Source: an uncultured bacterium (lineage in GTDB: Bacteria; Bacillota_I; Bacilli_A; Acholeplasmatales; Anaeroplasmataceae). From it: a stretch of DNA of 39,495 nt. Each line of letters begins with the position of its first letter. The first letter of the stretch is position 1. Location of the stretch: NCBI GenBank assembly GCA_949293265.1, contig CASFCK010000013.1:1-39495 (forward strand). The letters run 5' to 3'. Positions 1 to 39,495 of this stretch are shown in pieces. Position numbers and translations under genes: made by a program. Below the pieces are notes generated by a model. The model was not told the DNA's origin. It ran no database searches and saw only the letters and a list, made by a program, of their open reading frames with translations.

Positions 1-40
1 TTATTTTTATTTTATCTTCCAACTTTAATTTCATAATGAA

Positions 41-89
41 AACCCCATAAGTCTTTCTAGTATTTTCTACTAGTCCAACTTATGGGGTT
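41..89 (-). terminator. Rho-independent terminator of the ybeY-era operon
   Basis: A 12-bp perfect stem (41-52 with 78-89, AACCCCATAAGT and its complement) lies 24 bp past the stop codon of the last minus-strand gene. Read on the minus strand the stem is followed by TTTTC, a short U tract. A small inner CTAG/CTAG stem sits in the loop. It probably ends the ten-gene minus-strand run. Confidence 0.8.
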
Positions 90-112
90 CACTATATTTA
101 GGGAAGTTTTTT

Positions 113-997
113 TTATTTAAATAAAATCTTAGCTAATCGGTAGACCATTAATATTTCTTGCTTAAATAACAAAATGTAATCATAATCTACTCTATGTAAA
201 ATACTAAAATCAAAGAAATTATAATTATTAACTATAGCATATATATTTTTCTCTTTAGCAATAACACTTAATTCACAACTATATAATGCGCAAAATTCAT
301 TAATTGAATCTATAAATTTAGGTGTTAAGACCCTATAAATATTATTTTCATCATTAATATAAAAGTTATATTTTTCATTAAACTCACTAGATTCAGTAAT
401 ATCATTATAACAATTAGGGAGTTTTTTTAGATTTAGATTTGTTTTTTTAGTTGCTAAAATATAATCATATTTATTATTAAGTGGTAATTTATATATAATA
501 GCTCTACCTTTTTTTACTTTAATCCATTTTTCAAAACCGGTATATTCATAATAACTTGAGCTAAACAATATATCATTTATTTTTCCTTCATAAAGACATT
601 CTGAAGCCCTATTAAGACGTCTTAATATTTCTTTATCAGCAATTATGTTTTTATTAATTTGACCATTAAAATCAAATTTAAAATCACTATAATATTCTTT
701 AGCATACATATTTACTAAAATATTAGTAAAATAATATTTATAATTTTTAGTAAATTTATAACCTAATAAAATCAGTAGACCACTAGCAAGAAATAATCCA
801 ATGCCTAAACAAACAAATAAGCCTGTAATAAAGCCATTAAAAGCTAAAATACCAACAAGTGTAAACACAAAAAATGAACAGAATCCAATCCCAAAAAAAG
901 TCCATATAAAAACAGTACCTAAAATAGCTTTTTTTCTTTTTTTGTTTAAAAACTCTAACGTTTCATCAATGTTTAAAAATGTTGGTATTTTTTTCAT
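113..997 (-). CDS. DUF3137-like membrane protein
   Basis: 294 residues. The N-terminus (about residues 22-82) holds two long hydrophobic segments, so it is membrane anchored; the remaining 210 residues are polar and probably cytoplasmic. In the C-terminal part, residues about 205-240 (SSEFNEKYNFYIND then a YRVLTPKFIDSI stretch) follow the pattern I remember for DUF3137 proteins, in which an F-Y/V-x-N/D block precedes LTPxFM. Function of that family is unknown to me. It is the last gene of the operon, one base after the cvfB-like gene and just before the terminator at 41-89, so it is co-transcribed with RNA-binding and housekeeping genes. No catalytic motif is visible. The family call is from recall of the pattern, not a search. 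Confidence 0.65.
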   Translation of the reverse strand: MKKIPTFLNIDETLEFLNKKRKKAILGTVFIWTFFGIGFCSFFVFTLVGILAFNGFITGLFVCLGIGLFLASGLLILLGYKFTKNYKYYFTNILVNMYAKEYYSDFKFDFNGQINKNIIADKEILRRLNRASECLYEGKINDILFSSSYYEYTGFEKWIKVKKGRAIIYKLPLNNKYDYILATKKTNLNLKKLPNCYNDITESSEFNEKYNFYINDENNIYRVLTPKFIDSINEFCALYSCELSVIAKEKNIYAIVNNYNFFDFSILHRVDYDYILLFKQEILMVYRLAKILFK

Positions 998-998
998 A

Positions 999-1835
999 TT
1001 ATTCCTCTTTCAAATAAGTATATTCCTCATCAAAATATATTTTCCCATCTTTATAAAGCTTACCATAAGCTCTTTTAAAAGCTTTACGACTAATCTTAAA
1101 ATTTTGTAAAATGCTAGCACTTGATGATTTTGCAGTAAATGGCATTTTCTTTTTACTATTTCTTAAATAATTAAGAATTATTTCTTCATCATCTAACATT
1201 TGTTTTTCTTTATTTTCAGTTACTGAAGCATAGTTGATGTTAGCATCTATTTTAGTGATATGACAATTTATTTTTTGACCTATATGGTATTTACCTCTTA
1301 AAAAAATATTAGGAATAAAAACCGGGACTTTATTAAGTGTATATGTCATTAAACCTTTATCGTTTATTTCTTCTACTATTACTTCAACCACTTCATTTAA
1401 GATGAAATCAACTTCATATTTAATATCTGTTTTTTTAATCGGTCTTGCCACAAGACTTTTTTTCTTATCTTTTAATATAACAAAAACCTGATCACCTACT
1501 TGTGGCCATAAATCATGGTTCTTAGGTAAATAATCACTAGATAATAAGACATCTTTAGCAGTTAAATTATCTAAATAAACCCCATTATCCATAACAGCTA
1601 AAACCTTAAGTAACCCAACTTTATTTGTTGTAGCTAAGACTTCTTTAGTTGTAGCACATAATCTACCTTGCTTATCATAATATATAAAAGCATTAACATT
1701 ATTTTCTAAAGCAAATTCTTTTGTAGCTTCTTTATAAAACATTAAAACTTCTTCATCTTCTTTGCCATAAAGCATATATCCCAAATCTGTTTTTCTTTTA
1801 ACAGTTAACTTATAATATTTTCCGCCTTCTAACAT
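999..1835 (-). CDS. cvfB: CvfB/YitL-like S1-domain RNA-binding protein
   Basis: 278 residues, the usual length for CvfB (YitL in Bacillus subtilis), a cytoplasmic protein of tandem S1/OB folds followed by a winged helix; in staphylococci it binds RNA and influences virulence-gene expression. The N-terminal S1-like block (DLGYMLYGKEDEEVLMFYKE) and a repeat of this arrangement at about residues 70-125 are visible. A C-terminal basic helix-rich stretch (FKISRKAFKRAYGKLYKDGKI, residues about 245-265) fits the winged-helix part. The gene follows the unknown 156-residue gene after 39 bp and abuts the DUF3137-like gene. The assignment rests on domain order and length; the cellular role here is inferred from the family. 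Confidence 0.8.
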   Translation of the reverse strand: MLEGGKYYKLTVKRKTDLGYMLYGKEDEEVLMFYKEATKEFALENNVNAFIYYDKQGRLCATTKEVLATTNKVGLLKVLAVMDNGVYLDNLTAKDVLLSSDYLPKNHDLWPQVGDQVFVILKDKKKSLVARPIKKTDIKYEVDFILNEVVEVIVEEINDKGLMTYTLNKVPVFIPNIFLRGKYHIGQKINCHITKIDANINYASVTENKEKQMLDDEEIILNYLRNSKKKMPFTAKSSSASILQNFKISRKAFKRAYGKLYKDGKIYFDEEYTYLKEE

Positions 1836-1874
1836 TAATTTCTATCTCCATCTTTATAGCCTTTACTACATTTA

Positions 1875-2345
1875 TCAGTTGGCTGTATTGTTTTTTTCGT
1901 TTCTTTCTGACTGTATTTTTTTATCAGTTTGTCTATTTTTCTCGTCTTCATCAATAATTCCTTTCTCTTTAATATAATCTAAAAATTCACCAAAGGAAAT
2001 TTGTGAATACACTCTCTTTTTAATATTTTTATAAACTATTAAATTAATTATACCTTTTTTTCTAGTCATAATACTAAAAGAAACCATTGAACTATTAATT
2101 GGTGCATAAGCATAACTATATAAATTTTTAATATCTACTTCATAATCATATTTCTTATTAGGCGTTTCTTTAAAGAAATCTAAAGATTGAAAAAAGATTG
2201 TATTTTCTCGATATGAAACAATATATTTTATACTATGTTTAAAAAACGTGGTTGTATTCTTAGTCATAGTACAAATAAATGGACTAACGCCTTTAATAAG
2301 TCCGTTATAACGCATTGTACTAATTTTTTCTTTTTCTGTTGCCAT
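1875..2345 (-). CDS. Unknown 156-residue protein
   Basis: I do not recognise this family. The protein is basic, rich in Lys, Ile and aromatic residues, and has neither a signal peptide nor a clear membrane helix. The first 125 residues look like a beta-rich domain (alternating patterns such as YKYIVSYRENTIFF), which could be a PH-like or OB-like fold, but that is a guess. The last 30 residues are highly charged (Glu, Lys, Asn, Gln), probably disordered. It lies 10 bp after the HAD hydrolase gene and 39 bp before the cvfB-like gene, in the same orientation, so it is part of the operon. The start ATG is preceded by AAAGGTGATCTA, an acceptable ribosome binding site. Confidence 0.6.
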   Translation of the reverse strand: MATEKEKISTMRYNGLIKGVSPFICTMTKNTTTFFKHSIKYIVSYRENTIFFQSLDFFKETPNKKYDYEVDIKNLYSYAYAPINSSMVSFSIMTRKKGIINLIVYKNIKKRVYSQISFGEFLDYIKEKGIIDEDEKNRQTDKKIQSERNEKNNTAN

Positions 2346-2355
2346 TAGATCACCT

Positions 2356-3048
2356 TTAATATTTACTTATCAAATAATTATAAAAATCATCTAAACTAAG
2401 TAAAGGAATTGTTATTTTTTTATTGTTTTTATTAATTAAACAATCTTTTATTATAAAAGATTCAAAATAATTATAGCCCATTTCCCCATAATCATCATCT
2501 ACATCATTACCAATATATATTACATCTTCTTTTTTTATTTCTAAATTATTTAATATTTCTTTAAAATATTCTTTTTTAGGCTTTGTAAATTTAGAATTTT
2601 CATAACTAGTAATATAGGTAAAATCACTCGGATTTAAACCTGCCCAATTAACACGCATATTAGTTACAAAGCTTGGGAATAGAGGATTAGTTGCTAAAAC
2701 AAGTTGATAACCTTTAGATTTTAAATAATCAATAATTTTTATACTATAGGGATTAACATAAGTACTTTCTTTAGTTTTAATAAACTTTTTTTGATAATAC
2801 TCTTCAAAAAAAGCCATCATATCTTTATAAGGCTTAACAGCTTCACTAAAAGCTTCTATATTATATTTAGAACCATCATTATTAAGCATTGCCTTAATGC
2901 CTAATTCTAAATAATAAAAGAATATTTTGTAGTCATGTTTATATTCTTCTATATACTCTCTAATAGAACTAAAATAATGACCTAAAAACTTATCTTGATC
3001 CATTCCTAATAATGTTCCATCTAAATCAAAGAAAAAAGTCTTATTCAT
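2356..3048 (-). CDS. HAD-superfamily hydrolase
   Basis: 230 residues of a cytoplasmic haloacid-dehalogenase-type phosphatase. Motif I is FFDLDGTLL near residues 6-14 (nucleophile Asp8, acid/base Asp10). Motif II is the ATNPLF stretch near residue 120, motif III a Lys in FTKPKKEYF, and motif IV IGNDVDDDYG near residue 180. The helical cap lies between motifs I and II, as in subfamily I. Substrate cannot be told from sequence. The gene overlaps the upstream flavin-reductase-like gene by 8 bp, so the two are translationally coupled. Family certainty is high, substrate unknown. Confidence 0.88.
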   Translation of the reverse strand: MNKTFFFDLDGTLLGMDQDKFLGHYFSSIREYIEEYKHDYKIFFYYLELGIKAMLNNDGSKYNIEAFSEAVKPYKDMMAFFEEYYQKKFIKTKESTYVNPYSIKIIDYLKSKGYQLVLATNPLFPSFVTNMRVNWAGLNPSDFTYITSYENSKFTKPKKEYFKEILNNLEIKKEDVIYIGNDVDDDYGEMGYNYFESFIIKDCLINKNNKKITIPLLSLDDFYNYLISKY

Positions 3049-3550
3049 TTGCTTCCCTCACTAAATATTGTTTAACTTCGCATATGTATAAAACATGATA
3101 AGGTATGTCTTTATAAATTCCATTAGGAATACTTAAATCATTATAATCAGCATTCTCTAAATCTATTGAACAAAGTTTTTTTAATTTTAAAACTTGTTTA
3201 GCTTCCGCAACGAAATAACAATCATTATCTACATCATAACATTTGTGAAGACCTGATGTTTTAAATTTATCAATATCTTTACCACTTTTTTTACCAAATA
3301 TTTCAATTAATTTAGAATCTAAATCTAAAAAAGATAGCGTAAACATTTTACTTTTTTCACTAAAATTAAAAGTATATCTATCTTTCCTAACAAAAATAAA
3401 ACAAACATTTTTATGCCATAATGTGCCAAGTCCACCCCAATTTATCATCATTGCATTAACGTTATTATGGTCATTACAAACTAAAATTGGGCATAAATCA
3501 TTATATATTTTAAAACCATCACTAAAGCTTTTAATATCTTGTTTAATCAT
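3041..3550 (-). CDS. Flavin reductase-like FMN-binding split-barrel protein
   Basis: 169 residues, the usual size for flavin-reductase-like split-barrel proteins that bind FMN and use NAD(P)H or act as small redox carriers. Visible signs are NAMMINWGGLGTLW near residues 31-45, equivalent to the N-x-M-x-x-W/G block of the family, then a C-F-V-R-K-D-R-Y-T block and a SFLD stretch, followed by the GKDIDKFKTSGL element typical of the family. It has no signal peptide. It overlaps the HAD gene and sits 8 bp downstream of the CPBP gene. Whether it is an active reductase or only binds flavin cannot be decided here. Confidence 0.75.
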   Translation of the reverse strand: MIKQDIKSFSDGFKIYNDLCPILVCNDHNNVNAMMINWGGLGTLWHKNVCFIFVRKDRYTFNFSEKSKMFTLSFLDLDSKLIEIFGKKSGKDIDKFKTSGLHKCYDVDNDCYFVAEAKQVLKLKKLCSIDLENADYNDLSIPNGIYKDIPYHVLYICEVKQYLVREANE

Positions 3551-3558
3551 AATATCAC

Positions 3559-4305
3559 CTATATTAAAATTATTATAAATGCTAGTAAATTATTTAAACA
3601 ATGCGCTACAATACTAGCATAAATATTTTTACTACTATCATATATAAGAGCTAAAATAAAGCCAGATAATAAATAAGGAATCATTAATAATAGCCATTCA
3701 GAAATACTTGAATTTGTTGATAACATATGTGGTAATGCAAAACAAATAATAGTTACAACATATGCTAAAATTTTGTTTTTAATTAAACTAAATATACTAT
3801 ATCTATATATTATTTCTTCAACTAAAGGAGCAAAGATTACAACCGTAATAAAAGTTAATATTGCATTACCGTGTAATATATAGTTTTCAATACTGTTTTG
3901 ATTTTGTGATACGCCAATATTATATAAATTATATAAGTAGTTTATTATATATGAGGTTCCGTATAATATTATAAAACCAAATATAGCAAAGATAATAAAG
4001 CTAATTACTTTATTACCTATTTTTTTAAATTCAGCTATTAATGTATCTCTATTTATAATTATTAAAACAATGAATAATATAAAATAAACAATAAAATTAG
4101 CTAAGGTAGCTGCAAAATTAGCTTTATTAAATAATTCTATATCGTTATAAGTACTACTATTCATTTGTTCTAAGAAGATACTAAATTCATAATTATTACT
4201 TTTAGCAACCGCATAAGCAACAATATATGTGGTTAATGTGCCTGCTAATAAATATAAAAACAAGTATAAAACTATATTTATTAGACCTTTATTTTTTAAA
4301 TCCAT
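3559..4305 (-). CDS. CPBP-family intramembrane glutamic protease
   Basis: 248-residue polytopic membrane protein with about seven hydrophobic helices. The three CPBP (Abi/Rce1-type) motifs are present: EExxxR as EEIIYR (Glu163, Glu164, Arg168), FxxxH as FALPH (His193) and HxxxN as HCLNN (His235, Asn239). Relatives act on prenylated proteins, peptide pheromones or bacteriocin-related substrates, or serve in immunity; the substrate here is unknown. It begins 1 bp past recO, with which it is co-transcribed, and no bacteriocin gene is adjacent, so a housekeeping membrane-protease role is more likely than bacteriocin immunity. Confidence 0.87.
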   Translation of the reverse strand: MDLKNKGLINIVLYLFLYLLAGTLTTYIVAYAVAKSNNYEFSIFLEQMNSSTYNDIELFNKANFAATLANFIVYFILFIVLIIINRDTLIAEFKKIGNKVISFIIFAIFGFIILYGTSYIINYLYNLYNIGVSQNQNSIENYILHGNAILTFITVVIFAPLVEEIIYRYSIFSLIKNKILAYVVTIICFALPHMLSTNSSISEWLLLMIPYLLSGFILALIYDSSKNIYASIVAHCLNNLLAFIIILI

Positions 4306-4306
4306 T

Positions 4307-4900
4307 TTAAACCTCTAATATTTTATAAATATTAAAACAATTAATTGCTTCATATTTATTATAATAATCAATTATTTTTTTAATATATATAGAATCAACA
4401 ACTATGTCATAATCTAATGTGTAATAGGCTTTTATGAATATATCGTTAAAATTTTGATCGTTTGAGACAGGCTTATTTAAATCTGGTAAAATACCAAAGA
4501 CTTTTAACATTTTTACTAAATAAATAAATGTTAAGCTAATAGGATCATCATTAGCTTCCATTTTTTCTAAAATCTTAATAGTAAAATTTAATATTCTAGA
4601 ATGTCTTTGATCTAAAACTTGTCTTAAAACTTCAGTTATAATGCTAGCATATTTTAGCTTTGTTATACTGTTTTTTATGTTTATGAATCTATTTATTATC
4701 TTATAATCTATCAGGCTTGGTAATGTATTATTAGTTTTTGTATAACTAACATAATTCAAGTATTCACAGAAACTCAAATTTTCTGATTTATATTTTTTTG
4801 CGCCTCTAACTAATAAACTATCTAAACCAAAATCAGTATATAAATAAACTAGATTACTACTTTCTTTATAATCTAGCACTTTGTAAATTAAACCTTCCAT
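4307..4900 (-). CDS. recO: DNA repair protein RecO (short form)
   Basis: 197 residues. RecO helps RecR load RecA on SSB-coated DNA in recombinational repair. The N-terminal OB fold (MEGLIYKVLDYKESSNLVYL, then a YTDFGLDSLLVRGAKK strand-turn pattern) is clear, and a helical C-terminal half follows. Typical Bacillota RecO has about 240-260 residues and often a C-x-x-C zinc finger in the C-terminal part. Here only two isolated Cys are present and the protein is about 50 residues shorter, so the zinc finger region is missing. Position next to era, as in many Bacillota, supports the call. The start ATG overlaps the era stop codon by one base. Confidence 0.85.
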   Translation of the reverse strand: MEGLIYKVLDYKESSNLVYLYTDFGLDSLLVRGAKKYKSENLSFCEYLNYVSYTKTNNTLPSLIDYKIINRFINIKNSITKLKYASIITEVLRQVLDQRHSRILNFTIKILEKMEANDDPISLTFIYLVKMLKVFGILPDLNKPVSNDQNFNDIFIKAYYTLDYDIVVDSIYIKKIIDYYNKYEAINCFNIYKILEV

Positions 4901-5802
4901 TAATAATTATCCTTGCCATAACCTAGGGCATTTAAGTCTCTTTCTTTATTTCGCCAATCTTTTTTTACTTTAACAAATAGATCTAAGTGAACTTTTTTAC
5001 CTAAGAAATGTTTAATGTCCATAATTGCTTTTTGTTTAATTTCTTTAATTAAAGCCCCGCCAGAACCAATTATAATCTTCTTTTGACTTGCTCTTTCACA
5101 AACTATAGTAGCATATATATCTATATAACTAGAATTATCTTCATTGTCTTTCATCGATTCAATTGTTACTGCTATACTATGTGGTATTTCTTCTTTAGTT
5201 AGTAATAAAACTTTTTCTCTTATTAATTCAGCTACTGTAAATCTTTCTGGTTTGTCTGATATTATATCTTCAGGATATAATAATGGTCCTTCTGGCAAAT
5301 ATTGTTTAATATCTTCTAATAATTTAGTAATGTTTATATTTTGTTCAACACTAATAGGATAAATACCTGCAAAAGGGAATAAATCTTTATATAAAACGAT
5401 ACTACTATCTATATTAGATATTTTCTTTAATTGATCAACTTTATTTATAACTAAAAAAACTGGGGTTTTAGTACCTTTTAAATTATCTAAAATTATTTGG
5501 TCTCCCTTTAATACTTCTTTTAAAGGCGTAGTCATAAATAAAATTAAATCTACCCCGCGACTTGAAGAAAAAGAAATATCTTGCATCCTCTCATCTAAGG
5601 CATGATGGGGCTTATGAACACCTGGTGTATCTACAAAAATATATTGTGTATCTTCTGTTGTTAATATACCTTGAATTTTATCTCTAGTAGTTTGGGGTTT
5701 AGCTGAGGTTATCGCTATTTTTCGGCCTATTACTTTATTTAAAAACGTTGATTTACCAACATTAGCTCGACCTATTAATGAAATAAAACCAGACCTAAAC
5801 AT
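4900..5802 (-). CDS. era: GTPase Era
   Basis: Ribosome-assembly GTPase that binds the 3' end of 16S rRNA through a C-terminal KH domain. With the start chosen here, the P-loop GRANVGKS is at residues 11-18, the G3 motif DTPG at 58-61 and the G4 motif NKVD near 120. The KH domain with IIGSGGALIKEIKQKA lies near residues 243-258. Length 300 matches the family. An upstream TTG at 5808 would add two residues, but the ATG at 5802 is preceded by GGAG with a 7-base spacer, so it is preferred. The start lies inside the 3' end of cdd and the stop touches recO. Confidence 0.96.
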   Translation of the reverse strand: MFRSGFISLIGRANVGKSTFLNKVIGRKIAITSAKPQTTRDKIQGILTTEDTQYIFVDTPGVHKPHHALDERMQDISFSSSRGVDLILFMTTPLKEVLKGDQIILDNLKGTKTPVFLVINKVDQLKKISNIDSSIVLYKDLFPFAGIYPISVEQNINITKLLEDIKQYLPEGPLLYPEDIISDKPERFTVAELIREKVLLLTKEEIPHSIAVTIESMKDNEDNSSYIDIYATIVCERASQKKIIIGSGGALIKEIKQKAIMDIKHFLGKKVHLDLFVKVKKDWRNKERDLNALGYGKDNY

Positions 5803-6202
5803 TTTCAATCTCCGTAAATGTATAAGGTATTAATTCTTCTAAATTAGTTTCTTTAATGTCACCTTTTAAATTTGTTAATATAATCGGTGTTTTTGGATTT
5901 AAAAATTCAGCTAAAACTTGTCTGCATGCACCACATGGCGAAATAGGATCTTTAGTATCACCAATAATACAAAATAATTTAATTTTTTTAGGATCATAGC
6001 CTAAACTTATTAAAGAAAAAATAGTATTACGCTCCGCACAACTAGATAAACCATAACTAGCATTTTCAATGTTACAACCTTTAATAATTGTTCCATCTAT
6101 AAGCATAGCCGCAGCCCCAACTTTAAATTTTGAATAAGGTGCATAGGCGTTTTTTCTACCTTCAGTAGCGGCATTTATAATTTCTTTATATTCGTTTTTC
6201 AT
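5795..6202 (-). CDS. cdd: Cytidine deaminase
   Basis: 135 residues, the standard length of the homotetrameric zinc enzyme that converts cytidine and deoxycytidine to uridine and deoxyuridine in pyrimidine salvage. The catalytic CAER motif (zinc Cys and catalytic Glu) near residues 55-58 and the PCGAC zinc motif near residues 89-93 are both intact, and the N-terminal substrate region [12 protein letters not shown] is present. Its ATG overlaps the TGA of ybeY (ATGA), and its 3' end overlaps era by 8 bp, the common ybeY-cdd-era order of Bacillota. Confidence 0.95.
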
Positions 6203-6633
6203 CTTTTAAGTCCTGCTTTCTCTAAAATTTTCTCTTGTAAATTAAACATAATAGTTTCATCTTCTTTTGTCATATGATCATAACCTTTTAAATGAAGATA
6301 ACCATGTACTGCTAGAAAACCAACTTCTCTTTCAATACTATGACCATAATCATTAGCTTGTTCAATTGCTTTATCTAAACAGATAAACATATCACCAATT
6401 TCGTCACCTTGATATTCAATTCCTTCTTCATTGTCATTATAGGCAAAACTAATTACATCCGTAACTTTATCTATATTACGATATGTTTTGTTTATTGTTT
6501 GTATTTTATCTTTATCAACAAAAATAATGCTAAAAACTTCATTTTTATGTTTAAATTGCTTAAATATTTTTTTAATCAATTTTTCTTCTGTTTTAGTATC
6601 TTTAGTAGTTTCATTAACAAAATTAATATACAT
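6199..6633 (-). CDS. ybeY: Endoribonuclease YbeY
   Basis: 144-residue zinc-dependent RNase acting in 16S rRNA 3' end maturation and ribosome quality control. The metal site H-x3-H-x5-H is complete in [11 protein letters not shown] (His110, His114, His120), and the upstream TDVISF block (residues 58-63) is also present. It is the first gene of the operon. A -10-like TATAAT occurs about 50 bp upstream on the minus strand (near 6672), with a weak -35. An SD-like AAAGGG precedes the start. No phoH gene precedes it inside the window. Confidence 0.95.
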
Positions 6634-6726
6634 TTACATTTTCCCTTTCTCTTATTTTTAGCGGTAATATTATTATAGCAAAAAAACTTTTTAAAATAAA
6701 TCAATGCAAGAACATTAAATATAATC

Positions 6727-6755
6727 TTGTAAATGTAAGCGCTTTATTTTATAAT
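6727..6755 (+). promoter_or_regulatory. Promoter of the pectinesterase gene with cre-like operator in the spacer
   Basis: TTGTAA (6727-6732), a 17-bp spacer and TATAAT (6750-6755) form a good sigma-A promoter 30 bp upstream of the start codon. The spacer contains ATGTAAGCGCTTTAT (6733-6747), which differs at one conserved position from the cre consensus WTGNAANCGNWNNCW and has the palindromic AAGCGCTT core. A LacI/CcpA-type repressor bound there would block the polymerase. A LacI/CcpA-like gene lies in the same window (12680-13669). Confidence 0.7.
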
Positions 6756-6785
6756 TTAATTAGCTTAGATAGAAAAGGGGATAAT

Positions 6786-9700
6786 ATGCAATTTAAAAAG
6801 ATTTTAACACGTATTTTTCTTGGGATGTGCTGTCTAACAGGTATTGCTGTTAGTACAGTTACATTAACATCTTGTAAAGATACTGAAGTCGAGGAACAAA
6901 AATTCACTGTTAGTTTTGTTGATCAAGATGGAAAAGTAATAACAACTTCTGATGTTGGAGAAGGTAAAACTGTATCTAAGCCTACCGATCCAACTTTAGC
7001 TGGTTATACTTTTAAGCATTGGTCATTAACTAAAAACGGTGAAGCTTATGATTTTAGTACTCCTGTTACAGCTAATTTAACTTTATATGCTGTATGGGAA
7101 AAAAATCAAGAACCTGTTACTATTTATACTGTAACATTTGTGACTGGTGAAAATGCTAGTACCATTCCTAGTCAGGAAGTAGAAAGCGGTAAAGCTGTTA
7201 CTAAGCCTACCGATCCAACTTTAGCTAGTTACAATTTTAAACATTGGTCATTAACCGAAAATGGTGAAGCTTATGATTTTAGTACTCCTGTTACAGCTAA
7301 TTTAACTTTATATGCTGTATGGGATAGTGAACAAAGTCAAACCGAGATTGTAACTAGAACTCTTGATTTAACTACACCTCCTGCTGGTATGACCCAACAA
7401 AGTAATGCTGACTATTATCAATTTGTTAGTGGTAAAGGAACAGTTGGTTATTTTGAATTACTAGGTACAAAATTAAGATATGAGGTATCAGAAAAAGCAA
7501 TCAACACTCAAGGTGGAGCTAGTGTTGGTGATAATTCAGTATCTTTTACTACTACTTCAGCTGGTACTTTAACATTTGAAATTAAAAACGCTTCTAGCTC
7601 TAATACTGGTTTAGTATTATTAGATAGTGAAGGTAATGTAGTCGAAGAAGCAACTTTAAGTACTAATCAAGAGTTAAGTTCTAGTTTTGAAATTACTGAA
7701 GCTGGTACTTATTATTTTGGTGGTAAGAGTGGCTCAGTAAGAATATTTGCTTTAAGTTATACTGAAACTGTTGCTAAATCTGATCCTAAAGCAATTGAAG
7801 TAACTACCCTTCCTGAAGTTAATTTCTTAGAAAAATCCGAATTTAATTCTAATGGTTTAATTGTTACTTTAGTTTATGAAAATGGTCGTACTGAAGTTGT
7901 TACTCCTACAAATATTAAAGCTTTAACTGCTGAAGAAATGGCAATACCTGGCGAACATGTTGTTGATTTAGAATATGTAGTTAATGAGAAAACATTTAAT
8001 ACTAGTTATAAAGTAACTGTTTATGCCTTAGATTCAATTCAATGGGTTGATTATGATTATGATGGTAATAAAACTTTAATCGTTCAAAAACTCTTCTTAA
8101 AAGGTTCTACTTTTGATTCTAGTAATGTCGTTGTTAAAGCTTTTGGTAAAGCTAATGTTAATGATAAAGAAGTTACTCATCAATTTATTTTAGATGCCAA
8201 TGATTATACAGTTTCAAATCCTGATCTAACTACTGTAGGTTCTAAAGAAGTTATAATCACTTCTAAATTAAATACAAATATCACAACTAGTTATTTAATT
8301 AATGTTGTTGAAGATGTTTTAACTGATAAAGAAGCCGCAACAGTTAGTCTAAATGTTGTAGCTGGAGCTGAAGTTTTAGTTTCTCCTGATAGTCTAACAT
8401 TTGGTTCAATTAATGATGCTTTAAAATATTTAGAATTAGTTAAAGTCTCTGATAGTACAATTAAAAACATTACAATTGGTGAAGGTACATTTAATGAAAA
8501 AGTTGAAGTAACGCTTCCAAATGTTCATATGAATGGGGCTACTACAGTTGAAACTAATTTTGATTTTAATGGTTATCTAACTAACACAACCGTTAATGAT
8601 AAAACTATTATCACTTACGGTGCTTATAATGGTTTAACTGTTCCTAGTGGTAATAGTACTTATAATACTGATGGTTCAGCAACTGTTTCAATCAGAAATA
8701 CAGCCGTTGGTTTTTATGCTCAAGGTATTACTTTTGCTAATGACATTAACACATTAGACGAATATAATAAAGTGCCTAGTTCAAATAAACAGGCTGTAGC
8801 TCTTTTAGTACAAGCTGATCAGTCACATTTCTATCGTTGTTCATTTACAGGTTATCAAGACACTTTATATGCTCAAGTTGGTCGTCAAATCTATGACACT
8901 TGTTATATCGAGGGTCGAACTGATTATATTTTTGGTTATGATGCTACTGCAGTATTCACAAATACTGAAATTCATTCTTTTGGTGCTAACAATGATGCTA
9001 AGAATGGTGGTTATGTTGTAGCTACTAAAGGTTCTGAAAAATTAAATTATGGTTATTTATTTATGAATGTTGCCTTTACCGCTAGCGATGATGTAACACC
9101 TGGTACCGTTTCTTTAGCTCGTGGTTGGGACAAATATATGACTATGACTGTAATGCATTCAAATATCGGTCAACATATTTCTAAAGAAGCTTATGGTGAA
9201 GCTACTATGGAAGCAGATGGAGTAACTCCATCTAAAAATAATAAAAATGATCGTTATGGTAAAATGAATGCTGAGCCTGATCCAAATAGATTGGTTGAAA
9301 ATGGTAATATCGGTCTTGGAGCTATCACAACTTCATTAGAAAACACTTGTACGGTAATTGATAATACTGCTGCTGAAAAATATATGAACTTAGTAAATAT
9401 ATTTGGTAAAGACACTAATGGCCTTCCATATGAAAATGATTGGACTGGCGGTATAATAGATTATACAGCTACTATAACTTATCATTATGGTGATGGAATG
9501 ACCCATGTTGAAAAGGATTATGAAGGAACAACAATCGATAAATTATGGACCGCTCCTACAGTTGAAGGTATGGCATTTATCGGTTGGTATACAACTTCTA
9601 CTTTTGACGAAGGTAGCAAATTTGATCCAAACACTAAATTGACTGCAAATCTAGATTTATATGCTAAATATGATATTGGAGTTGTTTTAAGTGAAGACTT

Positions 9701-10145
9701 AAGATTTGACTCTCTAACTAATAAAGTTGGCAAAAATGAAGTTGCTGTAGATGGTCAATATTTGACAATAACTAATGGAGGAGCTGGTGATTGGACAGTT
9801 TTAACCCCACCTAATCCTGCTGTTGCTGATAATGACCCAACAAAACAATTTACAACCGCCTTAATGCATGGTGGTTCTACTAGAGACTGTAGCATAACCG
9901 CAAAAAGAAATGTTACTGTAACAATTTACTTTAACACTGGTGATAGTGGATTCCAAAATGGTAATGTTGTAACTAAGGGTGGAGAACTAACGATTGATGG
10001 CGTTGAAGTTTCTAATAAATCTAATAAAGTTCCTACTACTACAGCCGTATCGTATACATTTGACATGACAGCTGGTCAAACTTGCGTTTTAAATGCTAGT
10101 AGTAATCGCTTAATATTATTTGGTATTGATGTTGTTGTAAAATAA
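6786..10145 (+). CDS. Pectinesterase (CE8) lipoprotein with InlB-type repeats
   Basis: 1119 residues. The signal peptide ends in a lipobox LTSC with Cys30 as lipidation site, so the enzyme is probably tethered outside the membrane. Two InlB/Listeria-Bacteroides-type repeats follow (about 39-105 and 111-180), then a carbohydrate-binding-like beta region (about 185-335) and Ig-like domains (about 340-510). The CE8 pectinesterase beta-helix spans about 520-880, with a third InlB-like repeat (895-962) and a C-terminal beta domain after it. Active-site landmarks are all present: QAVA (Gln669), YQDTLY (Gln691, Asp692), TDYIFG (Asp713) and ARGW (Arg779, Trp781). The expected reaction is demethylation of pectin. 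An AGGGG ribosome binding site precedes the ATG. It is transcribed alone, with no other pectin gene nearby. Confidence 0.9.
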   Translation: MQFKKILTRIFLGMCCLTGIAVSTVTLTSCKDTEVEEQKFTVSFVDQDGKVITTSDVGEGKTVSKPTDPTLAGYTFKHWSLTKNGEAYDFSTPVTANLTLYAVWEKNQEPVTIYTVTFVTGENASTIPSQEVESGKAVTKPTDPTLASYNFKHWSLTENGEAYDFSTPVTANLTLYAVWDSEQSQTEIVTRTLDLTTPPAGMTQQSNADYYQFVSGKGTVGYFELLGTKLRYEVSEKAINTQGGASVGDNSVSFTTTSAGTLTFEIKNASSSNTGLVLLDSEGNVVEEATLSTNQELSSSFEITEAGTYYFGGKSGSVRIFALSYTETVAKSDPKAIEVTTLPEVNFLEKSEFNSNGLIVTLVYENGRTEVVTPTNIKALTAEEMAIPGEHVVDLEYVVNEKTFNTSYKVTVYALDSIQWVDYDYDGNKTLIVQKLFLKGSTFDSSNVVVKAFGKANVNDKEVTHQFILDANDYTVSNPDLTTVGSKEVIITSKLNTNITTSYLINVVEDVLTDKEAATVSLNVVAGAEVLVSPDSLTFGSINDALKYLELVKVSDSTIKNITIGEGTFNEKVEVTLPNVHMNGATTVETNFDFNGYLTNTTVNDKTIITYGAYNGLTVPSGNSTYNTDGSATVSIRNTAVGFYAQGITFANDINTLDEYNKVPSSNKQAVALLVQADQSHFYRCSFTGYQDTLYAQVGRQIYDTCYIEGRTDYIFGYDATAVFTNTEIHSFGANNDAKNGGYVVATKGSEKLNYGYLFMNVAFTASDDVTPGTVSLARGWDKYMTMTVMHSNIGQHISKEAYGEATMEADGVTPSKNNKNDRYGKMNAEPDPNRLVENGNIGLGAITTSLENTCTVIDNTAAEKYMNLVNIFGKDTNGLPYENDWTGGIIDYTATITYHYGDGMTHVEKDYEGTTIDKLWTAPTVEGMAFIGWYTTSTFDEGSKFDPNTKLTANLDLYAKYDIGVVLSEDLRFDSLTNKVGKNEVAVDGQYLTITNGGAGDWTVLTPPNPAVADNDPTKQFTTALMHGGSTRDCSITAKRNVTVTIYFNTGDSGFQNGNVVTKGGELTIDGVEVSNKSNKVPTTTAVSYTFDMTAGQTCVLNASSNRLILFGIDVVVK
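6976..7099 (+). repeat. InlB-repeat DNA duplication, copy 1
   Basis: About 124 bp nearly identical to 7201-7324, offset exactly 225 bp (75 codons). It encodes the C-terminal two thirds of the first InlB-type repeat (from KPTDPTLA to LYAVW). The high nucleotide identity points to a recent tandem duplication or gene conversion. Confidence 0.85.
7201..7324 (+). repeat. InlB-repeat DNA duplication, copy 2
   Basis: Second copy of the 124-bp repeat. Differences from copy 1 are few (for example AGTTACAAT for GGTTATACT, and ACCGAAAAT for ACTAAAAAC), while the 100-bp section from the HWSL codons onward is almost unchanged. Confidence 0.85.
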
Positions 10146-10160
10146 AAATTAATTCGAGAT

Positions 10161-10196
10161 AAAAAAGGCTACCGTTTATTTACGGCAGCCTTTTTC
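10161..10196. terminator. Bidirectional terminator shared by the pectinesterase and phosphatase genes
   Basis: AAAAGGCTaCCGT and ACGGcAGCCTTTT pair around a TTATTT loop, with one mismatch. A T5 tract follows on the plus strand and a T6 tract on the minus strand. The TAA stop of the minus-strand phosphatase gene (10176-10178) lies in the loop, so its last codons form one arm of the hairpin. Confidence 0.85.
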
Positions 10197-10619
10197 TAAT
10201 TCATTTATTAAATCATCTAATCCTTTATCTATTTCTTTATACGTAGTATTAAAATCACCTGTATACCAAGGATCAGCAATATCTTTTTTATTTAATAATC
10301 TAAATTTTTTATTTTTACCAAACATATGTTCTAGATTAACTAAATTATAATGATCCATTGCTATTATATAATCATAATATAAAACATCTTCTTCACTTAT
10401 TTGACTAGCAACCTTCAAGTGATAATCTATATTAAACATATCTAAAATTTTTCTAGTCCCATAATGAATATGATTTCCTATTTCTTCTCTTGATGTAGCT
10501 TTAGAACTAACTTCATATTTATTTTCTAAATTCAGTTTTTCTAGTTTATATTTCATTAAATACTCAGCCATCGGACTACGACAAATATTACCGTGACAAA
10601 TAAATAAGATTTTAGTCAT
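10176..10619 (-). CDS. Low-molecular-weight protein tyrosine phosphatase
   Basis: 147 residues, cytoplasmic. The phosphate-binding loop CX5R-S is CHGNICRS (nucleophile Cys8, Arg14, Ser15) followed by PMAEY, and the general-acid loop is DPWYTGDF near residue 114. These are the defining parts of the LMW-PTP family, which dephosphorylates phosphotyrosine, in some bacteria on BY-kinases of capsule synthesis. No BY-kinase is in the window. It is the last gene of the T-box-controlled tyrS transcript, overlapping the deaminase-like gene by 8 bp, and it ends inside its own terminator. Confidence 0.92.
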   Translation of the reverse strand: MTKILFICHGNICRSPMAEYLMKYKLEKLNLENKYEVSSKATSREEIGNHIHYGTRKILDMFNIDYHLKVASQISEEDVLYYDYIIAMDHYNLVNLEHMFGKNKKFRLLNKKDIADPWYTGDFNTTYKEIDKGLDDLINELEKGCRK

Positions 10620-11241
10620 TATAACCCCACCAATTTGGTAATAATTCTGCTAATTTAATTATTTTTCTTTTTTCATAATCAATCATTATTAAGATATCTT
10701 TATACTTATCAGGCATAATTTGCGCTATAAGTTCTAAACACGCACCACAAGGAATTCCTAATTTATTATTAGGCATAACTACTATAATTTTAGTTATATT
10801 ATTATCTTTGTTTGATAGCATATTAAATATAGCATTGCGTTCTGCACATATACCAAGCGTACAAGCCGTATCTATACAGATACCTGTATAAATATGACCA
10901 GTTGAAGTTAAAATACTAGCTGCTACACTACCACAAGATACATATTTTGATATTTCTTTTTCTTGTTGTTTTTCTTTAGCTAAATTATATAATTTATCCC
11001 ATATATCGATATCTATACCAATCACATCAGGATAATTTTTAACAAATTCTTTAATGTTATAGGTTTTATTTAAATATTTAACTTCTAATAAGCTATAATA
11101 CTTATTTTTTATATTAATAATATACTTATTAAAAATATCTAAAATTGTACATTCAGGACATAACATTAAAGGAATTGGACCATCATATTCTTCATACTTA
11201 GTAAATTCTAAGACATTATCATTAAACACCTTAGAAATCAT
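10612..11241 (-). CDS. Cytidine-deaminase-like zinc protein with N-terminal extension
   Basis: 209 residues. The C-terminal 125 residues carry a CDA fold with CAERNA (zinc Cys and catalytic Glu, near residue 132) and PCGAC (near residue 164), as in cytidine or blasticidin-S deaminases. The first 80 residues are extra and I do not recognise them; they contain a CPEC pair (LMLCPECTILDI) that could bind metal. Substrate is unknown, and a separate canonical cdd exists at 5795-6202. It starts 1 bp after tyrS and overlaps the phosphatase gene, so it belongs to the tyrS operon. Confidence 0.75.
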   Translation of the reverse strand: MISKVFNDNVLEFTKYEEYDGPIPLMLCPECTILDIFNKYIINIKNKYYSLLEVKYLNKTYNIKEFVKNYPDVIGIDIDIWDKLYNLAKEKQQEKEISKYVSCGSVAASILTSTGHIYTGICIDTACTLGICAERNAIFNMLSNKDNNITKIIVVMPNNKLGIPCGACLELIAQIMPDKYKDILIMIDYEKRKIIKLAELLPNWWGYND

Positions 11242-11242
11242 T

Positions 11243-12475
11243 TTATAACACCACTAAAGCATATTTTTTCTTGCCACGTCTTAACATAATATACTTATTA
11301 TCAATAGCTTCCTCACTAGTTAAAACATGGTTAAAATCTGTCACTTTGTTGCCATTAACTGTAATAGCACCATTAGCTATGAATTCTCTTGCTTCTCTTT
11401 TACTTGTAGCTAATTTAGCTTCGATAACCAAATCAATTAACGGCTTATTTTGGCCATTTACTTTATCTAAATCAGCAAAACCCATCTCTATTTCAGAAGC
11501 TGTTAAAGAACTAAAATCACCACTAAATAAAGCATTAGAAACATTAATGGCTTCTATACATTTACCCTCACCGTGAACAAAAGTTGTAACTTCTTTAGCT
11601 AAGACTTTTTGAGCATATCTTTCTTCTCTATGTAAATTCCATTTTTCTATTACTTCTTTTATTTCATCTAAGGATAAGAAGGTGAATTGTTTTAACCTTT
11701 TTTCAACCTCATCATCAGGAATATTAATCCAAAATTGATAAAATTCATATGGTGTTGTCATACTAGAATCTAACCAAACTGATTTTCCCCCTTCAGATTT
11801 ACCAAATTTAGTGCCATCTGATTTTAATATTAGGGGAATAGTTAAACCATAAACTTGTTTGCCAGCACCTAATTTTTTTCTAATTAAATCAGTCCCAGCA
11901 GTTATATTTCCCCATTGGTCTTGACCACCTATTTGCATAGCACAATTATATGTGTTATATAAATGCAACCAATCTAATGATTGTAAGATTTGATAACTAA
12001 ATTCTGTATAAGAAATACCAGAATCAAGTCTAGCTTTAACCGTTTCTTTATTAATCATATTATTAACATTAAAGTTTTTACCATAATCACGTAAAAATTC
12101 GATAACATTAATTTTAGAAACCCAATCATAATTATTAACTAAATTATTAAAACCAAACACTTCTTTTATTTGTTTTCTTAAACATTCTAAATTTGCATTA
12201 ACCGTTTCTTGAGTTAACATTTTTCTTTCGCCTTGTTCTTTAGGGTCACCAATTAATCCTGTTGCTCCACCAACTAATATTATTGGATTATGTCCCCATC
12301 TTTTTAATCTTTCAGCAACCAAAAAAGTAACTAAATGACCAACATGTAAACTTTTTCCAGTTGGATCAGTCCCTAAATAAAAGGTTAGATGTTCATTTTC
12401 TAATGCCTCTGCCACCTTCGGATCAGTCATGTCAAATAATAATTCTCTTTGTTTTAATTCTTCAATATGTTTCAT
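11243..12475 (-). CDS. tyrS: Tyrosyl-tRNA synthetase
   Basis: 410 residues, normal for bacterial TyrRS; charges tRNA-Tyr. The class I HIGH motif is HVGH (His44, His47), the KMSKS equivalent is KFGKS near residue 225, and the tyrosine/tRNA region has the YTEFSYQILQ and GGQDQWGNI stretches. A C-terminal S4 domain (REAREFIANGAITVNG) completes it. A strong AAGGAGG site lies 6 bases before the ATG. The upstream leader is a Tyr T-box (12476-12692). Two further genes follow without a gap. Confidence 0.97.
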   Translation of the reverse strand: MKHIEELKQRELLFDMTDPKVAEALENEHLTFYLGTDPTGKSLHVGHLVTFLVAERLKRWGHNPIILVGGATGLIGDPKEQGERKMLTQETVNANLECLRKQIKEVFGFNNLVNNYDWVSKINVIEFLRDYGKNFNVNNMINKETVKARLDSGISYTEFSYQILQSLDWLHLYNTYNCAMQIGGQDQWGNITAGTDLIRKKLGAGKQVYGLTIPLILKSDGTKFGKSEGGKSVWLDSSMTTPYEFYQFWINIPDDEVEKRLKQFTFLSLDEIKEVIEKWNLHREERYAQKVLAKEVTTFVHGEGKCIEAINVSNALFSGDFSSLTASEIEMGFADLDKVNGQNKPLIDLVIEAKLATSKREAREFIANGAITVNGNKVTDFNHVLTSEEAIDNKYIMLRRGKKKYALVVL

Positions 12476-12692
12476 AAATCCTCCTTAAATATAAAAACGT
12501 CCTTAGAAAAAAATCTAAGGACGAAAATTCGCGGTACCACCTTAGTTCTAGATAAAAATCTAGCCCTCTTTTAATTAATATTCTCCAATATTGTAATTCA
12601 TTTTAATAAATATGTTTATTTGCACCAACCATAAACTCTCTAAAATTATTTATTAAAACTACTTTATATTATCATCAAATTATAAACTTTCG
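12476..12692 (-). promoter_or_regulatory. Tyrosine T-box riboswitch leader of tyrS
   Basis: The minus-strand RNA contains the canonical T-box sequence TAAGGTGGTACCGCG (12544-12530). The terminator CGTCCTTAGA-A/T loop-TCTAAGGACG with a T5 tract (12523-12498) follows it. The T-box UGGU leaves U to pair with the discriminator A of tRNA-Tyr. The likely specifier codon is TAC in GAATTACAAT (12595-12593). An AGAGAG element and GGTTGGTGCAAA upstream fit a short Stem I. Uncharged tRNA-Tyr should stabilise the antiterminator and allow expression of tyrS and the two following genes. Confidence 0.93.
12498..12523 (-). terminator. T-box attenuator terminator
   Basis: A 10-bp stem with a 6-base loop, followed on the minus strand by TTTTTATAT. 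It is the OFF-state structure of the tyrS leader and ends about 22 bases before the start codon. Confidence 0.92.
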
Positions 12693-13669
12693 CGCTCTAT
12701 TATACTATGTGGTAGAACAATATTCAAGCTTTCAGTTTCTTCATGACGCATAAGTTTAGTTAATAAACTCATAGCTGCAGCCCCTATATCATAAACAGGA
12801 GTATATAAACATGTTAAACTTGGTCTTGATAATAAAGCATATTTAGTGTTTTGTAAACCAGCCACTGAAATATCTTCTGGTATTCTTCTACCAGCTTTAA
12901 TAGCTACATTCATAAAGGAAATAGCAATACTATCTCTAACTGAAATAGCTCCATCTATTGAATGATTTTTAAAAAATTCTTCAAAATGAACTGTGTTAAC
13001 AGCAACATCACCACTAGTTCTAAAAATTTTAGGCTCTAAATTAGCTTCTTTCATTGCTTTAATATAACCTTGTTCTTTTAAATCATTAGTAAAATAATGC
13101 CTTACAGTTGAAAATAAATAAATATCTTTTCTACCCTTATCAATCATTCTCTTAGTTAATTCATAAGTACCTTCTACATAATCAACAATCGCATATGGTA
13201 ACATATTACCATCAAAATTAACATTGGTTAATATTGTTGGAATATCCGCATCCTTTGATTTTTCTACTACGATTTGAATTTCATCCTTATTTAATTCTTC
13301 ATTTAAGAATAAAACTCCATCAACTTGTTCAGCAGCTACACTGCGCATTAAATCATCTAATTCAGCATTAGTAGAAGAAAATAACTTTATTGAATAATTG
13401 TATTTTTTAGCCACATCTATAATCCCACCAAGTAATTGTGAAACAGAAGCTCTAGTAATATCAGATAGTATAACACCAATAGTTGTAGACTTACGTGAAG
13501 CTAAACCACGGGCAATCGCATTAGGTTTGTATCCTAATTCTTTTATTACTTTAAGAACTCTTTCACGTGTCTCAGGATTAACTTTTTCTGGATTATTCAT
13601 AACCCTACTTACTGTAGCTAAACTAACCTTTGCAGCACCAGCTACATCATAAATTGTCGTGTTTGCCAT
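12680..13669 (-). CDS. LacI-family regulator, CcpA-like
   Basis: 329 residues. The N-terminal LacI helix-turn-helix (TIYDVAGAAKVSLATVSRV, residues 4-22) and hinge helix (NAIARGLASRKS, about 51-62) closely resemble CcpA. A periplasmic-binding-protein-like effector domain follows to the end (QVDGVLFL, ISVRDSIAISF, ISVAGLQN). CcpA controls carbon catabolite genes by binding cre sites with HPr-Ser-P; other LacI proteins bind sugars directly. A cre-consensus site in its own promoter and another in the pectinesterase promoter fit either a global CcpA or a local repressor. SD GGGGTGA precedes the ATG. Confidence 0.88.
   Translation of the reverse strand: MANTTIYDVAGAAKVSLATVSRVMNNPEKVNPETRERVLKVIKELGYKPNAIARGLASRKSTTIGVILSDITRASVSQLLGGIIDVAKKYNYSIKLFSSTNAELDDLMRSVAAEQVDGVLFLNEELNKDEIQIVVEKSKDADIPTILTNVNFDGNMLPYAIVDYVEGTYELTKRMIDKGRKDIYLFSTVRHYFTNDLKEQGYIKAMKEANLEPKIFRTSGDVAVNTVHFEEFFKNHSIDGAISVRDSIAISFMNVAIKAGRRIPEDISVAGLQNTKYALLSRPSLTCLYTPVYDIGAAAMSLLTKLMRHEETESLNIVLPHSIIERESL
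12699..12727 (-). promoter_or_regulatory. tyrS promoter inside the 3' end of the LacI-type gene
   Basis: On the minus strand TTGAAT (12727-12722), a 17-bp spacer and TATAAT (12704-12699) make a strong promoter. Transcription should start near 12692, giving a leader of about 215 bases. The promoter lies within the last 16 codons of the lacI/ccpA-like gene. Confidence 0.8.
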
Positions 13670-13692
13670 AATTAATCACCCCAATCGCTAGT

Positions 13693-13721
13693 ATTTTAGC
13701 ATAAAAACCCTTCCATAACAA
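13693..13721 (-). promoter_or_regulatory. Promoter of the LacI/CcpA-like gene
   Basis: On the minus strand TTGTTA (13721-13716), 17 bp, TAAAAT (13698-13693), about 25 bp upstream of the start codon. The operator at 13723-13736 touches the -35 element. Confidence 0.65.
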
Positions 13722-13722
13722 G

Positions 13723-13736
13723 TGTAAACGATTACA
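13723..13736 (-). promoter_or_regulatory. cre-type operator upstream of the LacI/CcpA-like gene
   Basis: TGTAAACGATTACA (plus strand) fits the cre consensus TGWAANCGNTNWCA at all fixed positions. It lies one base upstream of the -35 element of the regulator gene, a common place for autoregulation. Confidence 0.75.
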
Positions 13737-14170
13737 ATTTTAAAAAATATGAAAATAATTGAAAACACTACCAATTAACAACTTTATTTATTATATTTTG
13801 TTGTTTTTTTACTAATTTATATAAACTATTTTATATTTCATTGATACTAAAATTATTAATTATTTCTTATTATTTTTTAAGCTATTGCACAAATTTAAAT
13901 AAATTTTAACAATAAAATTGTACATTTTTTAATATGTTGTTATATCTTATATAATAATAAACAGAATATACATTTTACATTAGTAATTTTGTACATTCTT
14001 ATATTAGTAACATTTAATTAAATTTTCCCACAATTGTAAAGTAAAATAATATATTCAAAATGCCTTAAACCAATAAATTTAGTAAAAATTTATATTTTTT
14101 TAAACAATAGTGGAGTACCTACCTTTGGTTTGAAGGATAGTTCTTCACTTTATATTTTGTTATTTAAAAT
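13737..14170. other. AT-rich intergenic region with no convincing gene
   Basis: About 430 bp of very AT-rich DNA between the LacI-type gene and the end of the 11-gene operon. I see no coding region and no RNA family. A partly paired structure is present on the right: CCTTAAACCA (14063-14072) can pair with TGGTTTGAAGG (14126-14136), and an alternative imperfect hairpin spans 14110-14148. Confidence 0.5.
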
Positions 14171-14200
14171 CTGAGGTAGCTATCTACCTAACTACCTCAG
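14171..14200 (-). terminator. Probable terminator of the 11-gene surface operon
   Basis: CTGAGGTAG (14171-14179) pairs with CTACCTCAG (14192-14200), 26 bp past the last stop codon. Downstream on the minus strand is ATTTTAAAT, a weak U tract, so termination may be partial. Confidence 0.6.
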
Positions 14201-14225
14201 TTTAGAAAGAACCTTTATTTTATAT

Positions 14226-17200
14226 CTATGTTTTTGTTGAATAAGAATCTCCATTAACCCCATAGTAAAGTTTTATTGTAGTTGTAGTTGTACTTGTAAT
14301 ATTTAATAGTCCATCTTCAATTATACCTGTAATATTATAACCAATAGTAGCACTAAATAGACCAGAAATTTTACTATAACCAGTTCCGCAATTATGGTTG
14401 TCTGCCAAAGAATATACATTAATAGTGCTACTATGTTTAACTATCACTTTAATTGGATCTAATTCTTCGTTCCTTCCTGCTCCCAATAAGGTTTCTTCAA
14501 AATAAACTCCAATTATGCTTAATTCATAGCAAGTAACAGCAACATAGTTTAATGATAACGTCATATTCTCTTTAATAGTTATACTTTCACCAACATTATA
14601 TCTTTGACCATTATAACTGTATGAAGAACCCGCTTGGTAAAATGTGCCATCAATATTATATGCACCTTCTATTGTGTTATTGTTATTGTTATTTTCATCA
14701 ACATTACCATATACTTCTTGATATACATTAGCTGTAGAATCTAAATTATAGCCTGCTAACGAAACTATTGAACCTGGCATATGATATTCTACTTTAGTAG
14801 ATGAGTAAGTATCTTTTGAGTAATCATATGTCAATCTTAACTTATCATTCCACTTAGCATAAAGTACTATTACATTGCTTGGGTTTGCTATTTCTGATAA
14901 TAATGTATCATTTGTTAATTCTATTAAATTACCATTACTATCTTTATAACACCAAACGCCTGATGTTTGACCGAAATACTTGCTAAATGTTGAATCATTA
15001 TCATAGCTTTGTGACCAAGTATAATAACTAGAATCAAGTGTAGATGTATCAAATGTAGATGTTCTAGTTTGAACATAATCTAAGCTTACATCACCACTTA
15101 TGCTTGAATTATTAACATCAAATTCTATTGTATACGTAGGATTAATACTAAATTCACAATATAGAGGTATATTAGTTGCATCATAATTGTTGATTATTTC
15201 ATCTAATAGTTCTATAGTAATTGAACTTAATAACAAACCTGATGTCTTATCATAACCTAAATACCAACCATCAAAGTAATACTGTTCATAAATTGCAGAA
15301 GGTAATGCGATAATGCCATCTACAAAGTTATTTATCGTAAATGAACTTGGTGAATTAATTGTAGCTTCATCAGTTACATTTTCTACCATGTCACCATCTT
15401 CATCAACAGTAACAACAATGTAACTAATATGATATTCTGTTTCTTTCCAGTTTGCGTATAAATTAATACTTCCACCATTATTTAATGTAATACCTGTAAA
15501 CTGGCTTCCATCTACATAAGACCAGTATACAAAGTCATAGTAGTCTCTTGTAGGTATAAATTCATCACCAGTTACATTATAAGTTGTGTCATCAACAGAA
15601 TAAACTGTAATAGTTTGCAATAAATCTTTATTATCATCATAAAAATTAATAGTAAACTGGTTAACATTATCAGCAGTTTGCCAATATACATCAGAACCAT
15701 CGCTAACTGATATATATACATTACCATTAGCAAAACTTGTCACAGTTCCATTAATATTAGCTGATGATGCTAAATCTGACCTATAAGCATTATAACCATC
15801 GCTATTATTTAAAATAACATAGGATGATGAGGTCCCTGCACTTGAACTCATAATTAACTGGGCTCCTTCACTAGATGTATTGACATATCCACCTATTGAG
15901 CCATTGACATTTAATGTACCATTTACTATAAATTCAGCATCAACTTTATCAATACAGTATTTATAAAAACTACCCCTAGATGTATTATTTAAATCAGGAT
16001 AATTAGCAAAATCATTAAATACTGTTATATCAACGCCATTATTGACTGTTACTGTAGCTCCTGTATCAATTTCAACTGTAGAACCTGGCAAGAAAGCATA
16101 ATCTGAATTAGAAAGTGTTAATGTAGAACCTTCTCTTACATAGATATCCATAAATCCAACTGTAGCTGGTTTTGACTTATCAGTTTTTAGAGAAACAGGG
16201 AAAACAGGAATATCTAAATCTATTGAGAGGGTTGAATCTTCAAATGTTCCATATAATTCAAATACATCCCTTTGACCAGCTATTTGGTTAGATCCAGTTA
16301 TTGAGAATAGTGCTACAGCATTGCTATTTGAATCAGCCCAACTATCAGCCTTAATTGTACTTTTACTTAGATAACCACCTGTTATTTTAAATATACAATT
16401 GCTACTAGAAGATGAACCCAATATAGTAGCTGTAGCTGAGGCATCAACTGTAAATACCTCCATGGTAAGATAAGTAAAAACAAAACCACTATATGTACAT
16501 CCCGCATAAATATCAATAGGACAAGAAATATTATGCATAGTCCATGCATTAGTTAGTAATACGTGCTTATACAAGCCACTGGCAGCACTACCACCTATCC
16601 AGTCATATGTAGCTAAGCAGTCTATTGCACTACTGCCATTGGTCATAGTGATTAAGCCATCACCATCACCTTTTATATATCCATAGGAATATAAGTTAGA
16701 ACTATCAATATTAATAGTTCCCAAATTATATACTACTCCTCTATCACAAACAATGGTTAGCTTTTCACCACCAGCATAACGTATTTGAGCTCCGACAAAT
16801 AAATTACCAGAAATAACATTTAAAGTTATTCCACTTGGAATAATTAGGGCTGAATAAACATAGCCTGATGATTTAGCAGTAGTACTAGTGTCATAATATT
16901 TTGAAACATCTGATGTGCTTTGATAAGGGACTAGTAAAGATCTATTTTCTAAATTATACTCTGTTGCATCTAAAATCTTTGAAAATGTTGTAGCAACAAA
17001 TTCTGTATTACTTAAATTACCTTCAGTTATTATATTTCTACCAGGAGTTGCTATTGCATCTTCAATGGTATAATAAGAACTACCAATCTTAACTGTTCGA
17101 TATTTTAATGTGATAGTAGCTAAGGATGTTTGATCATCATAACTGTTTTCTAGAGCATCTGTCTTAAACAATAAGGAAACATCAAGTAAATAGGTGCTGC

Positions 17201-18425
17201 CAACTACATAAGTGTTTAAATAAGTACTATTTAAACCCATATAATAGCCATTTGTATATTTATTATAAGTAGATGCATCATTTCCATAACCAAATGTGCC
17301 ATCATTCATACCATTTAATGTAAATTCAACTAAACCTATATCATTTGATAATAATCCATTAATTGATAAGCCACTAATATCTGTACTTAATAAAGAAGAT
17401 AATGCTGACCAAGTTCTGTTATTAGAACTATAAGAGTAAGAGAAAATTTGATTACTCATAGTTAAAGTTACTCTGTCTATAGATAAACTAGTTGTATAAT
17501 TGTCTTCAAGTGTATAATTGTTAGCATCAGCACCACCACTTATGTTAGCAGTAATATTATAATCACCAGCATAAAAACAACTTTGAACGTTCATATAACT
17601 AGTCTCATTATATTGTTTTCTTTGATAAGAATAACTAAATGTAACCGAATCTCCAACTATAATATCATCACTAGAACAAGTTATTGTTTTTTGGGCTGCA
17701 GAATAAACTAAACTACCAAGTTCATTAAAATTAGTTCCATCACAATACCAATAATCAATAGAGATAGGTTTTTTAGCTATATTAAAAGATTTGGTGTTAG
17801 AACTTAATGTATAATTAGTAGCATTATCACCAATTAAGTTTATAGTAGCATTATGACTTCCTGCATCCATAGTATCAGTAGATGAAGCTACAATATCTAC
17901 CTTATTTTTATCTCTATCATATAATAAACTTGAAATATCATAATTAGGTGTTTGACTTGTAGCATTATAAACTAAACTACTAGTTTCTGTGATTTGTGTT
18001 ACATCAAGCTCTTTAGGGGTAATAATAAAATTTATATCTTCAATATATATAATCTCTTCCTGTGAATTACCAGCTTCATCCTTTGTTTCTTTAACAAATG
18101 ATACTTGGACATCATAAGTTCCAGAATCAATGTAGCCTTCACTGTCTAAATTATTTATATCATCTACTTTAACATAACTATCTGTATCATCTTTATAATA
18201 ATATGTTAATTTACTATTATCTAACCTATTAGATATTGGTAATTGATAAGAACCATTATATTCTCTTGATTCTGCTTCTAAATAAGATTTAACTACATCT
18301 TCCGTAACATTAGCTGGATCTATTAGTCTATTAGTTGTTATATACCATATTGCATATACACTAGATAAAGATATAGCCAATACTAGTGCAATTATAGAGG
18401 CAATAATTACTACTCTTTTTCTCAT
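14226..18425 (-). CDS. Large surface protein with MBG, beta-helix-like and InlB-type repeats
   Basis: 1399 residues, last and largest gene of the operon. A long hydrophobic N-terminus ends in VYAIWYITTN, like the SipW-type signal peptides of the other clients here. Residues about 50-320 are MBG-type Ig-like repeats (Y-N-G/A-x-x-x-x-x-Y and DAGSHNATI, NYTLSSN patterns). Residues about 330-870 are rich in short Thr/Ser/Gly strands and may form a beta-helix or stacked Ig domains. InlB-like repeats (Y-x-F-x-x-W, LYANW, LYAKW) occupy about 890-1200. A poly-Asn tract lies near residue 1245. There is no LPXTG anchor. It probably works as an adhesin or matrix component; the ligand is unknown. Confidence 0.75.
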   Translation of the reverse strand: MRKRVVIIASIIALVLAISLSSVYAIWYITTNRLIDPANVTEDVVKSYLEAESREYNGSYQLPISNRLDNSKLTYYYKDDTDSYVKVDDINNLDSEGYIDSGTYDVQVSFVKETKDEAGNSQEEIIYIEDINFIITPKELDVTQITETSSLVYNATSQTPNYDISSLLYDRDKNKVDIVASSTDTMDAGSHNATINLIGDNATNYTLSSNTKSFNIAKKPISIDYWYCDGTNFNELGSLVYSAAQKTITCSSDDIIVGDSVTFSYSYQRKQYNETSYMNVQSCFYAGDYNITANISGGADANNYTLEDNYTTSLSIDRVTLTMSNQIFSYSYSSNNRTWSALSSLLSTDISGLSINGLLSNDIGLVEFTLNGMNDGTFGYGNDASTYNKYTNGYYMGLNSTYLNTYVVGSTYLLDVSLLFKTDALENSYDDQTSLATITLKYRTVKIGSSYYTIEDAIATPGRNIITEGNLSNTEFVATTFSKILDATEYNLENRSLLVPYQSTSDVSKYYDTSTTAKSSGYVYSALIIPSGITLNVISGNLFVGAQIRYAGGEKLTIVCDRGVVYNLGTINIDSSNLYSYGYIKGDGDGLITMTNGSSAIDCLATYDWIGGSAASGLYKHVLLTNAWTMHNISCPIDIYAGCTYSGFVFTYLTMEVFTVDASATATILGSSSSSNCIFKITGGYLSKSTIKADSWADSNSNAVALFSITGSNQIAGQRDVFELYGTFEDSTLSIDLDIPVFPVSLKTDKSKPATVGFMDIYVREGSTLTLSNSDYAFLPGSTVEIDTGATVTVNNGVDITVFNDFANYPDLNNTSRGSFYKYCIDKVDAEFIVNGTLNVNGSIGGYVNTSSEGAQLIMSSSAGTSSSYVILNNSDGYNAYRSDLASSANINGTVTSFANGNVYISVSDGSDVYWQTADNVNQFTINFYDDNKDLLQTITVYSVDDTTYNVTGDEFIPTRDYYDFVYWSYVDGSQFTGITLNNGGSINLYANWKETEYHISYIVVTVDEDGDMVENVTDEATINSPSSFTINNFVDGIIALPSAIYEQYYFDGWYLGYDKTSGLLLSSITIELLDEIINNYDATNIPLYCEFSINPTYTIEFDVNNSSISGDVSLDYVQTRTSTFDTSTLDSSYYTWSQSYDNDSTFSKYFGQTSGVWCYKDSNGNLIELTNDTLLSEIANPSNVIVLYAKWNDKLRLTYDYSKDTYSSTKVEYHMPGSIVSLAGYNLDSTANVYQEVYGNVDENNNNNNTIEGAYNIDGTFYQAGSSYSYNGQRYNVGESITIKENMTLSLNYVAVTCYELSIIGVYFEETLLGAGRNEELDPIKVIVKHSSTINVYSLADNHNCGTGYSKISGLFSATIGYNITGIIEDGLLNITSTTTTTIKLYYGVNGDSYSTKT

Positions 18426-18436
18426 TATTTACCCTC

Positions 18437-19018
18437 CTAGTTTTCACTTACTCTAAATGTTAAACTAAAACCCATGCCTGATGAAGCTATTAAATTCTTT
18501 AATGAATCATCACTAGCTATACTAAAAGTTAAGAATATTGTTCCTGTTTGAGCTTTAGAAACATTTGTAAAGTTAAATGTGACTGTACTAGACATATAAT
18601 CTGCTGCATTAGTAATTGAGTTTGTTAAACTTGCTGTATTGCTAGTGCTAAAGCTTGAGGTAGTAAAGATAGGTAAGGTTGTTGTTGAACTAATTTCAAT
18701 TATTACAGTAAAAGAACCATCATGGATAATTGTATAAGGTATTTCTATACTTCCACTATCAGCTAATTCAGTATTACTAGAAATAGTTTCATCATAAGCT
18801 ACAAAGCCCGTTGTATCACCTAAAGCACAATACTTAAACGACTTTATATTCCCTAATTCTAGGTAATCACTAAATGAGTCAACTTCTTCTGTATTAATTT
18901 CACCATTTACTGAACTATTTGAAGATGCTATATTCCACATTGAGAAACCTACACTAATTAAGGCTGCAAATAGGAATATAATAAAGAACATATATTTCAT
19001 TTTAAAGTTAATCTTCAT
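18437..19018 (-). CDS. TasA/SipW-type secreted protein (third small client)
   Basis: 193 residues. The N-terminal hydrophobic segment ends in ISVGFSMWNIASSN, which matches the GF[AS]xW signal motif of the clients at 28913-29662 and 29761-30411. The mature part is a Ser/Thr-rich beta protein (alternating patterns TVIIEISSTT and TIFLTFSIAS), with no catalytic motif. Such proteins, exemplified by TasA and camelysin, are cut by ER-type signal peptidases and can form fibres. It lies 28 bp after the lipoprotein gene and 11 bp before the large surface gene. Confidence 0.65.
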   Translation of the reverse strand: MKINFKMKYMFFIIFLFAALISVGFSMWNIASSNSSVNGEINTEEVDSFSDYLELGNIKSFKYCALGDTTGFVAYDETISSNTELADSGSIEIPYTIIHDGSFTVIIEISSTTTLPIFTTSSFSTSNTASLTNSITNAADYMSSTVTFNFTNVSKAQTGTIFLTFSIASDDSLKNLIASSGMGFSLTFRVSEN

Positions 19019-19046
19019 ATAGGCTTCTCCTTTCTTCTTTTAATAA

Positions 19047-20147
19047 TTAAGCATTCTTCTCCCAAACAGAATATAATGTTAAGTTAGTTAAGATTGGGGT
19101 TAAATCAGTGAATGCTCCAAGAGTTGGGTTTATTTCTCTTGATGTATACCAACCTTTAAATGTATATCCAGGATATACAGGAATAGGAATTGAATAACCA
19201 TTTTGTGTAAAATATGTATTAGCTAATACTTCATACATTAAACTTTGAGTAGAACCTGATATTAAAGATGGATCAATATCATCTGTAGTATCTGGGTCTG
19301 TTAAGGTAAAACTAACTATGCAATAATTAGTTCCGCCACCTAAACTAGCGATTAGAGTCCATCTACCATCTACTTTAGAATAAATTCTAGAATTTTGTGT
19401 ATTATAGTAGAAGTCACCATCTTTACCTAAATCATCAGTTGGGGTTGTGATACCTGATAACCAAACTGATGGTTGTTCAGGTCCATCAAATGATACTTCT
19501 TCGCTTGTACCATCGGTATAATAAATTGTTAAAACATATTCATTAGTTTCTGTATTTGTTGAACCCATTATATAATCAATACCTCTTGCTTCTTTTTGAG
19601 CTGGTATTGTTATATCATAACTAGAATTAGTAAATTCTAAAGTTACTGTTTGACTACCATCTTCATTTTCAACAGTAGTACAACCTACTAATCCTTCTCC
19701 TTTTTCACCTTTTGGAATAGCTATAGGTTCACTGATTGTACCATCCGAATAGTTAACATAAACATAGGTTGTTCCAGTTTCTTCATCTAATTCTGATGTT
19801 ATACCAGTTACTGAGGTACCATTTGATACATCAAAACTCACTTCAGGATCTGTTTGACCGGTTAGATAGATAGAAACAGTTTTTCCCGTACCTGTCTCAT
19901 TATCTTTAACTACTATAGTTTGAATACCTGTACCATCTTTACCACTTGGAATAGCAAACCTTTCTGGCTCTTTGTCTTTGTCTTCATAAGTTATAACAAG
20001 ATAAGTTGTATCATCAACAACTTCAGTTGTAATAGAAGCTATACCTGAATTACTCCTAGAACTTGATGAAGTAAACCCACAACTAACAAATAATAAAGAT
20101 AACAAAGCTATACTAAATATTAAGATTATTCTTTTACTTAAACTCAT
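19047..20147 (-). CDS. Lipoprotein with tail-fibre-like repeats and an InlB-type repeat
   Basis: 366 residues. The signal peptide carries a lipobox FVSC with Cys23 as lipidation site. Residues about 35-215 hold three repeats ending in IPSGKDGTGI, IPKGEKGEGL and IPAQKEARGI, each after a Y-x-D-G/K strand pair. The section near residue 240 (GKDGDFYYNTQNSRIY, then W-T-L-I-A-S-L) resembles segments in phage tail and collagen-like proteins. The C-terminus (about 285-366) is an InlB-like repeat (YTFKGWYT, LYSVWEKNA). Its start overlaps the 794-residue gene by 4 bp. It probably anchors the surface structure to the membrane. Confidence 0.7.
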   Translation of the reverse strand: MSLSKRIILIFSIALLSLLFVSCGFTSSSSRSNSGIASITTEVVDDTTYLVITYEDKDKEPERFAIPSGKDGTGIQTIVVKDNETGTGKTVSIYLTGQTDPEVSFDVSNGTSVTGITSELDEETGTTYVYVNYSDGTISEPIAIPKGEKGEGLVGCTTVENEDGSQTVTLEFTNSSYDITIPAQKEARGIDYIMGSTNTETNEYVLTIYYTDGTSEEVSFDGPEQPSVWLSGITTPTDDLGKDGDFYYNTQNSRIYSKVDGRWTLIASLGGGTNYCIVSFTLTDPDTTDDIDPSLISGSTQSLMYEVLANTYFTQNGYSIPIPVYPGYTFKGWYTSREINPTLGAFTDLTPILTNLTLYSVWEKNA

Positions 20148-22528
20148 TGTTTATTCCTCGCGTTTTCTTTTAATTCACTTAATTCAGGAGTTTTACCAAA
20201 TAAATATCCATCAGATATATAAGTATATTTAAATGGTTCATAACCAATAACTATCGTTACTGCTTTGCACATTAGGTTACGAATCATGTTAAGAGTTGAC
20301 GTATTAGTTAAATCTAGATAATTATCTAACAAATCTATTTCATTATCACTAACTAAATAGGCCTGCATATGTAGAGTATTAATATTACAAACTGACATGT
20401 TTTTAGCCCCGCCATAAAATACAATAGGAACATTTACGTAAGTATCTGTACCATCGCTATACGTGCTAGCACTAGAAAATAAATATTCTTTTAATGGGAA
20501 GAACATATCAATAGATATTTCTCCATCATATTCAGTACCAAATATATCACCAGCATCTGAAGCAAAAGCAGATATATTCTCATTAATTATACCACTAATA
20601 TCCATTTCATCATAGGTTTTATAGTCATAAAACTTAGTTGAACCTGTTATATCAACCATAACAGGATATGATAATCCACCAATATTAGTAGGAACATAGT
20701 CCACCAAAACGCCTAGTAAATTAGATATAACACTAGGAACTCCACTATATAAGAATGGACCATTAAACATTGAATCAATAGATATAGAAGCTATACCACT
20801 TTGATAGAACAAACTATCTTCAATAGTTAATGAACTATGATACTGCCCTTCTATTAAAGAGGCATCATTTAGAGCTTCTTGAATAGATAAAATAGCTGTT
20901 CTAATTTTTTCTTTATCCTCATATTCACCCATAACATAGTCATTTAGGTCTTCATCACCTATACCTTCTGCCGCTAAATATTCAGCTATAGTATAAATAG
21001 CTTTATTACCACTAGAATCTATAAATTCAAATTCAGTATTATCATCAATTGGGATACACTCATTTGAACCTATTGAAACTAGGAAGTTTCTTGAATTAGA
21101 TAACATTGAATTTATTAAACTTGTATTCATTGATTCATAAACTCTTAATACACATCTACCATTAGATAAGTTACAGTTAATTATTGTATTATTATTACCA
21201 TATACATCAACTACCGTACCTGTATAATGAAGATTCGATAACATATTACCAAAGTCACAATTTTTAATCGTTAAATCATTGACTATAATATTATTTCCAT
21301 CAATATAGAAACCAACATTATCTTGACCTAAAGCTTCAATTAATGGCATTGAATTATGATTACCTAAAGTGTAATAAGGTAGCGGACCTCTAAATAGATC
21401 AGTTTGACTTAAGGTTGGCACATTTATAACACCACTATCACTAGTTACCTGAGTAACATCAGTAGGGTAAGTTAAGTTGTGTAAATTAACCGTATAACCA
21501 TTGCCATAAAAGTCTTTTTGAACATGAATACCAGCAACTAATTCTTTACTTATTTGACTATCTTCATCGTTTTTCATATATTCATTCCAGCTATCAATAT
21601 AGTCAGTATTGTATGTAGTTTCAAAATAATATGCTTCACCTTCAAAATTAAAACTACCATTATTATAAGTGCCAAACAATTCAACATTATTCTTATCCCT
21701 TTGTTCTTCATAATTAACTAAAGACTCAAAGGATTTACGAAGAACGACAATCTCGCCATCTTCACTTCGGTTAGTACAATTTAATAAATCTTCATAAGTA
21801 TAAACATTAACGCCATCTTTAACGATGTTTAAATTAAGTGTATAAACTGAATCTATTAAAGTTTCATCTTCACAAGAAACAACAATATATTCTTCTATGC
21901 TTGCATCACTTTGAACCTCTACTATAATTTGTTTACTATCAATTTCAGCTTTAAGGCCATTTGATACTTCTTTGATAACAATAGTATCTAAGACTTTTTG
22001 TTCTGAACTTGAGACGTCAAAAGTTATTCTAGCATTTACCTTAGTTGTTCCATCAAGATCATATTGACCATAATAGATATTGGGATCAATATTATTACCA
22101 CTAGCGCTAATCTCAGAATTTAATAAAATATAAGCCCCTTCATAGATTAAGGCATTAAACGATTTAGATACATTACCTTTAGCATTGCTACAAGTAATTA
22201 TAACATTGCCTGGACTAATTGCTTTTAAATAATAATATTCATTTAGCTCTGTTATTTCAGCATGTACTTCTTGGTCTGTTGTATCAGCATTAGTCAAAGA
22301 CCAAACTAACTCATTATTAGGGCCAGCTGGATAATCTTTTTCACTAATTCCAGTAGCATTTAATAAATATAACTCATCTCTCACTTTAAAAGCTTCATTA
22401 TCATTATATGACCATTCAATTCTAATAATATCATTTTGAATAAAACTAAATGTTGATGATATAGTGACAATTCCTAATAAAGCAATTAGAAAAGGAATGA
22501 TTAATAAAATAATTAGGTTTCTCTTCAT
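20144..22528 (-). CDS. Exported membrane-anchored beta-helix-like protein
   Basis: 794 residues. One N-terminal membrane segment (residues 5-28) is followed by an extracytoplasmic part. Residues about 40-120 look like a Big2-type Ig domain (the ELYLLNATG and SPGNVIITCSNAKGNVS patterns). A right-handed beta-helix is suggested at about 310-480 by stacked N-rich turns (NNIIVNDLTIKNCDF, NNNTIINCNL, ESMNTSLINSML). The C-terminal 300 residues are unrecognised. It overlaps the ABC permease stop by one base, so its translation is tied to the exporter. I do not know its function; a scaffold for surface assembly is a guess. Confidence 0.65.
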   Translation of the reverse strand: MKRNLIILLIIPFLIALLGIVTISSTFSFIQNDIIRIEWSYNDNEAFKVRDELYLLNATGISEKDYPAGPNNELVWSLTNADTTDQEVHAEITELNEYYYLKAISPGNVIITCSNAKGNVSKSFNALIYEGAYILLNSEISASGNNIDPNIYYGQYDLDGTTKVNARITFDVSSSEQKVLDTIVIKEVSNGLKAEIDSKQIIVEVQSDASIEEYIVVSCEDETLIDSVYTLNLNIVKDGVNVYTYEDLLNCTNRSEDGEIVVLRKSFESLVNYEEQRDKNNVELFGTYNNGSFNFEGEAYYFETTYNTDYIDSWNEYMKNDEDSQISKELVAGIHVQKDFYGNGYTVNLHNLTYPTDVTQVTSDSGVINVPTLSQTDLFRGPLPYYTLGNHNSMPLIEALGQDNVGFYIDGNNIIVNDLTIKNCDFGNMLSNLHYTGTVVDVYGNNNTIINCNLSNGRCVLRVYESMNTSLINSMLSNSRNFLVSIGSNECIPIDDNTEFEFIDSSGNKAIYTIAEYLAAEGIGDEDLNDYVMGEYEDKEKIRTAILSIQEALNDASLIEGQYHSSLTIEDSLFYQSGIASISIDSMFNGPFLYSGVPSVISNLLGVLVDYVPTNIGGLSYPVMVDITGSTKFYDYKTYDEMDISGIINENISAFASDAGDIFGTEYDGEISIDMFFPLKEYLFSSASTYSDGTDTYVNVPIVFYGGAKNMSVCNINTLHMQAYLVSDNEIDLLDNYLDLTNTSTLNMIRNLMCKAVTIVIGYEPFKYTYISDGYLFGKTPELSELKENARNKQ

Positions 22529-24117
22529 TAATTTGTCACATCCAAATCTAAAAACATATTTTTATACTTTACTAATAGCATAATTATTTCTGGTATTCCT
22601 ATTATAACTAAAGCTAGTATACCTACTAGATAAGAAATATAAATAGAAATTTGGAAATAAGACATAAAAGCTGTAATAACAAAATAAATAACAGGCAATA
22701 AATAAGCGTATAAACTAGACACAAAATATGATCTAGGTTTCGCGTGTCTAATACTTAGCTCTTCTTTTAAACTAATTAAATTATAGATTACTAATAAGAT
22801 AAAACATAATAGTAAACCAAAACTAAAAGTACTAACAGATATAGCATTTGTTAAAAGTAAAACTAGCATAGTAACAATTAATGCTATTAAAGAAAAGACA
22901 AGTGGTATTAAGACTTTAATAGTTAATTGTTTTTTTATAGATATTGGAATCGTCTTAATTACCTTAATTGTATTTTTTTCCATTGTTATATATTTATTAG
23001 CCCCAGCCGCGATAATCATTGTAAATAACATGATAACTAAAATATCAAAGAGTGGAAAAAAGTTTGGCACTACAGAAATATAATAAGCAAAGATTCCATC
23101 TTTAAAAATCGTATTTAACGAACTTACAACAAAATAAGCCAAGAATGGTTCTACTATCAACAAACCAATAAATGAGAAAGTATAATCCGTATTCTTAGTC
23201 AACATGGTTAACTCTTTTTTGATTAGACCGATTGTCTCACTTTTAACTTTATATTTATGTTCTTTAGCTTTAGTCTTAAAGTTAACAGCTACATTTCTTG
23301 CATAATTATAGCTAAATATAGCAATACTTAAACCAAAAATAAAGACACCTAGCGCTATGGCAATATAAGGAAAGAAATAAAGAGCTTTGTTTTCTACAAA
23401 AATACTTGTTAAAAATGACGTCAAGAAATATTCTCTTAAATTAATAACAAACTCAATTTTTGAAGTTGTTAATAAAGCATTAATACCAGATTCTGATAAA
23501 GAATTAACAAAAACATTTAAAATATAAGAATAGATTATAGTTATGCCAAATAATAGACCTAGAGCTACTATATATCTTACAATTATATGTTGCTTTAAAA
23601 ACTTAATTAATAAATAAAATGGATATACTAAAACAAGGGCAATACCTACTTCAAAAAAGAAAGTTAAAACCGGATAAAATAAAGCAACGTAGTAAAACAA
23701 AGGAGCCTTATTCAAAATATTGCCGTAGGCAACAAACAAAGGATAAATAAATAAAATAGATATAGCATAATGGAATAAAAACAAAAATATAATCTTCGCC
23801 ATTATTATACTTGCATTTGAAACCGGTCTAATTGATAGCTGTTCAATATCTTTTTCGTTAAAAAATAGTTTAGAAGCTCTTGATGTATCAGCAAAAATAA
23901 CTAATACTTCAACGACAGTTAAAAATAGGGTTAAAAAAGCTGCTGACGCATTAACAATATTAGATATCTTATTTAAAATAGTTAAAAACATATAATATTC
24001 AATGCCTATTACAATTACCAAAAATAGAACAATGAATAAAAACTTAGTAAACCATTTAATTGTACTTTGTTCTTTGCCAAAAAATAGCTTTAAATCTTTA
24101 ATTAAAATATTAATCAT
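22528..24117 (-). CDS. ABC-type exporter permease
   Basis: 529-residue polytopic membrane protein with about 12 hydrophobic helices and an early cytosolic loop carrying FFNEKDIEQLSIRPVS (about residues 85-100). Related blocks in ABC-2-type permeases contact the ATPase. A basic cytosolic loop lies near residues 270-300. The start overlaps the ATPase stop by 4 bp (ATGA), so the two form one transporter. Substrate is unknown; the operon context suggests export or membrane handling of the surface components. Confidence 0.8.
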   Translation of the reverse strand: MINILIKDLKLFFGKEQSTIKWFTKFLFIVLFLVIVIGIEYYMFLTILNKISNIVNASAAFLTLFLTVVEVLVIFADTSRASKLFFNEKDIEQLSIRPVSNASIIMAKIIFLFLFHYAISILFIYPLFVAYGNILNKAPLFYYVALFYPVLTFFFEVGIALVLVYPFYLLIKFLKQHIIVRYIVALGLLFGITIIYSYILNVFVNSLSESGINALLTTSKIEFVINLREYFLTSFLTSIFVENKALYFFPYIAIALGVFIFGLSIAIFSYNYARNVAVNFKTKAKEHKYKVKSETIGLIKKELTMLTKNTDYTFSFIGLLIVEPFLAYFVVSSLNTIFKDGIFAYYISVVPNFFPLFDILVIMLFTMIIAAGANKYITMEKNTIKVIKTIPISIKKQLTIKVLIPLVFSLIALIVTMLVLLLTNAISVSTFSFGLLLCFILLVIYNLISLKEELSIRHAKPRSYFVSSLYAYLLPVIYFVITAFMSYFQISIYISYLVGILALVIIGIPEIIMLLVKYKNMFLDLDVTN

Positions 24118-24863
24118 TTTTTATTTCCGCCATAAGTGTCAAAGAATATTTTTGATAATTGTAGACGTTTATTAGGGTTTCTATTTAAATCGAATAATTC
24201 ACATACTAAACCATCGTTAATTATGGCCACCCTATCACAAATCTTAGATACAAGCTCAATATTGTGACTTGTAACAAAAACTGTGTTATTATGATCTGCA
24301 TATTCACGCATCATCTTTTTGAGTTCTTCAACTGCCATAATATCAAGACCTACAGTTGGTTCATCTAAAATCCATAATTTAGGGGAATGAAGAAGGCTTG
24401 AAATTAAACATAGTTTTTGTTTCATACCATGACTATATGATTGGATTTGATTAGATAAGTCAGCTTCTTCAAGTTGCAACCTTTGGCATAAATAATTTGT
24501 ATTACGTTTAAAATCACCTTCACTCAAATGATAAATACTAGCTACAAATTCTAAGAAATCATAGCCTGTCATTTCATCATAACAAGTTGGTTCACTAGCT
24601 ACATAACCAAAGTTTTTCTTGGCCTCTAAAGCATCATATTTAACATCATAATCACATAGATGGATAGATCCACTATTAAATCTCTTAGCCCCAATCATAC
24701 AATCAATGGTTGTACTTTTACCAATCCCGTTTTTTCCGATAAAGCCAAATAGCTCACCTTCATATACTTCGAGACTTAAGCCTTTTAAGACTTCTTTTTT
24801 ACCATATGATTTATGCAAGTCTTCAATTTTAATAATTACTTTCGGTAATACTTTTTCTTGCAT
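24114..24863 (-). CDS. ABC transporter ATPase
   Basis: 249 residues, cytoplasmic. Walker A GKNGIGKST is near residues 43-51, the signature is YSHGMKQKL near 147, Walker B LWILDEPTVGLD follows, and the H-loop is in FVTSHN. The subgroup matches ATPases of ABC-2-type exporters. It pairs with the permease at 22528-24117. An AGGAGG site precedes the ATG, and it starts 10 bp past the DUF2357-like gene. Confidence 0.92.
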   Translation of the reverse strand: MQEKVLPKVIIKIEDLHKSYGKKEVLKGLSLEVYEGELFGFIGKNGIGKSTTIDCMIGAKRFNSGSIHLCDYDVKYDALEAKKNFGYVASEPTCYDEMTGYDFLEFVASIYHLSEGDFKRNTNYLCQRLQLEEADLSNQIQSYSHGMKQKLCLISSLLHSPKLWILDEPTVGLDIMAVEELKKMMREYADHNNTVFVTSHNIELVSKICDRVAIINDGLVCELFDLNRNPNKRLQLSKIFFDTYGGNKK

Positions 24864-24873
24864 AAACGACCTC

Positions 24874-26085
24874 CTATTTAATTAGCCAAATTATATCATC
24901 TTCTAAATAAGTATATATACTACCACATTTTTCGCAAACATAGACATTATTAGTATAATCTATACTGTTACGACATATTAGACAATATTTATTATAGATA
25001 TTAGAATCTACTTTAATGATATGAGTTAATTTATTTAAGTAGATCTCAATTAACTTAATTTCAGAAATTACACTACTAGATAAATATTTATCTTTTTTTA
25101 TATCATAAATATTCCAAATATCAAATAAAGAATAAGATAAGATATCACTATCTTCATAATTATTTAGTTCTTCTGTTGTGTCAAAAATCAAGCGGTGTCT
25201 ATAAGGTGTTTTGTATTTATTAGATTTAACTAATATATCAATATAATTAGTATTTGTTATTTTCAATTCTATACCAAATATACCATTAGAAAATGACATA
25301 TTAGCAACTTTTTTATACCCTAAATCAGATAGAGCTTTCATTATCAAATAAGTCAAATAAGAATTAAAATCAATAATTAAGTCATTTATATCGTCATAGA
25401 CTATAAACTTCTTATAAAATTTATAACAATAATTATAAAGTCGATCTTTTAATAAGATATTAGTGGGCTTTATAAAGCGTTCATTAAAATTGGTTTTACT
25501 AACAGTTTTATAAAAAGATGAGTTTTTAACATATCTTAGCTTACGTAACAACGAATCAATTAACTCTATAGCTTCAATTACATAATCTTTATTAACAATA
25601 AGATCACTATTATCTAAAGTAGAAATAAGTTTTAAGTAATGCAATCTATAAGAAATTAATTCACTATTAATTAAATCAATTAATAGACAAATAAACATAT
25701 TCTCATAGATGTCAATTTTATCAGTATATAAAACATTATGTACATATTCTGGTTGCATAAGACGTTTACTATTTTCTTTCCACAGTGATGGGTCTTTAAT
25801 AGTTAGGCTAAAAGACTCACTATTTAAAGACTTAGCTTGTTCACTTCTTATAATAACCTGTTCTTCTTTAGACAGAATATGAGGTTTAGCAATTATAGTA
25901 TTAATTACACTAATAATAAACTTTAATTCAGCAAAATATTCTTTATCATTAGCTAAAGAACTATGTTGTAATGAGGGAAGATTTAATTTTTTTATATTAG
26001 TGTAATAGCTGTTTTTATTATCTCTTAGATAAAATTCTAAGTTATTAATTACTTCATTTAATAATTTTGCTTCGAAAAATCGCAT
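24874..26085 (-). CDS. DUF2357/McrC-like protein with C-terminal zinc ribbon
   Basis: 403 residues, no signal peptide. A central block near residues 115-140 (VLYTDKIDIYENMFICLLI) resembles the conserved Y-E-N-x-F/R core of DUF2357 proteins, the McrC-like partners of McrB-type AAA+ ATPases. Those usually end in a PD-(D/E)XK nuclease. Here the last 40 residues are instead a zinc ribbon with two CxxC pairs (CLIC and CEKC, about 365-387). It ends 10 bp before the ABC ATPase and starts 4 bp after the AAA+ gene. A non-nuclease adaptor role is my inference. The family call is from motif recall. Confidence 0.55.
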   Translation of the reverse strand: MRFFEAKLLNEVINNLEFYLRDNKNSYYTNIKKLNLPSLQHSSLANDKEYFAELKFIISVINTIIAKPHILSKEEQVIIRSEQAKSLNSESFSLTIKDPSLWKENSKRLMQPEYVHNVLYTDKIDIYENMFICLLIDLINSELISYRLHYLKLISTLDNSDLIVNKDYVIEAIELIDSLLRKLRYVKNSSFYKTVSKTNFNERFIKPTNILLKDRLYNYCYKFYKKFIVYDDINDLIIDFNSYLTYLIMKALSDLGYKKVANMSFSNGIFGIELKITNTNYIDILVKSNKYKTPYRHRLIFDTTEELNNYEDSDILSYSLFDIWNIYDIKKDKYLSSSVISEIKLIEIYLNKLTHIIKVDSNIYNKYCLICRNSIDYTNNVYVCEKCGSIYTYLEDDIIWLIK

Positions 26086-26089
26086 AATA

Positions 26090-27901
26090 CTACAACTTTC
26101 TAATTAAACTATTAATTAATTTTTGACTCCTTACAAAAACATCTTTACCATAAGTTTTAACAATTAAGCTATCTAGACTTTTTAAACCATCTTTAACATA
26201 ATCTTCAAATCTACCTTCAAGCTTAGAAATAATCTTATGTGATAATAAGAAGTCAAGTGCAGTTTCTTTAGTACCACCACAGGCTACATAAACAGGAACT
26301 AATTCTTCAATTTGATTTAAAACACGGTTACCAAATGTTAAATCAAATTCTTCGTTAATATAATTAGTTATACTATTAAATTTATCATAATCATCAACAT
26401 TCAAATGTTTAACCATATCACTTCTAGCATCATTAACTAAACTTGCAAACTTAGTCTTAGATAATACGATTTCATTGACATCTTCTTTAACTTCAAACGG
26501 AATATTACGTTCATCAAAATCAATCGTAATCGCTCTATCATAAACTTTATTAGTGATTGTAAATGTTGAATCATCTTTATTAGCTGTACCAATAAAATAA
26601 GAGTTATTAGGTATTTGAATAATACCATCATCTAATTTAGCTGGTGGAATAAAGTCATATGGTAAATGCATTAATCTTAATTTCCATTCAGATTCTGGGT
26701 ATTCAAGAATAGATAAGAAATCTGCAAAATAATATTCAACTCTAGAAATATTCATTTCATCTAAAACAAAGAAATATAGTCTATCAGGATTATAATTAGC
26801 TCCATATAAACTTAATAAGAAATCTGTCTCAGAATAAGTTTTAGAAAATTCATTAAAATAACCAAGTAAACTCGATTTATCTCGATAAGTAGCTTGAACA
26901 GCCACAAATTGTAAATTTGAATTAGTAAATCTTGCAAAGTATCTTGGTAAGCTTGATTTACCTGTACCTGATAAACCTTCTAAAATCATAAAATGACTAG
27001 TAGCTAAACCAGCTATAAAGAATCTAATAGTATCAATATCAAAATATAATTCTTCAGTTTTAGCTAGATACAATCTAAATTGATTACATAAATCAAATAA
27101 ATTAATATCCGTAGATTCAATAGATTCAATACTATAACCATCATATTCAACATCTAATTTAGATAGTGATGGGAATACTTTTTCTCTATCATCTAGTTCT
27201 AAAGCTTTTGGATTATATTCTTCTTTTATGGAAGTGCTAGATATGTTGCCAATTCCAGAACTAACACCAACATTACTTGTCTCTTGATTTGCTAATGGTT
27301 CAAAGTTTTGGCTTACATCAGATTTTATTAAGTCTTCATCATCAAAATCAGGCAATTCATTATGTTTAAATGATTTAAATTCTTTATCAATGTTAATAAA
27401 GTTAACTACAAGCATTACTATTGAACCTAATAAACAAAAAGCTATTAAGTAAATGATTAAAGCTAAAAATAAACATTGACCTAAAAAATTAAATAATGTT
27501 CCTATATTACTAGCATTTAAAGGTCTTTGAATAATAACACCAATACCAATTGATAATAATAAGCAAAACAAAACAGTTAAAACTATAGCTAAAACAATCT
27601 TAGGTGACCTAAATTTAATATTATTAACTTTAGCATAACGATATATATAAAGTATAGCGACAAAACCAACTATTATATATAATGCCATAAGAACTAAAGC
27701 GATAGCCCCAGATAACCCACAAGCTATAACACTAAACTTAAATCCTTTAGCTAATAGAGCTATTGGATTATCTTCTACAAAAAAGTTATGATTTCCCTCT
27801 ATACAAGCCCCTACAAATAAAGTTAAAAAGGAATATAAAGCTACTAGGGATATAGCTATTAAGTTTTTTCTTGTAAAATAATTCTTATTCTTTTTTTCCA
27901 T
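26090..27901 (-). CDS. Membrane-anchored McrB/MoxR-like AAA+ ATPase
   Basis: 603 residues. Four membrane helices occupy about residues 12-172, an acidic linker about 175-260, and an AAA+ domain the rest. Walker A is GLSGTGKSS (near residue 310) and Walker B LYFFVLDEMNISRVE (near 378), where the DEMN form is typical of McrB-like and MoxR-like ATPases. The sensor region is FIGTANKDDSTF. Most McrB proteins carry a DNA-binding N-terminus; here there are membrane helices. It lies between the signal peptidase and the DUF2357-like gene in one operon, which suggests energy-driven remodelling at the membrane rather than DNA restriction. Confidence 0.85.
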   Translation of the reverse strand: MEKKNKNYFTRKNLIAISLVALYSFLTLFVGACIEGNHNFFVEDNPIALLAKGFKFSVIACGLSGAIALVLMALYIIVGFVAILYIYRYAKVNNIKFRSPKIVLAIVLTVLFCLLLSIGIGVIIQRPLNASNIGTLFNFLGQCLFLALIIYLIAFCLLGSIVMLVVNFINIDKEFKSFKHNELPDFDDEDLIKSDVSQNFEPLANQETSNVGVSSGIGNISSTSIKEEYNPKALELDDREKVFPSLSKLDVEYDGYSIESIESTDINLFDLCNQFRLYLAKTEELYFDIDTIRFFIAGLATSHFMILEGLSGTGKSSLPRYFARFTNSNLQFVAVQATYRDKSSLLGYFNEFSKTYSETDFLLSLYGANYNPDRLYFFVLDEMNISRVEYYFADFLSILEYPESEWKLRLMHLPYDFIPPAKLDDGIIQIPNNSYFIGTANKDDSTFTITNKVYDRAITIDFDERNIPFEVKEDVNEIVLSKTKFASLVNDARSDMVKHLNVDDYDKFNSITNYINEEFDLTFGNRVLNQIEELVPVYVACGGTKETALDFLLSHKIISKLEGRFEDYVKDGLKSLDSLIVKTYGKDVFVRSQKLINSLIRKL

Positions 27902-27911
27902 TACTTTATAC

Positions 27912-28853
27912 CTATTTCTTTAGATTTTTTTTAATTACTTTTCCTAATGATTCCTCATTTAATACATCATCTTTTATTTGACATTTACCTAAATAACTAT
28001 CTTTAGAAAAATGATATTCTATACCTTTATAATATAATATAGTCTTAATATCTTCTTTATTATATTCTGAATTATTCCCATTTGCTAAGCTATTTAAAGT
28101 TTGCATTCTTTCATTTTGGGCTTTTAAAACCTTATTAGAAAAATAATCAATAATAAATAAACAAAATAATAAGCATATTATTGTAGCTAAACCAGCAGGA
28201 GATTGTAAAAATAATACAAATATGCCAACACCTTTAATATGATTTCCAGTATAGACACCAATAATATCATCAAATTCTACTAAAACCGGATCACTAGAGG
28301 TGTTCGCATCGCCACGAGTAATATATGTTCCATTATCATTAATGTTAACTATTCTATGAATAATATTTTCAGTGCCATTATAATAAGCTATCGTATCATA
28401 TAGTTCAAGTTCACTAGAATTATTCACTTGCTTAATAACGATAATATCATAAGTATCAAACTGATCATTTAGGTTATTTTCTATTAAATAGTCGTTAATC
28501 TCATTCTTATAACTCATTGAACCAGAAGCTACAACCATAATAGACCGTCCCCCAATCATAACTACACCATTATTCTTAATACTAATAATAGCCGTTATCA
28601 AAAAAGGTACTATTATAACTAATAAAAAAGCATAAATAACCCATTTTATTATTTTGCCATGTTTTTGGCTTTTCTTAAGTTTTTCTTCATCTTTCTTTAA
28701 AATATTAGTTAAAAGAACACTATCTTCCTTACCACTTAAGACTTCACTTACTTGTATTTTTACAAACTTAGAATATAAAAATACAAATAGTACGGCAAAT
28801 ATTCCAACACCTAATATTGTTATAATCAAAGATATTAACTCTTGTTTAGGCAT
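27912..28853 (-). CDS. ER-type (SipW-like) signal peptidase I
   Basis: 313 residues, with membrane helices at about 7-29, 70-93 and 210-232. The S26B pattern is visible: catalytic Ser112 in ASGSMS, His166 in HRIV in place of the Lys of bacterial type I enzymes, and Asp182/Asp188 in TRGDANTSSDP. SipW of Bacillus subtilis is such an enzyme and matures TasA and TapA. Substrates with matching signal peptides flank it (28913-30411 and 18437-19018). The long N-terminal cytosolic loop (30-69) and the C-terminal 80 residues are longer than usual. Confidence 0.88.
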   Translation of the reverse strand: MPKQELISLIITILGVGIFAVLFVFLYSKFVKIQVSEVLSGKEDSVLLTNILKKDEEKLKKSQKHGKIIKWVIYAFLLVIIVPFLITAIISIKNNGVVMIGGRSIMVVASGSMSYKNEINDYLIENNLNDQFDTYDIIVIKQVNNSSELELYDTIAYYNGTENIIHRIVNINDNGTYITRGDANTSSDPVLVEFDDIIGVYTGNHIKGVGIFVLFLQSPAGLATIICLLFCLFIIDYFSNKVLKAQNERMQTLNSLANGNNSEYNKEDIKTILYYKGIEYHFSKDSYLGKCQIKDDVLNEESLGKVIKKNLKK

Positions 28854-28875
28854 CTTGATCCCCCTTTACAAATGA

Positions 28876-28904
28876 AACCGCAGCAACCAGTGGCCACTGC
28901 GGTT
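28876..28904 (-). promoter_or_regulatory. Intercistronic hairpin between client gene and signal peptidase gene
   Basis: AACCGCAG (28876-28883) pairs with CTGCGGTT (28897-28904) around a 13-base loop. A competing 12-bp palindrome, CAGTGGCCACTG, lies at 28888-28899. Only a weak T run follows, so it may be an attenuator or an RNA-stability element that separates the level of clients from that of the machinery. Confidence 0.6.
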
Positions 28905-28912
28905 ATCATCTA

Positions 28913-29662
28913 CTAATTAACAGTAGCAGATACATAGACTGTAAAATCTAATATATCGTTTTTATGATTATTTATTACTTCAGACCTATTACTACCATCT
29001 TCATTAAACTCAGAAATATAGCCATATAAAGTGGCTCTAAAATTCTCTAGTTCTGTTACAACATCATTATCAGAAACTAAAATACCAGAAGGATCGGCAT
29101 CATAATAAAGTCCAGGGTTCATATTACCGAATTTAGACCCCCAACCAAATTCTAGGGTTACATTTAGAGTATATGTATCTAGTAATTTTTCAGAATCAAG
29201 TAAAGTAATACTATAACCACCACTAACTAAGTCACTACCATCTAGTATAATGGCATCACTTAAAATAGTATTACAAGAAATATATCCTTCTTCTATAGCA
29301 TCTAGTACCCCTTGAGGTACACATAAAAATACTTTTAAGCTACCTAGATATGAAACAGGTGAAACTTTAGCTGTTACAGTTATTGATAAAGACTCAAAAT
29401 TTTTTCCATCATTTCGAACTCTACCAGATGTATCATCTTCCGTAGGCTCAAACATAATAACATCTTTACTTAATATTAGGTCTTCAATTTTCAATTGTCC
29501 CTCAACAATTAAACCTGCGCCAACATTACCATTATCCTCACTATTCGCATCTCTAGACATAGCCCAAACTGCAAAACCAGTAGAAATTAGAGCGACGGAA
29601 GCAAACAAGGATAACCCAAAAACAAATAGTTTTCTTTTAAAAAAACCACGTGTTAATCGCAT
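28913..29662 (-). CDS. TasA/SipW-type secreted client, paralogue of the next gene
   Basis: 249 residues. A basic N-terminus and hydrophobic core end in ISTGFAVWAMSRDAN, a SipW-type signal peptide; NVGAGLIVEGQL after it resembles the start of mature TasA-like proteins. The mature domain is beta-rich. Near the C-terminus FGWGSKFGNMNPGLYYD matches ASWGTAFEGQNPYYYYN of the neighbour, so the two are paralogues. SD TAGGAG lies 9 bases upstream of the ATG. Likely fate: cleavage by the peptidase at 27912-28853, then surface or fibre assembly. Confidence 0.7.
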   Translation of the reverse strand: MRLTRGFFKRKLFVFGLSLFASVALISTGFAVWAMSRDANSEDNGNVGAGLIVEGQLKIEDLILSKDVIMFEPTEDDTSGRVRNDGKNFESLSITVTAKVSPVSYLGSLKVFLCVPQGVLDAIEEGYISCNTILSDAIILDGSDLVSGGYSITLLDSEKLLDTYTLNVTLEFGWGSKFGNMNPGLYYDADPSGILVSDNDVVTELENFRATLYGYISEFNEDGSNRSEVINNHKNDILDFTVYVSATVN

Positions 29663-29760
29663 TTAAATCGCTCCTATCAATCAATTAATTAGTAAATATT
29701 CAATTTTAGTTTTTTCGTATTAGTTTGTAGTTTTAAATAATAAAATAAATGTTAGAATTA

Positions 29761-30411
29761 TTATTCAGAGTAGGCACCAACTTCAACCTTTAAGTTAAAT
29801 AACACCTTAGAAGATATTTCATTCAATGCTTTTAAAGCAGTTGTTGCTTTTGAAGCAAGATCTGGAGTATATTCTTGTTTATTGTAATAATAATATGGGT
29901 TTTGTCCTTCAAAAGCAGTACCCCAAGAAGCTTTTACTGTTATAGATAAAGTTCCATTAGAGTATGATGCAGCTGTGATTTTACAATCACCAATATATTC
30001 ACTTGATATTAAATCTTCTAATGTAACCGTAATTTCATCTATATCATTATCTAAACTAACAGAATGTGCGTCTTCAGCAATTTGAGGAGTCAAAGTTTCA
30101 GATAAATTTTCGCCACCCTTTTGTATAGTAGTAGTAAATACTACTTCTAAATCTTCATAAACAGCATCATCGCTTGTCAACCACTTATAAGTTGTGACTG
30201 TTGGACTTTCAGGATCAGAAAACTTAAAGTCACCATCAGGTGTTATTTCAGAAATTGTATATGAGTTATTAGAAACTGTTTCTGTTGTAAATTGACCATC
30301 TCTTCCTACAGGTTCTGGCTCATTAGAAATAACCCAACCGGCAAAACCTACACCAATCATTGCTACGCATAGTAACACTAGTGCGCTTATTGTAAAAATT
30401 TTCTTTTTCAT
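29761..30411 (-). CDS. TasA/SipW-type secreted client, first gene of the operon
   Basis: 216 residues. The signal segment ends in IGVGFAGWVISNEPE, the clearest member of the GF[AS]xW set. The mature part begins DGQFTTETV, then beta-rich, acidic sequence, and closes with the WG-x2-F-x3-NP-x2-YY motif shared with its 249-residue paralogue. As promoter-proximal gene behind a consensus promoter it should be the most strongly transcribed product, as expected of a structural subunit. Its Shine-Dalgarno is separated from the ATG by a hairpin (see 30423-30455). I find no enzymatic motif. Confidence 0.72.
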   Translation of the reverse strand: MKKKIFTISALVLLCVAMIGVGFAGWVISNEPEPVGRDGQFTTETVSNNSYTISEITPDGDFKFSDPESPTVTTYKWLTSDDAVYEDLEVVFTTTIQKGGENLSETLTPQIAEDAHSVSLDNDIDEITVTLEDLISSEYIGDCKITAASYSNGTLSITVKASWGTAFEGQNPYYYYNKQEYTPDLASKATTALKALNEISSKVLFNLKVEVGAYSE

Positions 30412-30422
30412 ACTTGCTTTTT

Positions 30423-30455
30423 GTATTATTTTTATAAATAATACATTCTCCTTTC
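30423..30455 (-). promoter_or_regulatory. Shine-Dalgarno and hairpin ahead of the first client gene
   Basis: On the minus strand GAAAGGAG (30455-30448) is followed by an 8-bp perfect hairpin, GTATTATT-loop-AATAATAC (30444-30423), then 11 bases and the ATG at 30411. Linear distance from SD to start is about 36 bases; folding the hairpin would shorten it to about 14. No other SD is near the ATG. A four-codon frame (ATG TAT TAT TTA TAA) starts right after the SD. Confidence 0.65.
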
Positions 30456-30467
30456 TTTGTTGTTTTC

Positions 30468-30496
30468 ATTATAGTATTATTTAAAATGCATGTCAA
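30468..30496 (-). promoter_or_regulatory. Consensus promoter of the 11-gene surface operon
   Basis: On the minus strand TTGACA (30496-30491), 17 bp, TATAAT (30473-30468): a perfect sigma-A promoter. The start would be near 30461, giving a 50-base leader with the SD hairpin. No cre-like site is visible here. Confidence 0.9.
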
Positions 30497-30714
30497 CTTT
30501 TTTAAGAAACTTGACCATTTAAACACTCCTTTTTTTGATAGTTTTAATATATTTTTTAAAATTTGTTTGATGAAAGCATTAATAAAATAATTAATATTAG
30601 TGTTAATAAATATAAAATTAATTATTTTTATAATGAACATATTAACATATATTTTAAATAACAGTTAATTTAATATTTTCTTTTCCTAGTTGATTGTAAA
30701 ATTAGTCCTTACTA
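30497..30714. other. AT-rich spacer upstream of the operon promoter
   Basis: About 220 bp without a supported gene. A 13-codon frame (30518-30477) with a good SD (AAGGAG, 7-base spacing) overlaps the -35 element of the operon promoter, but nothing else supports it as a gene. Confidence 0.4.
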
Positions 30715-30984
30715 TCAAATAAACAATTTAAATATGAAAACATTTTTAAAAGTTGTCGTTATGCTATCATGACTTAACATTAATTGTTTTTCCCCGATCG
30801 TATTAGTATTACCACCAGATACAACCATATCACTAGTAACAGGAGTTTTTTCTTCACTATTTTGATCAACAAAATATAAGCCTGTTAAATCAACTAGTCG
30901 ATTATCTGCATCATAAATTACTTCTTTGTTAAAACTTTCATCAACAAATGAATAAATTGTGTTCCTTGACAAGCAATTTATCAT
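30715..30984 (-). pseudogene. Remnant of a bacterial Ig-like-domain surface gene
   Basis: 89 codons remain. Residues about 15-80 read as most of one bacterial Ig-like domain (VIYDADNRLVDLTGLYF, then V-T-S-D-M-V-V-S-G and IGEKQLMLSHDSITTTF), the type found inside large surface proteins. There is no signal peptide and no SD at the first ATG, the first residues are unrelated, and the C-terminus (FKNVFIFKLFI) departs from the domain pattern at its last strand. I take it as the degraded core of a deleted surface gene. A strong orphan promoter (31068-31097) still points at it. Confidence 0.6.
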
Positions 30985-31067
30985 CTATATTTCATTAAAT
31001 ATACCAATATAACAATCATTAAATGTCAATTTTTCATAAAATATTTGACACTACCCTCTACGAATTT

Positions 31068-31097
31068 ATTATAAAACTTTACTTATTTGTGTGTCAA
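31068..31097 (-). promoter_or_regulatory. Orphan promoter facing the Ig-like remnant
   Basis: On the minus strand TTGACA (31097-31092), 18 bp, TATAAT (31073-31068). The only downstream frame before the operon is the Ig-like remnant. An oppositely oriented TTGACA (31045-31050) with TATAAA at 31070-31075 overlaps it on the plus strand, spacing 19. Confidence 0.65.
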
Positions 31098-31159
31098 CCA
31101 AATTAGGTGAACTTTTGTATAAAATCAACTTGAAAAGTTTAGTTTACTTTACTATTTTA

Positions 31160-31187
31160 TTGTTTTTTTAAAAAAATAATGTATAAT
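31160..31187 (+). promoter_or_regulatory. Promoter of the MacB/FtsX-type ABC operon
   Basis: TTGTTT (31160-31165), 16 bp including a T/A tract, TATAAT (31182-31187), 35 bp upstream of the start codon. The SD GGTAGGT is weak. Confidence 0.6.
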
Positions 31188-31221
31188 AAATTTAAAGTTT
31201 TAATTATTTGGTAGGTAAAAT

Positions 31222-33963
31222 ATGTGGCTATTACTGAAAAAACAAATTCTCGATATCAAGAATAAAATTTTATTATATTTAGCTCTTTTTTTTATAGTTT
31301 TAGTAGGAATGATCTTTTATAGCGGCTTTACAAGTGCTCAAAATAATATCTTAAATTCTATTAATAAATTTTATGAATCAGCTAATCTAGCTGATTATAC
31401 AATTAAAAGTCCTACTACTTTTAATGAAGATGAATTAAACAATTTTTTAAGTAAAATAGATGGTAAATATGATATTGTCTACAATGAAATGAGTTATGGG
31501 ACAACTAATTATTTTTATCATCGTAATACTTTTAATACTAATAATATTGAACTGGTTGAAGGTACATTTTCTAAAGGACAACATGATATTGTATTAGATT
31601 ATGATTATGCCATAACTAATGGCTATTTTGTAAATGATTATATAATCATTAACAATAACGCCTATCATATAACAGGTTTAGTTAAATTCCCAAATCATGT
31701 CTTTAAAGGTAATTACTTTCCTGATTTAAGTTCTAGTTTTATAGCTTTAAAATATGAAGATACTATAACTACTTCAAATATTATCTTTTTAGATACTAAT
31801 ATGTCTTTAGAAACCATTGACGAGTTAGTATCTACTTGTTTTAGTGACGAATATTTATCAATTACTTATAAGACTCTTGATTATGGTTATCAAAGAGTTG
31901 AAAATGATTTGGCTTTAGTTAATTCCATTTTATTTATCTTTCCTTTAGCTTGTTTTATATCAATAGTCATTATCTTATTTATTAACTATAACAAAATAAT
32001 TGATGAACAAAAGCCTTATATAGGCATTTTAAAAGCTAATGGTTTTAAAACATCTTTAATTTATATTTCTTTATTGATTATCCCTATTATTCTCGTTTTA
32101 GTAGCGGCTTTAATCGGTTCTTGTATTGGTGTTAATACTATTCCTAATTTATATACTAGAATTATTGATAATTATTATGCTTTACCGTCTATTTCTAATT
32201 CTAATATCGTTTTAAGTGTAATAGTACCAATTATCGTTTTACTTATTACTACTATCTTAACTATTTCAATTCCTATTATTTTAACCATAAAACAACAACC
32301 TGTTGATTTATTAAAGACAAAAGCCGAATCTAAATTTGGTCGTTCTTTCTTAAGAAAAGTTAAAATATCTTATCATGTTAAATTAATAATTAGAAACATA
32401 ATTACATCAAAAAGAAAAAATATATGTTTAACTATTGCGGCATCATTATTACTTGGTATTGTATTAGCTGTTTTCTTTATTAGTGATTCATTAGCTTATA
32501 CAGATAATGATTTAGCTAAAGAAACTTATAAAGGTGATTTTGTTTTAGATATAGATGATTTAGATAAAGTATTAGAAAGTAATTTAATTGAAGATACTTA
32601 TTTCTATTTTACTATATCAATTAAAACAGAAGTTAGACCTACTAGTGAAAGTTTATATATATTCGATTTGGAAAAACCTTCAATATCATTAAAAGATACT
32701 AGTGGAAATATCCTTGATTTAACAAAAGATGGTATATTTTTACCTAGTGATTATCAAAAATATGGGTATCAAGTTGGCGATACTATTAAAATATATCCGG
32801 CTCAATATGGCTATGGTCGTGAAATTGAAGTTAAGATTGCTGATTTCTTCGAGGAAATTGGTGTGTTTAAGTTTGCTATATCAATAGATTCTTTAGTTAA
32901 TGCCTACCCACAATTAGGTAATTATGTTCAAACTATTAAAGATAGTATTCCACCTATGGTAAAATTAAATGATGGTAGTACTATCGATGATATTAATAAC
33001 TATATTCATGATAACTTTATTTATCAAGCTAATGTAAATGAAGTTAGTATAGAAAATGATGAAACAATTAAAAAAGTTAGCAATTTATATACTGTAAATA
33101 CAAATTTAATAAATACTAATTTATCAGATTTTAATATTAATAGAGAATATAAATATAACACTAAACAAATGATTATCTTAGATGATAATCTAACTATTAT
33201 GAATTTAAATATTTCAGAAACAGATTTAAGGCCAAATATGGCGACAAATGGCGTTTATTTACCAATATCTTATAAAGATATGGTCAAAGATAATAAGATT
33301 GTTGTCTACATCGATAAAAAAAGTTTTACATTTGATGTTATAGGATATGTAGATGGTAATAGTTGTTATACAACTTTTGATTATTTAGATAGTATTAAAG
33401 ATTATAATCATAATTATTCTTATAGTTATTATTATGAAATAACTGATACTAGTAAAATAGAAGATTTAAAGAACTACATAACAAATAATAATGTTTATTC
33501 TAATTATACAATTACTAATTTTAATACTTTTGGGGAAAGATTAAATATTATTAACGATTTACTAAATATAACTAAAGTTATAGCTACTATTTTAGCTTCA
33601 ATTATCTTTGTTTTATTAGTTTATAATATCGGTGTTATCGGTCTTACTAATCGTTTAGCTGATATTAAAGTGTTTAAAACAGCAGGGTTAAAAAATGCTA
33701 AATTAAAACATATGCTAAGTATTGAAAATATTCTTGTTGTCATTATAGCTAGTGCTATAAGTGTACCAATAGGAATTAGTATAGCTACTAGCATTTTAAA
33801 TGATATTTATGAAATAGCCTCAGTTAGAATGGTTTTATCTTTAGATGTATTATCTATTTTTGTTATTATATTTATAGCTATTATATTAATAATAATCACT
33901 TCTTTCTTAATCAATAAAAAGATTGAAAAGTTGAATTTAGCTAAATTATTGAAAGGAGAATAG
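31222..33963 (+). CDS. MacB/FtsX-type ABC transporter permease
   Basis: 913 residues. The layout is that of duplicated FtsX permeases: an N-terminal helix (about 15-36), a large extracytoplasmic domain, three helices (about 235-355, with the cytosolic PYIGILKANGFKTSLIY block), another helix near 402-425, a second large extracytoplasmic domain, and three C-terminal helices (about 790-905). The C-terminal block has DIKVFKTAGLKNAKLKHM, equivalent to the coupling motif. Such mechanotransmission transporters act on lipoproteins, toxins or antimicrobial peptides and need a MacB/LolD-like ATPase, supplied by the next gene 2 bp on. Substrate unknown; no two-component system is adjacent. Confidence 0.88.
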   Translation: MWLLLKKQILDIKNKILLYLALFFIVLVGMIFYSGFTSAQNNILNSINKFYESANLADYTIKSPTTFNEDELNNFLSKIDGKYDIVYNEMSYGTTNYFYHRNTFNTNNIELVEGTFSKGQHDIVLDYDYAITNGYFVNDYIIINNNAYHITGLVKFPNHVFKGNYFPDLSSSFIALKYEDTITTSNIIFLDTNMSLETIDELVSTCFSDEYLSITYKTLDYGYQRVENDLALVNSILFIFPLACFISIVIILFINYNKIIDEQKPYIGILKANGFKTSLIYISLLIIPIILVLVAALIGSCIGVNTIPNLYTRIIDNYYALPSISNSNIVLSVIVPIIVLLITTILTISIPIILTIKQQPVDLLKTKAESKFGRSFLRKVKISYHVKLIIRNIITSKRKNICLTIAASLLLGIVLAVFFISDSLAYTDNDLAKETYKGDFVLDIDDLDKVLESNLIEDTYFYFTISIKTEVRPTSESLYIFDLEKPSISLKDTSGNILDLTKDGIFLPSDYQKYGYQVGDTIKIYPAQYGYGREIEVKIADFFEEIGVFKFAISIDSLVNAYPQLGNYVQTIKDSIPPMVKLNDGSTIDDINNYIHDNFIYQANVNEVSIENDETIKKVSNLYTVNTNLINTNLSDFNINREYKYNTKQMIILDDNLTIMNLNISETDLRPNMATNGVYLPISYKDMVKDNKIVVYIDKKSFTFDVIGYVDGNSCYTTFDYLDSIKDYNHNYSYSYYYEITDTSKIEDLKNYITNNNVYSNYTITNFNTFGERLNIINDLLNITKVIATILASIIFVLLVYNIGVIGLTNRLADIKVFKTAGLKNAKLKHMLSIENILVVIIASAISVPIGISIATSILNDIYEIASVRMVLSLDVLSIFVIIFIAIILIIITSFLINKKIEKLNLAKLLKGE

Positions 33964-33965
33964 TT

Positions 33966-34667
33966 ATGTCTTTTATATCTTTAAATAATATATCTAAAAT
34001 CTATAAAACGAAAAAAGTTACTACTAAAGCTTTAGACAATATATCTATAAATATTGAAAAAGGAGAATTTGTCGTTATTATAGGTGATAGTGGTAGTGGT
34101 AAAACTACTATATTAAACTTAATTGGGGCTTTAGATAAACCAAGTTCTGGTGAAATTTTAGTTAATGACATTAATATTACTAGCTTAAATCAAAAAAAAT
34201 TAAATGATTATAGAGCTAATGTTTTAGGAATTGTCTTTCAAAATTACAATTTAATTTATAACTTAAGTGTCTTAGAAAATATTCAAATTATGAAAGATAT
34301 AAAAAAAGATATAGCCGACCCTAAAGAGATGTTAAATGAAGTAGGTTTAAGTGATAAAGAAACTAGTTTTCCACTTGAATTAAGTGGTGGGCAAAGTCAA
34401 AGAGTAGCAATTGCTAGAGCTTTAGTAAAACAACCTCAACTATTATTATGTGATGAGCCAACAGGGGCTTTAGATTACGAAAATAGTCGACATATAATTA
34501 GTTTATTAAAAAAATTAAATGTTAAACATAATATGACAACTATTTTAGTAACTCATAATCAAGCTTTTACAAAAATAGCTGATTTAGTTGTTGAATTAAA
34601 ATCAGGTCAAATTGTTAATTTATATGAAAATGAAAATCCAATCGATACAGAGTTGTTAGAATGGTAA
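33966..34667 (+). CDS. MacB/LolD-type ABC ATPase
   Basis: 233 residues. Walker A GDSGSGKT is near residues 38-45, the Q-loop in VFQNYNL, the signature LSGGQSQRVAIARAL, Walker B LLLCDEPTGALD, and the H-loop in VTHNQ. The LSGGQ-x-QRVAIARAL and DEPTGALD forms are typical of the LolD/MacB/FtsE group, in keeping with the FtsX-type permease upstream. A strong AAAGGAG site lies within the end of the permease gene. The operon ends at the terminator at 34671-34703. Confidence 0.95.
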   Translation: MSFISLNNISKIYKTKKVTTKALDNISINIEKGEFVVIIGDSGSGKTTILNLIGALDKPSSGEILVNDINITSLNQKKLNDYRANVLGIVFQNYNLIYNLSVLENIQIMKDIKKDIADPKEMLNEVGLSDKETSFPLELSGGQSQRVAIARALVKQPQLLLCDEPTGALDYENSRHIISLLKKLNVKHNMTTILVTHNQAFTKIADLVVELKSGQIVNLYENENPIDTELLEW

Positions 34668-34670
34668 AAG

Positions 34671-34703
34671 GAAAAGGCGACCTTTAACTAGGGTCGCCTT
34701 TTC
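34671..34703 (+). terminator. Terminator of the ABC operon
   Basis: GAAAAGGCGACC (34671-34682) pairs with GGTCGCCTTTTC (34692-34703) over 12 bp, just past the ATPase stop codon. The stem begins and ends in A/T runs, so it may act in both directions. A second, smaller hairpin (TGTCTTC-CTCA-GAAGACA, 34768-34785, then GTTTTATT) lies 65 bp downstream. Confidence 0.88.
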
Positions 34704-34861
34704 TTCGGAGAGTTATAGTTTGTTTATGAAAAAGATATCTATCATTATTAGGGGAATAATAGATTTATGTCTTCCTCAGAAGACAGTTTTATTATATAAA
34801 ATAAAAATATTAAAATTATCTTAAGATTATGTTAAATTATGTTATTTATAAATTAAAAAAA

Positions 34862-34879
34862 GAAGGAGTTTCCTCCTTC
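34862..34879 (-). terminator. rplS terminator
   Basis: GAAGGAG-TTTC-CTCCTTC, a 7-bp GC-rich stem with a 4-base loop. On the minus strand it is followed by TTTTTTTAATTT. It begins 8 bp past the rplS stop codon. Confidence 0.92.
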
Positions 34880-34886
34880 ACGACCA

Positions 34887-35237
34887 TTAGCGACGTTCTT
34901 TAATACGTGCAGCTTTAGCAGATAAGTTACGAATATAGTGTAATTTAGCTCTTCTAACTTTACCTTTACGTAATACTTCAATCTTATCAATATTAGGTGA
35001 ATGAATTGGGAATGTTCTTTCAACACCAATACCATTAGACATTTTTCTTACAGTAAATGTTTCTGCAATACCTGTTCCTTGACGTTTAATTACTAAACCT
35101 TCAAATACCTGGATACGGTGAGTTTCACCTTCGATAATCTTTACATAAACCTTTAAAGTATCACCAGGACGGAAAGCAGGACGGTCTTTTAAATATTGAG
35201 CAGTAATTTCATTAATTAAAGCTTGACCTTTTGCCAT
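34887..35237 (-). CDS. rplS: 50S ribosomal protein L19
   Basis: 116 residues, the usual size of bL19, a protein at the 30S/50S interface. The family signature is clear: [50 protein letters not shown] and a basic C-terminus ([12 protein letters not shown]). AAAGGAGAAG lies ahead of the ATG. It is a single-gene unit here with its own promoter and terminator; trmD and rimM, often upstream of it, are absent. Confidence 0.97.
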
Positions 35238-35239
35238 GT

Positions 35240-35320
35240 TGTTCTTCTCCTTTGCCTAACACTATTCATGAACTCATGTGTTTATAATCAGCGGAATAAT
35301 GTGATTTGCTTTTCAAAAGC
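35240..35320 (-). promoter_or_regulatory. Candidate L19 5' leader structure
   Basis: The leader can form a stem AACAC/GTGTT enclosing ATGAGTTCAT, followed by AGGCAAAGGAG at the ribosome binding site and preceded by TTCCGCTG. Bacillota often have an autoregulatory L19 leader, and position fits. I cannot confirm the family without a covariance search. Confidence 0.4.
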
Positions 35321-35321
35321 T

Positions 35322-35355
35322 TTTATATTTTACTATATATTCTTTTCAATTGCAA
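35322..35355 (-). promoter_or_regulatory. rplS promoter
   Basis: Two overlapping readings on the minus strand: TTGCAA (35355-35350), 17 bp, TAAAAT (35332-35327), or TTGAAA (35349-35344), 16 bp, TATAAA (35327-35322). Either gives a leader of about 80 bases. Confidence 0.6.
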
Positions 35356-35364
35356 TAATTTTTT

Positions 35365-36207
35365 TTATTTTACATATTCATATGTTCTATTACCTGACTC
35401 ATCTACTAATATTCTAAATTTAACTGTTTTAACTGTTCGGTTTTCTTTAATTTCACATTTAATTAAGCTATGTTTTCCTCTTTCTAATATTTCATACTCA
35501 TATATTATACCATTTGTCATTTGCTTAATTTCTGTTTCACTACCAAAACCTTCATCTTCACGTTCATATTCAAATTCGCTGACTAATCTATTGTTAACAT
35601 ATTTTTTATAGCTAAAGCTTTCTTCATCAACTTCATTTTCTAATTCAACAATTACATAACTATTAGAATTATCAGTAATTCTAAATTCTTCTTCTATTTC
35701 ACCATCTTCAACTTCTCGTTCACCAATGATATCATATACTTCATTATCTACTTCTATAATTCCTTTAATTACACTTTCTTGTTCATCGTGATCTTTTTCT
35801 ACTATATATTCATTATAGTAAAATAAATAGATTCTATTAGTACCATCAATCATTTTTAAGGTAACGCTTTGTCTAAATTCATATTCCCCATCAACAAGTC
35901 TTTCAACTTCATTTTTTACTAATTTAGTACTTATCAATGTTTCTAATTCTAAAAAATTATTAATAACATCATCATTAGGATTTGTTGTATTATTATCAAC
36001 AACTTCATTATTTTTGTTATCTTTCATTTCAGCAACAACAGTATCATTTTCTAACATACCAACTGCACCTAAACCACTTGTTACATAGGCATTTACAAAT
36101 TCACTACCTACTTCACTTTCATTATTCCCAAATGAATTGTCTTTATTACAAGCCACTAAACTTGTTCCCATAATTAATAAAAATAAACCAATAAATAATT
36201 TTTTCAT
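35365..36207 (-). CDS. Lipoprotein sharing the extracytoplasmic domain of the anti-sigma factor
   Basis: 280 residues. The signal peptide has a lipobox LVAC (Cys20) followed by a polar Asn/Glu linker to about residue 90. The remaining 190 residues form a beta-meander rich in Glu and Tyr (LFYYNEYIVEKDHDE, NEVYDIIGEREVEDGE, SEFEYEREDEGFG). These align in order with the outer domain of the protein at 37702-38739 (HFYYNESGLYYDHDD, NVSYLVKGSRENEENE). The two are probably paralogues. No enzyme motif is present. SD GAGAGG precedes the ATG. It may belong to the regulon of the nearby ECF sigma factor. Confidence 0.75.
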   Translation of the reverse strand: MKKLFIGLFLLIMGTSLVACNKDNSFGNNESEVGSEFVNAYVTSGLGAVGMLENDTVVAEMKDNKNNEVVDNNTTNPNDDVINNFLELETLISTKLVKNEVERLVDGEYEFRQSVTLKMIDGTNRIYLFYYNEYIVEKDHDEQESVIKGIIEVDNEVYDIIGEREVEDGEIEEEFRITDNSNSYVIVELENEVDEESFSYKKYVNNRLVSEFEYEREDEGFGSETEIKQMTNGIIYEYEILERGKHSLIKCEIKENRTVKTVKFRILVDESGNRTYEYVK

Positions 36208-36475
36208 CTTATTTTCCTCTCTTTCTTCACCCTATATACAATTAATTCTTTATTTTTATTGGTATATCTTATAAATATTTGACAATTTCAAATTATAATA
36301 TGATATAAAGTAATTAGACGAAGTTGTTAAAGAATTATAGTTCTCTATTGGAAAACATTATTCAAAATGTTAGCTTTTAAAATTACAATAATTTTTTAAG
36401 ATATTTGAATTTTACTAAGGAATTTTTTTAAGCATTTGAACATTTTATAATGTGTCTATTCTTAAACAAAAAAAG
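36208..36475. other. Intergenic region between divergent lipoprotein genes
   Basis: AT-rich. A possible minus-strand promoter (TTGAAA at 36290, 17 bp, GATATA) and a plus-strand TATAAT (36446-36451) may drive the flanking lipoprotein genes, but the -35 elements are poor. No coding frame is supported. Confidence 0.35.
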
Positions 36476-36504
36476 AAGTGTAAGAGTAACCAATTCTTAC
36501 ACTT
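36476..36504 (-). terminator. Minus-oriented terminator-like hairpin
   Basis: AAGTGTAAGA (36476-36485) pairs with TCTTACACTT (36495-36504) over 10 bp with a 9-base loop. On the minus strand it is followed by CTTTTTTTG. No minus-strand gene precedes it for 900 bp, so it may insulate the lipoprotein gene at 35365-36207 from read-through, or act in the leader of the plus-strand gene. Confidence 0.6.
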
Positions 36505-36528
36505 ACTATTATACGAAGAGGGGCTATT

Positions 36529-37035
36529 ATGCGAAGATTTTTTAGCATCTTTTTATTATTATTAATATCTTTATTAACAAGTTGTAATTCTAATAATGAA
36601 GTTACAATTCATATTCCTGGTACTGATAAATATGATTTAACAATTCAATTTATAAAGGATTATACTCCAAGTGATTATATTAAAGAATGCGGAGTATCTA
36701 ATTTAGATGGTTACATCTATGTAGAAGGCTATTATCGCGATGAAAATTGTACAAAGCGTTATAATTTAACAGATAAACTACCTAGTGATTTATATGTTAA
36801 ACTTATTACTGGTAACCCAAATGATATTTATCTAGTTACATTTGTTTATGAAAACGAAGATTATAAGTTATATTGTCAAAAGAATGAAAAACTAAATCCT
36901 ACTGATTTTGTAACTAGAACTTATGGTAAAGATATTTCTAATGAACTTAGCTTTAAAATTAATAATGAAACAATAGATTTTAAAGATTTCTCTATAACAA
37001 ATGACCTAAGAATAATAGTTGAAAACGTAGATTAA
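36529..37035 (+). CDS. Small lipoprotein of unknown function
   Basis: 168 residues. The signal peptide ends in a lipobox LTSC with Cys19 as lipidation site, so it is exported and tethered. The mature part contains a degenerate InlB-like stretch (residues about 50-90: YIYVEGYYRDENCTKRYNL, then LPSDLYVKL, in place of FxGWYxD and LYAxW), followed by an unrecognised C-terminal domain. SD GAAGAGGGG precedes the ATG by 6 bases. It is a single gene between a hairpin and a terminator. Confidence 0.7.
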   Translation: MRRFFSIFLLLLISLLTSCNSNNEVTIHIPGTDKYDLTIQFIKDYTPSDYIKECGVSNLDGYIYVEGYYRDENCTKRYNLTDKLPSDLYVKLITGNPNDIYLVTFVYENEDYKLYCQKNEKLNPTDFVTRTYGKDISNELSFKINNETIDFKDFSITNDLRIIVENVD

Positions 37036-37087
37036 TAATAAGATATAATACCTTTGTAAGCATTAGTAATATAAAAAAATTAAATAA

Positions 37088-37130
37088 AGTGGTAGAATTT
37101 AGAGATTATTAAGCTCTAGATTCTACCACT
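37088..37130 (+). terminator. Terminator of the small lipoprotein gene
   Basis: AGTGGTAGAAT (37088-37098) pairs with ATTCTACCACT (37120-37130), with an inner TAGAG/CTCTA stem, followed by TTTTATTCC on the plus strand. It could also act on the minus strand. Confidence 0.88.
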
Positions 37131-37389
37131 TTTTATTCCATAAAAAAACAATAATATTACATAATAAAAGATGTTAATACCAATAAAATTTCTTTTAAAC
37201 ACAACAAAATTTAGCTTAATTAATATTGCATTTATTTACTAAATGATAAGAATATATAATATTAAATATACTAATAATGATAAAATAGCTAAATAATACT
37301 GCTAAACTAGTATAAATTATGCTACTAGTAATAGAGACAAATGAAAAAAAACACCTAACATAAGATTGAATAGGATATTAATACTATAA
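37131..37389. other. AT-rich region with no supported gene
   Basis: About 260 bp. On the minus strand (about 37370-37215) an open frame of some 50 hydrophobic codons lacks a start codon and SD; a neighbouring ATG frame is separated from it by a T8 tract. It may be a decayed membrane-peptide gene or chance in AT-rich DNA. Confidence 0.3.
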
Positions 37390-37432
37390 AAAAAGCTGAT
37401 AGGAAAAAAGTTTTATTTCCTAAAAGCTTTTT
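37390..37432 (-). terminator. Terminator behind the candidate small peptide gene
   Basis: AAAAAGCT (37390-37397) with AGCTTTTT (37425-37432), plus an inner AGGAAA/TTTCCT stem. T-rich on both sides, so it can work in either direction. It lies 22 bp past the stop of the small frame at 37455-37595. Confidence 0.75.
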
Positions 37433-37454
37433 AATCTAATTTTTATTTTATTAA

Positions 37455-37595
37455 TCATATAGTATATGGCCTTGTTGTTTTATTTAAATGAGTTCCATTT
37501 GAAATAGTATTAGTTTCATTTACAGTAGAACTATCGTTAGGAATAAATGAAATTAATAATATACTTAATAAAGAAATTAAAATTGTTTCTATAAT
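37455..37595 (-). CDS. Candidate small exported peptide with a non-canonical start
   Basis: A 46-codon frame ending in TGA. It codes for a hydrophobic segment (ILISLLSILLISFIP, residues 5-19) and a polar tail that ends in THLNKTTRPYTI, like a pre-peptide with a signal sequence. It has no ATG, GTG or TTG start; the frame can begin at ATT (37595) or the next codon ATA, both right after AGGGGG. It is flanked by a strong promoter with a palindromic operator (37611-37659) and a terminator (37390-37432), so a short dedicated transcript is likely even if the start is odd or the product is an RNA. Coding status is uncertain. Confidence 0.4.
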   Translation of the reverse strand: MIETILISLLSILLISFIPNDSSTVNETNTISNGTHLNKTTRPYTI

Positions 37596-37610
37596 ACCCC
37601 CTATGATGTT

Positions 37611-37659
37611 TGATAACGTTAACGATTTAAATTATACTTTTTTATGCTTTCTATGTAAA
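37611..37659 (-). promoter_or_regulatory. Promoter and LacI-type operator candidate of the small transcript
   Basis: On the minus strand TTTACA (37659-37654), 17 bp, TATAAT (37636-37631). At the expected start site lies TGATAACGTTAACG (37611-37624), with overlapping palindromes TAACGTTA and CGTTAACG, resembling LacI-family operators; it differs from the cre consensus at two positions. Confidence 0.7.
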
Positions 37660-37679
37660 TATTTTTTATATAATTCACT

Positions 37680-37697
37680 ACTGCTCCATTAAGCAGT
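37680..37697 (-). terminator. Weak hairpin behind the anti-sigma gene
   Basis: ACTGCT (37680-37685) pairs with AGCAGT (37692-37697), 4 bp past the anti-sigma stop codon. There is no T tract on the minus strand, so termination there is doubtful; on the plus strand TTTTATTATTT follows. Confidence 0.35.
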
Positions 37698-37701
37698 TTT
37701 A

Positions 37702-38739
37702 TTATTTATTAATATCAATATGATCTATTTCACTATCAACTAAAACATAACGATAAAAAGTATCATAATCATAAATTCTTAATTCAAGTTCTCTCTCGTA
37801 TTCACCATATTCATATTCATACTCGGTTTTAATATATTTTTCTAAATATTCAAAACTAAATTCTTGTTCAATTTCAGCATCACCTGATTCTATACTTATC
37901 TCCATTTCCTTAACTAAATCATCGTATTCTACACTTTGTTCAATAATTCTATCTTTATTACCATATTCATCATAGTAAATATAAGTATATTCATTTTCAT
38001 CCATTTCTAACTCTTGTTCAACTGTTAAGATTTTTTTATCACCATTATAAATAGTCGTTTTTGTAGTGAATTCTTCATTTTCTTCGTTTTCACGACTACC
38101 TTTAACTAAATATGAAACATTATCAAGCACTAATACTCCATCAAAATAAATACTAACTTCATCTAAATCATCATGATCATAATATAAGCCACTTTCATTA
38201 TAATAAAAATGATATGTGGTGGTTTTATAATCTAATAACATGTCATATTTATATTCACTATAATCTGGGTTTTCGTTATTATATACTGCCATTTCTACAT
38301 CTTCTTTATTTATAAGCATTTCAGCAGTAATTAAATATTCATGGATTAAATAGATATCTTCTTTTAATTTATTTATGTTTTCACTTCTTTTTACTAAAGC
38401 CATATTCTTAGTGCTACTTGTTATACTTTCATCTAAAATAGAACCTGCTAATAACACTTCTTTACCTATTACTTCTTTGCTTGCCGAAATTAAATTAACA
38501 TTATTAATAGGAGTTTTTCTATTTGGTAATGTAAATATTATTATTAATAAGATGGCACCGATAACCAAACTTAAACTTGGTACTAGATAATAGATAAATT
38601 TTCTTTTTTTCTTTTCACTTTTAATAACTTCAGTTGGTTTAAAAGTGTTATATTTAGTTAAAATTTCCTCTGTTAAATCAGGCAAAACTATTTTATTGAC
38701 TTCATTTTGTAATTCTTGTTTTAATTCTTTAGTTTTCAT
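37702..38739 (-). CDS. Membrane-bound anti-sigma factor-like protein
   Basis: 345 residues: a cytoplasmic N-terminus (1-46), one membrane helix (47-70, LVPSLSLVIGAILLIIIF) and a large extracytoplasmic domain. It follows the ECF sigma gene with an ATGA overlap, the usual arrangement for sigma/anti-sigma pairs. The N-terminus lacks the HxxxCxxC zinc anti-sigma motif, so it is a different class. The outer domain (about 165-335) is a Glu/Tyr-rich beta-meander that aligns with the lipoprotein at 35365-36207. The sensed signal is unknown; the function is inferred from context and topology. Confidence 0.75.
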   Translation of the reverse strand: MKTKELKQELQNEVNKIVLPDLTEEILTKYNTFKPTEVIKSEKKKRKFIYYLVPSLSLVIGAILLIIIFTLPNRKTPINNVNLISASKEVIGKEVLLAGSILDESITSSTKNMALVKRSENINKLKEDIYLIHEYLITAEMLINKEDVEMAVYNNENPDYSEYKYDMLLDYKTTTYHFYYNESGLYYDHDDLDEVSIYFDGVLVLDNVSYLVKGSRENEENEEFTTKTTIYNGDKKILTVEQELEMDENEYTYIYYDEYGNKDRIIEQSVEYDDLVKEMEISIESGDAEIEQEFSFEYLEKYIKTEYEYEYGEYERELELRIYDYDTFYRYVLVDSEIDHIDINK

Positions 38740-39242
38740 AATTTCACCCTTTCTTTTAAAATTTTAATCGCTTTGTTATAAATCCATAATATAGTTCCTA
38801 GGGGCTTATCTATTATTTTTGCAATATCTTTAAATTTATATTCGAAAATCAAATGGTAGACTATTATTTCTCTAGAAACATCATCATCTAAGTGTCTTAA
38901 AATAGCTTTTACTTTTTCTAATTCTAAAATGTCTTTTTCTTCTTTTTGATTGTCAATTACATCATTATTAACAAATTCTCTTTGTTTTTGCTTATATCTA
39001 TTTATACTTAAATTTCTAGCTATTCTAATCAAATAGCCTTCATGAAACTTTGATTCATCAATATTATTAATATTCTTTAAAAAATTTAAATAGGTGTCTT
39101 GGACAATATCTAGTGCTTCATCACGATCTTTTAAAATAGCTATAGAGGTTAGATAGATTTGTTTATTCGTCAAATCATAAAAAGATTTAAAGTTTTGGTG
39201 ATTATTATCTTTAAATTCTAATATATAATTCCTATAATCCAT
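38736..39242 (-). CDS. ECF-type RNA polymerase sigma factor
   Basis: 168 residues from the ATG at 39242. Region 2 has ALDIVQDTYLNFLKNI and the HEGYLIRIARNLSINRYK block; region 4 has FEYKFKDIAKIIDKPLGT followed by the recognition helix. Regions 1 and 3 are missing, as in ECF sigma factors. A TTG at 39266 would add eight residues, but the ATG at 39242 has GGAGGG 7 bases upstream and is preferred. A TATAAT (39263-39258) just upstream suggests a very short leader. Its stop overlaps the anti-sigma start. Confidence 0.92.
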   Translation of the reverse strand: MDYRNYILEFKDNNHQNFKSFYDLTNKQIYLTSIAILKDRDEALDIVQDTYLNFLKNINNIDESKFHEGYLIRIARNLSINRYKQKQREFVNNDVIDNQKEEKDILELEKVKAILRHLDDDVSREIIVYHLIFEYKFKDIAKIIDKPLGTILWIYNKAIKILKERVKL

Positions 39243-39325
39243 AATATCCCTCCATCTATTATACAAATTACTAAGTGAATTTATTGGTGTTTTTTAAAAC
39301 TTCTTAAATATATTATACAATGTTA

Positions 39326-39367
39326 AAAAGGTTGATTCTAGTTTTAGTTCTAGTTTCAACCCTTTTA
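39326..39367. terminator. Terminator-like hairpin at the right edge
   Basis: AAAAAGGTTGA (39326-39336) pairs with TCAACCCTTTT (39357-39367) with one bulge and a small inner CTAG stem. T-rich in both directions. On the minus strand it would end a gene lying beyond the window. Confidence 0.6.
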
Positions 39368-39404
39368 ATAATCTTATTCGTTTATGTTCTTTAATAAGTA
39401 TATT

Positions 39405-39419
39405 AAATTCTTAGTATTA
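39405..39419 (+). repeat. 15-bp direct repeat, copy 1
   Basis: AAATTCTTAGTATTA, repeated exactly at 39435-39449 with a 30-bp period, about three helical turns. No gene overlaps it. Confidence 0.6.
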
Positions 39420-39434
39420 TATACCCCCAACTAT

Positions 39435-39449
39435 AAATTCTTAGTATTA
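39435..39449 (+). repeat. 15-bp direct repeat, copy 2
   Basis: Second copy of the repeat at 39405-39419. The flanks differ (CTAT before, CTTA after). Confidence 0.6.
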
Positions 39450-39495
39450 CTTAAAGCTATAAACAAAAAGTATTAAAACTTTAAATTTTAAGTAT

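Follow-up and report, generated by a model that had tools for sequence, protein, structure and literature searches.

The closest described relative of the locus analysed here is CoCoPALM, in which a McrB-like NTPase of the NxD type and a DUF2357 partner are found near signal peptidases, a system described in one paragraph and without experiments (Bell 2024, PMC11090510). Its NTPase carries an FtsB-like transmembrane (TM) segment and a coiled coil, its McrC homologue is usually fused to a coiled coil, and a pilus role was predicted for it (PMC11090510). The literature searched contained no follow-up papers on CoCoPALM, none joining SipW or TasA with McrB in a relevant way, and nothing on SipW surface fibres in Tenericutes. 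We know of no experiment that shows a McrB-type NTPase serving surface assembly. Dedicated SipW peptidases are described in small Bacillus units, tapA-sipW-tasA of B. subtilis and sipW-tasA/calY of B. cereus, which need no sortase and contain no AAA, McrC or ABC parts (PMC9674648, PMC4292775).

The window (the whole stretch of DNA analysed, 39,495 nucleotides) contains eleven minus-strand ORFs between 14226 and 30411, confirmed at the positions given by the first-pass annotation (Table 1); the identities it had assigned also hold, with G matching DUF2357, F matching ABC_tran, I resembling SipW and H resembling McrB. The tight packing that it had reported is borne out (gaps along transcription of 98, 59, 10, 4, 10, -4, -1, -4, 28 and 11 bp, hence eight of ten at or below 28 bp and three of ten overlapping). 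The eleven genes likely form one transcript, judging from their layout and signals: two perfect promoters were found in the operon region as compared with 0.09 per dinucleotide shuffle, and a terminator-like hairpin follows the last gene. A second hairpin separates client J from the SipW gene, a gap that also holds strong hairpins in six other loci (L088, L090, L094, L098, L099 and L107); it could lower expression of the downstream genes, so that more client than machine could be made.

Table 1. Features of the operon and its borders in the window
Feature	Coordinates	Strand	Description
Terminator-like hairpin	14171..14200	-	just 3' of last gene A
A	14226..18425	-	1399-aa exported protein; SipW-type signal SVYAIW
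B	18437..19018	-	client 3, 193 aa; SipW-type signal VGFSMW
C	19047..20147	-	lipoprotein, 366 aa; lipobox LFVSCG
D	20144..22528	-	794-aa exported protein, one N-terminal TM; adjoins E in nearly all loci
E	22528..24117	-	permease, 529 aa, partner of F; about 12 predicted TM helices
F	24114..24863	-	ABC transporter ATPase; Pfam ABC_tran
G	24874..26085	-	McrC-like protein, 403 aa; DUF2357, McrC-like C-terminal fold, four-cysteine zinc ribbon
H	26090..27901	-	membrane AAA+, McrB type, 603 aa; Walker A GLSGTGKS, Walker B FFVLDEMN, NxD motif GTANKDD
I	27912..28853	-	SipW/ER-type signal peptidase, 313 aa; three predicted TM helices
Hairpin	28876..28904	-	13 bp, weak T tail; between client J and SipW
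J	28913..29662	-	client 2, 249 aa; signal STGFAVW
K	29761..30411	-	client 1, 216 aa; SipW-type signal VGFAGW; client-family member
Promoter	30468..30496	-	TTGACA-17-TATAAT, 12/12 consensus; 57 bp upstream of client gene K
Remnant	30742..30976	-	start of G003 4160-aa lipoprotein gene; 235 bp, 96% identical

By its motifs and predicted helices, H is a membrane-anchored McrB-like NTPase of the NxD type. Four to six TM helices are predicted from hydropathy within residues 12-173, before the AAA domain; residues N441, D443 and D444 of the NxD motif are invariant in 17 sequences; and the only PDB match to a profile of H and its relatives is E. coli McrB (E = 1.7e-4). Protein G exceeds the cut-off of Pfam DUF2357 (27.2 bits against 23.3), and its AlphaFold2 model (pLDDT 87) can be aligned with E. 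coli McrC across its two domains (Z 7.0 over 236 residues for 6hz4_M, Z 6.9 over 241 for 6ut6_G). This match came from VIA-align only and lies, at a Z of 7, below the level that would prove kinship alone; it leans on the DUF2357 match too, and the two combined convince us. Foldseek by itself returned nothing significant for this model or for that of the client, and the sequence profile of G found in the PDB zinc ribbons and weak matches only, including a weak resemblance to the zinc ribbons of ribosomal proteins (E = 0.013). Across relatives, the ribbon cysteines (C368, C371, C384 and C387) are invariant and no catalytic D, E or K is conserved in the McrC-like C-terminal fold: in the nuclease-like region (228-356) a single position is more than 50% D/E (55%), and none is more than 50% K. 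The DUF2357 match, the McrC alignment, the unconserved acidic and lysine positions and the invariant ribbon together make G look like a McrC with a dead nuclease. The pair thus shares with McrBC type IV restriction an AAA domain and a McrC-like two-domain partner, but it differs in its predicted membrane anchor, its NxD rather than NxxD motif, its degenerate nuclease, its exported-protein neighbours and its lack of a methyl-DNA-binding domain (no Pfam match on H, the N-terminal part of which is TM helices).

With CoCoPALM the operon has in common an NxD NTPase with a membrane part, an adjoining DUF2357/McrC gene and a linked signal peptidase gene. It differs in the membrane part itself, where the FtsB-like TM segment and coiled coil give way in H to the helices described above and a linker; the absence of an FtsB-like part from H rests on alignment and hydropathy, in that the coil-like segment ELxDEKNKIL of sister AAA proteins is missing from the window-type rows of the alignment, and H gave no match to DivIC/FtsB in Pfam, which missed FtsB in the sister proteins too. 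G is also short (403 aa, as compared with roughly 500-900 aa for the McrCs of sister SipW loci) and bears a zinc ribbon, and the window adds a block of ABC ATPase, permease, D and lipoprotein in a genus without PBPs or sortases. Because the NxD motif, DUF2357 and peptidase linkage are found here and the FtsB-like TM segment with its coiled coil is not, we regard the operon as resembling CoCoPALM without counting it as a member. The description of the machine as undescribed is not fully supported, since CoCoPALM was already named for this set of an NxD McrB-like NTPase, DUF2357 and a signal peptidase (PMC11090510); a signal peptidase beside a McrB-type NTPase is not new in itself, whereas the variant and its setting are.

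The export side of the operon resembles the Bacillus units in having a dedicated SipW beside small, beta-rich exported clients with the same type of signal, and from its sequences it would work like a SipW-client system; that Bacillus TasA-SipW loci have none of the AAA+, DUF2357-like or ABC parts, as had been claimed, fits the published tapA-sipW-tasA operon (PMC9674648). Peptidase I resembles SipW/TIGR02228 (SipW model E = 1.8e-15, below curated cut-offs), with Ser112, His166 and Asp182 invariant in 22 of 22 sequences and Asp188 nearly so. The signal motif [FYW][AS]x[WF] is common to K, J, B and A, and D is a possible fifth carrier, its 'SSTFSF' lying outside the strict motif; the three small clients first counted (K, J and B) do carry the signal, but at least four genes have it. 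Within the same loci, the motif occurs in 66 of 79 client-family ORFs as compared with 74 of 515 other ORFs with an N-terminal TM segment.

The label 'TasA-like' survives for the signal region of the clients and is not supported for the mature domain: in hhalign, only a 30-residue signal region of the client aligns with the TasA/camelysin profile, neither Pfam nor NCBIfam gives a PF12389 (TasA/camelysin) match in the window clients, and the mature domains of the Bacillus clients have no detectable homology to those of the window. TasA homology of the mature client domain was rejected by the profile comparison. The AlphaFold2 model of client J has a single N-terminal helix followed by a beta-sandwich with helices, whose fold matches are unrelated generic beta-sandwiches (best Z 6.6); TasA is not among the matches listed, which does not speak against a TasA jelly roll. 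Proteins with PF12389 do sit inside sister SipW-AAA-McrC operons of two genomes. The three proteins first described as large and exported are all predicted to be exported, the 366-aa C being a lipoprotein with a C-terminal repeat of the List_Bact type that resembles internalin B. D contains many invariant columns across 19 sequences, has no known family and gave chance-level matches only, mostly nanobodies, and A, which closes the unit, is variable (618-1399 aa in the loci that have it). Most loci have one or two clients before SipW; in four (L091, L092, L093 and L096) there are tandem arrays of six or seven. In one operon of another genome (L196:2933-17999, G122:C1), a single AAA-McrC pair is surrounded by about seven clients and three SipW paralogues, as if each paralogue served its own clients. 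A second SipW of the window genome has an exported protein on each side and is accompanied by neither AAA nor McrC (L198:9661-12284, G000:C4); G007 shares this arrangement (L199), which is perhaps the core system of the genus.

When 84,980 species genomes were searched with the AAA alignment, 80 loci came up. The window type comprises 35 loci (fetched loci, the window and its congeners, mostly gut MAGs), about 33 of which are independent, since two contigs were fetched twice (L032 = L104 and L034 = L106), and in them the unit of client(s), SipW, AAA, DUF2357, ABC, permease, D and lipoprotein recurs with its order conserved: SipW is present in 35, DUF2357/McrC in 34, D in 33, ABC and permease in 31 each and the lipoprotein in 30, several of the absences falling at contig ends or in broken frames. 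Median pairwise identity is 44% for the AAA protein and 22% for the clients and for McrC. Divergence of the other parts correlates with that of the AAA protein (Spearman 0.88 for SipW, 0.86 for permease, 0.79 for McrC, 0.74 for D, 0.65 for ABC, 0.54 for client and 0.31 for lipoprotein), with at most 1 permutation in 500 reaching each of these seven values. Chance co-location of the operon genes is refuted by this recurrence in 35 loci and by parts that diverge in step with the AAA protein; the proposal of a conserved unit for surface-protein biogenesis is upheld, the genes being clearly linked in relatives rather than scattered.

In the wider family, 99 of 296 sampled genomes of the class have such an AAA gene. 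Among the 65 membrane-type AAA copies of 60 related genomes and the window's own, 38 have a SipW-family gene within 5 kb, where about one would be expected if placement were random, as against none of the 22 copies of two other AAA classes. Besides a clade of the window type (support 90), the AAA tree shows groups linked to SipW that lack ABC-D, as well as giant-protein and 'double' loci; these last two have the AAA-McrC pair without SipW, so that the pair does not need SipW. The AAA protein of one congener, G001, nests inside the window-type clade (support 96), and there the AAA-McrC pair lies among N_methyl pilin-like genes in a region of pilB, pilC and prepilin peptidase. This likeness to type IV pilus loci stops at the pair, in that PilB, PilC, prepilin peptidase and N_methyl pilins are absent from the eleven window genes. 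The same NTPase would here serve a different filament class, the pair apparently accompanying different classes of filament-forming or exported proteins. Several large N_methyl proteins (up to 1233 aa) surround the pair in L033 and L075 (G001:C7).

The double loci come from six species that differ from each other (L036, L037, L038, L040, L050 and L143), and in each the McrC gene is flanked by two AAA genes. Within a genome, the DNA of their AAA domains is about 100% identical over roughly 1 kb, whereas the membrane parts at their N-termini are unrelated, a pattern indicative of ongoing gene conversion and perhaps of a mixed ring of two membrane-anchored subunits. A separate NxD class pairs an AAA protein of 890-930 aa with a DUF2357-like partner of about 520 aa (L057-L061, L063, L064 and L066), and SipW was near it in 0 of 15 cases.

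The ABC-permease-D set looks like a separable module. With a D' protein, it is found in four congeners without adjoining AAA, McrC or SipW clients (G002, G003, G005 and G007), D' being also present in G001 and thus in five of the eight genomes of the genus, and the operon therefore looks composite. The first-pass annotation had read the operon as one machine, which in view of this separability is not fully supported. One such set (L186:184-18064, G003:C16) consists of ABC, permease and a Big_2 D' followed by a 4160-aa lipoprotein with MBG repeats, and would be a stand-alone surface exporter module.

The sister genome G003 is 97-99% identical to the window in the DNA beside the operon and has no membrane-type AAA, no client and a distant D' only; at the operon site it has ABC, permease, D' (998 aa) and the 4160-aa lipoprotein. 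From this cluster and the 235-bp scar of its lipoprotein gene in the window, it appears that the window lineage replaced one surface cluster by another at this site, a replacement seen from the right edge, the left edge being on another contig in G003. G002 and G007 have both clusters at different places. In G002, G004 and G007 the operon blocks stand in another order and the AAA proteins group with other lineages, which suggests that the operon was transferred horizontally as a unit; the blocks [ABC-permease-D] and [lipoprotein-client-large] are swapped between operons of the window type and those of the L104/L106/L118/L121 type. An assembly chimera was set aside, because the unit recurs in about 30 other MAGs and the contig, part of a draft assembly, is contiguous through the scar and has a GC content of 22-33% throughout; a phage origin was also set aside, phage genes being absent among the ORFs checked.

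The host genus is probably wall-less, because PBP transpeptidase and sortase are absent from eight of its eight genomes (among 14 control genomes, the former is present in 10 and the latter in 3). This reading agrees with published predictions that peptidoglycan was lost repeatedly in this part of the Bacilli, and reduced display of surface proteins has been inferred for lineages predicted to have neither walls nor sortases (PMC10868615).

We lean towards reading the operon as a horizontally exchanged, composite surface-assembly machine of a probably wall-less bacterium of the Acholeplasmatales type; that its function is sortase-independent biogenesis of a surface fibre or coat is fairly probable. 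The sequence-supported parts of this reading are the signal, peptidase, NTPase, partner, exporter module and co-inheritance: small clients would bear one signal-anchor helix and a cleavage motif of the SipW type, to be cut by the co-encoded ER-type signal peptidase with its intact Ser-His-Asp site. These clients are fast-evolving predicted beta-sandwich proteins, in up to six or seven copies in some relatives, and lipoprotein C, D and the variable A are predicted to be exported as well. We infer polymerisation and the use of NTP on the subunits: after Sec insertion and SipW cleavage, clients would form fibres or a coat by polymerising outside the cell, A being a putative tip or adhesin, C and D a putative membrane-proximal base, and ABC-permease-D an added exporter or anchoring module. 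A ring of H with G as its activator, stripped of nuclease residues, would sit on the inner membrane face and use GTP or ATP for the handover, extraction or gating of signal-anchored subunits where these are assembled. In McrBC, a stalk-like extension of McrC inserts into the McrB hexamer and activates it (PMC11090510); the membrane form might be a gate, segregase or engine. Our proposal that H-G works as a motor or segregase directly on subunits anchored in the membrane is tentative. Because G001 has PilB too, the pair would not simply be a PilB substitute, and a role in handover or quality control suits both the SipW and the G001 pilin settings.

A broader idea, which we hold as doubtful, is that nuclease-stripped membrane McrB/McrC is a distinct class of energy source for building extracellular filaments, interchangeable between SipW fibres and type IV pilin-like proteins, by which wall-less bacteria build a protein envelope without peptidoglycan or sortases. 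If a McrB-type NTPase does serve surface assembly here, a family of DNA-restriction enzymes has been turned into a surface-assembly part, the signal peptidases at CoCoPALM loci are explained, and lineages predicted to lack walls and sortases gain a concrete surface-building system. The roughly 33 independent loci and the cluster replacement at one site between close genomes identify the operon as a surface module that gut bacteria can exchange.

The most substantial alternative, credible even if we do not favour it, is that one promoter serves at least two independent machines with no direct cooperation, SipW and its clients with AAA-McrC on one side and, on the other, another surface exporter made up of ABC-permease-D with the lipoprotein and large protein. 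The four congeners in which ABC-permease-D' stands alone (adjoined in G003 by the giant lipoprotein gene), the swapped blocks, and the SipW with exported proteins that the window genome keeps apart from any AAA (L198) all speak for such a division, against which the full set is kept together in about 30 diverged loci with parts that diverge in step, and the overlapping frames from ABC through lipoprotein suggest tight coupling.

Compared with this, anti-phage defence seems improbable: a membrane-anchored descendant of type IV restriction would sense attack at a surface appendage and act on invading nucleic acid. Kinship with McrBC, predicted RNA targeting by some systems of the NxD branch (PMC11090510) and the match of the H AAA domain to the PADLOC defence-candidate model PDC-M26A (5.3e-36) are what it would explain, together with patchy presence and replacement between close genomes, patchiness that is also typical of surface antigens. 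The nuclease-like domain, however, does not conserve catalytic residues, the unit has no nuclease, methyltransferase or HEPN gene, and its constant partners are exported proteins; in PADLOC, McrC, SipW, clients, permease and D gave no matches and the ABC ATPase F matched several generic ATPase models. Less probable again is that H-G controls expression rather than assembly, as a membrane NTPase that would bind RNA and capture ribosomes or the mRNA of clients there. The likeness of the G ribbon to ribosomal-protein ribbons and the predicted RNA binding of sister CoCoNuT systems (PMC11090510) point that way, but the ribbon match is weak and such ribbons bind proteins too, a search for RNA-binding domains found none, and the link to type IV pilin-like genes in G001 would require a changed RNA target.

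Elsewhere in the window, positions 6786-10145 encode a lipoprotein-like surface protein of 1119 aa that has List_Bact repeats together with a pectinesterase domain, and a T-box leader (12514-12684) lies upstream of tyrosyl-tRNA synthetase.
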